Source of the DNA: Rhyzopertha dominica
Taxonomy: Eukaryota; Arthropoda; Insecta; Coleoptera; Bostrichidae
Assembly: GCA_025024175.1 (NCBI GenBank)
Contig: QCXZ01000001.1
Coordinates: 31,676,942-31,740,941, forward strand
Length of the DNA stretch: 64,000 nt
Reading direction: 5' to 3'
Shown here: positions 1 to 64,000 of the stretch, piece by piece
Numbering within the stretch: position 1 is the first letter of the stretch
Layout: each line of letters begins with the position of its first letter
Notes under the pieces: model-generated
Seen by the model: only the letters and a program-made list of their open reading frames with translations
The model's database searches: none
What the model was told of the DNA's origin: nothing
Made by a program: the position numbers and the translations under genes

Positions 1-2113
1 AGACTGGCGTAATTTTATAGAAAGAGAACCACAACCCTGTTGGTATTGGAAGCTCAAAATTCCATGAGGCATGGCGAGATCTTAATTTCCTTAACGGTTA
101 TGATTCTATTGGCATGAAGAATACGTTATGTAGGCTTCTCATGACTGTCAAAGCTACTTTACCTAAAAGTATAAAAACTCATGATCGTTTATAGCCAACT
201 AGTCAAATATATTGAGATATTTCACACTTCCCTTGATAGGTAAATTTTATTTTATTACAGAATATTTCTATTACCTCATTAAAACGATGTTAAAATTTAA
301 TTATTTAGTTTCATTTCAATATATGAGTACTAGAGCTGCTTTGAGATTTGATGTTTTTCTTTCTATAAAGCATGACAGCAACACATAGACTGATTTAATA
401 CACACAGACAGTGAAATATTTGGAAGAATTTTTTTGCAGTAGCCGTTATTCTAATACCTATCCACATCTTAACCCACAACCCCTCATGCACAGAACTGGA
501 GCTGTACGAATCGAAAATTTTGATACGAAACCGTTTTTTTTTATACGTGGAACGCATTTTTCTAATAAAACCTGTTTTAGAAGATACCTAGTAGGCAGCG
601 CATACCTTTACAAAACTTCTTTTATACTTCTGGTTAGATTTAAGCAAGCCGCATTTGATGTGATTCCCAGGGGAGCAAGCATGCATCAGCAATTTGTATA
701 AAGAAGATGATCGATTTAAATACATATTCTTTTATGTGAAAACACGGAAAGGAAGGCTGAATTTTACCTTAAAATAATGCATAAAAGTATTGCTTAAATG
801 TCATAGCTGCGGATGCTCTGTGCTACATAAATATGTGGGATTTTGCTGAGTAAACTACTGTACAGTACTGCAGTGTGTGAATCCAAAGATCTATTTCCTC
901 AATATTTCCAATCATCAATGCATATTTCTTTATATGATTTTTTCTGTGATGTCAGTATACGCCCTAAAAAAGTATGATAATCGCACTTTTCCTGCAAATT
1001 GAATCGATTTATACACACATCGAACATTTAACTGGAATTTATACCATACTGAAATATTTTTATAATCAACAAGTTGTATATATTCGGAGGTAGTTTACAT
1101 GCTCATACCATTTCTCTCTAGCTTCAAATACAGTTTTTTAACACGTATAGCATAAGAGCATAGAAGTTGCAGTGTATCATCCATCATTCATTAAACTTGT
1201 AACGAAAATCGATGCTGTAGCCGTACTAAATAAAATAAGATCAGTTTTCGAAAGAGAAAGAAACCATTCGAGATTAGTCAAAAACAGTGTCACTGTTATT
1301 AGTCTTCAACTGTGAAATACTCAGAGAAAATATGAAATACACATTTGTTTAAGTATNCACAACACAGCTTCTGGGTAATTAAGAATTGTCTTAATATCAA
1401 AGCAATTTGTTTGAAAACACGGTTAATATCGTGAGGAGTTAAATAACTCATCATATCACCTCAATTTGCTAAGCGTCCATTCTATCGTAACCTTACATTA
1501 TTATTATCTTATCACACTATTTCTTTTCATAATATCCATAAATTCAAGACAATTGATACACAGCTGGTTCTAAATCCAGTTGTGGCAAGTAATAAAAGCA
1601 ATTTAGGTGGAAAGGAAACAGTAACTCTATGAAATGTGTGTGTTTTGCCAGTTCCCTTAGTATAAACTACAAGAGATAGTTAGTTATGCAAACATCATAA
1701 AAAAGCCTGTTCGTCAAAAGAGCATATCTCCCTTGTATCATTGGGATCTATTTCATTTCATTTGAAGTTAAAAAAGAACTACATGTTGATCATCAACAAG
1801 CCCAATCCATTGAGCCATTGGTGTGATACATAATTTTGGGTAAACTACCAAAAATAGCTATTTGTTTAATAAAGTAAGGAAGTAAATTATTTAACACTGC
1901 AGCTGGCATCCAGGATTACTGAAAATTCCTCTTCATCATCATGTGCTTCAACGTTTGACGATATTACCTTTTCAAGGAGATCTGAAATAAAACAGGTTAT
2001 GGAGGCCGAGATCATCGATAAGAAGCGTCTGCGTGCTGTCTACATTGAAAATTTCGAAGGTGTAGAAAGGACCAACAAGCGATTTTACTTCATAAATGAC
2101 ATTCCTTATATCC
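1..2113 (+). repeat. left arm of a ~4.27-kb palindrome
   Basis: The sequence from base 1 is the reverse complement of the sequence ending at 4268, apart from scattered single-base differences and small indels (for example near 845 and near 1365). The arm runs inward to the ATTCCTTATATCC motif at 2101-2113. Its outer end coincides with the window edge, so it may start earlier. It is AT-rich and shows no transposase or reverse transcriptase. The only coding-like content is the inner 225 bases, a truncated copy of the exon described at 2137-2368. Confidence 0.95.
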
Positions 2114-2127
2114 CTATGCACCGTTAG
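1903..2127 (+). pseudogene. truncated inverted copy of unidentified exon
   Basis: From an acceptor-like ACTGCAG ending at 1902 the + strand stays open for 74 codons to a TAG at 2125. The peptide starts LASRITENSSSSS and runs through EIKQVMEAEIIDKKR, VYIENFEGVE and FYFINDIPYIP, then ends abruptly in MHR where the palindrome arm stops. Codon use is more GC-rich than the surrounding DNA. It matches the minus-strand exon in the other arm up to FINDIPYIP. Because only the other copy continues in frame across the spacer, I read this one as the duplicated, truncated copy. I do not recognise the protein family. Confidence 0.45.
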
Positions 2128-2155
2128 ACGTCTCACAATCATATCCATCACGGAT
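2114..2155. other. single-copy spacer at palindrome centre
   Basis: About 40-45 bases separate the two arms. They are not self-complementary and occur once. On the minus strand they continue the reading frame of the right-arm exon (IPIRDGYDCETSNGA, then stop) and include a GTGAGA donor-like site. The spacer does not look like a sequencing adapter. Confidence 0.8.
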
Positions 2156-2368
2156 AGGAATATAAGGAATGTCATTTATGAAGTAAAATCGCTTGTTGGT
2201 CCTTTCTACACCTTCGAAATTTTCAATGTAGACAGCACGCAGACGCTTCTTATCGATGATCTCGGCCTCCATAACCTGTTTTATTTCAGATCTCCTTGAA
2301 AAGGTAATATCGTCAAACGTTGAAGCACATGATGATGAAGAGGAATTTTCAGTAATCCTGGATGCCAG
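2137..2368 (-). CDS. probable internal exon of an unidentified host gene
   Basis: Reading the minus strand, an acceptor-like tract (TTATTTAACACTGCAG) ends at 2369 and the frame is then open for 84 codons to a stop at 2114. A good donor (GATT|GTGAGA) falls at 2137/2136, giving a 232-nt exon. The peptide begins LASRITENSSSSS, has a serine run, then a charged stretch (EIKQVMEAEIIDKKR), and ends FINDIPYIPIRDGYD. Base composition is clearly less AT-rich than its flanks, and both splice signals are in place, which supports a real exon. I cannot name the protein, and no neighbouring exon is visible in the window. The antisense strand is also open by chance (LVGPFYTFEIFNVD), but lacks such signals. 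Confidence 0.45.
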
Positions 2369-4268
2369 CTGCAGTGTTAAATAATTTACTTCCTTACTTT
2401 ATTAAACAAATAGCTATTTTTGGTAGTTTACCCAAAATTATGTATCACACCAATGGCTCAATGGATTGGGCTTGTTGATGATCAACATGTAGTTCTTTTT
2501 TAACTTCAAATGAAATGAAATAGATCCCAATGATACAAGGGAGATATGCTCTTTTGACGAACAGGCTTTTTTATGATGTTTGCATAACTAACTATCTCTT
2601 GTAGTTTATACTAAGGGAACTGGCAAAACACACACATTTCATAGAGTTACTGTTTCCTTTCCACCTAAATTGCTTTTATTACTTGCCACAACTGGATTTA
2701 GAACCAGCTGTGTATCAATTGTCTTGAATTTATGGATATTATGAAAAGAAATAGTGTGATAAGATAATAATAATGTAAGGTTACGATAGAATGGACGCTT
2801 AGCAAATTGAGGTGATATGATGAGTTATTTAACTCCTCACGATATTAACCGTGTTTTCAAACAAATTGCTTTGATATTAAGACAATTCTTAATTACCCAG
2901 AAGCTAAGTTGTGTATACTTAAACAAATGTGTATTTCATATTTTCTCTGAGTATTTCACAGTTGAAGACTAATAACAGTGACACTGTTTTTGACTAATCT
3001 CGAATGGTTTCTTTCTCTTTCGAAAACTGATCTTATTTTATTTAGTACGGCTACAGCATCGATTTTCGTTACAAGTTTAATGAATGATGGATGATACACT
3101 GCAACTTCTATGCTCTTATGCTATACGTGTTAAAAAAACTGTATTTGAAGCTAGAGAGAAATGGTATGAGCATGTAAACTACCTCCGAATATATACAACT
3201 TGTTGATTATAAAAATATTTCAGTATGGTATAAATTCCAGTTAAATGTTCGATGTGTGTATAAATCGATTCAATTTGCAGGAAAAGTGCGATTATCATAC
3301 TTTTTTAGGGCGTATACTGACATCACAGAAAAAATCATATAAAGAAATATGCATTGATGATTGGAAATATTGAGGAAATAGATCTTTGGATTCACACACT
3401 GCAGTACTGTACAGTAGTTTACTCAGCAAATCCCACATATTTATGTAGCACAGAGCATCCGCAGCTATGACATTTAAGCAATACTTTTATGCATTATTTT
3501 AAGGTAAAATTCAGCCTTCCTTTCCGTGTTTTCACATAAAAGAATATGTATTTAAATCGATCATCTTCTTTATACAAATTGCTGATGCATGCTTGCTCCC
3601 CTGGGAATCACATCAAATGCGGCTTGCTTAAATCTAACCAGAAGTATAAAAGAAGTTTTGTAAAGGTATGCGCTGCCTACTAGGTATCTTCTAAAACAGG
3701 TTTTATTAGAAAAATGCGTTCCACGTATAAAAAAAACGGTTTCGTATCAAAATTTTCGATTCGTACAGCTCCAGTTCTGTGCATGAGGGGTTGTGGGTTA
3801 AGATGTGGATAGGTATTAGAATAACGGCTACTGCAAAAAAATTCTTCCAAATATTTCACTGTCTGTGTGTATTAAATCAGTCTATGTGTTGCTGTCATGC
3901 TTTATAGAAAGAAAAACATCAAATCTCAAAGCAGCTCTAGTACTCATATATGAAATGAAACTAAATAATTAAATTATAACATCGTTTTAATGAGGTAATA
4001 GAAATATTCTGTAATAAAATAAAATTTACCTATCAAGGGAAGTGTGAAATATCTCAATATATTTGACTAGTTGGCTATAAACGATCATGAGTTTTTATAC
4101 TTTTAGGTAAAGTAGCTTTGACAGTCATGAGAAGCCTACATAACGTATTCTTCATGCCAATAGAATCATAACCGTTAAGGAAATTAAGATCTCGCCATGC
4201 CTCATGGAATTTTGAGCTTCCAATACCAACAGGGTTGTGGTTCCCTTTCTATAAAATTACGCCAGTCT
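2156..4268 (-). repeat. right arm of the ~4.27-kb palindrome
   Basis: This is the reverse complement of 1-2113 and ends in CCAGTCT at 4268, exactly opposite base 1. The sequence to its right (from 4269) is unrelated to anything visible on the left, because the left flank lies outside the window. The minus-strand exon at 2137-2368 sits at its inner end, which makes this arm the likelier original. Confidence 0.95.
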
Positions 4269-5081
4269 CATAACAATGATGGATATTTTTCATATTAAGT
4301 CTGAATTTTCGATGAGCTATTGCTTTTTAACCTGCTTAACCGTTGTAAAATATTTATATTTTGGTGTAGTTGTTGAAGGAACACATATAATGTTGAATAT
4401 GAACTCCACTTCTTTTGTGGTAAGTAGCTATTTTTAAATATCTGCAATGGCAGAATAATAATAATATATAATAAATTTGTGCTTTTACAATTTCCTAAGA
4501 ATTTAATGCAAAAAAAAAAGATTATATGTAGATAACTACAAGTGCTCAATAGTATACACATTGGTATACATTTTCACATTGATAAGTCCAAATTCTAAAA
4601 TGAAAGAGTAAATTAGCAGAATAATGGCATATATCAATATTTCTTTTGCAACGCTTTTGCTTCACAAGGTATTAATACTAAGTTATTATTGCAAAATACT
4701 ACCTACAAGTTAACAATAGCGTCTAAATTGGTGTACTTATGTTAAGATGTCTACAGACGATTTCAGGATGGCGTATGCTATTACTAGCAAACGCTTTTGT
4801 TAACAAGATTATCCTGTAGAGAACGCTTAGATAACAAATTTCATGTCGCGGATATAAGTAAAGTGGGATAAATCTATAATAGGGGTGTTAGTTGTGATAT
4901 TAATCTTGCGATGTCTCAAGTTCCAATTTAAAATGAATGGTTTAAGTTATTTTAAAATTCCTTAAAAAAAAGTATTGTCATAATATGATGCAGTTGAGTT
5001 CTTTAGCAACTATTCCTTATTATCCAATAAAAAGTCTGGTAAGTGCTGAACGCAGAGTTATACCCTATACATACTACATGG

Positions 5082-5115
<34 letters not shown>

Positions 5116-8049
5116 TCAGGTGCGTCATACACTTCATAACATGCACAATATCCATCTAATAATATAAGCAAGCCTGTTTTTAAAATGTTACACACTGAAT
5201 TAATTAACATTTGAACTAAAATTACTTAAGATTAATACATTCCTACTGAGGGAACCAATGTTATCTGACATTATAACCAATCAGAGGCAGTACTGAAGTT
5301 TCCTAAGTGAATGAAATGCACCTGTACCTGCAGTTAAAGGTTAATAAAGTGCATATCGCTATGCCAATCTAGGTCTCAGGTGGGAATCCTTACTGTTTTA
5401 ATTTTGCTTCTAGGTAATGGAAAAAGTATACCATTCCGTAGCAAGAACATAAAGGTTCAGATCGAGTTTGCCCACATTGTTAAATGAATTGTTCACATTT
5501 ACACCTAATGAAAGTAGTCATGTAGGTACTGATCTTTCCGGAATACATTAAAGCTAACTTTTTTTAGCTCGGGACAAGTTGTTTTTGTCTAAGATCTGCT
5601 GTTATGGGTAATAACAAATCGCCTCTTTAATGTNCATGTAATTAGAATGACGACGCTCTTGTGTACCTATCTTGACAATAAACTTCGTCAAAAGNACATT
5701 TCACTTATTTATGCTTCTGAATTTTCGTTATTCTTGATTTATTTANAATNATTACATTATAACAAGACAGCCTTCTTCCCTGGTGCATTAAGAGCAATGT
5801 GTAGAATACGGCGGTAACAAGGAGAAGTAATTTATGTTTGATTTTGGCTAATGTAAGATGGGTCCCTCTGCAATATACTGTAAGGTAGGTTGTGAAAGGG
5901 AAAATTTCCTTAGGCATGCTTTCCATAGTAAACATTTTTATACTATTATACTAACCATAATAACAAGTTTTGCTCATATTTACATTCTTTTTATTGGTTT
6001 AATTTTGTCGATTTACGCATTTCACATACAATACACAATTTTCTATAAATTACCTATCAATTATGCTTTTCTCCGCAAAGTTACGTCTTTTGTTCAAATT
6101 CTTAGTATTTTGTATAGGCGTATTTGATCCTTTTTCTTATTTGACACTAATTTGCCGATTTATGTACTTACTGTTTCATAAATTTGGGGGCTTTTAAAGA
6201 AGAAAACATCATTCGATCATGTAATACATGCTCATCGATTTTGAAATAGCTAATGGTGCCCTTTTTTGTCAGAAGTTCATTTCTTTAATAAATATGTAGA
6301 CATTTTTCAAGTGATCTCCATTAATTGGTAAAAAGACGTGATAATTTGATAGAATTTGAAGAAGAAGGCATCACACTAATATCTGCACTAAAAATCAAAG
6401 TAAATGTATCTGCCATATATTATTGTAGTTATTTGATTTTTGTTTATTCTATATTAGAACCATAATAGTTTTAATGCTGCTGGACATACAATAGGTAACT
6501 GACAGCGTTTTTTAGCTTTAACTATTAGAATGGGGTTCAGTGACGATGCATTGGGTTTACAAATAATGCATAAATGTGTAAGTTTTAGGGAGAAAAGGCA
6601 TGAAAAGTTATCTAAAGCACATAAAAACTACTTGTTGTCTTATGTTTCTCCTGTGTAAAGCTCGTGTGTATGCATATTTAAATATCAGTGCGTACTTACT
6701 TTAGCTTCCCCATAGCTTCCGCTCCACTATGTAGAAATGACAAATTAAACTTGCACGATATTGTCCAGTTTGATAGCCTCAAGAAAATAAAATATAAATT
6801 TCTTATTTACTTCAATGTTAAACTGTGTATTAATACTTATAAAATATATATTACAGTTATTCTTTTGGCTAAAGGTAAGGATAATTTGCCATATTAAAGT
6901 ATTTGAATAGCAATAGCAAGAAATTACGTTCACACAACATACTATAAGGCTTTTATCTCAGTTTAACATAAGAAGTTTAATGCCCCTTGGAATGCGAGCT
7001 AACTAGGGGGCTTTCAATATTGGAAGTATTAGTTTAATGATATATATAAACGGGTTTGAATACTTTTCGACAAATACCTATCCGTTATATTTCTCATCAC
7101 CTTTTTCAAGAATTTACTGGAGAAACAGATTTTTCTTGAATGCTATGCTACATATTCCTGGTTGTAAGTATCAAAACGTTACCTACAATTTGTTAGATTT
7201 ACTTGCTCTAAGTATTCAAATACCTACATGAATAAGCAATGCGAGTCCATTTTCAACAAACACAAACGCAAGTAGTCTTAAAGTTCACATCTTTACCGTT
7301 ACAAAGCTGTAATAATAAGTGAGATGTCTAAAAGGAATTTGGGGTGTACTGTGTACTAAACAGGAATATTGTTGATGAATAAATTGTAATACTTTAGAAA
7401 GCAAATGCCTTATAGCGATTATCTGCTACTATTTCACCCCTACAGCTCGCCGTGTCTTCGATTACGGCCTTTCAACCAACCGATTCAGCTGGTTATGGTC
7501 ATATTCTTGTTCGAAACCACTTTGGAAGCTCATTCAGCAAATATTTCTGGTTTTCAATTTGTTTGTTGTAGATTATCACATGTATATAAAAGCAATATGT
7601 ATTTTTCCCACCATCATTAAGACCTGTATAAGTATAGCATATTATAGAGAGAAACAGGTAACAATATAAGTAAGGGAAAATGGCAAAGTAATCTCGTTAT
7701 ATTTTTATCCATGTCAAACGCTCTATATGCTATATGAGCATAAAATACAGAAAGAGAATTGATTAAAATCAAACATTAGTCAATGTTAATACCGGTTGCT
7801 AGTTGATGAGACTATTCATAACACATCATGAAGTAGATTTTCGAGTAGTTTAGTTCTTTTAAACACATTTTCATCGTTCCTGATCGACTGTTTGCTTCTG
7901 CTCTCTCAATTTGTTTCTTGTATGATTATCAAATACATTTATCAGCATTGGTATTACTAAGAGACATATGTACTGCTAATTAGACAAAACGTATGCTGTG
8001 TCATAATTTAAATAAGCAAGTGTTAGGAAGAAAAACAAGAAAATCGCGT
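4269..8049. other. AT-rich sequence without recognisable genes
   Basis: Apart from the ATT microsatellite at 5082-5114 I see no transposon protein, splice-framed exon or RNA gene. Short open frames here are AT-rich and lack start context or domain similarity. A weak, older copy of the repeat family at 8050-9110 may begin near 7690 (shared block around 7840-7880). Confidence 0.6.
5082..5114. repeat. (ATT)n microsatellite
   Basis: An uninterrupted run of about eleven TAT/ATT units. It explains the polyisoleucine open frame that overlaps it. Confidence 0.95.
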
Positions 8050-9110
8050 CATTTTTCTATTTGTCAATTATCCCGAATGCTATGATAGATGACGGTAATA
8101 AGCAACTTCTCAACATATAATAAATGCTAGTTATATTTAATAAAGTCCAAACAATACTCATTTAAGTACATTACTTCAATTTAATTGCAATAGCAAGAAA
8201 TATATGCTTCTAGATGAACAGAATTAGTTAAAAAGCAGGCAATTTTAACATTATTTAATGTAATTAACACGCAGAAACTAATAAAAAAGGGGAATTCACG
8301 ATATACAACGAAGTACGAACACAGTATATTTTTCAGTAGTCTAGTTGTCTTAAACGCAATTTTACCGTGCTTCAGCTTGCTCCATTTATGATTATCAACA
8401 TACACAGTACAGTTACAGAGAAAAAAAGCATGTAGTGGCATAATTTAAGCAATCTAGTGCAAAAATAATGAAAAAACTCGCCAATTTTTATATATATATT
8501 TAAAACGTTCTATATCCTGTGAAAACACAATTTCGTTTATTCTAATTCAACTTCAATCGCTTGAAATCCATTCTTTTATATAAACAGAATTGACTACGTT
8601 CACGAGGGTGATTTTAGGAAATCGTAGATTTTTGCTAGTCTAGTAGCATGTAGCTGATTGTTATTTATTACATCAAATATCCTGTACGCTATGATAGATG
8701 AGGGTAATAAGCAACTTCTCAACCTACAAGATTGATAACTGACATGCGAGTTATATTTAATAAAGTACAAACAAAAGTCAATTAATTATATTATTTCAAT
8801 TTAATTACAATTACATGAAATATATGCTTTTTGATGAACAGAATTAGTTAAAAAAGCTGGCAATTTTAACATTATTTATTACAATCAGCTGCATAAACTA
8901 GTTAAAAAAGGAAAATCACGATATACAACGAAGTACGAGCATAGTGTGTTTTTTAGTAGTTTACCTGCTTTAAACACATTCTTACCGTGTGTGTTTTGGT
9001 CTTCAGCTTGTTCCTTCTATGACTATCGATAGACATAGTAGCAAGTATTTCATTTATTCTAATTTAACTTCAATCACTTGAAATCCATTCTTTTATATAG
9101 GTAAACAGAG
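8050..9110. repeat. diverged tandem duplication, unit ~520-625 bp
   Basis: Blocks recur in the same order. A block around GATAGATGA and GGTAATAAGCAACTTCTCAAC appears at about 8080 and 8690. A block containing CACGATATACAACGAAGTACGA appears at about 8297 and 8916, ending in CTTCAGCTTG. A third (CTTGAAATCCATTCTTTTATA) appears at about 8560 and 9080. Spacing differs between blocks, so indels have accumulated. No coding content is visible; it is probably an old segmental or transposon-derived repeat. Confidence 0.75.
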
Positions 9111-9178
9111 TTGACTAACGATTTATGCTAGTTTAGTAATTTTAAACTTATATTCACCGTTTTGCTCAGCTATCTGAA

Positions 9179-9775
9179 CCTGCTGTGGTTTAGCCTAGGT
9201 TGTGAAATGACAGTTATTTAGCTCAATTAAGTCGTGCTGTAACCGTTATTTGACGTTTTTGCCACAAAATCACGGTTCAAATCTAGGAATACTCTTAGTA
9301 TTAATTTGTTTATTCTCATTCCAGATAACTGATAATCATTGCATGCTGCTGGCTTTAATTTCTTATCTAGTGCATTTTTAAAGAAATCGTAAACCTGCTG
9401 TGGATTAGCGTAGGTTGTGAAATGACAATTATTTAGCTCAATTAAGCCGTGCTGGTAACGTTATTTGATGTTTTTGCCACAAAATCACGGTTCATATCTA
9501 TGAATACTCTCTTAATATTAATTTGTTTATTCTTATTCCAGATAACTGATAATCATTGCATGCTGGTGGCTTTAGATTCTTATTTAGTGCATCTTTTTTT
9601 AAGAAATCGCAAACCTTCTGTGGATTAGCCTAGGTTGTGAAATGACAGTTATTTAGCTCAATTAAGTCGCGCTGTAACCGTTTGACGTTTTTGCCACAAA
9701 ATCACGGTTCAAATCTATGAATACTCTTAATATTAATATGTTTATTCTTTTTCCAGATAACTGATAATCATTGAA
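9179..9775 (+). repeat. three-copy tandem repeat, period ~215-220 bp, with tRNA-like boxes
   Basis: Copies begin at CCTGCTGTGG (9179), CCTGCTGTGG (9394) and CCTTCTGTGG (9614). The third is incomplete and ends near 9775. Each copy carries TTTAGCTCAATTAAG, which resembles a pol III A box, and CACGGTTCAAATCT about 55 bases later, which resembles a B box. The unit could therefore be a tandemly amplified tRNA-derived SINE. The spacing is longer than in a standard tRNA and the T stem pairs poorly, so the pol III reading is tentative. Confidence 0.8.
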
Positions 9776-10007
9776 ACCCTCCAGCTGGCCACAACGAAAA
9801 TCCATTGTATGAAATATGACAAAAAAAATAGTATAAAACCATAGAAAAACATGGGCATAGGTAATTATTAACCATTTAGTGTCAAAATGTGCTCCCTAAG
9901 CGGACTTAGCGGTAAGTTTTACCTAATATCCCATCTCAATTTAAAAATGATAAATTGATGAGTGGCCCTGCTTTTAAATGGACAAGAATAACGGCCCTCA
10001 GGTAAGT

Positions 10008-10165
10008 TTGCGTTTAGCCCAGCGGTAAAGTGTTGCATTGCCATACCGGAGGTACCTGGTTCAAATCCAGCATTCGGCATAGTAAAAAAATCCCGCCTAC
10101 CCCTGTTCTGGGGGTTGCCTATATATAGAGCGTGGATCGCGGTACCAACCCCCACCATCATAACA
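10008..10165 (+). mobile_element. tRNA-derived SINE
   Basis: An A box (TAGCCCAGCGG, 10015-10025) and a B box (GGTTCAAATCC, 10058-10068) lie 43 bases apart, which is normal tRNA spacing. The B box sits in a T arm with CTGG/CCAG pairing. The body that follows (to CACCATCATAACAGCGG) is not tRNA. The opposite strand encodes the peptide NAGFEPGTSGMA, a familiar by-product of arthropod tRNA-derived SINE heads. The acceptor stem does not pair, so this is not a working tRNA gene. Confidence 0.75.
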
Positions 10166-10435
10166 GCGGTTTACATATAGGTCATATCGCCATGCATATA
10201 TATACAATAGCAATATGTGATAATAGTAAATAAACATTTCATGTCAATTACACATCAGCAACCCACCTTCGCTGATATTATCCCATCTCCCTAGGGTGTA
10301 AAAGCCTCAGTCAGAAACATGCTGCTATAAAATACAAATGTCAGTCACAGTTTCACATCTCATTCCATCTTACCAAATTCAAAAAAGTCGAATAAAAATA
10401 ATTTACACTTAATAAATTCACTAATTACTATATGA

Positions 10436-10835
10436 ACGTCATATTTCTCATCACGTCACATTCAGCAAAAATAATCGAAAATTAAAAAAATTTTTGATCG
10501 CGAATTACGCTCGATTGTGCTAATATGCAAATGAGTGACCCAGCTGTTCCAAACTAGTACCCAAAAATTTAATAAACAACTCGAAAAGTATTATTTTCAA
10601 TATAGCAGCAATATTGAATCATTAATCCGGGGGAAATGAATGCATCTAATAAGATACTATTTATCAACATGCAAATTCAAATAATTTTTTCTAATAATAA
10701 GTTACTATTTATCAACATGCAAATTCAAATCATATTTCTCATCCCGTCACATAAAAAAAATCGAAAAATTAAAAAAATTTGATCGCTATTACGCTCGATT
10801 GGGCTAATATGCAAATGAGTGATACAGAAGTCTCA
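10436..10835. repeat. two-copy duplication, period ~290 bp
   Basis: A block running from CATATTTCTCATC through a TCGAAAATTAAAAAAATT-type tract to CTAATATGCAAATGAGTGA occurs at about 10440-10540 and again at about 10731-10833. A smaller repeat (ACTATTTATCAACATGCAAA) occurs twice between them. No coding content. Confidence 0.75.
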
Positions 10836-11344
10836 TCAGAGGCCTACTGATGACGGTACCTTGCGGGATTTTAACGTGGTTATGGCTGTATATGTAGCTT
10901 CTCCTCCTCTTTTAGGCTATTTCTGATATCACTGTATCTCGGGTTTTGCACGTACCCGCCTTTTCTTTTCTCCTTTAGTACCGCTTTCCATAATCCTATA
11001 TCCGTCTTACTGACCTATGTTTTTCCTCAAATTCTGCTATAATTCGTGTATTTCTAATTTTCCTTTGTATGGTTTCGACCTTTATTAAGTGGTACTCCAT
11101 TATCAAACAGTTAAACGCGTTTACTACCTTATACGATACCTGAACAAATTTACAATAAACACCAATATAGTTATTGTACGAGGCTTACTAAAAATTCCCT
11201 TTGTTCACTATTCTGTTCTATTCCATCTTTAGCGATGCGACCCGGCTGCACTTAGACCTTTTGATCCATCATGCCCGCACCGTAGCTTAGAAGAGTCTTG
11301 CCTTGTCAAAAAAGTGTAGTATCTCTTTCTAAGGTAACATGTAA
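10836..11344. other. no recognised gene
   Basis: Mixed-composition DNA between the duplication and the LINE relic. The part from about 11230 may be the 3' untranslated tail of that LINE, since it lies downstream on the minus strand, but nothing in it proves this. Confidence 0.4.
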
Positions 11345-11580
11345 AGATATTAAGTCTCAATGAATTGAGACCCAGATTCTCCAAACCTTTTGCCTCCCAG
11401 CAGTCCGCAGTTGGTAAGGAGGTGAATCGGAGTTTCCACCTGTCCTAAGCAGACCAGGTGCTACTCTTCGTTGCACCCATATTACATAGATGTTTATGAG
11501 CCGGCAGAGGACACCCACCATTAATCGCATTTGAGAACGGCTTAGGTTTAAAAGCCATTTCCGTTCTTGAGCAGGCACAA
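11345..11580 (-). pseudogene. decayed LINE, RNase H/C-terminal fragment
   Basis: The minus-strand frame has LLNLSRSQMRLMVGVL, the usual start of the C-terminal region after RNase H in many arthropod non-LTR retrotransposons. After a frameshift another frame continues with VETPIHLLTNCGLL and RFGESGSQFIE, which completes the same conserved segment (a Cys/His-containing tail). At least one frameshift is needed, and no reverse transcriptase lies upstream, so it is a short dead fragment. The clade (jockey/I/R1-like) is inferred from the motif order only. Confidence 0.75.
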
Positions 11581-13359
11581 GTCCAGTGATTTTTTTCTTT
11601 GTTTACTAAGTATTCTAATATTTAGTGTCTTAGAACTATTCACTATTTCTAATGATTGTAACAAGTTAGGTTTGTTACCTTTATCGAGAGTTGAATACTT
11701 TTAAGGTTTTTACTTAAAATATATCCCCTTTATTTATAACCAAACTGGGAAAGCGCTTTCAGCTCATACAAGGTTTCTATAAATGATTCATGCATCCAGC
11801 GCGAAATTATCGGTTAAATCAATTTGCCGCCTCTCACGAAAGTGACGTATACTTGCCATCTATCGATTTTTAAATTATTTGATATATTTTAATATGAGAA
11901 AACGCCTGGGAGTGTGTATTTTAACATATTATGTAGTGTTTTGTGGGATAATTAACTTTAAAAGTGACGTTTTCAAATTCGAAATAAGCAATTTCGACTT
12001 CAAACAAAAAAGGTAGACTACATGCCAAAAACAAACATGAATTCAATGATCAAATAAAGAATTTTGAATAGGACAACTAAAATTACAAAAACCATTTTAA
12101 ATTTTAAATTTGTAAAATAAGGGTTANCTATAATTTAGTATATTTTCCGTATTTCTAAAAATAAAATAATTTTCGGGATTTGTTACAAACATGTAAATAA
12201 TTTAAATTATTTAAAGACGAAAAATATTTATTGTCATTTAAACACACTGATGACTTATCTATATGAGCTGAAAACGCTTCACCAATTTAGTTAGTTTAGT
12301 TCCTGATTTTTTGACAAGTGTAGTTATATCTTGAGCATTAAAAGAACTTTCTAATAATTTATTCTGAGGTTTATAGGCAATTTGGATTTGATGATTTTGT
12401 TGTTATAATATAGCTATAATTCAATGTGAATAAGCTAGCGTCACTATAGCGCCCTCTGCATTTTAAGGATACTGAAAATAAGAAAAANATCAATATCTAA
12501 AACTACTGACATGATTGTCACATGTATAAGAATACCTCATCCTTGACTGCTCTTTATTTATAATGCTCTAAAAGCTCTAAAATATTGTTAATTGATAATT
12601 TAACCAGACGACATTACTTGCAAGAAGGCTTGAAATATTTCATTTGAAAGCAATTATGGAATAGCAACAAAATTTTATTACATTTTTCTTCATCTACTGC
12701 TTATTTATTACTAATCACTACCTATTCAAAATGTTATTCAGCCATTTCCTTTTCCTGCACATTTGATTAAGCTAAGAAGTTTTTGATCTTTTGTATGTGA
12801 AACTNTAGATCGGGTGGCTGTAAATAATAATTACAGNACCAATATGCAACATATGTTCTAAAATAACAATGCAATGTGCATATTCTGACGANGTCTTTAA
12901 ACAAGATTTGCGAGCTCATAACATTATCTGAATTATGGTCTCAGTTGCCAAAAATATTTGAAGATAAATACGAAAGTATAAAATATTGCAAATATTTGAT
13001 GACAGTGATGTTGAGGACGAAAACATAGAAACTGAAATCGCAACAAGAAATACTGGCGCCCACACTAATAGTTACGTAAAGTGCATAATTATGCGTATAT
13101 GAAGTACTAAAAGTATCAGTAGAGCTAATATTATACTCAGTTTCAACAACCTTTTTTTGACAAATCATCTCACACAGGTTATACTTGAATCCTCATTTTG
13201 TAAATTAAAGTTGTATAATAATTTTATTTTTACTTTACCTTTTTTAACTGACACTATTTTTGTTTATTATGTCCTTTAATTGGAGTTGTCCAATTAGCGT
13301 ATGAAAAGGATATTAGGTTGTAAACATTGCATTGCCCCTTACCAAAACAATAACAAGAC
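11581..13359. other. AT-rich, no convincing gene
   Basis: Very AT-rich with several Ns. Around 12991-13070 the + strand reads FDDSDVEDENIETEIATRN, an acidic stretch of the type found near the N terminus of piggyBac-like transposases, but no catalytic core follows. I leave it unassigned. Confidence 0.4.
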
Positions 13360-13361
13360 TA

Positions 13362-13690
13362 TACCGGGTGTTCTAAATTAAGTGCGCACCATTGCTAACT
13401 TTTTTATTATCATAGATACAAAGTCGGTTAAATTGGCAAAGTAGTAGTACTTTTTCTACTGATTAAGTTGGTGGAAGCAGAAAAACAATTGAACATAGCA
13501 TTTCCGAGAAAATAAAAGAAATGTCTTTTATTTTAATGGAACACCCTATATATTTTTTAATAAAAAGTTTGCAAATTGTCCACAGAACAAAAATGTTCCT
13601 TTACGATGTAGTCCTAAAATTGAAAATAACCGAATTATTACAATATTTGTCATTTAGACAAGTAGGCTATGTAATTTCTTAAACAAAACG
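13362..13690 (+). repeat. left terminal inverted repeat of the mariner-class element
   Basis: This matches the reverse complement of 14932-15260 almost throughout. It carries the outer TACCGGGTG end and, further in, GACAAGTAGGCTATGTAATT. It lies downstream of the transposase stop codon. Confidence 0.9.
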
Positions 13691-13746
13691 AAATTTGTTT
13701 CTTTATAACGTATTTTATTTTAGCTAAAATAATAAAGAAGCTTACA

Positions 13747-14810
13747 TTAGGTGTGCGAAACATCGCCATTTTCTTCAATACATTTTCGGACATTTTTCAG
13801 TACTCGTTGAGTAGTAACTCTAAAAATTGTTCTGCCGTCAATGGATCGTATAATGCGTCTAATATTGTTTTTCAGCTCTATCAGGTTCGCATATCTCCTC
13901 TTGTAGACTTCATCTTTGACATAACCCCAAAAGTAAAAATCTAATGGAGTTATGTCAGGAGATCTTGGGGGCCAAGGTATAGGACCATCTGTTCCTATCC
14001 ACCTATCTTCAAAAAACGTCTCTCTAACAGCGCTCTTACTTCCTGAAGGCGATGGGGAGGGGCTCCATTTGGTTGAAGGAAATATATTTGGGTCCGAGTC
14101 TCTAAGTTGATATCATCAAAATAATTTTCGAGTAATTCTGAAAGCATGTCGACGTATCTCCTTCTAGTCAATGTGCCGTCATAAAAAATTGGCCCAATTA
14201 CTTGTCTGCCCATCAGCCCACACCAAACATTAACACTAAAATGTCCTTGTGGGTTTCTGGGATGAGGAACAAATAAATTTTCACTAGACCAATAATGCTT
14301 GTTCTTTCGATTAAACATACCCCGATTCGAAAAATTTGCTTCGTCAGTCCAAAGAACATTCTTTAAAATATTGGGATTATGCATCCACATATCTACCAAC
14401 CACTGACAAAAAATTAGTCTTCTTGCAGTGTCGCCAGGTAATAAAGTTTGCACTGGTCGGTACTTATAAGGTACAAACTTATATTTTCTTAAAATCCTCC
14501 AAATTGTGCACAAACTGTAGCCACTATCCCTTACCAAATCTCTAGTTGAATTATTTTTATTTGCGTCAAAATATGCCAACACAATTATTTCTACTTGTTC
14601 ATTTATTATAAACTGTTTTGTAGTTCTAGATTTTTCAAAAATCCGTTCATTGCTTCTAAACTTTCTGTAGAGCTTCAAAAAATACCTCCTATCTGTTTGA
14701 TCACGATCAGGGTACATTTGACCATATTGCTCAAGTGCTCGGACACTATTTATACGGCAAACAAGATACACGTCTAACATATCGCATTTTTCTAAATGAG
14801 TAAACGCCAT
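13747..14810 (-). pseudogene. Tc1/mariner-class transposase, frameshifted, DD37D type
   Basis: The first open part (14810-13995) is 271 codons from ATG. An N-terminal helix-turn-helix region covers about residues 1-110 and the DDE core follows. The first catalytic Asp is D156 in LWTDEANF. The second should lie in the QQDGAPPH-type motif, but here the sequence reads QPNGAPPH, so the Asp is Asn (residue 248). A 1-base loss in a T run at about 14010 then shifts the frame. The other frame continues RWIGTDGPIPWPPRSPDITP with the third Asp 37 residues after the second position, then LDFYFWGYVKDEVY, and stops at 13747. Total length would be about 354 residues, normal for the family. Two independent lesions make it non-functional for cutting and joining transposon ends. 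Confidence 0.9.
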
Positions 14811-14931
14811 TTCCTACTAACTAATTAACTAACTTCTTAACTAACTAGCTCCAAAAACACGTCTAATACGAAAAATTACACCAAATGATTGATTCTGACA
14901 CAATAATAATTCTCTGACAGATCGTATGAAG

Positions 14932-15260
14932 CTTTTGTTTAAGAAATTACATAGCCTACTTGTCTAAATGACAAATATGGTAATAATTCGGTTATCTTCA
15001 ATTTAAGGGCTACATTGTAAAGGAACATTTTTGTTCTATGGACAATTTGCAAACTTTTTATTGAAAAATATATAGGGTGTTCCATTAAAATAAAAGACAT
15101 TTATTTTATCTTCTCGGAAATGCTATATTCAGTTGTTTTTCTGCTTCCACCATCTTAATCAGTAGAAAAAGTACTATTACTTTGCCAATTTAACCGACTT
15201 TGTATCTATGATAATAAAAAAAGTTAGCAATGGTGCGCACTTAATTTAGAACACCCGGTA
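14932..15260 (-). repeat. right terminal inverted repeat of the mariner-class element
   Basis: This lies upstream of the transposase start and is the complement of 13362-13690. The 120 bases between it and the ATG (14811-14931) are the only 5' space for a promoter besides the repeat itself. Confidence 0.9.
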
Positions 15261-15299
15261 TAGCGTTGCTAGATTTAAATAACGAGTTAGTTCCGTTAA

Positions 15300-15835
15300 T
15301 AAAATGTAACGGTATATACTTACTTTTGCTCCACCGATACAACGAACTCTGCGTGCTGCTGCGTGCGTCATACTCATATTCCAACGAAACAATGTCCACA
15401 AGAGACGCAAAAAACCGTAATTTCCCTTAACAACTTAATCCCCAGCTGCCACGATCCGGCATGCAGCCCGCAGGGGAACCACAGCCCGACCGTTTTTAAT
15501 TCTTAATATCATTTCCAATTAAACCGCCCTTTTGGCTTGGTCCAATATCGGCTCTAGCAAACCGCAAAAAGAAAGTGCACTGGCCTGCAGCTACGCGATA
15601 TTGAATTCGAGAGCAAACACTCGAAAAGTTTGTAATAATTATAAGGGAAGGAGATCGATGAAGGACGGTTCCGCTATAAGGGCCCATTCATCGCGTGGAG
15701 CGGTTCAAAATTTAAGCCTCGGGGGGCTTAATTGGGAAAATGACGTTGAACGTTTCCCGTGCGTACCTGAAGAGCGGCCTGGAGAGCGCGGGCGGTACGC
15801 CAGGAGGAATTAAACGTTTCGTTTCTGGATAAAAT
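15300..15835. other. GC/CpG-richer island, no gene identified
   Basis: Composition rises sharply above the AT-rich flanks. Open frames run on both strands, but none has splice framing or a domain. ATTA/TAAT-type sites occur within it (for example near 15500 and 15728). It is probably non-coding and possibly conserved; see the findings on such islands. Confidence 0.5.
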
Positions 15836-16040
15836 TGGGTACGGTGTGAAGCGGGATCGTTAAACTATAAATTATACATTCATGTCTTGTCTAGGGAATC
15901 ATTCGTAATTTACTTCTCAGTGTTTCAACATATAGCGCATCTACACAAGTAACATGCGTATACTTGATGTCACGTTAACTTAATGATGTTATGGGGAATA
16001 TTTAAATACATATAAATTAACAATAATTGTGCAGATAAGA

Positions 16041-16137
16041 TCTCTTTATCAGCATCGTGCTCCCAAAATGCTTGCCACCCAATGCTTCATTCAAAGGATT
16101 AAACATACGAAAATCGCAAGACGACCTTGGGCTATAA
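16041..16137 (-). pseudogene. mariner transposase C-terminal relic
   Basis: The minus strand reads YSPRSSCDFRMFNPLNEALG followed by GKHFGS. This is the third-Asp region of mariner (irritans/SETMAR-like) transposases, where YSPDL.PCDFH.FGPL..ALGGK.F is usual. The catalytic Asp after SP is replaced by Arg. Only about 32 codons are recognisable, and no matching inverted repeats are seen nearby. Confidence 0.75.
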
Positions 16138-18288
16138 CGTGAATGCCCTAAAAATCTCCAGTGCATTCCTTATAATTTTTGCAAGTCAATGCGGCTAGGT
16201 GAAGTAAACCTTGTCGACACTTTCCGCATTTACCAAGTCCTTCCATAACATTTTGCAAACTTCAGAAACTATCTCGGAAAATGATGTCACACTAATTCGT
16301 TAAGTATAATTAAAAAATGTCCGGTGATACTATTTTACAGGAACTTGAACGATGATACCTTAAGTTTACGAGAAATCTCTATAAACTTGAAATCGACAGC
16401 TCAGTCTCCAACAGTCGCTGTGATATGGACAAAACAGGAGGAAGTGTATCTGCTAGAACAGAAAGATAGGTTATTTCGGTAGTAAAAAAATATTTACAGA
16501 GTTCCAAGGGTGAGAATCAAATGTCTTGCATTGAACAAACAGTAGTCGAGAGTATGAATATAAATCATTCCAACATCGTTCGTAAACTGCATTCCTCACC
16601 AATATGAGTCATTACACATCAGTCAATATGAAATACATAAAAAAAATTACATTGTCTCAACTTCCACGACAATAGTTGATGGGAAGTTAAGCAAAAAGGA
16701 AAGAGATCCAACCATGCGACATTAAACGACATTCGGTATATTCACAACCATCTTGTAATTTCAGAGGTGACAGAAGGTTTGAATTAATGTTCGAAGTGAT
16801 ATATCCGAAGCTAGTAAAATAATGTGGATCTGGCACAAAACGATGACTTGCTCCTTTCTTCAGCTGCATATGGGAATCATAAATTTCTGAGAAGTACCTG
16901 CGAGTGATTATTGGGCATTTCAGGATATGGAAGCTTGAACCAAACAAAATAGAAGTGGCAGTACTCCATCTCAATGAATATGCAAACTACCACCAAAGAA
17001 TAATATTTAGAGAAAACCGTTATTGAATGTTTTTGGTCTTAAGGTTGCGTGAAAAGCAGAATGGATATCTTTATACGAGCAAAGTTTCCTGCAAACGACA
17101 ACCCAACTCTTAAACTTGTGCCGCCTGGTTCTGATGTGAGAATGGAAGAGCTGTCAACACTCTTTACAAATGGGGACGACTAGATCTTCTCATTGCGACA
17201 ACAGCAAAGTAGTATTGACAATCCAGCATGTAGTGCAAGCAATTGTGTCGTAGAAAAACTGCAACAATGACGAAGATAGCTGTATTAATTCATAAGACGT
17301 ATACCTCTAGTTTTCGTGCTGGAATGTATTTAAATGGTTTCACTTTACTGGTGGATAAGCGTGGCATAAACACAATTCAGTTGCTCTCAGTCAAACTAAA
17401 GTAATCGGAGATTTTGCAAAAAGAAGAAGCGCATTTGATTTGATTATCTTCATGTTGTCTTATTATTTTTTGTTTTACCTTAACTTCAGTCCCATGCACT
17501 CCGATATTTCTACAAATTCTATAAAAATTTTTGTTTTTCGTTCAGACAAGAACTGTGCTTTTATTACTTATTAAGAGCATGTCAAAGTTCTATTGGGTTT
17601 CCGTAGCGACGAATTATAGGCAAAGTTTAATATTAAGGGAGCAATTGAAAAACAAATGTGAATAGCCAGATCATCACAGACTCCATCTCTAAAATTTCTC
17701 TTTTTTAATTCCCATTTAAACTTGTGGTAAATTTGGTGACTCGAAACTAGGAGTCCAACTTTGTTCCCTCTTTGACGGACCGCCCAGTACATCTTAAGAA
17801 TCATACTGATTTCCAAATATTTATCACATATGAATATCCATAGCGAGGGAATGGACAAATTAGACGTACTTCGGAACATCAACCACGTTGGTGCGACTGT
17901 CGATGGAAGCACTGCCGCTCGACAGAGCATTGCGATCCACCTGGGCTTTACAGAAAACAGCGGTATTGGAATAAGCCTACATTTTTCCTTTGTATTCGTT
18001 CCTTTTTGTATTTAATGTCCCATCCTTCGTGTGTACTATTTTTTTCTATACAAGAGAATAAACACTCCGATGAATAAAAGATGTTAACTTTTGTGATATA
18101 GTTCATTGCTGTTGCATTTCAAAATTTTCAACTGCCTCATTACATACATAAAGACACCGCTCCCTATTCACATCTATTTTCACGAGGGTGTTCATGTAAA
18201 TATTATGTTATCTACAATTTTCGTTCGAATGCAGATTTTTTTTTATTCGTATAGATTATTTGAAACTAGGCAGAAGTATTACGTGAGC
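16138..18288. other. unassigned, one possible coding remnant
   Basis: No clear transposon protein. At 17058-17183 the + strand is open and reads SRMDIFIRAKFPANDNPTLK, then LVPPGSDVRMEELSTLFTNG before a stop. Its amino-acid composition is protein-like, so it may be an exon or a pseudogene piece, but I recognise no family. A 119-codon minus-strand frame at 17571-17930 lacks domain similarity. Confidence 0.35.
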
Positions 18289-18292
18289 ATAT

Positions 18293-18620
18293 TGTTATGA
18301 TGCCGGGAAACAAGACTGACGTTCCCGAAGCTTCCATGATTAATAGGTAGACGGCTCTGGAAATTTGTTGGGCAGTACATAAGCGCGACGAAAAATATGC
18401 GAAGGCAGTCTATTTCAACAGCTGCCAAGCAAGCATACAAAGCGAGCCAATTGTTCTAAAGTGTTTTAGAGTGACTACAGTGGTTAATTGAATAAGTTTT
18501 ATTGCAATAATGGTGTACTAAATTAGGAGAGGTTATAGTTTATAATGTATTTCGGTACTAGAAGGTAAATAAAGGAAGTTAAGTTGTAAATCCGCATTTT
18601 TAGAACCAGTACACTTAACA
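18293..18620 (+). mobile_element. solo LTR, gypsy-type
   Basis: A 328-bp segment starts TGTTATGATGCC and ends ACACTTAACA, so its termini form the short inverted repeat TGTTA...TAACA typical of LTRs. It is flanked directly by ATAT on both sides (18289-18292 and 18621-18624), a 4-bp target duplication of Ty3/gypsy type. It contains a plausible transcription region (GTAAATAAAGG near 18570) and no coding sequence. No second LTR or internal region is present, so it is the product of LTR-LTR recombination. It is unrelated to the LTRs at 50083 and 53947. Confidence 0.85.
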
Positions 18621-20218
18621 ATATATATTATGGTGTGTATGTATGTCGTAAGGTTGCTTTTATAATATTTCGGTGTAACATTCCTGAGGTAAGACGTCTT
18701 CACAAACATGAAACAAGTGTAATACGATTTGTTTTACAATTCCGGTATGTTTCTGTACCGAAAATTATTTAGTGGGAACATAATTTGAATGTCGTCGTTT
18801 CACAAACTGAAAAACAATAGATGCTGAATAATAGTAACACCGAATTCCATTACAGACGAACGTCCGTGTCGTAGAATATTCATTCGCAGCTAAAAAAGAA
18901 AAAATAATGCCAAAGCAAAACCTGCTGCTGTATTCGCATATTTCAAAGCTTTTTTCGCCCGCTATGGAACAACGTGTACACGAAGCCTACTCGTCCCCCG
19001 CGTCGGAACACGGCTTCAGACCGAATTAATTAACGCTGCCCCGCTACATACATATTTCATCCGGATTTCTGGACATCCCTGCTTAAGCAGTTTTATCTGT
19101 CTCGGGGATCCCCCTTACAGTTCCCGGCTGATACCTCACTTCCGCTTTATCACACCCGTAACTTGTTGCCGCCCGGGATCGCGGCATCCGGGTTCAGGGT
19201 CAGCCGTTGACGCAAACACCGGGTAGAATTTAATTCGGTTTTTTTGGTAGGATATGCAGGATGTCGGATAAAATAATCGATGCAGCCCGACTTGGATTTG
19301 GAGCGTGATTGTTCTTCATTTTAGATAACCATCCTAGCTCAATTCTACTTTGCGGAAACCCAAGATACACCTATACATTTGGAATTTCACATCATTCTGT
19401 TGCCGTCCAATACAGATGGCTCTTACTTACATACGGTTATGTAATACATAATGCGGCGAAGGATCTTCCTCATTTGGTAAGAGGTGAGCGCCCAAGAAAA
19501 AGATGCAAGAGAAAAATATTTTCATTTATAATTAAGGTGAATACTGCCGTATTAAGTTAGAATGTTCAAAAAATCGCACCACTTAAGATAGTTTTCATCA
19601 TACTTGCATAGACTGCACCTTAATTAGCGGTAATTTTGGAATAATTTCGGTCCTAGGAGCTTTCTAAGATTGATGACAATTCTTATAGGGTCAGTCAAAA
19701 ATATGGAATCCCCGGTATATTTCTATAAATATGAGCTTTACAGCCAAAAGTTCTTTTCATAAATATTTTGAGTATCTTTTTTGCTTTGTTTTAATGATAA
19801 TCAAGCGATTTTTTGATTTTATATTGTTCTTCTTATCCTTGAAATGACCCGGTGTTCGATAACAATTTTTTTTAAGAAAAATCATTCGTGATTTCAAATA
19901 AACAACAAAATATGTTATCAAAGCAGGTTCTGCATGCTTTTAATTGGTTTTTATTCATGTGAATGATAATTCCAATACACAATAATTTATATACCTAAAT
20001 AATCTTTTACATCATATTAAGTGGTTAAACTGAAGATCTCCTGCAGCTTGACAATAACACTGTCATCACAGAAACTGATTCCAGTATTTGCAAATTTCGT
20101 GGGGAGTAAACAATAAAGGAGTCAAATCGGGCGCCCTATTAAGCCAAGTCAGCATTAACTCTAAAATTTCACATCAGATGTGATTGATGTCAATGTCATA
20201 CACTGACAATTTTTAACT
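18621..20218. other. mixed DNA with GC island and a transposon end
   Basis: 18,950-19,300 is a CpG-richer island with no gene. At 19686-19800 a segment starting AGGGTCAGTCAAAAATATGG resembles the end of a Tc1-like element and has a diverged relative at 57216. The rest is AT-rich with nothing recognised. Confidence 0.5.
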
Positions 20219-20307
20219 TGACGTTTTACCGATGTCTGTGGTCGGCATCTTCAGAGGATGGTGGATATCCTCTGAAGATNCCGACCACAGACATCGGTGA
20301 AACGTCA
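20219..20307. ncRNA. inverted pair of hammerhead-ribozyme-like motifs (Penelope-type)
   Basis: Two 41-base arms (20219-20259 and 20267-20307) are reverse complements around a 7-base loop. The right arm, + strand, has the hammerhead core in order: stem I strand CCT, CTGAAGA (fits CUGANGA), a stem II formed by CCGA/TCGG, GAAA, then CGTC as the cleavage triplet context, then AGG closing stem I. Stem III has no loop (GAAACGTC), as in the minimal hammerheads carried by Penelope-like retroelements, which are thought to act as dimers. The left arm, minus strand, has the same layout but TAAA replaces GAAA, which should inactivate it. No Penelope reverse transcriptase is nearby. One base in stem II is N. 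Confidence 0.6.
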
Positions 20308-22166
20308 GGTCCTTTAATCAGGATTAATTGACCAAGGACATATAACTCGAACAATTGAAGAGTAAGTTTGAACATGCTGTGTTACCGCGATCATTATCAG
20401 TACGTAAATTGCAATCAGCCCACCAAAAACTTATCTCAAAATGAAATATTAACTTATTCGATACGCGGTCGTTGGTGAAATATTTTATTGATTGATTGAT
20501 TGAACCAGCGTACGATCAGCATTTCTGCCATTCCCGGATATACCGGCGAGCCGGCCATCCACGCTGGGTTGGAGGGGTACATGCTGATTGCTAGTAATAG
20601 AATGTGCCTAGCGCATGGGAATGGGAAGATTATATAGGTACATTCATTTCCTTTAAATGTTTTTTTCTGCTATTGACATCATTGTTCCACTTCAGAGTAG
20701 CTCGATTAAATTCTTGTTCCTTATCATTTCTAGCTATTATACTTCGTTTTCCCCTGACTTCTGAATTATCGTCTCCACAGTTGTTTTCGATGTAAAGCAC
20801 GGTCTTCTTCTTTTGCGTGGTCTCTTCTTAGTTCCCAGGTCTTCCTTAATATGTGGTCTGTTTCTCTACTAGATGTGTCCCTAGTATTTCGTCGCGTATA
20901 TCTCTATTCTTTTTATGATAGTTCTGTTATCCAGGAGTTCCGCTTTTGCCGCACGTGTGGTATGTATTTGGTTGAATGATATTTTTGCCTTAGCATTTTG
21001 TTATTTCTTAAGTTATTTACCTAAGCACTGCGTTCGCCCTTCTGTTGGTTGGGACATATACACCTGCAATGCATACTGTTTCCGTCTTCCAGGATTTTAT
21101 GTACCACTATTGTGTAATTTCTTGAATACACTTCACTAGACACACGTAACTACTACTACACTATAGTACAGCAACGACAACAATAGTAACATAAACTTAA
21201 GCACACAACACTGGGACACTGTGAATTAAACTCTTGCAATTTTATATAGTTGCACGATTTTTGTACCTTGTTTAGATTGCTCTTTCATAATGATGTTGAC
21301 GTTTCCTTGTGTGATTTCGTCTCTATTTGTCCGATAGCTTGCTGGAGCTGTACGTCTACGTCGGTGATGTTTTACGGAATTCTTGTTGCCTGTGCGCTTT
21401 TTTTTATGTATATTAGAGGTTCTTTACGGCCGTGCGTTTATATCCATAGCTCTATAAACAAGATTATCGCACTATCATAGTGGTAATCACTCCCTCTTTC
21501 TGGTGTTGCCGCTACGACTTCTTCTGAAGCGATTTTGTTTCAAGTTGTTTATGAGTGCTGGGACTATTTTGACCGGTGACCTTGAGAAGTTTCATCCAAA
21601 CTGCTTCCGAACTTCCGCATGTTTTGTCTGGTGTGATTTACAGATTTTTTTCTTATTTTTCTTGCCCGATTTTGTGTTATTGCTTGACAGTGTTTTCCCA
21701 TGTATCTATATCACGAATCTATGTGTTTCGCAGGCTGTTTCTGTCCAACAATTGCGTAACTTCTTGTATACGCTTTGCTAGATCTTTTGACACGGATCTA
21801 CTTCACTGTAACGAAGATGAAAATAACAACCGCAACACAAACACGAGAATGCAACACTAGAACACATTATTAACGAAAATTCTAAAATTCAATATGATTG
21901 TTTAACGCGACACTCATCTTGGGTCATAGGCGTATAATATCGTTCTAAGCGGTTCCTCTTTTCCCCTAAATATATTTTATTTTCTCGTTTTTCGGTTTCA
22001 TTGAGTTCCTGCAGCTGTAGAGCATCCTTTTTCTTTTCTTTTCTTTTTAATGGAAGGACGTCTAAAAAGACGAGGCTTGCATTTGTTATTTGTTAGATAA
22101 TTGATCGTTCTAGTCAAGACTACGGTATAGGCGTTTATATGTTTTGATTTCCTGAATGCTTAGGGT
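20308..22166. other. unassigned, possible diverged repeat pair
   Basis: A GATT run lies at about 20482-20500. Two segments, around 21110-21230 and 21750-21860, look like distant copies: both have a TTCTTG.ATAC..TT.CTAGA block followed by an A/C-rich tract. This suggests a decayed transposon in two pieces, but no protein motif supports a family. Open frames here lack domains. Confidence 0.4.
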
Positions 22167-22182
22167 TTATTATTATCATTGC

Positions 22183-22225
<43 letters not shown>

Positions 22226-22229
22226 GTTA

Positions 22230-22268
<39 letters not shown>

Positions 22269-22290
22269 GTATAATTATTATTATTATTGC
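22167..22290. repeat. (TTA)n microsatellite, ~120 bp
   Basis: A long TTA run interrupted by a few TTG, CAT and AGT units. Confidence 0.95.
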
Positions 22291-23538
22291 TATTTAGGAT
22301 AGCATCTGATTTTCACGCGTGGAACAATTCAGGGTAACTATTTGTATCTATTTTTAGACGTAAACTTACTGCATTTTTGGTGTAACCTTCATCTGCTGAA
22401 GGGCCCTTTTACCGTTATTAAAGCATTCCAGATGGCCTGTCGAAAACAAACATCGGGCTCTGAAAGTACCTGGCTACAGTCGCTTTCGGTCCCAAAATAC
22501 GTTCCTTTTGCCCCGGAATGCGATATTAGATTGGAAGATAAATAATACAAAGAAAGTGGCTAGTTACGCATATGCAACATGCGTATAAATTATTATGCTA
22601 GTTATGTTAGTCAACTATTTTTATATCATCTTATTTTAGTTTCTGCTGTAGGTTGTTGGTTAGATGAGTTCCCACATGTGTTTCAGGTACATCCAGATAT
22701 ACAGGTGCTCAGATAAGCAAGCACCACCTTCACCACGCTAAGCACTTGTCTCCATCATAAAACCGTTAAACACTCACTATGTGAAAAGTTTAGTTTATTA
22801 ATCCCAAGCACTTGTAATAGAGCTCAGAGAACCGTTCGAATACACGTCTGTCTCCGACCAGCGCACAAATCCTATCGCCCGGTCGTTGAAAAAACATTTT
22901 AAATAAATAAAATAAAAAGTAACATGTACTATCTAAACGTATACTCCCATTTCTAATAAAGACGTATTTTAATTTAGGTTATATACCTATATTTTAATAG
23001 AATTGATCAACAAATGTACAAAATGGACAAAAAACTAATTACTAACAAAAAAATTGATAAGTTGGGTTAAAAACAAGTAACTGCAAAATACAAAGACGAC
23101 GCGTTAATAATTTTAGTGAACTAAACATTAATAAATCTAATATTATAAATGTCCAGTCTTACAAAGCCACTACACTGATGCTATAATAACTTGTTATTTC
23201 TGCTCGGACTACTTTTTCTCAGTGCTGATTTCTAACAACGCTCCTCATATTACCCACGAACCGTACAACCCTCCTTTCGATGTTAAAGATATTTACTCTC
23301 AGTTATAGGGACAAGTTTTAGAATTGAACTAAGTAGAATGGAACGCAATTCACTAGGTTTCTTTTTCAAAGTTTAATTAGCTTTTATATTATATTTACAT
23401 TTACATTTATGTATATGAATAGATGTTATTTTGTGGCCGATAATATCATTTAAATGATCGTCAGTTCAGCAAACAATTTTTCCCAATTAGTTAAGTTTTC
23501 TTACTAGACTACATATGTTTTATTTAACACTTTATTAT
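22291..23538. other. AT-rich, no recognised feature
   Basis: No transposon protein, RNA gene or splice-framed exon seen on either strand. Confidence 0.5.
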
Positions 23539-23540
23539 TG

Positions 23541-23577
23541 GCCGATGTTTAGCCACATCTTGCGGCTTTTTCAAGGC
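23541..23577 (-). ncRNA. degenerate hammerhead-like motif
   Basis: On the minus strand the order is GCC (stem I), TTGAAAA where CTGANGA is expected, a stem II formed by AGCC/GGCT, then AAAC, ATC and GGC closing stem I. The layout and loopless stem III match the motifs at 20267-20307 and 37544-37586, but the core is mutated. I infer a dead Penelope-type hammerhead relic. Confidence 0.4.
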
Positions 23578-25543
23578 TATAACGGGAACCAATATTAACA
23601 AACAAAAAATGATTATTAACATATAACATACAAATAATTTACCAAATACAAATACAAAGTATTACATGCATGTAATCACAATACAACTATACTCTATATT
23701 ATTTATTATTAAATTTTTTACAAAACATTTTTTTTATTGAGAAGGACAATTCTATGCGTATTGTCTTTGTTCATCCTTTACGAACTTTTATATAATATGC
23801 CAAATAATTATTCATCTGTCACACCAACACTATTGCTATATTGAGCGGCACACTGAAAACAAACTAGCAGAATTTTGGCACTTTCAGTTAATTTAATTAC
23901 ATGTTTTTAATTCTCAGTCGGTTTCTGAAGTTTATGGAAGAGCCGCAACTACAAATGCAGTAATTCCTTTTTGTTCTGCTCATTCCTTCAGCTAACTTTT
24001 AATTTATTTTTCGGTATACCCTTCTTACTACCCTTAACTTGTTCTGAGTTCTGAGAAGGAGGAGAATTTAATTTATCAAGTAGCTACGGATAATAATTTT
24101 CCCATAGAAGTATTTGTAGCTGACAAACTTTACAAGTTCTTTATTAGATTTAAATTTTAATTTCTAACAATTACTGTGAGATCTTCGTCATCAGCTGACC
24201 CATCATTCTTCATTTCCTAACCGATTTGGGCCGTATTTCATTAATAATTTCAAACATTTTAAGCAGGTCTGATTTTCAACATCTTATGCAACTCAAAGTA
24301 CTTTAAATTTCAATCTGGTTAAAATTAGAATTTCTACGTATACAAGTGCGGGTACTGGTATTTCGTCTGTGCTGCTGTACATATGATAGAACTAAAGGTC
24401 TTGTTCTTCTTTTGCTAACCATCTGATTTCTTTAGACCATTCAAGCGGCCGCAATAATGTTAAGGTACAATTCTGAATCCTATTTGGTTATTTGCTTACT
24501 TCGAATATCATATGTTTGCCATTCGCGTCATTTTCTATTGAAGTATGTTTAGTATCACGAAGTTACTTAATAATACGTACAATGTAGGCTAACCTAATGA
24601 GATTTACGGTTTCGTTATTATGTTATTGATTATGCCTGGTAAGTTGTATTTATTTTATAATCCCCAATTTTCAGCGATGTTTTAATCTATTTTTAGAACG
24701 AGGATGAAATATGTTACATGTACTTACATGTTCCCTTATTTTTATTAATAAATTGGCCGGCCTTTTCTGATACGTTATTGAAAATTTTAAAATGCGAGTA
24801 GGCTTCTAGGAATCATACAAAAAAACGCGAAGGTGGACTCCTAAAAACAAAGCGAAATGTATAGATATGAATCAATTGCATTCAAAGAAATATCAGTTCA
24901 GAGCGCGCCAACATTCATCGATCTAAAGTTGTGTGCTAATCGCTTAACGCCCAATAACTCGCATTTCATCCTCGATGTAGCTCTGCAATTTCACACAGAC
25001 TGCTTACCGCATCAATTTCGTTTCATCCGCATCTTGTCTACACGAAGCGTTGCATGCAACACATCTCATATCATCCGCGAATTACATTAGCAGCTCCCCG
25101 AACAGCACTAACCACTTATGGCGCCCTAAGCTTCTGCTGTTAGCTTAAGGACGTTCAACCCTCCCAGGCCGTTTGCTCTCAAAATGTAGCGCACAATGGT
25201 TGGAAAACACAAACGGCGGTTCCTCTAAACGTCGGTAAATAGGCACTTTCCGTAAAGCTGGCAAATGACGGAATACCGCAATCGCAGCGGTGAGTACCGA
25301 GAGGGTGTGCTCGGATAAGGTTACGTGAAGTTGTGGGATGGTGGGCGGTTTTGTTATAATTACCGGGGAAATTACGCACGACGAGGGTTCAGCGTCAACC
25401 CTTTATGGGTTGTCCAGATATCCATTATTCTGGTTTACGGTTTGTAAGGCATAGGTCGGACTTAAGCGGGTACAAGTTGACAGATTTGATTAAAGTGATA
25501 AAATTTCTGAAAGAGTACATTATATTTTGCCTGTATTAAGATT
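23578..25543. other. AT-rich, then GC-richer island, no gene
   Basis: AT-rich to about 24,840. 24,880-25,480 is a CpG-richer island without a gene. Frames across the island (24857-25090 +, 25179-25379 -) show no domain or splice framing. Confidence 0.45.
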
Positions 25544-25622
25544 GAAATGTATAGTGGTATCGGGAAAGCAGTTACTTTTTCGATTTAATTTGGCCTGCTT
25601 TTTTGATACCACTACATATTTC
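25544..25622. other. 79-nt pre-miRNA-like hairpin
   Basis: GAAATGTATAGTGGTATC GGG AAAGCAG pairs with CTGCTTT TTT GATACCACTACATATTTC across a loop of about 21 nt. Reading + strand RNA, the GGG/UUU step forms three wobbles and only the TAT/ATA register shows mismatch, so the stem is about 28 bp. A partial third copy of AGTGGTAT lies at 25679. It could be a microRNA precursor or a very small inverted-repeat transposon. Confidence 0.5.
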
Positions 25623-25705
25623 TGCAAGAGTTCTAGTAATATCTGGACTATAATTTTCATTCTAGCAGTGACGCGCTAGTGGTATTCAGAAAATACCTCT
25701 ATACA

Positions 25706-25800
25706 GGGTGATCATTTAAGGCTGGACAACGGCCGTATCTTCGAAACTAAAAGTGCTAGAATCTTGCGGTATTTTTTTTAAACAAATGTGGCCATGTAGA
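25706..25800. mobile_element. possible terminal fragment of a DNA transposon
   Basis: The segment beginning ACAGGGTGATCATTTAAGG and GACAACGGCCGTATCTTCGA resembles the termini of Tc1/mariner-class elements in arthropods. No inverted partner is present in the window, so it would be a truncated end. Confidence 0.35.
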
Positions 25801-25815
25801 TTTCATTAAAATATT

Positions 25816-26130
25816 ATGGAGTACGTAACTTTGCCGCTAGGTGACGTATTTAATATGATATACCTACAGTCACTAAATGGAATACAGTACCAAGGTCTAC
25901 TTTACTCTCTACACGTTGCATCAATCGGTCGGTTTATAGGCGCGGTAAATGCGGGGAAGGACGTAAGAAATGACGTATGCGAGCGACTCGGGGCATCTCT
26001 GTCGCAACCATTTATTGCCCCTAAACAGGCTCTCTTGTACTTACAGATGCTTACGAGGCTTTTCAAGCCCTATGGAGTACATCTGAAAGAGGCGCGGGAT
26101 AATACCTATAAAAGTTTAGCGGTATTTTGA
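25816..26130 (+). other. 104-codon open frame of unknown origin
   Basis: An ATG-initiated frame with less AT-rich codons than its flanks, reading through GRFIGAVNAGKDVRNDVCER and LLYLQMLTRLFKPYG. I recognise no domain. It follows the transposon-end-like segment at 25706, so it may be part of a transposon. It could equally be a chance frame. Confidence 0.15.
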
Positions 26131-27055
26131 ACTTCAGATTAAGATTATTTTGTTAGTATAAATAAGTATGATGAACAGTTACTGTTTGTAATGATGGCAA
26201 AGAAGACTGATCGCGCGGAACTATACGAATATCCTGCCATATCTAAAGACAAACTGCTAAAGCAAATATGTATGCATTCCTATTAAATTTTTAAATTCTG
26301 TGTATAATTGCAAGTGCTGAGTCATCCAACAAACCCGCAGTTGATTTATCTGAATCGTAAAAAGTATCCTATAACCCTATAAGTACCGTGAACTGAAAAA
26401 ATAATTAACCACTTAATCAATGTGCGACGTATTATTGTAAATAGAACTGGCATCTGCTTTGTTCTTTAAATGCTAGTAATTACGGTTCAAATAAACGGTA
26501 GCATTATGTTAATTGTTAGATTTTAATTGTATTGTTTGTATATTAGAGTGTAAATTATATTTATATATAAAATACCAAAAAAAATTAACTTTTTTTGTTC
26601 AGTTGCATTAGTTACAGCCAAAAATGCACTCGTAAGTAAAAACTTGGTGCCTACTTATTTTCTTTTGCTTTCATTGTTGCTTTGTCGCTAAGCTTTGTGA
26701 AGTACCTATTTAATCTGATTTTTCTATCAATGCCGAATTTATAGTAATATAATATTGGAGTACCGATAATACAGAATGTTATAATCAAAGGTACCATAAT
26801 ATACTGTAACATAGACTCCGTTTCAAACTTATTTGAACTATTTGTAATAAAAACAGATATAAAGCATAGGCTATAACAAATTATAAATTTACATAAGTTA
26901 CAATTATAATTATAATAAAATACATTCAGGCAATATAATATTTAACTTTATATGATAAATTATAGTAGGGACGCAACTTTCAGTTACATAAAAAGCAAAC
27001 TGTTAATAATTATCATTGAGAATCACACATGTAGTGCCTATAGTAGCTACGTAAG

Positions 27056-27109
<54 letters not shown>

Positions 27110-29293
27110 ATATATATATATATATAATCAGTTTCCTTTTTTACCCGTAGGGTGTAAAGTCGTGTCCTTTGCTATTCTTCTAGCTTCGTCCCAGGTGAGG
27201 TTTCTCTTCCTCAAGGTCTCGTAAGTATAATATGTACGAAAATAAAAAATATTCTAAATAAACAACGAAACGAAAATGTTTTAGAAAATTAATTACAAAA
27301 ATGTAGTAGGATTGTGAAAGGTGCTATAGCGTACGAGATGCATTTGAAATGTAAAATACATCTACTACAATTGTAATAAGTAGCACTGGCAATTCTGCTT
27401 TAAATTATATGAATATACGGCCGTATCCGACCTTTATACGTCCCTTCTGTTTGGTATTATATAATTATCACTCATTCTGCTCTCAAGGAAATTTATTAAG
27501 GTACTTCTGCATGCCATGTATTGCGTTAGTGTGTGATACACGCGTCCATTAGAACTGTGAATCTAAGCGAGAGGGTATGGGGCGCCCCTTGACGTAACTG
27601 CTTCCTATTAGGAGTAAAAGGTTTGGCGGTAACATTCAAATTTCCCAATGTTTGTTTTTCACTACCTTGATCGATAGTGGATTTTCATTATATTTCATTA
27701 TTGCTGTACTGTATTCGATTTAGTGACTGTAGATGTACCAAAGCATCGCTTCTTTCTCCAAAAAGTAGCAATACAATGTTGGTCTAAAATAAACTCATTA
27801 TAATTTACTTCTTAACAAATTTTGTAACACATTTTTTCTACTTGCTATGAAAACAACAGGAGGGATAGAAGTTTCAAATCTTCAGAATGACATAACTCAA
27901 GTATGGTTTGAGCGATCTAGTATAGTATATTAGAGTTTACAATAGTGTTTAACAGTTTTAAATCAATAATATTTAACAGTGACTCATTAACACGACTTTT
28001 TCATCATTTATATGTGGCCTATTCAAGTTAGTTATGGTAAAATCACCAAAAATGATGGCTTTATTGATTTCAAAAAAGTCTAGAAACACCAATAGCAATT
28101 TAAAATAGCGAAAATCTTGGTTTAGAATCTGCGGTGATACATACATTACAAGAAAAATGTATAATGTGAGTAGTGAGAGAAGAAAGGCTTTTGTGCGGTG
28201 TCATCGTTTCAACTACACCTGCCTGTGGAGCATGAACTTCAGTTTTCTTGAGTTTATGTTATATACACAGACCAAAGTTAATTTTCAAGTTTACTTATCT
28301 GAAAATACCTCCCAGTAACATAACTTTGAAATACTACCACTGCTTTGCTTCTATTCGCCACCCGCTGATGGTATATCGATTTAATGTCTTAGAATTTCTG
28401 CTTTCATGAACCCCGAACACGTCAGGATTGTGCCCCAGTCCCGCACAATTTATTGTACAAATATTATTCGCTGTTTTGTTTACAAAGCCACCGAACGACG
28501 GGGCCACGGGTGAAACGAGAACAACCCATAATCCGCAGGCATTTATGTTAAGTGTGCCTGCTGCGAGAAAGCAGGCAATCGATGCGAGATTGTCAGATCA
28601 AGCGTACTCGGTTAATCGTGCTGCTGTTGTTGTAGTCCTTTTGATGAATGCAAAATGGCGCCATTCGAGGAAAAAGTCAGACGGATCATAGCTTACTCAT
28701 CACAAATACCGGACGTCTATTTCAGCTTGCGTTTGTAATTGAACCATAGTAATTAGCCTAATTTAAAAGATTATTGAGGCTGGCTTCATAAATTCAGCAC
28801 TACTTATGACGCTGTTCTGAAATCAGTCTTCAGGGAATAAAATTCGTCGTCTATCACGGAGACATCGAAGGCGCAGACGGTTGTCTCATTCATTATGCGT
28901 TGACAGCTGAAGGCCGAAAGAGAAGCCCTTGCTAATTAAATTTTTGTGTTCGGCCGATTTCACGGATTTAAAAATAAGAAGCAATTTAAGGAAAATTTAC
29001 GAGAAAAGTCAAAGCCATGGTATTTAGCTAAAAGCAGCAGGTTTTGTAGGGCTCTTTTATGTTCGTTCTGGCGGAAAATTTATATTTTAGGGAAGATGAG
29101 CGGGAGTCACTGTTTTCTTTGATATTGTTTAGTATGATTTTTTTAGACAGTCAAGGATAGGAATAATTTAGCCGGCAGCTCTTTGAGGTCTTTTTGATTA
29201 ATAAAAACCTCTTTGTTCTACTTTTCCTCCTCAGAGTCTCAGACTATCGATCACTTATAGGATATAAATATAAATATTTGTAGTTTAAGTATG
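26131..29293. other. AT-rich with a TA repeat and a GC island, no gene
   Basis: A (TA)n microsatellite lies at 27058-27126. 28,420-28,960 is a CpG-richer island with no gene identified. The rest is AT-rich with no recognised protein or RNA. Confidence 0.45.
27058..27126. repeat. (TA)n microsatellite
   Basis: About 70 bases of almost pure TA, interrupted twice by TATTATA. Confidence 0.95.
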
Positions 29294-29302
29294 TTCAATT
29301 GC
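29294..29302. repeat. left 9-bp target-site duplication
   Basis: TTCAATTGC lies directly outside the GGGTCCG end of the foldback element and recurs exactly at 34035-34043. Confidence 0.95.
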
Positions 29303-31020
29303 GGGTCCGTTAAGTTAGCTCCGCCATGTTGAGCAATTTTATTGAAAACATTGCTCCAGATTGCCCTGAGCTAGCTCCAGCTAGCTCCACTATTATAAAA
29401 GCTAGCTCCACCTTACTTGAGTAGTTATAAGCTCATCATTGCGGGGGGTGCTAACTTAACGTTATCCTCGCCATGGCCTCAAATCTGTTTCAAAACCTAG
29501 CTCCAGCTTGCCCAGAGCTAGCTCCAGCTAGCTCCACTAAAGAGAAAGCTAGCTCCACCTTACTTGAGTAGTTATAAGCTCATCATTTCGGGGAGTGCTA
29601 ACTTAACGTTATCCTCGCCATGGCCTCAAATCTGTTTCAAAACCTAGCTCCAGCCTTCCCAGAGCTAGCTCCAGCTAGCTCCACTAAAGAGAAAGCTAGC
29701 TCCACCTTACTTGAGTAGCAATAAGCTCATTATTTCTGGGAGTGCTAACTTAACGTTATCCTCCCCATGGCCTCAAATCTGTTTCAANACCTAGCTCCAC
29801 TAAAGAGAAAGCTAGCTCCACCTTACTTGAGTAGTTATAAGCTCATCATTGCGGGGGGTGCTAACTTAACGTTATCCTCGCCATGGCGTCAAATCTGTTT
29901 CAAAACCTAGCTCCAGCTTGCCCAGAGCTAGCTCCAGCTAGCTCCACTAGAGAGAAAGCTAGCTTCACCTTACTTGAGTAGTTATAAGCTCATCATTGCG
30001 GGGAGTGCTAACTTAACGTTATCCTCGCCATGGCCTCAAATCTGTTTCAAAACCTAGCTCCACTAAAGAGAAAACTAGCTCTACCTTACTTGAGTAGTTA
30101 TAAGCTCATCATTGCGGGGGGTGCTAACTTAACGTTATCCTCGCCATGGCTTCAAATCTGTTTCAAAACCTAGCTCCAGCTTGCCCAGAGCTAGCTCCAG
30201 CTAGCTCCACTAAAGAGAAAGCTAGCTCCACCTTACTTGCGTAGTTATAAGCTCATCATTTCGGGGAGTGCTAACTTAACGTTATCCTCGCCATGGCCTC
30301 AAAGCTGTTTCAAAACCTAGCTCCAGCTTTCCTAGAGCTAGCTCCAGCTAGCTCCACTAAAGAGAAAGCTAGCTCCACCTTACTTGAGTAGTTATAAGCT
30401 CATCATTTCTGGGAGTGCTAACTTAACGTCATCCTCGCCATGGCCTCAAATCTGTTTCAAAACCTAGCTCCACTAAAGAGAAAGCTAGCTCCACCTCACT
30501 TGAGTAGTTATAAGCTCATCATTTCGGGGAGTGCTAACTTAACGTTATCCTCGCCATGGCCTCAAATCTGTTTCAAAGCCTAGCTCCAGCTTTCCCATAG
30601 CTAGCTCCAGCTAGCTCCACTAAAAAGAAAGCTAGCTCCACCTTACTTGAGTAGTTATAAGCTCATCATTGCGGTTGATGCTAACTTAACGTTATCCTCG
30701 CCATAGCCCCAAATCTGTTTCAAAACCTAGCTCCAGCTTGCCCAGAGCTAGCTCCAGTTAGCTCCACTATAGGGAAAGCTAGCTCCATCTTACTTGAGTA
30801 GTTATAAGCTCATCATTTCGGGGGGTGCTCACTTAACGCTATCCTCGCCACTGTTTCAAATCTGTTTCAAAACCTAGCTCCAGGTAGCCCAGAGCTAGCT
30901 TCGGCTAGCTCCACTATAGAGAAAGCTAACTCCATCCTACTTGAGTAGTTATAAGCTTATCATTTCGGGGGGTGCTCACTAAACCTTATCCTCGCCACTG
31001 TTTCAAATTTGTTTCAAAAC
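29303..31020 (+). repeat. left monomer array of the foldback element (~12 units)
   Basis: The landmark CTCGCCATGGC (or a variant) recurs at about 29469, 29616, 29763, 29879, 30026, 30142, 30289, 30436, 30552, 30700, 30848 and 30995. Steps are 147 or 116 bp. Each unit contains AGCTAGCTCC subrepeats, CTTGAGTAGTTATAAGCTCA and CTAACTTAACGTTATCC. Confidence 0.95.
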
Positions 31021-34000
31021 CTAGCAAAACTAGCATTCCCTATAGTGGGGCTAGCCTTCTCTATAGTGGAGTTAGCTGGAGCCAGCTCTGGGCAATCTGG
31101 AGCTAGGTTTTGAAACAGATTTCAAACAGTGGCGAGGATGGCGTTAAGTTAGCACCCCCAGAAATGATGAGCTTATAACTACTCAAGTAAAGTGGAGCTA
31201 GCTTTCTCTATAGTGGACCTAGCTGGTGCTAGCTCTGGGCAAGTTGGAGCTAGGTTTTGAAACAGATTTCAAACANTGGCGAGGATGGCGTTAANCTAGC
31301 ACGCCCAGAAATGATNAGCTTATAACTGCTCAAGTAAAGTNGAGCTAGCTTTCTCTATAGTGGAGCTAGCTCTGGGCTACCAGGAGCTAGGTTTTGAAAC
31401 AGATTTAAGGCAATGGCGAGGGTAACATTAAGTTAGCACTCCCAGAAATGATGAGCTTATAACTACTCAAGTAAGGTGGAGCTAGCTTTATCTTTAGTGG
31501 AGCTAGCTCTGGGCAAGCTGGAGCTAGGTTTTGAAACAGATTTGAGGCCATGGCGAGGATAACTTTAAGTTAGCACTCCCAGAAATGATGAGCTTATAAC
31601 TACTCAAGTAAGGTGGAGCTAGCTTTCTCTTTAGTGAAGCTATTTGAAGCTAGCGCTAGGCAAGCTGGAGTTAGGTTTTGAAACAGATTTGAGGCCATGG
31701 CGAGGATAACGTTAAGTTAGCACTCCCAGAAATGATGAGCTTATAACTACTCAAGTAAGGTGGAGCTAGCTTTCTCTTTAGTGGAGCTAGCTGGAGCTAG
31801 CTCTGGGAAAGCTGGAGCTAGGTTTTGAAATAGATATGAGGCCATGGCGAGGATAACGTTAAGTTAGCACTCCCTGAAATGATGAGCTTATAACTACTCA
31901 AGTAAGGTGGAACTAGCTTTCTCTTTAGTGGCGCTAGCTGGAGCTAGGTCTAGGCAAGCTGGAGCTAGGTTTTGAAACAGATTTGAGGCCATGGCGAGGA
32001 TAACGTTAAGTTAGCACTCCCCGAAATGATGAGCTTATAACTACTCAAGTAAGGTGGAGCTAGCTTTCTCTTTAGTGGAGCTAGCTGGAGCTAGCTCTGG
32101 GCAAGCTGGAGCTAGGTTTTGAAACAGATTTGAGGCCATGGCGAGGATAACGTTAAGTTAGCACTCCCAGAAATGATGAGCTTATAACTACTCAAGTAAG
32201 GTGGAGCTAGCTTTCTCTTTAGTGGAGCTAGCTGGAGCTAACTCTGGGAAAGCTGGAGCTAGGTTTTGAAACAGATTTGAGGCCATGGCGAGGATAACGT
32301 TAAGTTAGCACTCCCCGAAATGATGAGCTTATAACTACTCAAGTAAGGTGGAGCTAGCTTTCTCTTTAGTGGAGCTATTTGGAGCTAGCTCTGGGCTACC
32401 AGGAGCTAGGTTTTGAAACAGATTTGAGGCAATGGCGGGGGTAACGTTAAGTTAGCACTCCCAGAAATGATGAGCTTATAACTACTCAAGTAAGGTGGAG
32501 CTAGCTTTCTCTTTAGTGGAGCTAGCTGGAGCTAGCTCTGCGAAAGCTGGAGCTAGGTTTTGAAACAGATTTGAGGCCATGGCGAGGATAACGTTAAGTT
32601 AGCCCTCCCCGAAATGATGAGCTTATAACTACTCAAGTAAGGTGGAGCTAGCTTTCTCTTTAGTGGAGCTAGCTGGAGCTAGCTCTGGGCAAGCTGGAGC
32701 TAGGTTTTGAAACAGATTTGAGGCCATGGCGAGGATAACGTTAAGTTAGCACTCCCCGAAATGATGAGCTTATAACTACTCNAGTAAGGTGGAGCTAGCT
32801 TTCTCTTTAGTGGAGCTAGCTGGAGCTAGCTCTGGGCAAGCTGGAGCTAGGTTTTGAAACAGAATTGAGGCCATGGCGAGGATAACGTTAAGTTAGTACT
32901 CCCAGAAATGATGAGCTTATAACTACTCAAGTAAGGTGGAGCTAGCTTTCTCTTTAGTGGAGCTAGCTGGAGCTAGCTCTGGGAAAGCTGGAGCTAGGTT
33001 TTGAAACAGATTTGAGGCCATGGCGAGGATAACGTTAAGTTAGCACTCCCCGAAATGATGAGCTTATAACTACTCAAGTAAGGTGGAGCTAGCTTTCTCT
33101 TTAGTGGAGCTATTTGGAGCTAGCGCTAGCCAAGCTGGAGCTAGGTTTTGAAACAGATTTGAGGCCATGGCGAGGATAACGTTAAGTTAGCACCCCCCGC
33201 AATGATGAGCTTATAACTACTCAAGTAAGGTGGAGCTAGCTTTCTCATTAGTGGAGCTAGCTGGTTCTAGGTTTTGAAACAGATTTGAGGCCATGGGGAG
33301 GATAACGTTAAGTTAGCACTCCCAGAAATAATGAGCTTATTGCTACTCAAGTAAGGTGGAGCTAGCTTTCTCTTTAGTGGAGCTAGCTGGAGCTAGCTCT
33401 GGGAAGGCTGGAGCTAGGTTTTGAAACAGATTTGAGGCCATGGCGAGGATAACGTTAAGTTAGCACTCCCCGAAATGATGAGCTTATAACTACTCAAGTA
33501 AGGTGGAGCTAGCTTTCTCTTTAGTGGAGCTAGCTGGAGCTAGCTCTGGGCAAGGTGGAGCTAGGTTTTGAAACAGATTTGAGGCCATGGCGAGGATAAC
33601 GTTAAGTTAGNACTCCCCGAAATGATGAGCTTATNNCTACTCAAGTAAGGTGGAGCTAGCTTTCTCTTTAGTGGAGCTAGCTGGAGCTAGGTTTTGAAAC
33701 AGATTTGAGGCCATGGCGAGGATAACGTTAAGTTAGCACCCCCCGCAATGAAGAGCTTATAACTACTCAAGTAAGGTGGAGCTAGCTTTCTCTTTAGTGG
33801 AGCTAGATGGAGTTAGCTCTGGGCAAGCTGGAGCTAGGTTTTGAAACAGATTTGAGGCCATATCGAGGATACCGTTAAGTTAGCACCCACCGCAATGATG
33901 AGCTTATAATTACTCAAGTAAGGTGGAGCTAGCTTTTATAATAGTGGAGCTAGCTGGAGCTAGTAGCTCAGGGCAATCTGGGGCAATGTTTTCAAAAAAA

Positions 34001-34034
34001 TTGCTCAACATGGCGGAGCTAACTTAACGGACCC
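31021..34034 (-). repeat. right monomer array of the foldback element (~21 units)
   Basis: The same monomer in reverse complement (landmark GCCATGGCGAG). At about 3.0 kb it is nearly twice the left array, so the arms are unequal. Units near the inversion point (31,020-31,400) are more diverged, with variants such as GGGCTACCAGGAGC shared by separated units. Confidence 0.93.
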
Positions 34035-34043
34035 TTCAATTGC
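34035..34043. repeat. right 9-bp target-site duplication
   Basis: TTCAATTGC, identical to 29294-29302, directly after the terminal GGACCC. Confidence 0.95.
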
Positions 34044-35375
34044 AATATAACGCAAATATGGTTTAAAATCTTATGAAAACCTAAAATATGCCGCAGCATC
34101 TCTATCATCCAAATATCGTTCAAGCATTTTCTAGTAAAGGCTTTTACAGATGCAGCAATATAGTTTTTACTTTGGTAGACACACAATGTTTAAGAACAAC
34201 ATCAAGTTGACGTGGAATATGTGACCTTGCGATAGATAATCCAAAGTTTAATTTCACTTGTTTCTAAGTTATTATACTCAATATTCCAACTTAATAAATA
34301 ATAGGTTCCTTGTCAGCAATTATTTCTAGGTTTACTAGTTTTCAAATATTTTAATATGCTTATATTAATTTTGGACATGAATAGCAGTTTAATAATTTCA
34401 CTTAAAGATTTTGATAATAAATTTCTTTGGGTTTGTTGTTTAACACATTTCTCAGTACAAAGACTTAACTTAGCGTTAACAATATAATTTGAAGGGGTAT
34501 TATCGCTATAGTTATCTGCATGTGGTTATTATGTAAGAAGGTTGAAGCATACATTTCTGAGTTATCAACTATGTCAAGTACCTAAACTGTGATGTTTGTG
34601 CCAGCAAACTTTTGTGGCTACGTTTTAATCAGCTTATACAAAGGTTTACAATTTTAACACGTACCCGTTTTTTTTATAAATACAAAAACCGAAGGATCTG
34701 ACACTNTAAATTAAATAATTTTGCTTGNACAAGANACGGGGTGGAACCAAGTAGAAATATTGTTTTAAATAGTACCCCTTTTTTGCATTCAGCTGCAGTT
34801 TATTAGTAATTATACGTGGTTCCCTACTGGAAACAATCCACCGGACTTTTTTGATATTTTGAACCATATGATGTAGAAAAAACTGCCTGAANAGGTTAAT
34901 TTGTATATTGGTATATATTGTGCGTTCGCGTTACTTCAACGCTAGAGAGGAGGGGGGGGGCATTAAAATCCCCTTACGATAAGCCTTCCTTTCTAAATTT
35001 AGTGCAATTACTGGCAAAAATCCTCTTTTACAATTTTTAGCCAGGTTATTTTCTTTACAACTGTCTTAGATTTACTTATTAGTATAATAAAACACAGTAA
35101 AGACAATGGACAAAAATGTGAAAAACACGGTAGGTTTTTCCACGTAGCAAACACTAAGTCTAAATAAATAAAAAAATAATCTTGGAATTCGCTTAAGAAC
35201 TGAAGCGGTAGAAGTTGGGTTTTTGGACCGCATTATGAGAAACCCCACATTGAGCATTGTATCTATTAGTTGATATGAATGAAAGCTACGATAGATTTGA
35301 GGGCATTTTACTAAAAGCTGGTAACAAGCCATATTTTATTCCCGAATTAAAAAAAACTTGCCGGCATACAGCGAC
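34044..35375. other. AT-rich, no recognised feature
   Basis: No protein, RNA or repeat identified. A short G run lies near 34950 and several Ns near 34706-34735. Confidence 0.5.
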
Positions 35376-35379
35376 AGTT

Positions 35380-37310
35380 ATATGAAAACATGAAGGATGG
35401 ACACGTTTTAAAAGAGAAATAAAAGAAGCTAAAATAAAATATAATTCTGATTACATTCTCAAATCGACAATAAAACAATGGCAATTTGGACTATTGTGAA
35501 CTCAATGAAGGGACCAAAAAATCAAAGCATTGACCCAAAGCAGTTAAAGTTTGACAACGAAATAAACATTGACGACGATATTGTGGATGCAATGAATGCA
35601 CACTTTTTAAAAGACCAATCAACATATTTAAATCAAATTATTTATACAAGTAATTTCTAAGTGGAGCACTGCCGGTATACTTGTTACCTATATCATGTTG
35701 AGGTTAGTGAAATAAAAAACATCATAATGTCTGTAAAAAATACATCAGTAGGCTTATGACAATGTTCCAGTTGTAGTATTGAAACATCTTGCTGATTATA
35801 TATCCGCACCATTGTCAAGAATCATTGATCTATCACTGGAAACAGCTCGATTCCCAGATAAGCTCAAGGTAGCTATTGTGAGACCTGTATTTAAAAAAGG
35901 AGATAATACCCTCATTAAGAATTATCGGCCTGTTGCTGTTCTCTCCAATATATCTAAATAATTTGATGAAGTTATCTTACTAGGCTGCTTAGTTTTATAG
36001 ATACCCACCATATATTAAGTAATGCCCAAAATGGTCACAGAAAAGGCAAATCTACGCATACTGCAATAAACAATTTTCTTCAAGAAGTTTACGAAGCCTT
36101 GAATGATAACAAACCTGTAGTCGGTGTTTTCTGGGATTTATCAAAGGCCTTCGACACAGTAGATTACAAAATATTATTATCAACGCTGGAGATAATGGGC
36201 TTTCGAGGAAATGCTGGAAAGCTGATTGATCTACTTAGAAAACCGCAACCAAAGGGTCATGATAAAGGACAACAATGGTTTGAAAATCATATCAAAATCC
36301 AGAAGTCCAAGCCGTGGTGTGCCGCAAGGCTCAATACCAAGCCCACTTTTATTCCTACTTTATGTACTTAAATGATTTGCCTAGTGTAGTTACAGAGCCC
36401 ATAAACCAATTTGCTGATGATACGGCGCTGGTCATAAGAGGCTAATCCAAACACGCTATTCAAGACCAATTACTATGTAGTATGAAGAATATCAAGACTT
36501 TGTGTGATACCAAAAACTTGAAGTTAAACATCCAAAAAACAAATATGATGAGCTTCTCTTTATCCAAATCTCATTCTGTTAATGTCTTTTACGAAAACAA
36601 CGAACTTACCTCTTCAGACACAGCGATGTTCCTAGGGGTAGTGCTCGACAGCTGCCGTTCCTGGAACAGTCACATAGAGCATTTGATAGGAAAACTAGCA
36701 CCACTCCGATCGGTATCCTCTACAGTTAAGATGTCGGCAAGTTTGACTGTATACTACGCATTCGTCCACTTCCGTCTCCGCTAAGGTATTCTCTTCTGGG
36801 GAAACTGTTGATGTTCGGCGGGTTTTTATGCTTCAAAAAAAGATGCATACGCAGCATCTTTCTTATGAACAAAACAGACTCGTGCAAGAAAGTGTTCTCT
36901 GAAAACAAAAACTATTCGTATACACCATCTACGTACTGGAATGTGCCGTTTTTGCCAAGGAGCACTTTATGGAAAGTCACGTATACCAACACATTTACGA
37001 TACACGTGGGGTTTGCGTCGGTCATCTAAGAGTTCCGCAAACAACTTTTGCAAAAATCAAAAGGTTGTTAATTCATCAGTCCATAGACCTTTGTAATGCT
37101 ATTCCTAAAAAGGTGCGGCAACTACGACTGGTGCAATTCAAGAAAACTTTAAAACGTCATCTTACAGATGCATAGATGAATTTTATGTGACTTGTTCAAG
37201 TATTCTGTAATGTCAAATTTGATGTAAACGTCATTCGTCTTGTTACTTATTGTTATACATATACATATCTTGACTTGTTTCCTTGCCTGGATGGCCTTAT
37301 GGAATAAAAT
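35380..37310 (+). pseudogene. 5'-truncated non-LTR retrotransposon (jockey/CR1-like) with dead reverse transcriptase
   Basis: Reverse transcriptase blocks appear in the normal order on the + strand but in different frames. FPDKLKVAIVRPVFKKGD and NYRPVAVLSNISK lie at 35850-35960. VVGVFWDLSKAFDTVDYKIL, which holds the first catalytic Asp, is near 36120. VPQGSIPSPLLFLLY is near 36320. FADDTALVI, the YADD-box equivalent, is near 36410. MFLGVVLDSCRSW is near 36630. The tail runs to FKKTLKRHLTDA at 37175 and is followed by a 3' untranslated segment with AATAAA near 37303. At least five frameshifts or stops are needed. The endonuclease domain and ORF1 are missing, as expected for 5' truncation. Its normal job was target-primed reverse transcription. 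Confidence 0.9.
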
Positions 37311-37543
37311 ACATATTATTTTCAAAAAATCATAGGAATTATTAAACAATACAATTTTCACCCAGACAAAACTCATATGACTTACTCAATGAAGGTGAGT
37401 TAATATGTGGACAAATAATTAATGATCCAAATTTTCTTTTCAATATCGGTCATTATGAATAATATATATTTAGTAGAATTAATGGTCGCATTAGATTATA
37501 ACATGTAATGCTATAACGGGATGTTATCAAATCTCGTATATTC

Positions 37544-37586
37544 AACCCTGAAGAAGGTGAGAAATAAATCCACCGAAAGCTTGGTT
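37544..37586 (+). ncRNA. hammerhead-ribozyme-like motif, intact core (Penelope-type)
   Basis: The order on the + strand is AACC (stem I), CTGAAGA (fits CUGANGA), stem II formed by GGTG/CACC around an 11-base loop, GAAA, GCTT as a loopless stem III with cleavage after the second T, then GGTT closing stem I. All core positions fit the hammerhead consensus. Such minimal motifs are known from Penelope-like retroelements, where two copies together form a stable dimer. No Penelope coding region is adjacent. A Tc1-class relic follows 90 bases later. Confidence 0.6.
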
Positions 37587-37675
37587 TGTAATATGAAGAG
37601 TATTATTTAAGAGAATGAAAAAGGCCGATTCACCATTATGAATGAGTTAAATATGGAAGATTTAAATGAAATGTT

Positions 37676-37885
37676 TCTGGGTCGCTGGATTCATTTAATG
37701 ACCCTTAATATCCCTGGACTTGACACCATTAGACTTCTTGTGGGATCGTTTAGAAAATACGTTTTAGGATCAGCCAATCCATTTCCTTACGTGGTTTTCT
37801 GCAACGTAACATAGACGAATTGCATCAAATTACACCAGATATGCTTCGGAATGTCCGAAAATATTTTGATTGTTATCATCAATAA
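37676..37885 (+). pseudogene. Tc1/mariner-class transposase C-terminal relic
   Basis: In shifting frames the + strand reads LDLTPLDFLWDRLEN, corresponding to the SPDLTPLDFFLWG third-Asp block. It then reads GFLQRNIDELHQITPDMLRN and VRKYFDCYHQ before a TAA at 37883. The first two catalytic blocks are absent. It resembles the C terminus of the transposase at 13747-14810 in layout, so it may come from a related family. Confidence 0.75.
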
Positions 37886-38502
37886 TTATTAAAACGGGAT
37901 TTGTCGTGAAGTACACATCCAAGAGTTTGAACGGTCCGAGCGTTTGTTTTCATAAATGAATCGGAGTGTCCAAAAGTCGAAAGCTTTAGCTAGTGCTGAA
38001 TTAGGAACTTGCATGATGTTTTTTTCACTATATTTTTTTTCATATGAAGTTATCCTATATTAGAAAACGGTGAGTAATTGTTTTTTTCTTAATGTTCATC
38101 TATATACTAATAATAAAATAAAATCTTTCCAAAGAAATCAGGCGGCTTTAAACGTGAGTTTAAACGTACCGTTATTGGCTGAATACAAAATTGCGCCACG
38201 CAACGGTAACAAGGCCCCGCTGCCCCGCCCCCCAAGGTCACTCCCTGCATAAAGGACGTCAAATAGAACAGTACACGTAAAGCGTCTCGCCGCAGCATTT
38301 TACGCGCCTTTGGTTTAACTTCAATCTGTTCTTTTATAACTACAAATGACATATACTTTTTTATTATCAAACATTTTTATTGGTTTTGTTACTTTGTTTT
38401 ATAGATGCTGTTTCTTTTAACCCGATCAACACCTGAGGCGAGCAGTGCACTGAANAAGTATAAATAAATTCCTAATTTTAGGACCCTAGCCTGCATTCAG
38501 AC
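37886..38502. other. no recognised gene
   Basis: A short direct repeat (TTTAAACGT twice near 38148-38168) and a C-rich tract near 38215-38235 are the only notable items. Confidence 0.45.
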
Positions 38503-38720
38503 GTACAGTGGATTACTTAATTAAAGAAAGGGCTATAGCGTTGTTACACAAGGTGGTTAGCAATAAAGATCTTGTTAAATTCCCGACAGACACGCTGCAC
38601 TCTACCATTTCCTGGAGGTAGAAAGTGCAATGTGTATATCTGGTCAGTAAAAAGATCTTTACTGCTAAGCAACTCATATAACGGCGCTAGCCGTTCCTTC
38701 AATTAAGTCTTCGAGTGTAC
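38503..38720. repeat. 218-bp imperfect hairpin (MITE-like)
   Basis: The left arm TACAGTGGATTACTTAATT onward aligns with the reverse complement of the right arm, which ends ACTTCGAGTGTA-like at 38720. Matched blocks include TTAGCAATAAAGATCTT with AAGATCTTTACTGCTAA, and TGCACTCTACC with GGTAGAAAGTGCA. The fold centres near 38611. I estimate pairing of roughly three quarters along the arms. It is a small foldback transposon or a long RNA hairpin; no clear target duplication was seen. Confidence 0.65.
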
Positions 38721-39697
38721 ACCACGCTGACAAGTAATAAAGAGCCAACAGCATATCAAATCAGTATCTCGCTCGAACTATATCACAAAACCTTGTTTGT
38801 GATGTTACACAGCTAGGTTCGATACTACAATGTTTTACGTAATGGATGATATGGTTCAAGCCACGGTTAATTCCGCTAAACCCAACCGGCGGCGCCTGAA
38901 CTCGTTCGTATAGCAGACATATATTAAATAAAGATCACGTTGGTCTTTATCGGTAATCTCCCGGAACAATAATTCACACGGGCAAATTTATAGTGCATGA
39001 AATGACACAATTTATTACCGGTTATTCGTTTCCATTAATCATGTATAAAATTGTTGTAAACGTGGAACTATGAAAACGTCCGGGACATGAATTATCCTAC
39101 ATGCAAACGCGCGTTAAGAATAGACCTCCGGCCATGCCTGAGGGATGGTATTTGAATGCCGGCCTACGCTTGCGCATAAATCTTACGCGAACCTGCGGTA
39201 TACGCGAAACTGGATTAAACGTCCTGCAAATCATCTTTGGTGAAGCTAACCGGCGTTCGTTAGCTTTGATTGGTAGCGAAGTCCAAAATTATTACAGCTG
39301 TCACTTCTAACATTCAACATCGGTGCTGGAAACCTGCGGAATTACCAACGTTGAATTAGCAACACATTCTCGAGTTGTACGGAATTACTTAACCACGTCA
39401 CGTCTTTAGGAAGTCGCGGGGAAACGAAACACGAACAGATCAAGTTTACTTTGAAATAAGTTTTTAGCCGCGGTGAAAAGTTGTCTCGTAATTTTCTTTA
39501 TGGCGTATCGAAATTAAGGCATGCTTGAATAATATCGCAGCAAATCCCTCAGGAAATATTTTGATGTACCTAAAGAAGCTGTATGTTGCAAAATTGTTCA
39601 AACGGAAAATGTTTTTGAAGAATCAGACCCTCTGTCGTGATATTCATTATAACTGTTAATTTGCACCATTAGACAGTAATAGTTGTTAATAATGGTA

Positions 39698-39731
<34 letters not shown>

Positions 39732-40497
39732 CAGCTTCACAGCTGCAAAATCAAATGCCTTCATCTTTACATATATTCCGACTCCACCACCAAATGAGAT
39801 TTTAACCCTCCTTGCGGTCCTTGACGACTGTTGTAAATAAAGGTCTCATCATTCGGAATTATTTTAGTACTCGTCTACATTGAAATCTTTCACATCCCCC
39901 AAAGCTAACCTAATTACCCAATGAGAACTTGAACCAAGTTAAGGAGCTTTTGGGGACAGTTACAAAGAAAGTTTTTTTTTTGCTACAGACTGGCACCAAT
40001 GCAATTACTATGAACAGAGTTGGTTAGCGTTACAAGCGATGGGGGTAGAAATATGAGTGGATAAAACAAGGACCGGGTGGGTGGGCAGAATTAAAGCTAA
40101 GCTGGCAGAGATGGGCTGCGTTAGAAGAGTTGTACTATAATCGTGGTAACTACTGCAAACTACATCAGGAAAAATGTATTGACACATTGGTAATTTCAAC
40201 AGCTTATGGCAGATCTGGGAGCAAATCACCGCTATGTCCGGTATTACTCTGATCTGAAGTGAGAAGGTTAAATAGAGGTGCGGTACTGAAAAAAAATTTT
40301 TACCTCATAAAAGAAATCATCACCTTTATAACTCACTCAGCACTGGCCATGGACATTTGACAATGCTGTATGTAAAACTCCAATGAAACAAAATTGACTT
40401 CTGTCAATGTCACAATCATATAGTTTTGGCGTTTATCAGCTATGAACTTTAGCTTTCTTAAAAAACTAATTGTTTGATTGTGAGATGTAGTTATAAA
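38721..40497. other. CpG-richer island, then AT-rich DNA with AAT repeat
   Basis: 38,830-39,480 is a CpG-richer island with ATTA-type sites and no gene. An (AAT)n microsatellite lies at 39698-39729. The remainder is unassigned. Confidence 0.45.
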
Positions 40498-40884
40498 CAT
40501 GGACAGCAAAAGCGTTCATTTTTGTCATATTTTGCTTTATTATTTACGAAAATTAAAAAAAAATTAAGGAATGTGTATGATGATGAAGGTCTACAAGAAC
40601 AATAGTGTCGGAATTGCTTGATTGATTCCGTTCTGGTGATTTTTCTGATGAACCACGATCTGGTAGGTCTAAATAAATTGCAGATGATTAAATCCAAAGT
40701 TAGGTTGGAAAGGGGTTGAATGTATCGCCACCATAGACAATCATTTAAGACATATGGGATACGTTAAAAACCTGGATATTTGGGTTTGGGAATTTAAAGG
40801 AAATTCATTTAACTCAACGCATTAACATCTGCATTACCATCACTGATCATGAAAAATCGATCAATTTGGTATGATAAAAAGATT
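40498..40884 (+). pseudogene. mariner (SETMAR/irritans-like) transposase N-terminal relic
   Basis: Across several frames the + strand shows KSVHFCHILLYYLRK, the usual start of this transposase. RHMGYVKNLDIWVWEFK follows, matching the GYV.KLDIWVPHELKE block, then LTQRINIC and ITITDHEK, which corresponds to ITGDEKW. The Gly-Asp of the first catalytic block is altered. Stops and frameshifts are frequent, so it is old. No downstream DDE remainder is visible. Confidence 0.75.
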
Positions 40885-41645
40885 ATAACAAACTTGACGA
40901 GAAAATGGCGGTAGGTAAATCAAAATGGAAATTATATTATTGATTAAAGTTTAATGATTATATAAAAAGTCATGTTATACAAAAGCTATAGAGGAAGCTG
41001 AAATAAAGTTCTATTACAAAAATGATAAAATTAAATTTATTATAATGCAGCTGCAAACCCGTTTAACAAAATTTTGTACTTTATCAAATTGGAAATTGTT
41101 GCAAATTCTCTTTCATTTGACATTAAGGCCCTACCCACTAAATTACAAATGGATGTAATTGGCGTTCACTCAGTGTCGTTAGCGAGTTCGTTAAAGGTTT
41201 TAAAGCTCATTTTATGAAGTCGATGATTTTGTTAAAGTTTACTAAACTACTTTTACAAAATTTTAAATACTGCTGTGCGCCTTTATATTATTTTGCCACT
41301 ATGTGGACATTGCGTTAGGTCCCCACACGTTCATGTACCCAAATAAATACTCTAAAACGTCGCATATCTTGTTAACAGACCTCTTCCTAAGAAAGACTGT
41401 ACCAAGTTTCTTTGGCCTGAACACTTATCACTTCATTTAAGGCACAAACCTGTTTCAAGCAAAGTGAGCCTCGTAATTATCCACTGTTTCTCTTCCATGA
41501 CTTCTGAATTAATTAGGTAGTTATGATTGGATGTGCTTTATTTCACGAGCTTTATCAGACAGTCCTGACGATTATTTTGACCATAACATCATTATACTGA
41601 TCTCAGATGTGCAGAATTTAGGTTAGGTCAGGGTTTTAACCGAAC
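40885..41645. other. no recognised feature
   Basis: AT-rich DNA with no protein or RNA signal on either strand. Confidence 0.5.
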
Positions 41646-41720
41646 CCCTGGGTGGTGTAGAGGTATCCTATCGGAGATCCAATGTGGAGTTTTCGCGTTC
41701 GAGTCCCGACCGAAGCGTAA
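41646..41720 (+). other. tRNA-like pol III promoter sequence (SINE head or tRNA pseudogene)
   Basis: An A box (TGGTGTAGAGG, 41653-41663) and a B box-like GTTCGAGTCCC (from 41698) are 45 bases apart, as in a tRNA. The T stem pairs at four of five positions (TCGCG/CCCGA), but the acceptor arms do not pair, so no functional tRNA is expected. It differs from the SINE at 10008. Confidence 0.5.
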
Positions 41721-44089
41721 GATATTACTTTTTCACTTAAAAATTAGCTGCTAGAAAACCCTTGTAATTTCGTATTAATTCCAGTTAGCAAACTTTCATG
41801 GTCTACTATGGTTGTTGTCCATCATGTTTTAAGTTACGAACCATGAACTCAACCTGAGTGTTTTCCGCAAGAAGCTTCTCAAAATCAGCCTTCCTGTAAC
41901 GTACAGACAATTTGTAACCAAACACTGCTTAGAATCCAGCTGTGTTTCTTCTGGGTAGATCTTTCTCAACGAAGAAACTGGAAGCATCAAAATATTTTTG
42001 ATCCAACCATCATGTCTATTAAATTTTTAGGATTAGTTACAGTCGACTTCCAACCTTAACTGATCACTCTGTATAGTACACAACTTCGTGGTTCTACATT
42101 CCCCATATTTTTTTTAGCTTAAAATGTCGTCATGTATACATTTCGACTTTCTTTCTGCAATTGATATTGTAAGGAGCGTCCACTGGAATAACTTGCTAAA
42201 TTCCACTTCTACTTGTTTCGAAGCCAATCTGGTCTGAAAAGTTTCCACTGAAAAAAAAATATAACTCCGATAATTTCCTTAGCAATCGTTGATGGTCTCT
42301 GCGTTAAACGCAAGTTTCCAGGCGAATGCCTCTGGCCCACCCCGCGCCATTATCCGTATTCGAGAAAACACCACCATCGGTGAAGCTGTGCCGCGTTTAT
42401 TTTTGCTGGCTAATCGATCCACCGGAGAATGACGGGCTCATTTAATCAACAAATATATCAGCCGCGCCGGCCTGTNATGGAACTATCGTGACGGAAAAGC
42501 NCCCATTAAATGTCTTTGCACGCCCTGCACGCCGCATAATCGGATCGTCGGAGACAATTACTTCAAAAACAATGGCGGCGATGAGTTGAAACACCCCCAT
42601 CGAGTTAAGTGGACGGGTTATGAACCTGTTTCGAATGGTTCTTTTTGTTTCTGAGAGTAGGGAAGATTAATGGCAGTTGTCCGTTCGGTCTGATGCAGTT
42701 TTGCTAAGCGGGGCAAATGTTTACGTCGTCTATTTGCGAATGGGAAGATTCGGGGATTCAACTTAACGAAATGGGATTTGCCGTAAGGGGATGACAAATT
42801 CCCGGCACCAACCACTGGAAATTGCTAGAGAATTTAGGAAATAGAACACTGAAATTAAACATCTAACAGAATTATTCGGTAATTTTTTATAAAATATTTT
42901 TTTCTTTGGCGCATGAAGCCTTCCAGCTTTCATTAAATCTATTAAACACATAACTTTTCCGGACACCGGTTTGAAGTTAACTGTTCACCTTTTTTCCACT
43001 GTTTTAACTGTTATTTGTTCTTGAAAATGTAGTGATGTGTCTAGTTCCATGCAAACTCTTAAAACAATCATTCGAACTTGCTTTTGATCTATTACAAGCT
43101 TAGCTTATTTAGTCAGTGGCTGTTTTTGGTTTTTAAAAAACGAAGTGGTACTAATGCTTGCTCAACCGCGATTAAAGTTAACGATTCAATTTGTAACTTG
43201 AATTTTATTTCAAGAAATAGCTCAATCGCTGCACAGAATTCGGTTTTATTCACGATTAAGGGAAATGCCCGAATTTGTTTGAAATTTAGATACTGACTAA
43301 TAATTATAGAATGACAAGCAGGCCAATCCAGCGCCATCTTCTGGTTGGGTCTACAAACAAACAAATATAAACCGTACTCTAAAAATTAAGCGAATCCAAT
43401 GCTAATAAATACAATTTTAATTTTCATTAACAATAATTTCTTTCCGATCCTTTAGGAAATACACTGGATTATAAAAAATTGTGCATTGCGAGAATTACAG
43501 TGTGGATGACACGATGCCATCTAGTGGCAATACGGCATCATCCATTCATCTCTGTGGAGAACTAATAATTAATTAATAATTTTGTCAGTGTGCATTTTTG
43601 TGGCCACTCAAATAACTCTCTAGATCCACTTTGCTTTTGCTTGGTATGTTTATCGGGAGTATATAGATAACAGCTTTCAATTTTCTATTTCAGCAGTGAA
43701 GACCATTTTATTTTCATTTAGTTTTGAAAATAATGCCCTCGAGATGACAGCCGTTCGTGCCAAGGTACTACCGCTACATTACGTAAAATTTTGTAAAGCT
43801 GGTTAACAAATGTCGCGATGTAAGAAATAAACCATGTAAATAATTATAGATGCATCAGAAGTAGTACGGCGTAAGGATAATTTTGTAACATCTTTTTCAT
43901 TAAGATAACTCTGCCTCTCCTCAAAATAAATGGGAAGAAAATAACAGTATAAAAGTTTGTTCAAATAGATGAACTGAGGAATTGTGCTTCCAGTTAAATG
44001 ATACTGTAACTCAGCATAGAATTCAGTATATTAAGGAAAATATTTCCTAGGCATTAATTGAATAGAATTTTTCGCTTGTAGAGTAAGAT
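41721..44089. other. mixed DNA with a CpG-richer island, no gene
   Basis: 42,300-42,830 is a CpG-richer island (with two Ns), rich in ATTA/TAAT-like sites. Frames across it lack domains. The flanks are AT-rich with nothing recognised. Confidence 0.45.
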
Positions 44090-44169
44090 ATAGGTATAAA
44101 TATTTTAATTGGTGAAGCACGCCAATCTTTTTCTTATAGTGATTCACCAATTAAAATATTTATACCTAT
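44090..44169. other. 80-nt perfect hairpin
   Basis: A 27-base arm (44090-44116, ATAGGTATAAATATTTTAAT and on) is exactly complementary to 44143-44169, across a 26-nt loop. Length and shape fit a microRNA precursor or a tiny foldback insertion. The stem is AT-rich and unbroken, more like a recent inverted duplication or an siRNA hairpin than a typical microRNA with bulges. Confidence 0.6.
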
Positions 44170-44764
44170 TTCCTCAAGAGGTGTTAGCAACGGCTCCTTA
44201 GTTGTTTAGCAATCCAGTGGTTAACCTCTTCCAGTTTTACAGAATAACCTTTATATACACCAAATTTTTTTATTATTTAATTAGGTAGTTACATCACTAT
44301 TTTCTCTAAAAGATAAGTTTTAAACAACCGGTATTTGTCATTTCACATGAAACGATATACTATATAATATTATTATTACTGGAACAGTGTATTATTATTA
44401 TTGTCATAGAAAATATGTTTGTATATTTATAGAAGGATATTTACAAAAATTAGAAGTAAAAAACACCTTTTTATGCATTTTGCCCATGCAGTAGCCTCTA
44501 TGTATGGAATTTAGGTTCATCATTTGAATTTTATATACTAATAACCATCACCAGTTCGGATTAAAACTATATCTTTATTTGCTTGATTTATTGAAAACCG
44601 TACTTACAAATTGTGGCTTGTGCAACTTCGACAGTGTTTCATTTTGTACAAACATTACGAGAATAAAAAACCATAACACAGATTTCATTTCATTAGTAAG
44701 AAGTTTTATCACATTTCGCTACTTAATCCACTAAACAACTGATGTTGGATTAATCATTCAAAAG
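44170..44764. other. AT-rich, no recognised feature
   Basis: Contains a short TTATTA run near 44370-44400 and no protein signal. Confidence 0.5.
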
Positions 44765-46010
44765 TTTATTAAATTCTTTGAATTCCAGAGCAGCACGTTT
44801 GAATGTTTGTGCGTTATCAGAATATATCACATCTGGGACACCTCTTCTAGCACCTTCAGTGATCAAGTTGGGTACCAGTTCTAAATTTACAGCTCTTACT
44901 AGTACACATGTTATCAACATAATATACACTTTATCCCTGTTAATATTTCCTTTCTTATAACAAATAATGGGCCGGTAAGGTCAATTCCAGATATTTTAAA
45001 TCGACTGACAACACATATCCTTTCCTTGGGAAGCGAAGCAAAGGGTTCATTGGCGGACCCTCCTCGCATCTTCTGACACATCACGCATTTTCTAAATTCT
45101 CCTAACTTAATACCACCATGGTATATCCCATTCCACACCAACCGATCTCCTAAGCACGAATTCTTGCAAAATTATACGATGTTTTGTTTCATAGGGTAAA
45201 TCTGAAAATTCCAATCGCCCTCAAAGTCTTCTTATTCCTTTATCATCTATCAATGGATTTAACATCAATAATGAGGAACTTCTATCTTTCTTTCCGTTGT
45301 GTTTTAGGCCTTGTAGTTCTTTTGTAAACCTTTGTTGTTGAGTTAACATAATCCAATAATTTTCAGCGTCACATAGTTTCTGCTTCGAAAGGTAACCTGT
45401 TTCCTTTCCATTAACGGCTCTTAAATTGCGAAGTATTCGAAACACGTAGGCTGTAGTCCTTAAAATCTCTTCAAAGCTGCTATAATTTTAAATTCTAAAA
45501 ATCGGTTCCGCGTAAACTTCTGCTGTCAGTAACGTTGAGCAAAGTTGATATAACACCTGCGTTTTATCACGTTTACTATCATCAGTAGGCCAGTACTTCT
45601 CATCACTGCTCAGCCATTTGGGACCATTCCTCCATACTTTAGACTCAATTAGTATTGTGAGTTTAACTCCCCTGGTCAACATATCGGCAAGATTTGCAGA
45701 TTCAGGACAGTGTCTGCATTCACCTTTTGATAGCGTGTTAATTTTCATTATTCTGTTGCGGACATACTGTTTCCATTTGTTCGGATTGCGATATATCTAA
45801 TACAAAGTTATTTTTGAACCAGATCATAAGTAGGGTCTATAAAATTTTAACCCGAAATTTTTTGTTATATAATTTTGTAGTCCTGAAGCACAAAGTGCTA
45901 CTGTCAGTTCCAACTTTGGTAATGTTAGTTAGGGAAGGATACATCCTTCCCTTTATCATTAGTAGGAGCAATCCTGTTTCTTTCAGAAGGTCGTCTGACC
46001 CCTTTTAAAA
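44765..46010 (-). pseudogene. BEL/Pao retrotransposon fragment (RNase H to integrase)
   Basis: On the minus strand, in order: LTLPKLELTVALCAS (45,930-45,885), the conserved block at the RNase H start of BEL/Pao polyproteins. CRHCPESANLADMLTRGV follows, with VWRNGPKWLSSDEKYWP (45748-45488). Then SSLLMLNPLIDDKGIRRL, before the integrase zinc region (45445-45221). Next comes KCVMCQKMRG and FKISGIDLTGPLFV, holding the first integrase Asp (45141-44914). Last is LVRAVNLELVPNLITEGARR with VIYSDNAQTFKRAAL, the second Asp block, near 44,800. The third catalytic residue and both LTRs are missing, and several frameshifts separate the blocks. It is a dead internal fragment. Confidence 0.88.
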
Positions 46011-47668
46011 GCCTTGTTAAAAGAGCACAAGTTTTCCGTAACGATAATTCCATTTTCTCGCGTTCAAAATCAGCTTCTTACACACATTTGCAAGTTTCCG
46101 GGTTTCGGCACCAAACTGTGAAAAATTTCGTTCCAAGGATAAATAAGATTCCACTCCGTTAATTTGAAGATTGTATTCGGCTTTAAGGTTGTAACTCTGT
46201 TTTGATGTATGTCAGACCTTGTCTACTTTTTTCTGCTTTCTAATTTTTAACACTAATGTTGTGTTTTATTTCTGAAGTAATTTTCGTTAATGTTGAATAT
46301 GCTGCGAAATACATTCTAAAATTATTACACACTTCCAACAATATAATAATATGTATATTAGGATGCAGTGCTCTCGCATCTACGGTTCCATGATATATGC
46401 TATAGCCCATGGATCAAGGCTTTCATTGTCACGACTCTCCCTAGAGACTGTTGTTTGCGCGTTTTTTACTTACTTTAACCGGAAGATTTCAAACCCTAAT
46501 GGTTGCATTTCGTGATTTAAATTAATTTAAGTAGGCGCAGTTTATAGCTTCCGATATCTTTTTTGNCATTTATTAGACAGGTTTAACTGAGATGGGGAAG
46601 AGTACTGCACAAGCTGCATTTTAGTGTTAGAAGCGATCAGCGTGGCGAATTAGATTTCAGGTCTGAATTTACAATCCCAATATATTCCCGAAACTGCCGT
46701 TCATCTGTTACGGCGGCCTTAAACCGGCAACAGGCCGGCATGTTTACGGAAGCCGGCATAAATTCGTTCGGAGCGGGAATTATCTCGGAATTTACATTCC
46801 ACCAGTGCATTATGGGTGCGTTATGTTCGTCGTTGCAATAAAAGAGCTCGCGGCCCGTAGTTTATTTAACGTTAGCGCGCCTTGCACCGCTAGCGTGCGT
46901 GCACCTCCCTAAAGCTGCCGGCAAATTAAACCTAAATCCCGCTGAATAACAAACCTAACAGGGATTAGATCTACTTCGCGCGAAGTTTTTATTGAATCAG
47001 AGTTTCTCGCGCTCAGCGGCCGACTTGGGCTTTTGTTTGTGTGGAAGGTTATTTGAATGCATGCTGATGTTTGTTGGGATTAGCTTTGCACGAATTTACG
47101 GATTGCTTTGGAAAAGATAAACATACGTTTTATGCGGACTACGATAAGTGTCCTTGAGCCGCCGCATTATTTAAGGACAGCTAATTTTATTAGATGATAT
47201 GAACATGATGTTAAAAGGTACGTTGTTACTTGAGGGTAATGAAAAGGATACAGTGTCAACATGAATAGGAAAGAGGAATTAAGCTCACCTGCACTTTGAC
47301 AAAGATTACAGGCGTAATCGAAATGTCAGACCAATAACATTTTGTCAGCGTTTTAAAGCGACAGTGATCTCTCCGAAAACATATTATCTTACATTATGGA
47401 CGCTGAAAGCATTCACCCTCGCAAAAGATTTTATTTGCTTATCTGTAATTGCTAATTCTATACAATCTTTGTTTTTTTAAGTAATTCTACAACACTTGGT
47501 TGATCAGTCCTACATGTTGTAAATGGCTCATTTAATTTCTGGGATTTTTGCATTTTGGTCATTAGTGCTAGTAGTCAATAACAAATACGTTTTCTATTAA
47601 AAAAAATAATACTGGGGTATTGGTGGCTACATTAATGCTTGTATGAGTGAATTAAATGCTCTTTGGCA
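46011..47668. other. no gene; CpG-richer island in the middle
   Basis: 46,600-47,060 is a CpG-richer island with CCGGCA repeats and ATTA sites. AT-rich DNA lies on both sides with no recognised feature. Confidence 0.45.
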
Positions 47669-47857
47669 TTAAAAAGTAACGTTTTTCCTACTCAATCTAG
47701 TCAGGGATGCTGCTACTCCTGCAAGGTTTTTAATATGTATAGCATAGTAATTTGTAAAAACCATGAATCTCTCGACTTCGTCACTATTAGGTTGAATATG
47801 ATAGTTATTTAGCGGTTTAATATTAAAATGTAAAAAAATATACCATTTATATTTCAT
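47669..47857 (-). pseudogene. Ty3/gypsy reverse transcriptase thumb/RNase H junction relic
   Basis: The minus strand reads NSDEVERFMVFTNYYAIHIK followed by NLAGVAASLTRLSRKNVTF. This is the segment after the YVDD region in gypsy pol, usually written DEVR.F..F.NYYRRFI..F..IA.PL..L.RK. It is an isolated 62-codon piece without flanking pol domains. It belongs to a different gypsy lineage from the element at 50083-54098, judged by the residues. Confidence 0.75.
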
Positions 47858-48034
47858 TAAATAGAAATTATGTAAATAGGGTCCATTTTTAATAACCCTG
47901 TATCGATATCTATAACAGATTCTTTATTCTTTCCGCTTTTAATTAGAAATAAGTAAGTATAGTGACTATCAGCAAACTACTAAGTGCTCGGGTTGCAATT
48001 CTGGTTAACATCCTTAAGGATGCGAATCCAATGA

Positions 48035-48912
48035 ATGACAAAATTGCAATTTCTCTTGCATAAGTACAATAAACGCAATGCCACGTTAATTTTTATGACC
48101 TTAAAAAACGGGACCCCATTACCGCATAAAACTACAGACCTATTATATCTTTGCTATGCAAAATGTCAACAGTTTCAAAACCATCTTAAACTTAAAAATT
48201 CGAAGTTATACTATTGTATCTTACTTCAGAGAAATCTTACCAGTACTTTACTCGTACAAAGTAAGTTGTATCCTTCACAGAAATTATCTCATTAAAGACT
48301 TGAGAGTTTAATTTGATATTAAATTAGCGTTTAATAACCATGCCCTAAACGGTGTCACTAAAGCATATAACTCATACAGATATATCTACCGCAATTATAG
48401 AGATCTTCCGCAAGCAGAATAATTGATTTTACTTTTTAATTATCTCTCGTTCTGTCAGGTCTGGAGTACGGAGCAGTGGTGTAGTTTTCCAATTATAATA
48501 ATATACATATACCTATCACTTATGAAGGGGGTCCAAAGAAAATTGCTTAAATTCTTGGGCTTCTTATCATGATTTTTATGCACCCGGGGATTTGACCTCA
48601 ATTAGTACTTCTTTCTCGATTTAACATAAACTTACTTTACGTACGTTTATTTAATTTGATTAATAATAACACTGATTGTGCTTGGCTCCTAGGTCCCACG
48701 AATAAGTGCTTTTATGTTTTCGATATATTGGATGGCCCAATAACACAGCTGCAAAACTGCGTGGCCATAAATTTAGCAGTGAAAGAATTTATTTTGTATA
48801 ATTATGGTATAGTTTAGTGGATTTTTAGTTCCTTATTTGCAATATTTTATTTACTGCTATTTCTTGTAACTGGTTATAAATGCCCGCAAAAAATAAAGAC
48901 TATTAAAATTTA
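48035..48912 (+). pseudogene. decayed LINE reverse transcriptase and C-terminal region
   Basis: In changing frames the + strand shows NYRPIISLLCKMSTVSK near 48,130, the reverse transcriptase NYRPI block. Near 48,460 it shows RSGLEYGAVV, as in the SHLEY.SVVW block of jockey/CR1-like elements. Near 48,530 it has a KGVQRKLLKFLGF-like segment, then CAWLLGPTNKCFYVFDIL. AATAAA lies near 48,895. Catalytic blocks are lost and there are many stops. It looks older than the LINE at 35380. Confidence 0.65.
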
Positions 48913-50077
48913 CATAATTAGCGGTAGCGAAGCCCGGTGTAAGCAGTTTCCCAAAAGGTATCATTAGTGTAAGTAATAAACATAATACCTCATTCTCCAA
49001 GAAGGTACCACTACAAATCGCCTATCGCTCAGACTTCCTTTTTAACATTTTTAATGCTTTTACTCAACCAAAAAGCAGCACGTGGTTAGGAACGCTCGCT
49101 TCTGAATTTCTCGCAGTTCCTTGCTCCCTTCAAGTTTTTAAATCAATTAAGCCAAAGCAGTCGCTCAAAAACTAAAGTTGCTCTCAGGAAATTTAATAAC
49201 GCGTTTCAGTCCTCAATAAACCGCTCAGTTGACCTCCTCTCGCTTTTTGCGTCCGAGACTTTATCCCGCAACTGCAACTAAACTCGCCCCGGCAGCACTT
49301 CATTTCTTTGAGATCTAAGCAAGCGTAAACTGAAACATCGACTAAACGAATTATCCACTTTGCCAGTTTAAACGTGAATCAAGTGGCCCGGTAATCGGCN
49401 CCGCTAGCTCCGGGTGCATAATTTACGAGTTCGGCATCACTATCAAGCCGTTCTAACCGCGTGCTGTATCTGTTCCGCGCAAGAAACGTGATAACTACCG
49501 CTGAGTGCATGAGGTGCCTTTTTAACTCGGTGTTTTTCGGAGAGACGCTTTGGGATTAAAGAGTGTGGGTAACTTGATCAGTCGGATTAGGTATGTCGCG
49601 GGAATTGACATCATTGGATTTTGCGCTGGCAGAGCAACTTGCATTTGAGTAGTCTACTCTAATAAAGAGACAAATGATGAGGAAGGGAAAATAAAAATTA
49701 GCCTTGTATTTGAAACAAACTACGCTTTCATTCAAAGTGACGTTAAAACTAGAACACATCCAACTGCAGATAGATCTGTTTCGCTATCATTATAGCTCAT
49801 AAGTGCTTGGTATGGTCAAATTGAAGTATGCAGGAGCATGCCAATTTGTCAGGCTACAGGTTACTTCCTTTAGGAGGTAGTACCCGTTAAGGCAGCTAGG
49901 TGGCTTTGTCATCATGTCAGTGTAATGCTGACAGATGGCATTGCCATCCTAAATTCTTAATATCAATTATTGTTATTCCTATATCAATAAAGGCTGTGAT
50001 ACGCAAAATCTACTATCGAATTTTTTTTTTAATTTAAATAGTATATAAAATAACACAAACAATAGTGAAGGTAATAC
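48913..50077. other. CpG-richer island (49,020-49,560) and AT-rich DNA, no gene
   Basis: The island has mixed frames without domains and one N. From 49,560 to the gypsy insertion nothing is recognised. Confidence 0.45.
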
Positions 50078-50082
50078 CGTTC

Positions 50083-50234
50083 TGTCGGGGTTCGCGGTTT
50101 TATCGCAAGAAAACGAGAACCTTTCTTTTTGTCAACCTGACATATATTAACGATTGAAAAATCAACTAACTCATAACATAGATACACATGAAAAAATAAA
50201 TGTTGAACTGCTCCAGATAGCTGATGACGCTACA
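50083..50234 (-). repeat. 3' LTR of the gypsy element
   Basis: Minus strand TGTAGCGTCATCAGC to CGAACCCCGACA, beginning TGT and ending ACA. It differs from the other LTR at about four positions (for example CCCCGACA against CCCTGACA). Confidence 0.93.
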
Positions 50235-50255
50235 TCCACTCCCCCGCCAGTGATG
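50235..50255 (-). other. polypurine tract
   Basis: Directly upstream of the 3' LTR the minus strand reads GGCGGGGGAGTGGA, the expected primer for plus-strand synthesis. Confidence 0.75.
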
Positions 50256-50258
50256 GAA

Positions 50259-51755
50259 TCACGATGAGATCTGGAAGCGATCTGGAAATCTAACACGCCT
50301 TCCGAACCGTGTCGTTTGTTCCTTAATTCTGAGATCGGCTTCTTCACGCTGCAGGTTACTTGCAGCTGGTATATCCGTCGGAGGCTGTGGTTCTTCCGTT
50401 ACCTTATATGCGGGTTTGACTCTGTTCACAGACGCGACGATTTCGCCACCTTGATGTGCGATCTTAAGATTGTTCGCGCTTCTGCTTATGATCCGGAAGG
50501 GGCCTTCGTATGGAGGGTCAAACTTTGCTTTCGGGGAATCTCTTCTGACAAAGACGTGAGTGGCAGTCTCAAGATCCTGGAATATAAACGTTTTTCGCTC
50601 ACCGCGTCTGGCACCAGGGACTGGGCGGAGATTCCTGAAATGCTGGCGCAAATCTCGTATTAACTCCGTTGAATCGGTGGCGTCGGTGTTGTTTTCTGCT
50701 AAAAATTGGCCCGGAAGTCGAAGTGCTTCACCAAAAACCAATTCGGCTGATGTGGCAGCTAAATCGTCTTTCCAGGCGGATCGTATTCCTAACAAAATCG
50801 CAGGTAGCACTTCGGTCCACCGCGTGGTTTCGTGACAGCGGATTGCTGCTTTCAGCTGGCGATGGAACCGCTCTACCATTCCATTGGCTTGAGGATGGTA
50901 GGCTGTTGTACGTAAGTGTGTTGAGCCTAAAAGCGCGCTCAGCTGCTGGAAAAGCTGCGACTCGAACTGTCGGCCCTGGTCTGTGGTGATACGTAGCGGT
51001 GTTCCATACCTCGATATCCAGCCTTCGAAGAGGCTTCTGGCTACGGTGGTGGCTTCGATGTTCTTTATGGGTAGAGCTTCCGGCCAGCGAGTGAACCTGT
51101 CGACACACGTAACAAGATATCGCATACCTTCAGAAACTGGTAATGGGCCGACGATATCTACGTGCAGGTGTTCAAATCGTGAAGATGGTGGCTTGAACGT
51201 CCCTAGCGGTGATGAAACGTGTCGGGATATTTTCATTTTTTGGCATTGTAGACAGCTACGCCCCCATGTTCGGCAGTCACTATTGATCGACGGCCACACA
51301 AAACGTTGTGTGATGAGTTTGACTGACGCCTTGATTCCAGGATGCGACAGCTGGTGCATGGAGTTGAAAACAGCTCGACGATGTTCTGGCGTAACGTACG
51401 GTCTCAGAATAGGCGTTGATACATCGCAGTATAGGGATACGTTAGTTCCAGGTGTATGAACTTTTTTAAGCTGGAGAACGGAATCGGATTCCAGGAATCG
51501 ACGCATCTCGACGTCTTCTTCTTGAGATCGAGCCAGCTTATGGAAGTCTACGGCTTCTGCTATTTCCTCAACACGTGATAATACGTCGGCCACTACATTA
51601 TTCACTCCGGTAATATGTTTTATATCCGTTGTAAACTGCCCGATATAGTCTAAGTAACGAAACTGTCGCGGCGAACACTTCTCAAGTTTTTGTTTAAACG
51701 CGAAAGTGATCGGTTTATGGTCGGTAAGGACTGTAAACGCACGGCCTTCGACCAT
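50259..51755 (-). CDS. gypsy pol: RNase H end and integrase, open frame
   Basis: A 498-codon open frame. Residues 1-60 are the end of RNase H ([12 protein letters not shown], then [10 protein letters not shown]). Residues 134-171 form the integrase zinc finger with H134, H138, C168 and C171. The catalytic core has D200 (HVDIVGPLP), D259 ([10 protein letters not shown]) and E295 (NGMVERFHR), so a DD35E triad is present. The C terminus has the GPF/Y-type module ([10 protein letters not shown]). It joins element cDNA to the host genome. The methionine used here is internal to the original polyprotein. The upstream part is out of frame, so expression as a normal Gag-Pol product is unlikely. Confidence 0.93.
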
Positions 51756-52389
51756 ATGTCGAAAATGTCTAATTGCAAGGTATATAGCGAGAAGTTCGCG
51801 GTTGTATGCTGCGTATTTCTTTTCCGAAGCACTGAGCTTCTTCGAGAAAAATGCCAGCGGTTACCAGCAGTCGCCGTACTTCTTCTGCATCCGATACTAT
51901 TGTGAGAACGGCATCAGGCTGCGGAGCTGCCAGGGTTGTAACTCTCGCAAGGCTGTTTTTGCCGGCATCGAAAGCTTGCTGCGCTTCCGGTGTCTACGCA
52001 AGCTTGGCATTTCCTTTTACGTTCCCAATAAGTAGGTCGTGAAGCGGTGCTTGGATGGTCGCGGCGTCGCGGGTGAATCGCCTGTAGAAGTTTACCATTC
52101 CTAGAAACCTCCGGAGTTGCTTCGCGTTTTCCGGTTGTGGGAAATCATGGACGGCAGTCACTTTCTCTGGGGGTGGTGATATGCCATCGCTAGATACACG
52201 GTGTCCTAGGAAAGTCACTGAAGTTGCTTCGAAAACACACTTTGATAGATTGATTACGACTCCAAACTCCTTCAGGCGTTGAAAAAGTTGTCGCAGATGG
52301 CTTCTATGTTCTAACGGTGTAGTAGATGCTACGAGAATGTCATCTATGTACACGTATGCGAAGTCTAAACCTCTGAGCACCTCGTCCAT
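51650..52389 (-). pseudogene. gypsy pol: reverse transcriptase palm to RNase H, frame-broken
   Basis: The open part 52389-51994 has YVYIDDIL with the catalytic D16-D17 pair, followed by VTFLGHRVSSDGI and LRRFLGMVNFYRRF, the normal order after the palm. After LIGNVKGNAKLA the frame ends. RNase H continues in other frames through 51,990-51,750, where the next frame holds [16 protein letters not shown], the shifted version of the usual [10 protein letters not shown] block. RNase H is thus split by at least one frameshift before the open integrase frame. Confidence 0.85.
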
Positions 52390-52780
52390 GAAGCGTTGAA
52401 AAGTCTGAGCACGTCATGAACGGGAATTCAAAAAGGCCAAACGGCGTTGTAATTGCAGTTTTACATATGTCTTCTACGGCGACGGGAATTTGATGGTACG
52501 CTTTCACTAAGTCTATGGTAGAGAAAATCGTCTTACCGTGTAGTGCACTCGCGAAATCCTCTATGTGGGGGACGGTATACCTGTCTGGAACTGTACGGGC
52601 GTTCAGCGCACGATAGTCTCCGCACGGCCGCCATTCATCGTTCTTTTTGGGCACCAGGTGCAGGGGAGATGACCAGCTACTCTCGGATGGTCGGGCTAGA
52701 CCTAGTTTTACTAGCTGTTCAAACTCTTTCTTAGCGATTTGGAGTTTGTCTGGAGCTAAACGACGCGGTCTGTTTGTCAC
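52340..52780 (-). pseudogene. gypsy pol: reverse transcriptase fingers, with small deletion
   Basis: Contains [40 protein letters not shown] and [15 protein letters not shown] with the first catalytic Asp. At FEFPFMT the family normally continues with a short FGLRNAA-type block before [10 protein letters not shown]. Here that block is missing and the frame changes, so about 20 bases have been lost near 52,415. This removes a conserved piece between the first Asp and YIDD. Confidence 0.88.
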
Positions 52781-53306
52781 TGAAGGTCCTTGGTGTAGTG
52801 CGTATATGGTGAAGTGTCGTATGCGGCACGCTTTTGGGGATACCTAGGGGTCGTGTGATTTCCGGGAACTCTCGAAGTAGATCGCCAAATTTCATAGTAT
52901 CCGAGATGGAACGGATGGTGTAATCTACGTCGTGGACTTGTTGTCCTTTCGTGAAAAGCGATGTGGTACCGTCCAGCAGGCGTTTACTTCGAATATCAAC
53001 GAGAAGTCCATAATGCGCGAGGAAATCGGCACCGATTATTGGCTTAGAAACGTCAGCAACGACAAATCTCCATGTGAAATCACGACGAAGACCTAAGTTC
53101 AATATAAGTGTTACAAAACCATACGTGTGGATTGTTGAATTATTCGCGGCGAATAACTCGTAAATGGAACGTGTACGTCGTTCGCAATTTAACTTTCGTG
53201 GGTAAATGCACAGATCCGCACCAGTGTCTATCAAAAAGTTTATTTTCGATCGGTAATCGGTCACAAAGAGGCGGCTGCTTACTTGGGAAGCGTCGTCTGC
53301 CGCCAT
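52731..53306 (-). CDS. gypsy pol: aspartic protease
   Basis: The catalytic DTGA lies at residues 27-30 ([13 protein letters not shown]), and the flap/end region [16 protein letters not shown] follows about 65 residues later, as in retroviral-type proteases. After [19 protein letters not shown] a frameshift leads to the reverse transcriptase frame. In the intact family this domain is cut from the Gag-Pol product and processes it. Confidence 0.88.
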
Positions 53307-53887
53307 TAACGACTGCCGTTAGGGTTTTTCGTCCTCTTGGAGCACGGCGACCTGCACTTCCGGGCATTGTCTCCAAATCTGAAGTGGTACCAGCACAAAC
53401 CTCTGTTGTTGCTCCCGGTGGACCGCACTGTTTCGCGCGACGCTGATCGTGTCCTCGACTGCGAACGATCCCTTCGCCGGATTTCAGCAATTTCGCACTG
53501 CATTGAAGCAATTCTACTGGTCAAAGAAACCATAGTCTCAGTAAGTTTTTCGAGGGTTGATTCCATACTAGTTTTTACGGGCGCTACTGCCATGACCTGT
53601 TGCCTCGGTAGTGCTTCGAAAACAGCGTCTGCCAGCTCTGCCACCGTCGCTGTATCGGCCTTGCTCTGCGTAGCTAGAATTGCCTGAATGGAAGGTGGTA
53701 GGCGCCCTAGCCACAGCGATCTCACCAGGTCCTCCGGCACTGCTGAACCTGCAAGAGCCTGTAAATGTCGAAGAAACTGTGACGGNTTTCTGTCTCCGAT
53801 TTCTTCGTGTTCGNGGAGCGTTCGCGTCTTTTGTTCTTGCGGCGACCCTAGACGGCGTATTAACTCGGTTTTTTCACCCTCTGCCAT
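53306..53887 (-). pseudogene. gypsy gag, N-terminally deleted
   Basis: A 193-codon frame from ATG with a C-terminal zinc knuckle of the Mag type (CWYHFRFGDNARKCRSPC). Conserved capsid text is present (SQFLRHLQALAGSAVPEDLV, SLWLGRLPPSIQAILATQ). The start MAEGE runs straight into KTELIRRL, which in this family lies about 100 residues into the protein, so the N-terminal part has been removed by an internal deletion that kept the frame. Two codons contain N. Its end overlaps the start of the protease frame, as expected for a frameshifted Gag-Pol. Confidence 0.88.
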
Positions 53888-53925
53888 TATTCGAAACTTG
53901 TCACTGTATATTTGCGCTATATATC

Positions 53926-53942
53926 ATGTCGGGGTGTCACCA
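53926..53942 (-). other. primer-binding site of the gypsy element
   Basis: Just inside the 5' LTR the minus strand reads TGGTGACACCCCGACA. It begins with the TGG that pairs with the CCA end of a tRNA, and matches the usual Mag-type layout. Confidence 0.8.
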
Positions 53943-53946
53943 ATTA

Positions 53947-54098
53947 TGTCAGGGTTCGCGGTTTTATCGCAAGAAAGCGAAAACCTTTCTTTTTGTCAAC
54001 CTGACATATATTAACGATTGAAAAATCAACTAACTCATAACATAGATACACATGAAAAAATAAATGTTGAACTGCTCCAGATAGCTGGTGACGCTACA
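53947..54098 (-). repeat. 5' LTR of the gypsy element
   Basis: 152 bp, minus strand TGTAGCGTCACCAGC to CGAACCCTGACA. It is flanked outside by CGTTC. Confidence 0.93.
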
Positions 54099-54103
54099 CG
54101 TTC

Positions 54104-56992
54104 TATTTTTCCAGTGGATTTATTTAAAACCAAATCGACTAATAACTGTGAAATCAGTTTTGAAACCTGAAACCCCAAATTCCATCAAAACCGGATTACT
54201 CTGTACATTCTTTAGATGTGTTACTGTATTATCACAGTACATAAGGTTTATAGATCAGGAAATGATATTATTCTTGAAATAGTGTTTCTGATTAATCAAT
54301 CCTCTTCAGGCTTTGGGAAATCGGCAAAGAATTTTTACAAAAGTTACAGTAACTTTTTTCTATCTCTCATACAGGCAGCAGATCAAGTCGGGTTAAGGTG
54401 TGATCCTTTAGTACATTTTGCGAACTACAATAATTAATGCATTAGAATTTTCGCGTAGCCGCTTCGGTGAAATTGGCATAAACATCGAATTTTTGTGTGT
54501 TTCAATATGAAAACATTTATGCACGCCATTCATACTTTTGAGAGCTAAAAATCTGACAAAATCCGTGTACGATTGTTCAAAAGATTATGTCATATTAAAG
54601 GAGACATGATTACCTCAAAATTCTACACAGCACCACGGTCATGTTAAACTTATTAGTTTGAAAGCCCCTTTTATTATCTATGAAATCGAATTTAGTAAAT
54701 TTAAATCAAGCATATACTACGACCCTTCAATTGTAAAGTCTGGGGATGTAGAGACCTATAAAATTTGTAAGAGGTATTTTACAATTAATCACTAAATCTT
54801 AATTTTGCACTTGTGTTCCTCTGAATTTTAGCTAGGCTGGAATCATTAAACTACTTGCTTCCCTGTAATCAAAAGATGTAGATAACAGAATTGTTCTATC
54901 CTTACAAAAACGCTTATTTCCAATTAATTGTTCCAAGGCACTTTAAACTGTTAAATAAAATTAATAACTTTATTATTCTTTCAGAATTAAAATGATGATT
55001 ACTCGTCGGCACGATGATCAGCTATAAATCAATACCTATACAGTAGCATTCAATTAAAAGTGGCTGGTAAAATTATGTTGCCAATGAGTATGATAAAGCA
55101 GCTAGCAAGAGACATTAAAGAAAACATTATATATGACATTCTAACAAATAATACTGGCAGATACTTTGAACAAAAACTTATCGGTGCAGATATATTGAAG
55201 AAATGCTTATTGATATTATTATTCCGTGATATTTCTAAAGAGGTTATTCTGATTGTCGTTGCCTATTAATGATTTCATTAGTTAGCAAAGGAAGGGTCTC
55301 GCATAATAATAATAATTGACAATTTTTGAGACAGAAGAATTTCGTATTTTTGTATGCAACAAAAAATGCATGTGTCCCGTTCGTTTCTCATGCCTGCCAA
55401 TTTATATTATAGCTATAGTCTTTGACAATAAATGAAAATTGCAAACCAAAAACTTAACAGCATATTTGATTATATTAAAATTACTACAATCCAGAATGAG
55501 TAGTTTTGAGTCTAATAAATACGACTTTATCCTTACAATTTCAAAAAACAGCATCCACCCCATTTATCCTAAACATCGCATCGTAACGAATTCCACGGGT
55601 ATGAAATAAATCCTGCAACTCTAACACAACTTCTTGGAAGCTTAAACGGCGCAAACACATAACCATCAAGCAAACACATAAAGAATGAATTATGTGCAAT
55701 TGCCATAAACGCCCTCTTACTTCCTTCAAGATAACAAACGTTTCTCCCCATTTCGGTCAAGCTTTCCGGGCACGCCCCCTCGCTAGACCGCATGGCAGCG
55801 AGGTCTTATTAATTTTGTATTAATTTAGGACACTTCCGGTCCAGTCGTCGTGGAGCATAAAATGAGCTGCAGCATTTGAATTGCTTTAAATGTCCTCGTC
55901 AAAATGCTAATCTTGCGGGTAGAGGACTGTGATTAGATTAAGCTGAAAGGTCCAGTCTACAGCGTTATTGTTTAAATGCAGCGGATGTAGTAATCGCTTA
56001 CGTTTGAAGGGTTATGACATTCGTTGGTGCCTCTGGACATTCGCAATTAAGGGTATGAATTTGTGTATCAACGAGGAAACAAAATTGTCATAAATATTGT
56101 GCACTTAAATGATGAAAGTTCATAAATTATTGTCCCTGACATAAAAGTAATCACATTAAAAGAACGAAACTAATTTTTTTTTGTACATAGGCCCCTGGAA
56201 AATATTGCACTTAGTGTAAAGGTACTATAGTCCATTAACTCCGTTTAAAAAACACAAACAGAAATTAAAACTCCAGCTAGATACCTACCGCCCTTTTCAC
56301 TTTCTTATCAGGGAGGTATTTACAGCATTTTTTGTTTTTGCGATACTGTCTCACTCGGTTAAACAGGCAGATCCATTAAAACCCGTCTTACGATAGAACA
56401 CAAATGTTGCATCCAATCAGGTCTCTTCGCCGACCAGTAGCTGCCACAGTGTTTTATCCGATATCTCAGTTCTAGCAGAATTCCCTTTCTACGCCATTGA
56501 AAACAGAAGCCTAAACCACGAAAGTGGCTACCACCTCTCTAATATCTGGAATCCAGTCACAACAACTTTCTTCACCATCACAATTTCTTTTCCTCAGCAT
56601 TCAATTGAACTGAACAGTGTAAGAACTTGTAATATCTTGTTAAAGTTTAGCAAGGTTTATAACGTTATTATTTATTGCATTATATATTGCAAATTTTAGA
56701 AAAGTGATGCTCTTCGTAAACTAAGGTGTATTTAGTACTGAAAACAAGAACTATATATTGTATTATTATCTGTAAAATATTTAAAATGCTCATTAGAAAA
56801 CTCAAGGATACGAAGGAAGAAGAACGGCCTTTGTCAATAATGTGCTAGTGGTGAAAGAAAAAAACAGAAATTAATTAAGTATAGCGTTAAGCTGTATTAA
56901 AATTCCGAATACTTAACTAGCACTCCATTGTAATATCTTGCTATAGACTTATTGATAAACACTAGATCAAAATCGTCTTTGCAACTTTAGGA
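54104..56992. other. AT-rich, with a CpG-richer stretch, no gene
   Basis: 55,690-56,040 is GC-richer with no domain in its frames. The rest is AT-rich with nothing recognised. Confidence 0.45.
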
Positions 56993-56996
56993 GCCT

Positions 56997-57921
56997 TTAA
57001 GAGGGGCATTTACTTGGAGCGATCGGGCAGAAATGTAAAATATGCAACCCATATCACTAGCGGGACATGGGACGTAAGCAGGTAGCCGATAGCTTGACAT
57101 CGCGCAAAGATCGTACGAGCAACAGACGGGCTAAACTAATATTCGGAAAATTGCTGACTGTAGGGTGTGCATAAAAAAGCAAGCATGATATTAGTAACTT
57201 ACTATGATATTATACCAGGTTATTCAAAATATGGAATAACCCATTTATTTCTGTAAATATGAACTATATAACATTTCATTCTAACTGCATGATTTCTGTA
57301 GGAACTTTTATAACAATTTTCTTTCCGCCTCCCCATTGCTTCGGCAGACAGCAAATTAATGTAAAAGATCTTTTAACATTAAACTTGTCCCGTGTAATTA
57401 CTAATTAGACATACAATCTTAGAAATCCAGTCATATCGGAATAGATCGTATACCGCTCGATAATTCCCGACACGATTGTATCTTAGCCTCACTGTTCAGT
57501 GGATACCACGCGACGGACCTCGTGGGGAAGGGCATTCGCATTCTGCTCTCGTGACGGACTCGTGCGAAAGGGTTTGCGGTTTTAGATTTTTTGAATGTTT
57601 TTACTCATTTATCGTGCTCATGTTTTTGGTAGTGTACAAAGAAATATGTAACTACAACGTGGAGTTCGAATTTTTCGTTTATGTGCCTTAGTTTTCGAGA
57701 AATAGCTCGCCAAAAATACGCATTTTTAAGCAAAATATAACAACAAATATTTACATTACTGTATCAAATTCAGAAAAAACTCGAACTCCACGTTGTAGCT
57801 ACATCTTTTGTCATTGCCATGTCGAAATTTCACTTCGAAAAAGTTTCGAATAACTCGGTAAAATGTAAAACGGTAGGTGCTTAAAATGACCCGATTCGCT
57901 CTAGGTAAACGCCCCTCTTAA
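56997..57921. mobile_element. TTAA-flanked inverted-repeat element (piggyBac-like, non-autonomous)
   Basis: TTAA at 56997-57000 is followed by GAGGGGCATTTACTTGGAGC, and the right end reads GCTCTAGGTAAACGCCCCTC followed by TTAA at 57918-57921. The inverted repeats extend about 40 bp at roughly 80% identity. TTAA duplication is the piggyBac rule, though the ends are not the usual CCC type. The interior has no transposase. It contains a second inverted repeat (57642-57676 with 57773-57806) and a transposon-end-like piece near 57216. Confidence 0.6.
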
Positions 57922-60900
57922 GAGGAATCCGTACGTGTTCCTACAGCCCGTTACATTATTTCTCCCACTGCAAGAAAACGTCACTGGCTCTATACTTCCA
58001 GCTTACAAAGCTTCGGTCGCCCAGCCCGAGCCTCTCCGCATGAATCAAACGCAGTGGAATTTGTTCGAACTACCGCGCCAATAGCTGGCAGTTAGCGGGA
58101 GTAGTAGGAGAACGCAAATTTGCCAGAATTCCGTGTAATGCTATGCAGGGTTTGATGACCCCAAAACAACCATTACATAAACATCGCAAAATTTTGCCAA
58201 CAGGTAGATCAAGAATGAACTGCATGCACTACTGAATAAAAATTAAAAACGTGGCCTCCATTCCTCGTAACAGGCATGCCAACTTGGGAGATCTATTCAT
58301 ATTATTTGTTTTTAAGTAGATTTGTAATTAAAATAAAGCTATTATTAAAAAGTTGGTTCAGCAGACCCTGCAGTTCAAACCTTTGCCTTTACAATGAGCC
58401 AAAGATATAAATGAAATATTGAAAAATAATAATTAATTCCGCAGAGCTTGTTTTTTGACCACAGACCAGCGTCCGGGCCCCTCTTAAATATAATTTAAAT
58501 AAAAGTTATTTATTTTCCTGCTAACAAACTAAATATTTTCCGCAAAACATTTAATCAATGATTCAAAATAGATTATTTAATACGCTTAAATATATTATAT
58601 CTGAGCAACACGGTTTCTATGCAATATTTTCAATCCGATTTTAGTAATCTATTCAGAGCATATTATTTGAGCAATGGACTCGCAATTACCTACAAGTAGA
58701 TGAGTTTTATACAGATTTCAATTAATCATAACATCCTGATTACAAAATTAATAAATATGTATATAATAAATATATATTTATCATTTATTGTTCTTATAAG
58801 TCTATGTCATAATTTTTCTTAAGTTTGGAATTGCTGGTTGTTGTTTACCATGCTTTTTGGGATATTTGTTCTTTTTGTATACTATCTAAATAAAAAATCA
58901 TATTATTCATACCATTGTTATTCACTTTACAGCAAAACAGAACGTTTTGGTATTCTTGAGTTTAAGTAATTAAGCAAAAACGATCGGAAATAAGTGCGCT
59001 ATTGCCAGTTGTAGTGGACCTAGCGTTCCTCTAAAGAGAGCTATGACAATTGCTTATTTAGTTTTAATTCTCTGACTTTATGTTGTTTAGTTACTGAATA
59101 CGTATGATACTATTTATGATCAGGGTAGTGTACCATACGTTAATCGAAAGAACCTCAAGTATGTGGCCATTTTTTAGGTGACAACGGTCTGTTGGAACTT
59201 TATCGTAAACCATAGTTGTCAAAGTTAGAGTCACGTCAATTAAATGTACGTGCAAATATAAAATATCAACTTTATGCTGGTTTGCACCAAGCGGACAAAA
59301 CAAAAGCAAAACACAAACATGGCACTTTTGTGACAATTCGCAAAAAAACTTTCTGCAGATCAATTATAACTAAACCAGTCCGGAAACATTTTGCTTAGGT
59401 ACATTTTGTCCCAAGAGACCGTGTTTGTGTTTTGTTTTTGATTTGGCGTCTTATAGAAAGAAAGGAGAAATCATTTAATACCACTACCTAAACGCAATGT
59501 GCATTGTCATGAAAAGCATCGAGTTTTTCATAATATAAAGAAACCGGCAATTGGAGACATCCTTTACCATAAAATGTATTTGTTCGATCGGCAAATAATA
59601 GTATCAGTTGCTGTTTACGAACTGACTACAATGATATCCCGGAGGCGCCAACCAAAGCATAAACACATAAACCGGGCACGCCATAAAAAATGTGTTTTCT
59701 CTGGCAACTCATTCTGTTTTCGATCAAAATACCCCGCAGAAACTCACATCCACCCCGCGGATGCTCATTTTTGTTAATTTTGATCTCGCCACGTCCTCGC
59801 CGTTATTTATCGACGACGGGCAGTTGGAATTTTCCCTCAAAGGCACAATATCGAGATCAGATGGGCAGATAGAAGGAAACGTCTTGAGACGGGTGCGCTC
59901 TCGTTATCGGGAAGCACTCCGCTTCCGGCCAAAGTGGAGTAGGTGCAACAAAGTGGGTGGTTTGTTGACGTTTTTCCTTTTATTCTTCGACCTTTATAAG
60001 TTCACGTACATAAAGATACGGCCTGTGCTGTAAGGGAAGAAAATTCTTTTACAATATTTTATATAAGGGCAGAAATAAAGGAATTCCATTGTACCATGGT
60101 CAAGTTCCTTAAAATATCAAATATCATATCATCATTTTAAGACAATCTTTGAATCTGAATCTCAGTCAATTCAGAATGATCACCTTCTAATGAAGCAGTT
60201 GTAATAAATTCGCTGTTATCGAATTTTTCAAAAGTATTAAAAATGTTATATACCTGGTTTACTTTAAGAGAAAACATCCTTTTTTGCTTTCTTTGCTTAT
60301 CTGTTAATAAATAATTACCAAACTAGAAAATACGGATCGATTTGGACGCTCGGTAGCGGCACCCATTAGATCACGTGATCTCTCTAATGTAAATGTTTCG
60401 ATCATTTGTAACAGCTGGAATTGCACTGACATGTAGTTGCCAGATTGGGCGACTTATTATAAAGTATATACTTGGACAGTTTTTCATGACAAATTTTTTG
60501 CAGTGGAAACAGGCAGTGAATCTTTGTCTTTCTTTTATGTCAACAAACTATACATTGATCGCTCACTACAGTTTCTGGTTAGAATTTTTAATTAGCAACG
60601 AAAGCATACATTATATATCGATTTCAAAGGGTTTGCTTCCAAGAGAAACAGAAGTACATCGATATACAACCTATTTCAAAGCCTAGAATCTCAAAAAAAA
60701 CTTGTGCGCACTATGCGAGATATGATACAAACGCCTCGCTATATAAACGGCTTACATAAATTTGTAAATAAATGATAAAATGTTAGAGAAGTATTCTGAT
60801 CAAACGTATAACAATCCTATTACGATTCGCTAAAATCGCTTAAATTTTTACAATTTTTTTTAAGGCAAAACAACAAGTTTTTATGTTAATGGGACGTTAT

Positions 60901-61740
60901 TTAAGTAGTTTATAAAAATATTAACCTAATAGGAATGGTTACGCGGATTTCTGCGATTAGTGAAGAACAACAATTGTTGTATTTACTTCAACCGAACAAT
61001 AATAGTTCATTTATATAACATGATCCACACAAATATTTATGTTCGGCTCCTAAAACGCGGTTTGTTTCAGATACAAGGTAACCCATATGTTAATAATAAT
61101 GTTAAAAACTTTGTAAAACCACTCTCTATAAGAAAATGTTGCAGACAAAAGATTTTTAGCTATTTTTGCCACATTTTGGCGAACTTAATTTTTTTACTTG
61201 GTTGCTACGCCACCCAACCTTTTTTATTAACACCATATTATTTCCTGCTAACTTGTGAAAATGTAAAATTTCAATGGGGTTGCGTTACAAACATTTGGAA
61301 AATCTAGCATTTCAGTAAAAATACTAACATTTATATTCTAGAGCATTGCCGAATGCCTAATGAAAATGTCGAGACCTTTGAATGTAGTGTCAACCTTGCC
61401 AACGTTACAGAAGTTATGCAATACTTTTAAAATGAGTTTTATCAATAAATGTTACGTTAATTTTTAAGTTTTACTTAAACCATTATGTAATAACAACTGG
61501 CAAATGGAAACATATGAAATTTGTGTCACTTTCAACAATGCATGTAACTGTCACTCATCATTTGTTGGTAGTTTCTGAAGTTTGTCGTACCCTGGGGTTT
61601 AGGGTGCGAGCTGTCTGCGCTACCGAAGATTAGTACCTGAAACAAGACTTGGGACAAGGACAGGAATGATGCGACTTAAGTCGTTTTAGAAATAAATTTG
61701 GAAAATATTCTCTGTTTGACGCTATTATTACAATTTGAAT
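57922..61740. other. no gene; two GC-richer islands in AT-rich DNA
   Basis: 57,930-58,200 and 59,640-59,990 are CpG-richer. Frames crossing the second island (59499-60033) have no domain. A GGGCCCCTCTTAA string near 58478 repeats the end motif of the TTAA element and might mark another end. Nothing else is recognised. Confidence 0.4.
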
Positions 61741-61751
61741 CCCTTTTGTCC

Positions 61752-61880
61752 GCGTCTAGGACTTTTCGCCTCCGCCGGTTCGCGGTCGCCGATTCGCAGC
61801 CGATCGTTTCGAAGCCAGGACTTTTCGCAGCCGGACCATTTCGAAGTCGACTGTTTCGACGCCAAACTTATAACAATATT
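61752..61880 (+). repeat. left repeat-built end of the second foldback
   Basis: Short GC-rich units, TTCGCAGCCG and TTTCGAAGCC in variants, then a transition through ACTTATAACAATATTCATG, which is also mirrored at the right end. Confidence 0.75.
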
Positions 61881-62879
61881 CATGAAAAAAATTTAAAAAT
61901 TTGTTTATTGAGAAAGTAAGCTGTCAAGGGACTAATTTTGAGTATCATAAAAGATTTTTTCTAAAAGAGTTTTTTTGTACCCACCTTATTATCGGGAGTA
62001 CCTAATTGTAGAATGGTAAAAAAAAACAATAACCTTCATTATCATATAAGATTTGCAATCACAGGAAGATTATTGGGTGCATATATTATTTAATCTTATT
62101 ATGAATTATAAATGTTTGTACAAATTTTTTCTCGCTCTAGTGCGCTTTTCCACTGCTTTTTAAAAAATTTTAATAAATGAATATATTAACCTAAATTGTT
62201 CTAGTTTAATAAGTATAGGAATAAATGGTAAAAAAAACGTCTGTGGCACATAAAATCTGGATGAGGAGTTAAACGAGAAGAAACTCTTTTCCTTATTTTA
62301 TTACTTCGGAATGTTAGTCGGACGTGCTGAAAGTACTATCCTGCAGTGATACAATATTAGGCCCTTGTATTACTTTTTTTCTATGTCAAGGCGTGTGCCC
62401 ATTAGTAAAGAAAAAGATATTAGCTACGCTAAAAAGTTTTTTATATTGAATACAGATTACTTCATTACTAAAATAGTGTAAGTTCTATGTAAAAAATTCA
62501 GGAATTTAAGTACCTTATCTCCAATAAATTGTACTTTTTAAGTATGTGACTAAGCAATCTCCACTACCAGTTACTAATAGTAAAAATTGTGATGGACTAA
62601 ATAGATACTTTTTGCATAAAAATTAGAGATTAACACATAAAGATACGGTTCCGTCGAAGAAGTAAGTGAAACTAAAAAATTTACTTCTCACTTCAATGCC
62701 AAATTCATTAGTATTTGGGCGAAAGAAAGGTATAATCTTCACTGTAGAAAAGAAGCCATTTTTTGTCGTGGGGTCTAATAAATATATTATAATTAATTTT
62801 TATTTGCCAAATGTTATAGTGTGCATAGAATAATAATAATCCCCAAATTTTTTCCATTACATTTGCTTTAAAATTTCTG

Positions 62880-63045
62880 CCGTAAATATTGTATAGTTAT
62901 CAGTCTGGCGACGAAATGGTCGGCTGCGAAACGGCCTGCTTCGAAAAAGTCCGGCAGCGAAGTGGCCTGGCTTCCAAACAACCGGCTGCGAATTGGCGGC
63001 TGCGAACCGGCGACTTCGAATCGGCGGCGACGAAACGACCCATTC
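62880..63045 (-). repeat. right repeat-built end of the second foldback
   Basis: Reverse-oriented units like those at 61752-61880 but slightly longer, with at least two more units. The inner edge (TGATAACTATACAATATT on the minus strand) matches the left inner edge. Confidence 0.75.
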
Positions 63046-63056
63046 CCCTTTTGTCC

Positions 63057-64000
63057 TGTTAAATGAATCACTTTTTACAGAGAACACGGAATAGCTGTTA
63101 TATTTGCTTTTTCACTAACGTCGCTTTGATAACATTGTCTTTAGGCATGGCATTGTCCTCGGCAACGCTCTTGAAGTAAAATCCTTATATTTTTACCAAT
63201 GTGCTAGTTTAAAAAAAATTATAACGTAACCCTATTGAAATTTTACATGTTCGTATGTACAAAAAATGAGCTGATTGCAAATATGAATAGAAAATAGTAG
63301 GGTGTTATTAAAAGAAAAACAAAGTTGACTGTTATGGCAATGAAATAACTGCGTTCTGAAAAAGTAAAGGTCGCCAAAGTGTATAAAATAAATACATATA
63401 AAACTTGCCTACTAGTTAGTTATTAACATAATTCCGTTACATGGTGGATATGTAAACATATAAATGTGGCAGTAAGTGGCCTAGATAACGCCGACTGGTA
63501 TTAAACCAGTTAATGGTATAGCTTTATTACTATGTAAAAGTAAAGACTAAAGTAAAAGGTCTTAAGACGATAAAATGCTATCTTACTTCCTCTAAACGGT
63601 GTAGGTATTCCTGTTTGTACACAAAAAAACTGATGTTCGGAAGATAATTCGGAATACATTTAACTAATGATAACCACAATGTGTCATCGTTTTCATTTTC
63701 TAATCTTTAAATTTAGTCTTACAACAGAAATTTGTTGGCTCTAATCAAATGTATTTGTTTCAGGTAAGTTCTGACTTTTGAGATCCTTCTCCGGTCTTCC
63801 TCTGTTTATACCGTGAGTATTCTAGACAAATCTACAGGATGTACTATATTTAGACATGACACGACACGACTTGATCTCGGCATTTTCAACTGTAACTGAA
63901 AAATTTCATGTTTAACTTCTTGGAACTTCGACTATATATTTTCGCGTACCTATAACTCCCAAATTTCTGATTTTATCTCGGAATTTGGGACTTGTTCCCG
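63057..64000. other. AT-rich; one juxtaposed splice motif
   Basis: No gene recognised. At 63741-63769 a branch-point-like CTAAT, a T-rich tract, CAG and GTAAGT follow in order (see findings). Confidence 0.4.
63741..63769 (+). promoter_or_regulatory. candidate recursive (ratchet) splice site
   Basis: CTAAT at 63741-63745, T-rich GTATTTGTTTCAG ending at 63763, and GTAAGT at 63764-63769. Acceptor and donor consensus are abutted with no exon between. This is the layout of zero-length exons used to remove very long insect introns in steps. A chance match is possible. Confidence 0.3.

Follow-up and report, generated by a model that had tools for sequence, protein, structure and literature searches.

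How is a 4.7-kb block of opposed, satellite-like arrays with inverted tips and a short duplication at its borders to be explained? The locus lies in a 64,000-nucleotide stretch of the Rhyzopertha dominica assembly, the whole of which is here called the window. Transposon-derived satellites have been reviewed (PMC9659126 and PMC12628747), and passages of PMC10218199 and PMC12628747 leave open whether a satellite is born inside a transposon or is captured by it.

The borders of the element were studied at the level of single bases. The element extends over 4,732 bp (29303-34034), and one such element was found within the window. Its inverted 17-bp tips are perfect, with GGGTCCGTTAAGTTAGC starting at 29303 on the plus strand and its counterpart at 34018-34034 on the minus strand, in such a way that each strand of the window carries a single occurrence. 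The outer 60 bases of both ends agree at 58 positions, and the ungapped end-to-end match is broken after base 71 by a 3-bp shift, beyond which the similarity continues. An exact 9-bp duplication, TTCAATTGC, adjoins both tips, and the only other copy of this 9-mer in the window is a reverse one at 17641. The inverted ends and the exact duplication at both borders described in the sequence-only reading are therefore confirmed. The features are as follows:

29294-29302, no strand: left copy of the target-site duplication, TTCAATTGC, an exact match adjoining the tip
29303-29449, plus strand: left tip unit of 147 bp, counted as far as the first anchor, in which diverged monomer sequence follows the terminal inverted repeat GGGTCCGTTAAGTTAGC (register 0 best)
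29450-31025, plus strand: left arm, monomers L1-L12 of 147 or 116 bp, L12 being partial (12 anchors)
31026-31040, no strand: approximate junction of the arms, without a middle domain (from the L12/R20 alignment and the central sequence, borders set by eye)
31041-33884, minus strand: right arm, monomers R20-R1 of 147, 137 or 126 bp, R20 being abnormal at the junction (20 anchors)
33885-34034, minus strand: right tip unit of 150 bp with GCTAACTTAACGGACCC as its end (58 of its 60 outer bases as in the left tip; register 0 ranks first at 45 and 60 bp)
34035-34043, no strand: right copy of the target-site duplication, TTCAATTGC, an exact match

The whole window was scanned for 14-bp inverted pairs that lie within 12 kb of each other and are directly flanked by exact 9-bp direct repeats, and the element at 29303-34034 was the sole return of this stringent search. 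A looser scan with 8+8-bp criteria gave 0-2 hits per shuffle in 20 mononucleotide shuffles and hundreds of rows in the real window, of which almost all belong to the interior of the element, to a (TA)n tract or to a palindrome that lies against the left edge. This near-perfect palindrome occupies positions 1-4268 and touches the window edge. Between its arms, at 1-2110 and 2161-4268, 2,102 aligned positions are identical, 5 are mismatched and 4 are gaps; either an inverted duplication of very recent date or an error of assembly would account for it. A further inverted pair (61773-61858 and 62927-63012; 86 bp, 81% identity) overlaps short tandem repeats of 14-31 bp and may mark both ends of a further element whose tips carry repeats.

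The monomers were located in the whole window with a fuzzy anchor of 27 positions, in which up to 8 substitutions were allowed. Twelve were found in plus and 20 in minus orientation, forming two opposed arrays, and the two tip units bring the number of units to 34. Since the two central ones are partial or abnormal, the figure of about 33 monomers in two opposed arrays given in the sequence-only reading is right. The same reading had listed monomers of 147 and 116 bp; both lengths were recovered among the 30 spacings measured (23 and 3 cases, respectively), but the list was incomplete, as units of 126 bp (2) and 137 bp (2) are also present. The short units lack 31, 21 or 10 bp, always inside one zone rich in 10-bp CTAGCTCCAG sub-repeats. 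Compared in pairs, the 32 units have a mean identity of 0.92, with almost the same values within the left arm (0.919), within the right arm (0.921) and between the arms (0.920), and the most diverged units are the innermost ones (L11, L12 and R18-R20, with identities to the consensus of 0.76-0.91).

The inverted arms measure about 1.7 kb (left) and 3.0 kb (right) and meet near 31026-31040 with no middle domain between them. When the left arm and its tip were aligned to the reverse-complemented right arm, over the outermost 1,777 bp of the latter, 1,609 identities, 92 mismatches and 98 gap positions were counted. Long inverted arms of tandem repeats with a variable number of units, as expected of a foldback element, are therefore seen here within one element (12 versus 20 anchors), together with the target-site duplication at both ends. 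Nine of the 31 Ns of the window fall in the element (binomial p 0.0003), so the assembled number of monomers may be inexact.

With respect to coding content, no stop-to-stop ORF of at least 110 aa was found inside the element. When ATG, GTG and TTG starts were considered, five ORFs of at least 45 aa overlap it, four of them inside (47-48 aa, the longest wholly internal one thus having 48 aa) and a fifth (55 aa) crossing the right border. In the rest of the window no head-to-tail monomer arrays were detected, and searches with all parts of the element gave only matches of 13-19 bp, the best with an E value of 0.16. A different tandem repeat, with a period of 215 bp and 2.8 copies, lies at 9177-9773, with direct-repeat pairs near it (8064-8369/8673-8989 and 8530-8596/9047-9117).

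The relationship between the tips and the monomers was also analyzed. Each tip was aligned to the monomer in all 147 possible rotations, over 45, 60 and 75 bp. Register 0 gave the best score for the left tip at all three lengths; for the right tip it came first at 45 and 60 bp and fourth at 75 bp. The in-register global scores exceeded those of all 500 shuffles in the six tests (both tips at 45, 60 and 75 bp). Local alignment of the outer 60 bp of the tips to the monomer was marginal, with a score of 23 against maxima of 21 (left) and 23 (right) in 300 shuffles each, and at 72 bp it was clear (42 for the left tip and 40 for the right one, with shuffle maxima of 23 and 23). The in-register global alignment is a clearer test of the relation than the local alignment of the outer 60 bp. 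In addition, a 12-bp motif, CGTTAAGTTAGC, is present in both tips and is found exactly in 25 of the 32 monomers (10 of 12 in the left arm, 15 of 20 in the right arm), each monomer copy being oriented opposite to the tip of its own arm. Judging from these alignments, the tip units are best described as diverged monomers in register with the array, which would leave essentially no unique sequence in the element. As the tips can be aligned as monomers and CGTTAAGTTAGC recurs in the monomers, the whole element appears to be repeat-derived.

The two arms were then compared unit by unit, scoring variants against the consensus over 30 units (all but L12 and R20, which are partial or abnormal). The pair L2/R4 has six variants in common, four of which occur in no other of the 30 units, and L3/R5 has three in common, one of them found in no other unit, the deletions of these two units being different (31 versus 21 bp). 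The shared rare variants thus keep their order at the outer end, L2/R4 followed by L3/R5. At the inner end, L11 and R19 have six variants in common, two of them in no other unit, and L11 further shares four variants with R18 and three with R11. Sharing was also detected inside the right arm, with five variants for R11/R18 and four for R6/R16. Of the 12 offsets tried in averaged arm-to-arm tests, +2 reached a p value of 0.034 and +8 one of 0.025, both without adjustment. These tests are weak, and the case for kinship of the arms lies in the rare shared variants, not in these averages. Regular higher-order spacing was looked for in the right arm, and no lag was significant, the smallest p value being 0.056 (lag 3), in the version that counts each gap column separately.

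These patterns suggest that both arms are copies of one ancestral arm, unequally changed later. On the simplest reading, one ancestral arm would have undergone an inverted duplication, after which the number of units was altered independently; the right arm would then have two extra units outside and six more between. The alternative to an inverted duplication is that sequence was copied between the arms. The expansion by unequal exchange proposed from the sequence is compatible with the unequal arms and with private variants shared by distant monomers, but the tests for regular spacing gave it no significant support.

Taken together, the precise inverted tips, the exact 9-bp duplication, the opposed arms of tandem monomers and the lack of any sizeable ORF argue for a foldback insertion, and we consider it highly probable that the element is a non-autonomous foldback DNA transposon moved in trans. 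A foldback transposon with a 9-bp target duplication had been proposed in the sequence-only reading, and the anatomy (tips, duplication, monomer arrays and uniqueness in the scan) sustains it. In the proposed mechanism, a transposase made elsewhere would recognise the GGGTCCGTTAAGTTAGC tips and move the element by cut and paste, with staggered 9-bp cuts at the target that are then filled in. The ancestral arm would have been duplicated in inverted orientation, or the arms would have copied one another, and the shared variants point to arms that later gained and lost units, by slippage or by unequal exchange, and that also suffered smaller deletions (10, 21 or 31 bp) within the zone of CTAGCTCCAG sub-repeats. 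The length of the element and its variant patterns could then be explained by unequal exchange, slippage in the sub-repeat zone and copying from arm to arm. An origin as a Helitron or as an LTR element was rejected because of the exact inverted tips, the 9-bp duplication and the absence of direct end repeats.

Other explanations start from the array itself. A genomic satellite that already existed could have been captured between two transposon tips, so that the monomers were not born inside the transposon. The body of the element is indeed purely satellite-like, with monomers 92% alike on average, but a chance event of this kind would not give monomer-like tips in register and CGTTAAGTTAGC in 25 of the 32 monomers, and we regard capture as distinctly unlikely. 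It is very improbable that the structure is just a palindromic satellite array produced by misassembly, without any transposition. The nine Ns inside the array speak for an artefact, and inversion artefacts are conceivable because a second near-perfect palindrome lies at 1-4268; nevertheless, distinct tips, together with an exact 9-bp duplication and with arms that are unequal and carry private variants, are not what a fold-back artefact is expected to produce.

A further possibility, to which we give a rather low probability, is that the satellite monomer is the transposon itself, a MITE multiplied head to tail and then inverted. The left tip unit (147 bp) and the next 12 bp would in that case make up a miniature element, about 159 bp long, with CGTTAAGTTAGC and its inverse as its limits, and the monomer junctions all resemble a right end joined to a left end that has been shortened. 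If this were true, most monomers would keep an end-like site that may be a target for binding or cutting by the transposase, in such a way that the length of the array could change by transposase action besides recombination.

The foldback transposon reading leaves two candidates for the superfamily of the transposase. Mutator-like elements produce target duplications of 8-11 bp (PMC6446971), within which the 9 bp found here fall, although this length is not diagnostic, because Merlin elements show it too. Passages of PMC6446971 list for the Rehavkus group 9-bp duplications, TIR lengths between 26 and 400 bp and, close to the 3' end, a minisatellite. The combination described for Rehavkus in PMC6446971 and PMC10218199, a 9-bp duplication and terminal or near-terminal repeats of satellite or minisatellite type, is also what the present element has; against the listed TIR lengths, its arms measure about 1.7 and 3.0 kb and its gap-free outer match 71 bp. 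For arthropod MULEs a survey gives TIRs of 13-1193 bp (PMC13359780), and the excerpts of two further papers naming Rehavkus contain no tip sequence. Merlin, according to parts of PMC8101967, has tips starting with 5'-GG-3', duplications of 8 or 9 bp, TIRs of 24-462 bp and, in some elements, internal tandem repeats, and the element studied here likewise starts with GGG and has a 9-bp duplication. Foldbacks with arms of tandem repeats have been assigned to Mutator (PMC3169594, PMC4079207) or are Rehavkus elements (PMC10218199, PMC6446971), as far as the excerpts of these papers go, which counts against Merlin. The architecture thus favours Mutator/Rehavkus, while Merlin also fits. From the duplication length and the architecture, the mobilising transposase would rather likely be Mutator-like, possibly of the Rehavkus type, and it is unlikely that a non-autonomous element of this same kind is moved by a Merlin-type transposase, an alternative that concerns the superfamily only.

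Pfam searches of 10 of the 22 stop-to-stop ORFs of the window revealed neither a MULE nor a Merlin transposase, and in two forward frames of positions 1-15000 they gave nothing up to an E value of 0.01. The domains detected in those ten ORFs were reverse transcriptase, RNase H and integrase; in addition, an RdRP_1 match overlapped one to reverse transcriptase, and a single helix-turn-helix match stayed under its cut-off. Other mobile elements were noted in the window. A mariner-like element at 13359-15263 has 331-bp inverted ends that are 95.8% alike, include TATACCGGGTGT and are compatible with TA duplications; its transposase-like ORFs lie at 13747-14813 on the minus strand, one of them with 33 protein matches, of which the best is 95% identical and the two with a named organism are from Holotrichia oblita. 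A gypsy-like retroelement on the minus strand (50080-54098) has direct end repeats of 155 bp, 96.8% alike, and split reading frames; its ORF at 50.2 kb gave 4,863 matches, among which the organisms named in the 120 listed are arthropods, the top match showing 59% identity. Taken by themselves, the protein matches of these two elements make an arthropod host probable. A reverse transcriptase fragment lies at 35970-36371 on the plus strand (Pfam RVT_1, E value 1.4e-06, just under the curated cut-off).

Sequence collections and publications were searched for relatives of the element. The 17-bp tip is carried by two stretches in viral_contigs and three in genome_contigs, which were discarded as chance, as the BLAST similarity to the element spans 17-19 bp in all five. 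A 27-bp monomer string had 0 exact matches in viral_contigs, and the 12-bp tip string GGGTCCGTTAAG was not found in the main texts of open-licence papers. The monomer, inferred to be new in the sequence-only reading, may be so.

The FB elements of Drosophila melanogaster have, as here, foldback arms made of nested short repeats and 9-bp duplications, whereas their repeat units and tips are different. That the link between foldback and satellite would be new is not supported, since Tetris (PMC4079207) and Rehavkus-1_TC with TCsat23 (PMC10218199) were published before. By comparison with these descriptions and that of Tm1, the kind of element, one able to seed satellite DNA, is already known, so that the present one adds a case to a known kind without opening a new one, its one instructive feature being that it seems to contain nothing but repeat units.

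Tetris, in Drosophila virilis, is according to excerpts of PMC4079207 a non-autonomous foldback with arm repeats of about 220 bp, duplications of 8-10 bp and longer satellite-like arrays. It resembles our element in being non-autonomous, in the variable tandem repeats of its arms and in its link to satellite DNA (TIR-220), but it is divided into outer flanking (up to 866 bp), inner and middle domains, whereas the present element lacks flanking and middle domains of that kind. The left arm of its described allelic copies has three or four repeats of about 220 bp, with longer arrays on DNA fibres, compared with units of 116-147 bp and arms of 12 and 20 anchors in the present element.

Rehavkus-1_TC, from Tribolium castaneum, shares the satellite arrays in inverted termini and an arthropod host; its arrays consist of 164-bp TCsat23 units, mostly five and eight (excerpts of PMC10218199), and the 9-bp duplications listed for Rehavkus (PMC6446971) are of the length found here. 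Nonetheless, Rehavkus-1_TC is 9.5 kb long and belongs to a group with transposase (PMC10218199, PMC6446971), whereas the present element has 4,732 bp and no coding sequence. Compared by description only, the 3' TIR of the group is preceded by a minisatellite and its listed TIRs span 26-400 bp (PMC6446971), and our arms measure about 1.7 and 3.0 kb. Tm1, a Mutator/foldback element of the root-knot nematodes (Meloidogyne), shows 8-10 bp duplications in 45 of 53 complete elements, most often of 9 bp, and has in common with ours its composite TIRs, a variable number of tandem repeats and non-autonomous forms; it differs in its repeats of 13-15 bp, in the asymmetric 7-bp motifs outside the inverted repeat and in having a middle region (excerpts of PMC3169594).

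What is new here are the tip units as in-register monomers, the opposed CGTTAAGTTAGC in 25 of the 32 monomers and the rare variants common to both arms, and a fully repeat-derived element is not stated for the published relatives in the passages of the literature considered. An element that lacks separate flanking and middle domains and whose tips can be recognised as in-register monomers is a favourable case for the question of satellite origin. It suggests an order from tip unit to tandem array and from this to opposed arms, which predicts shorter relatives with the same tips.
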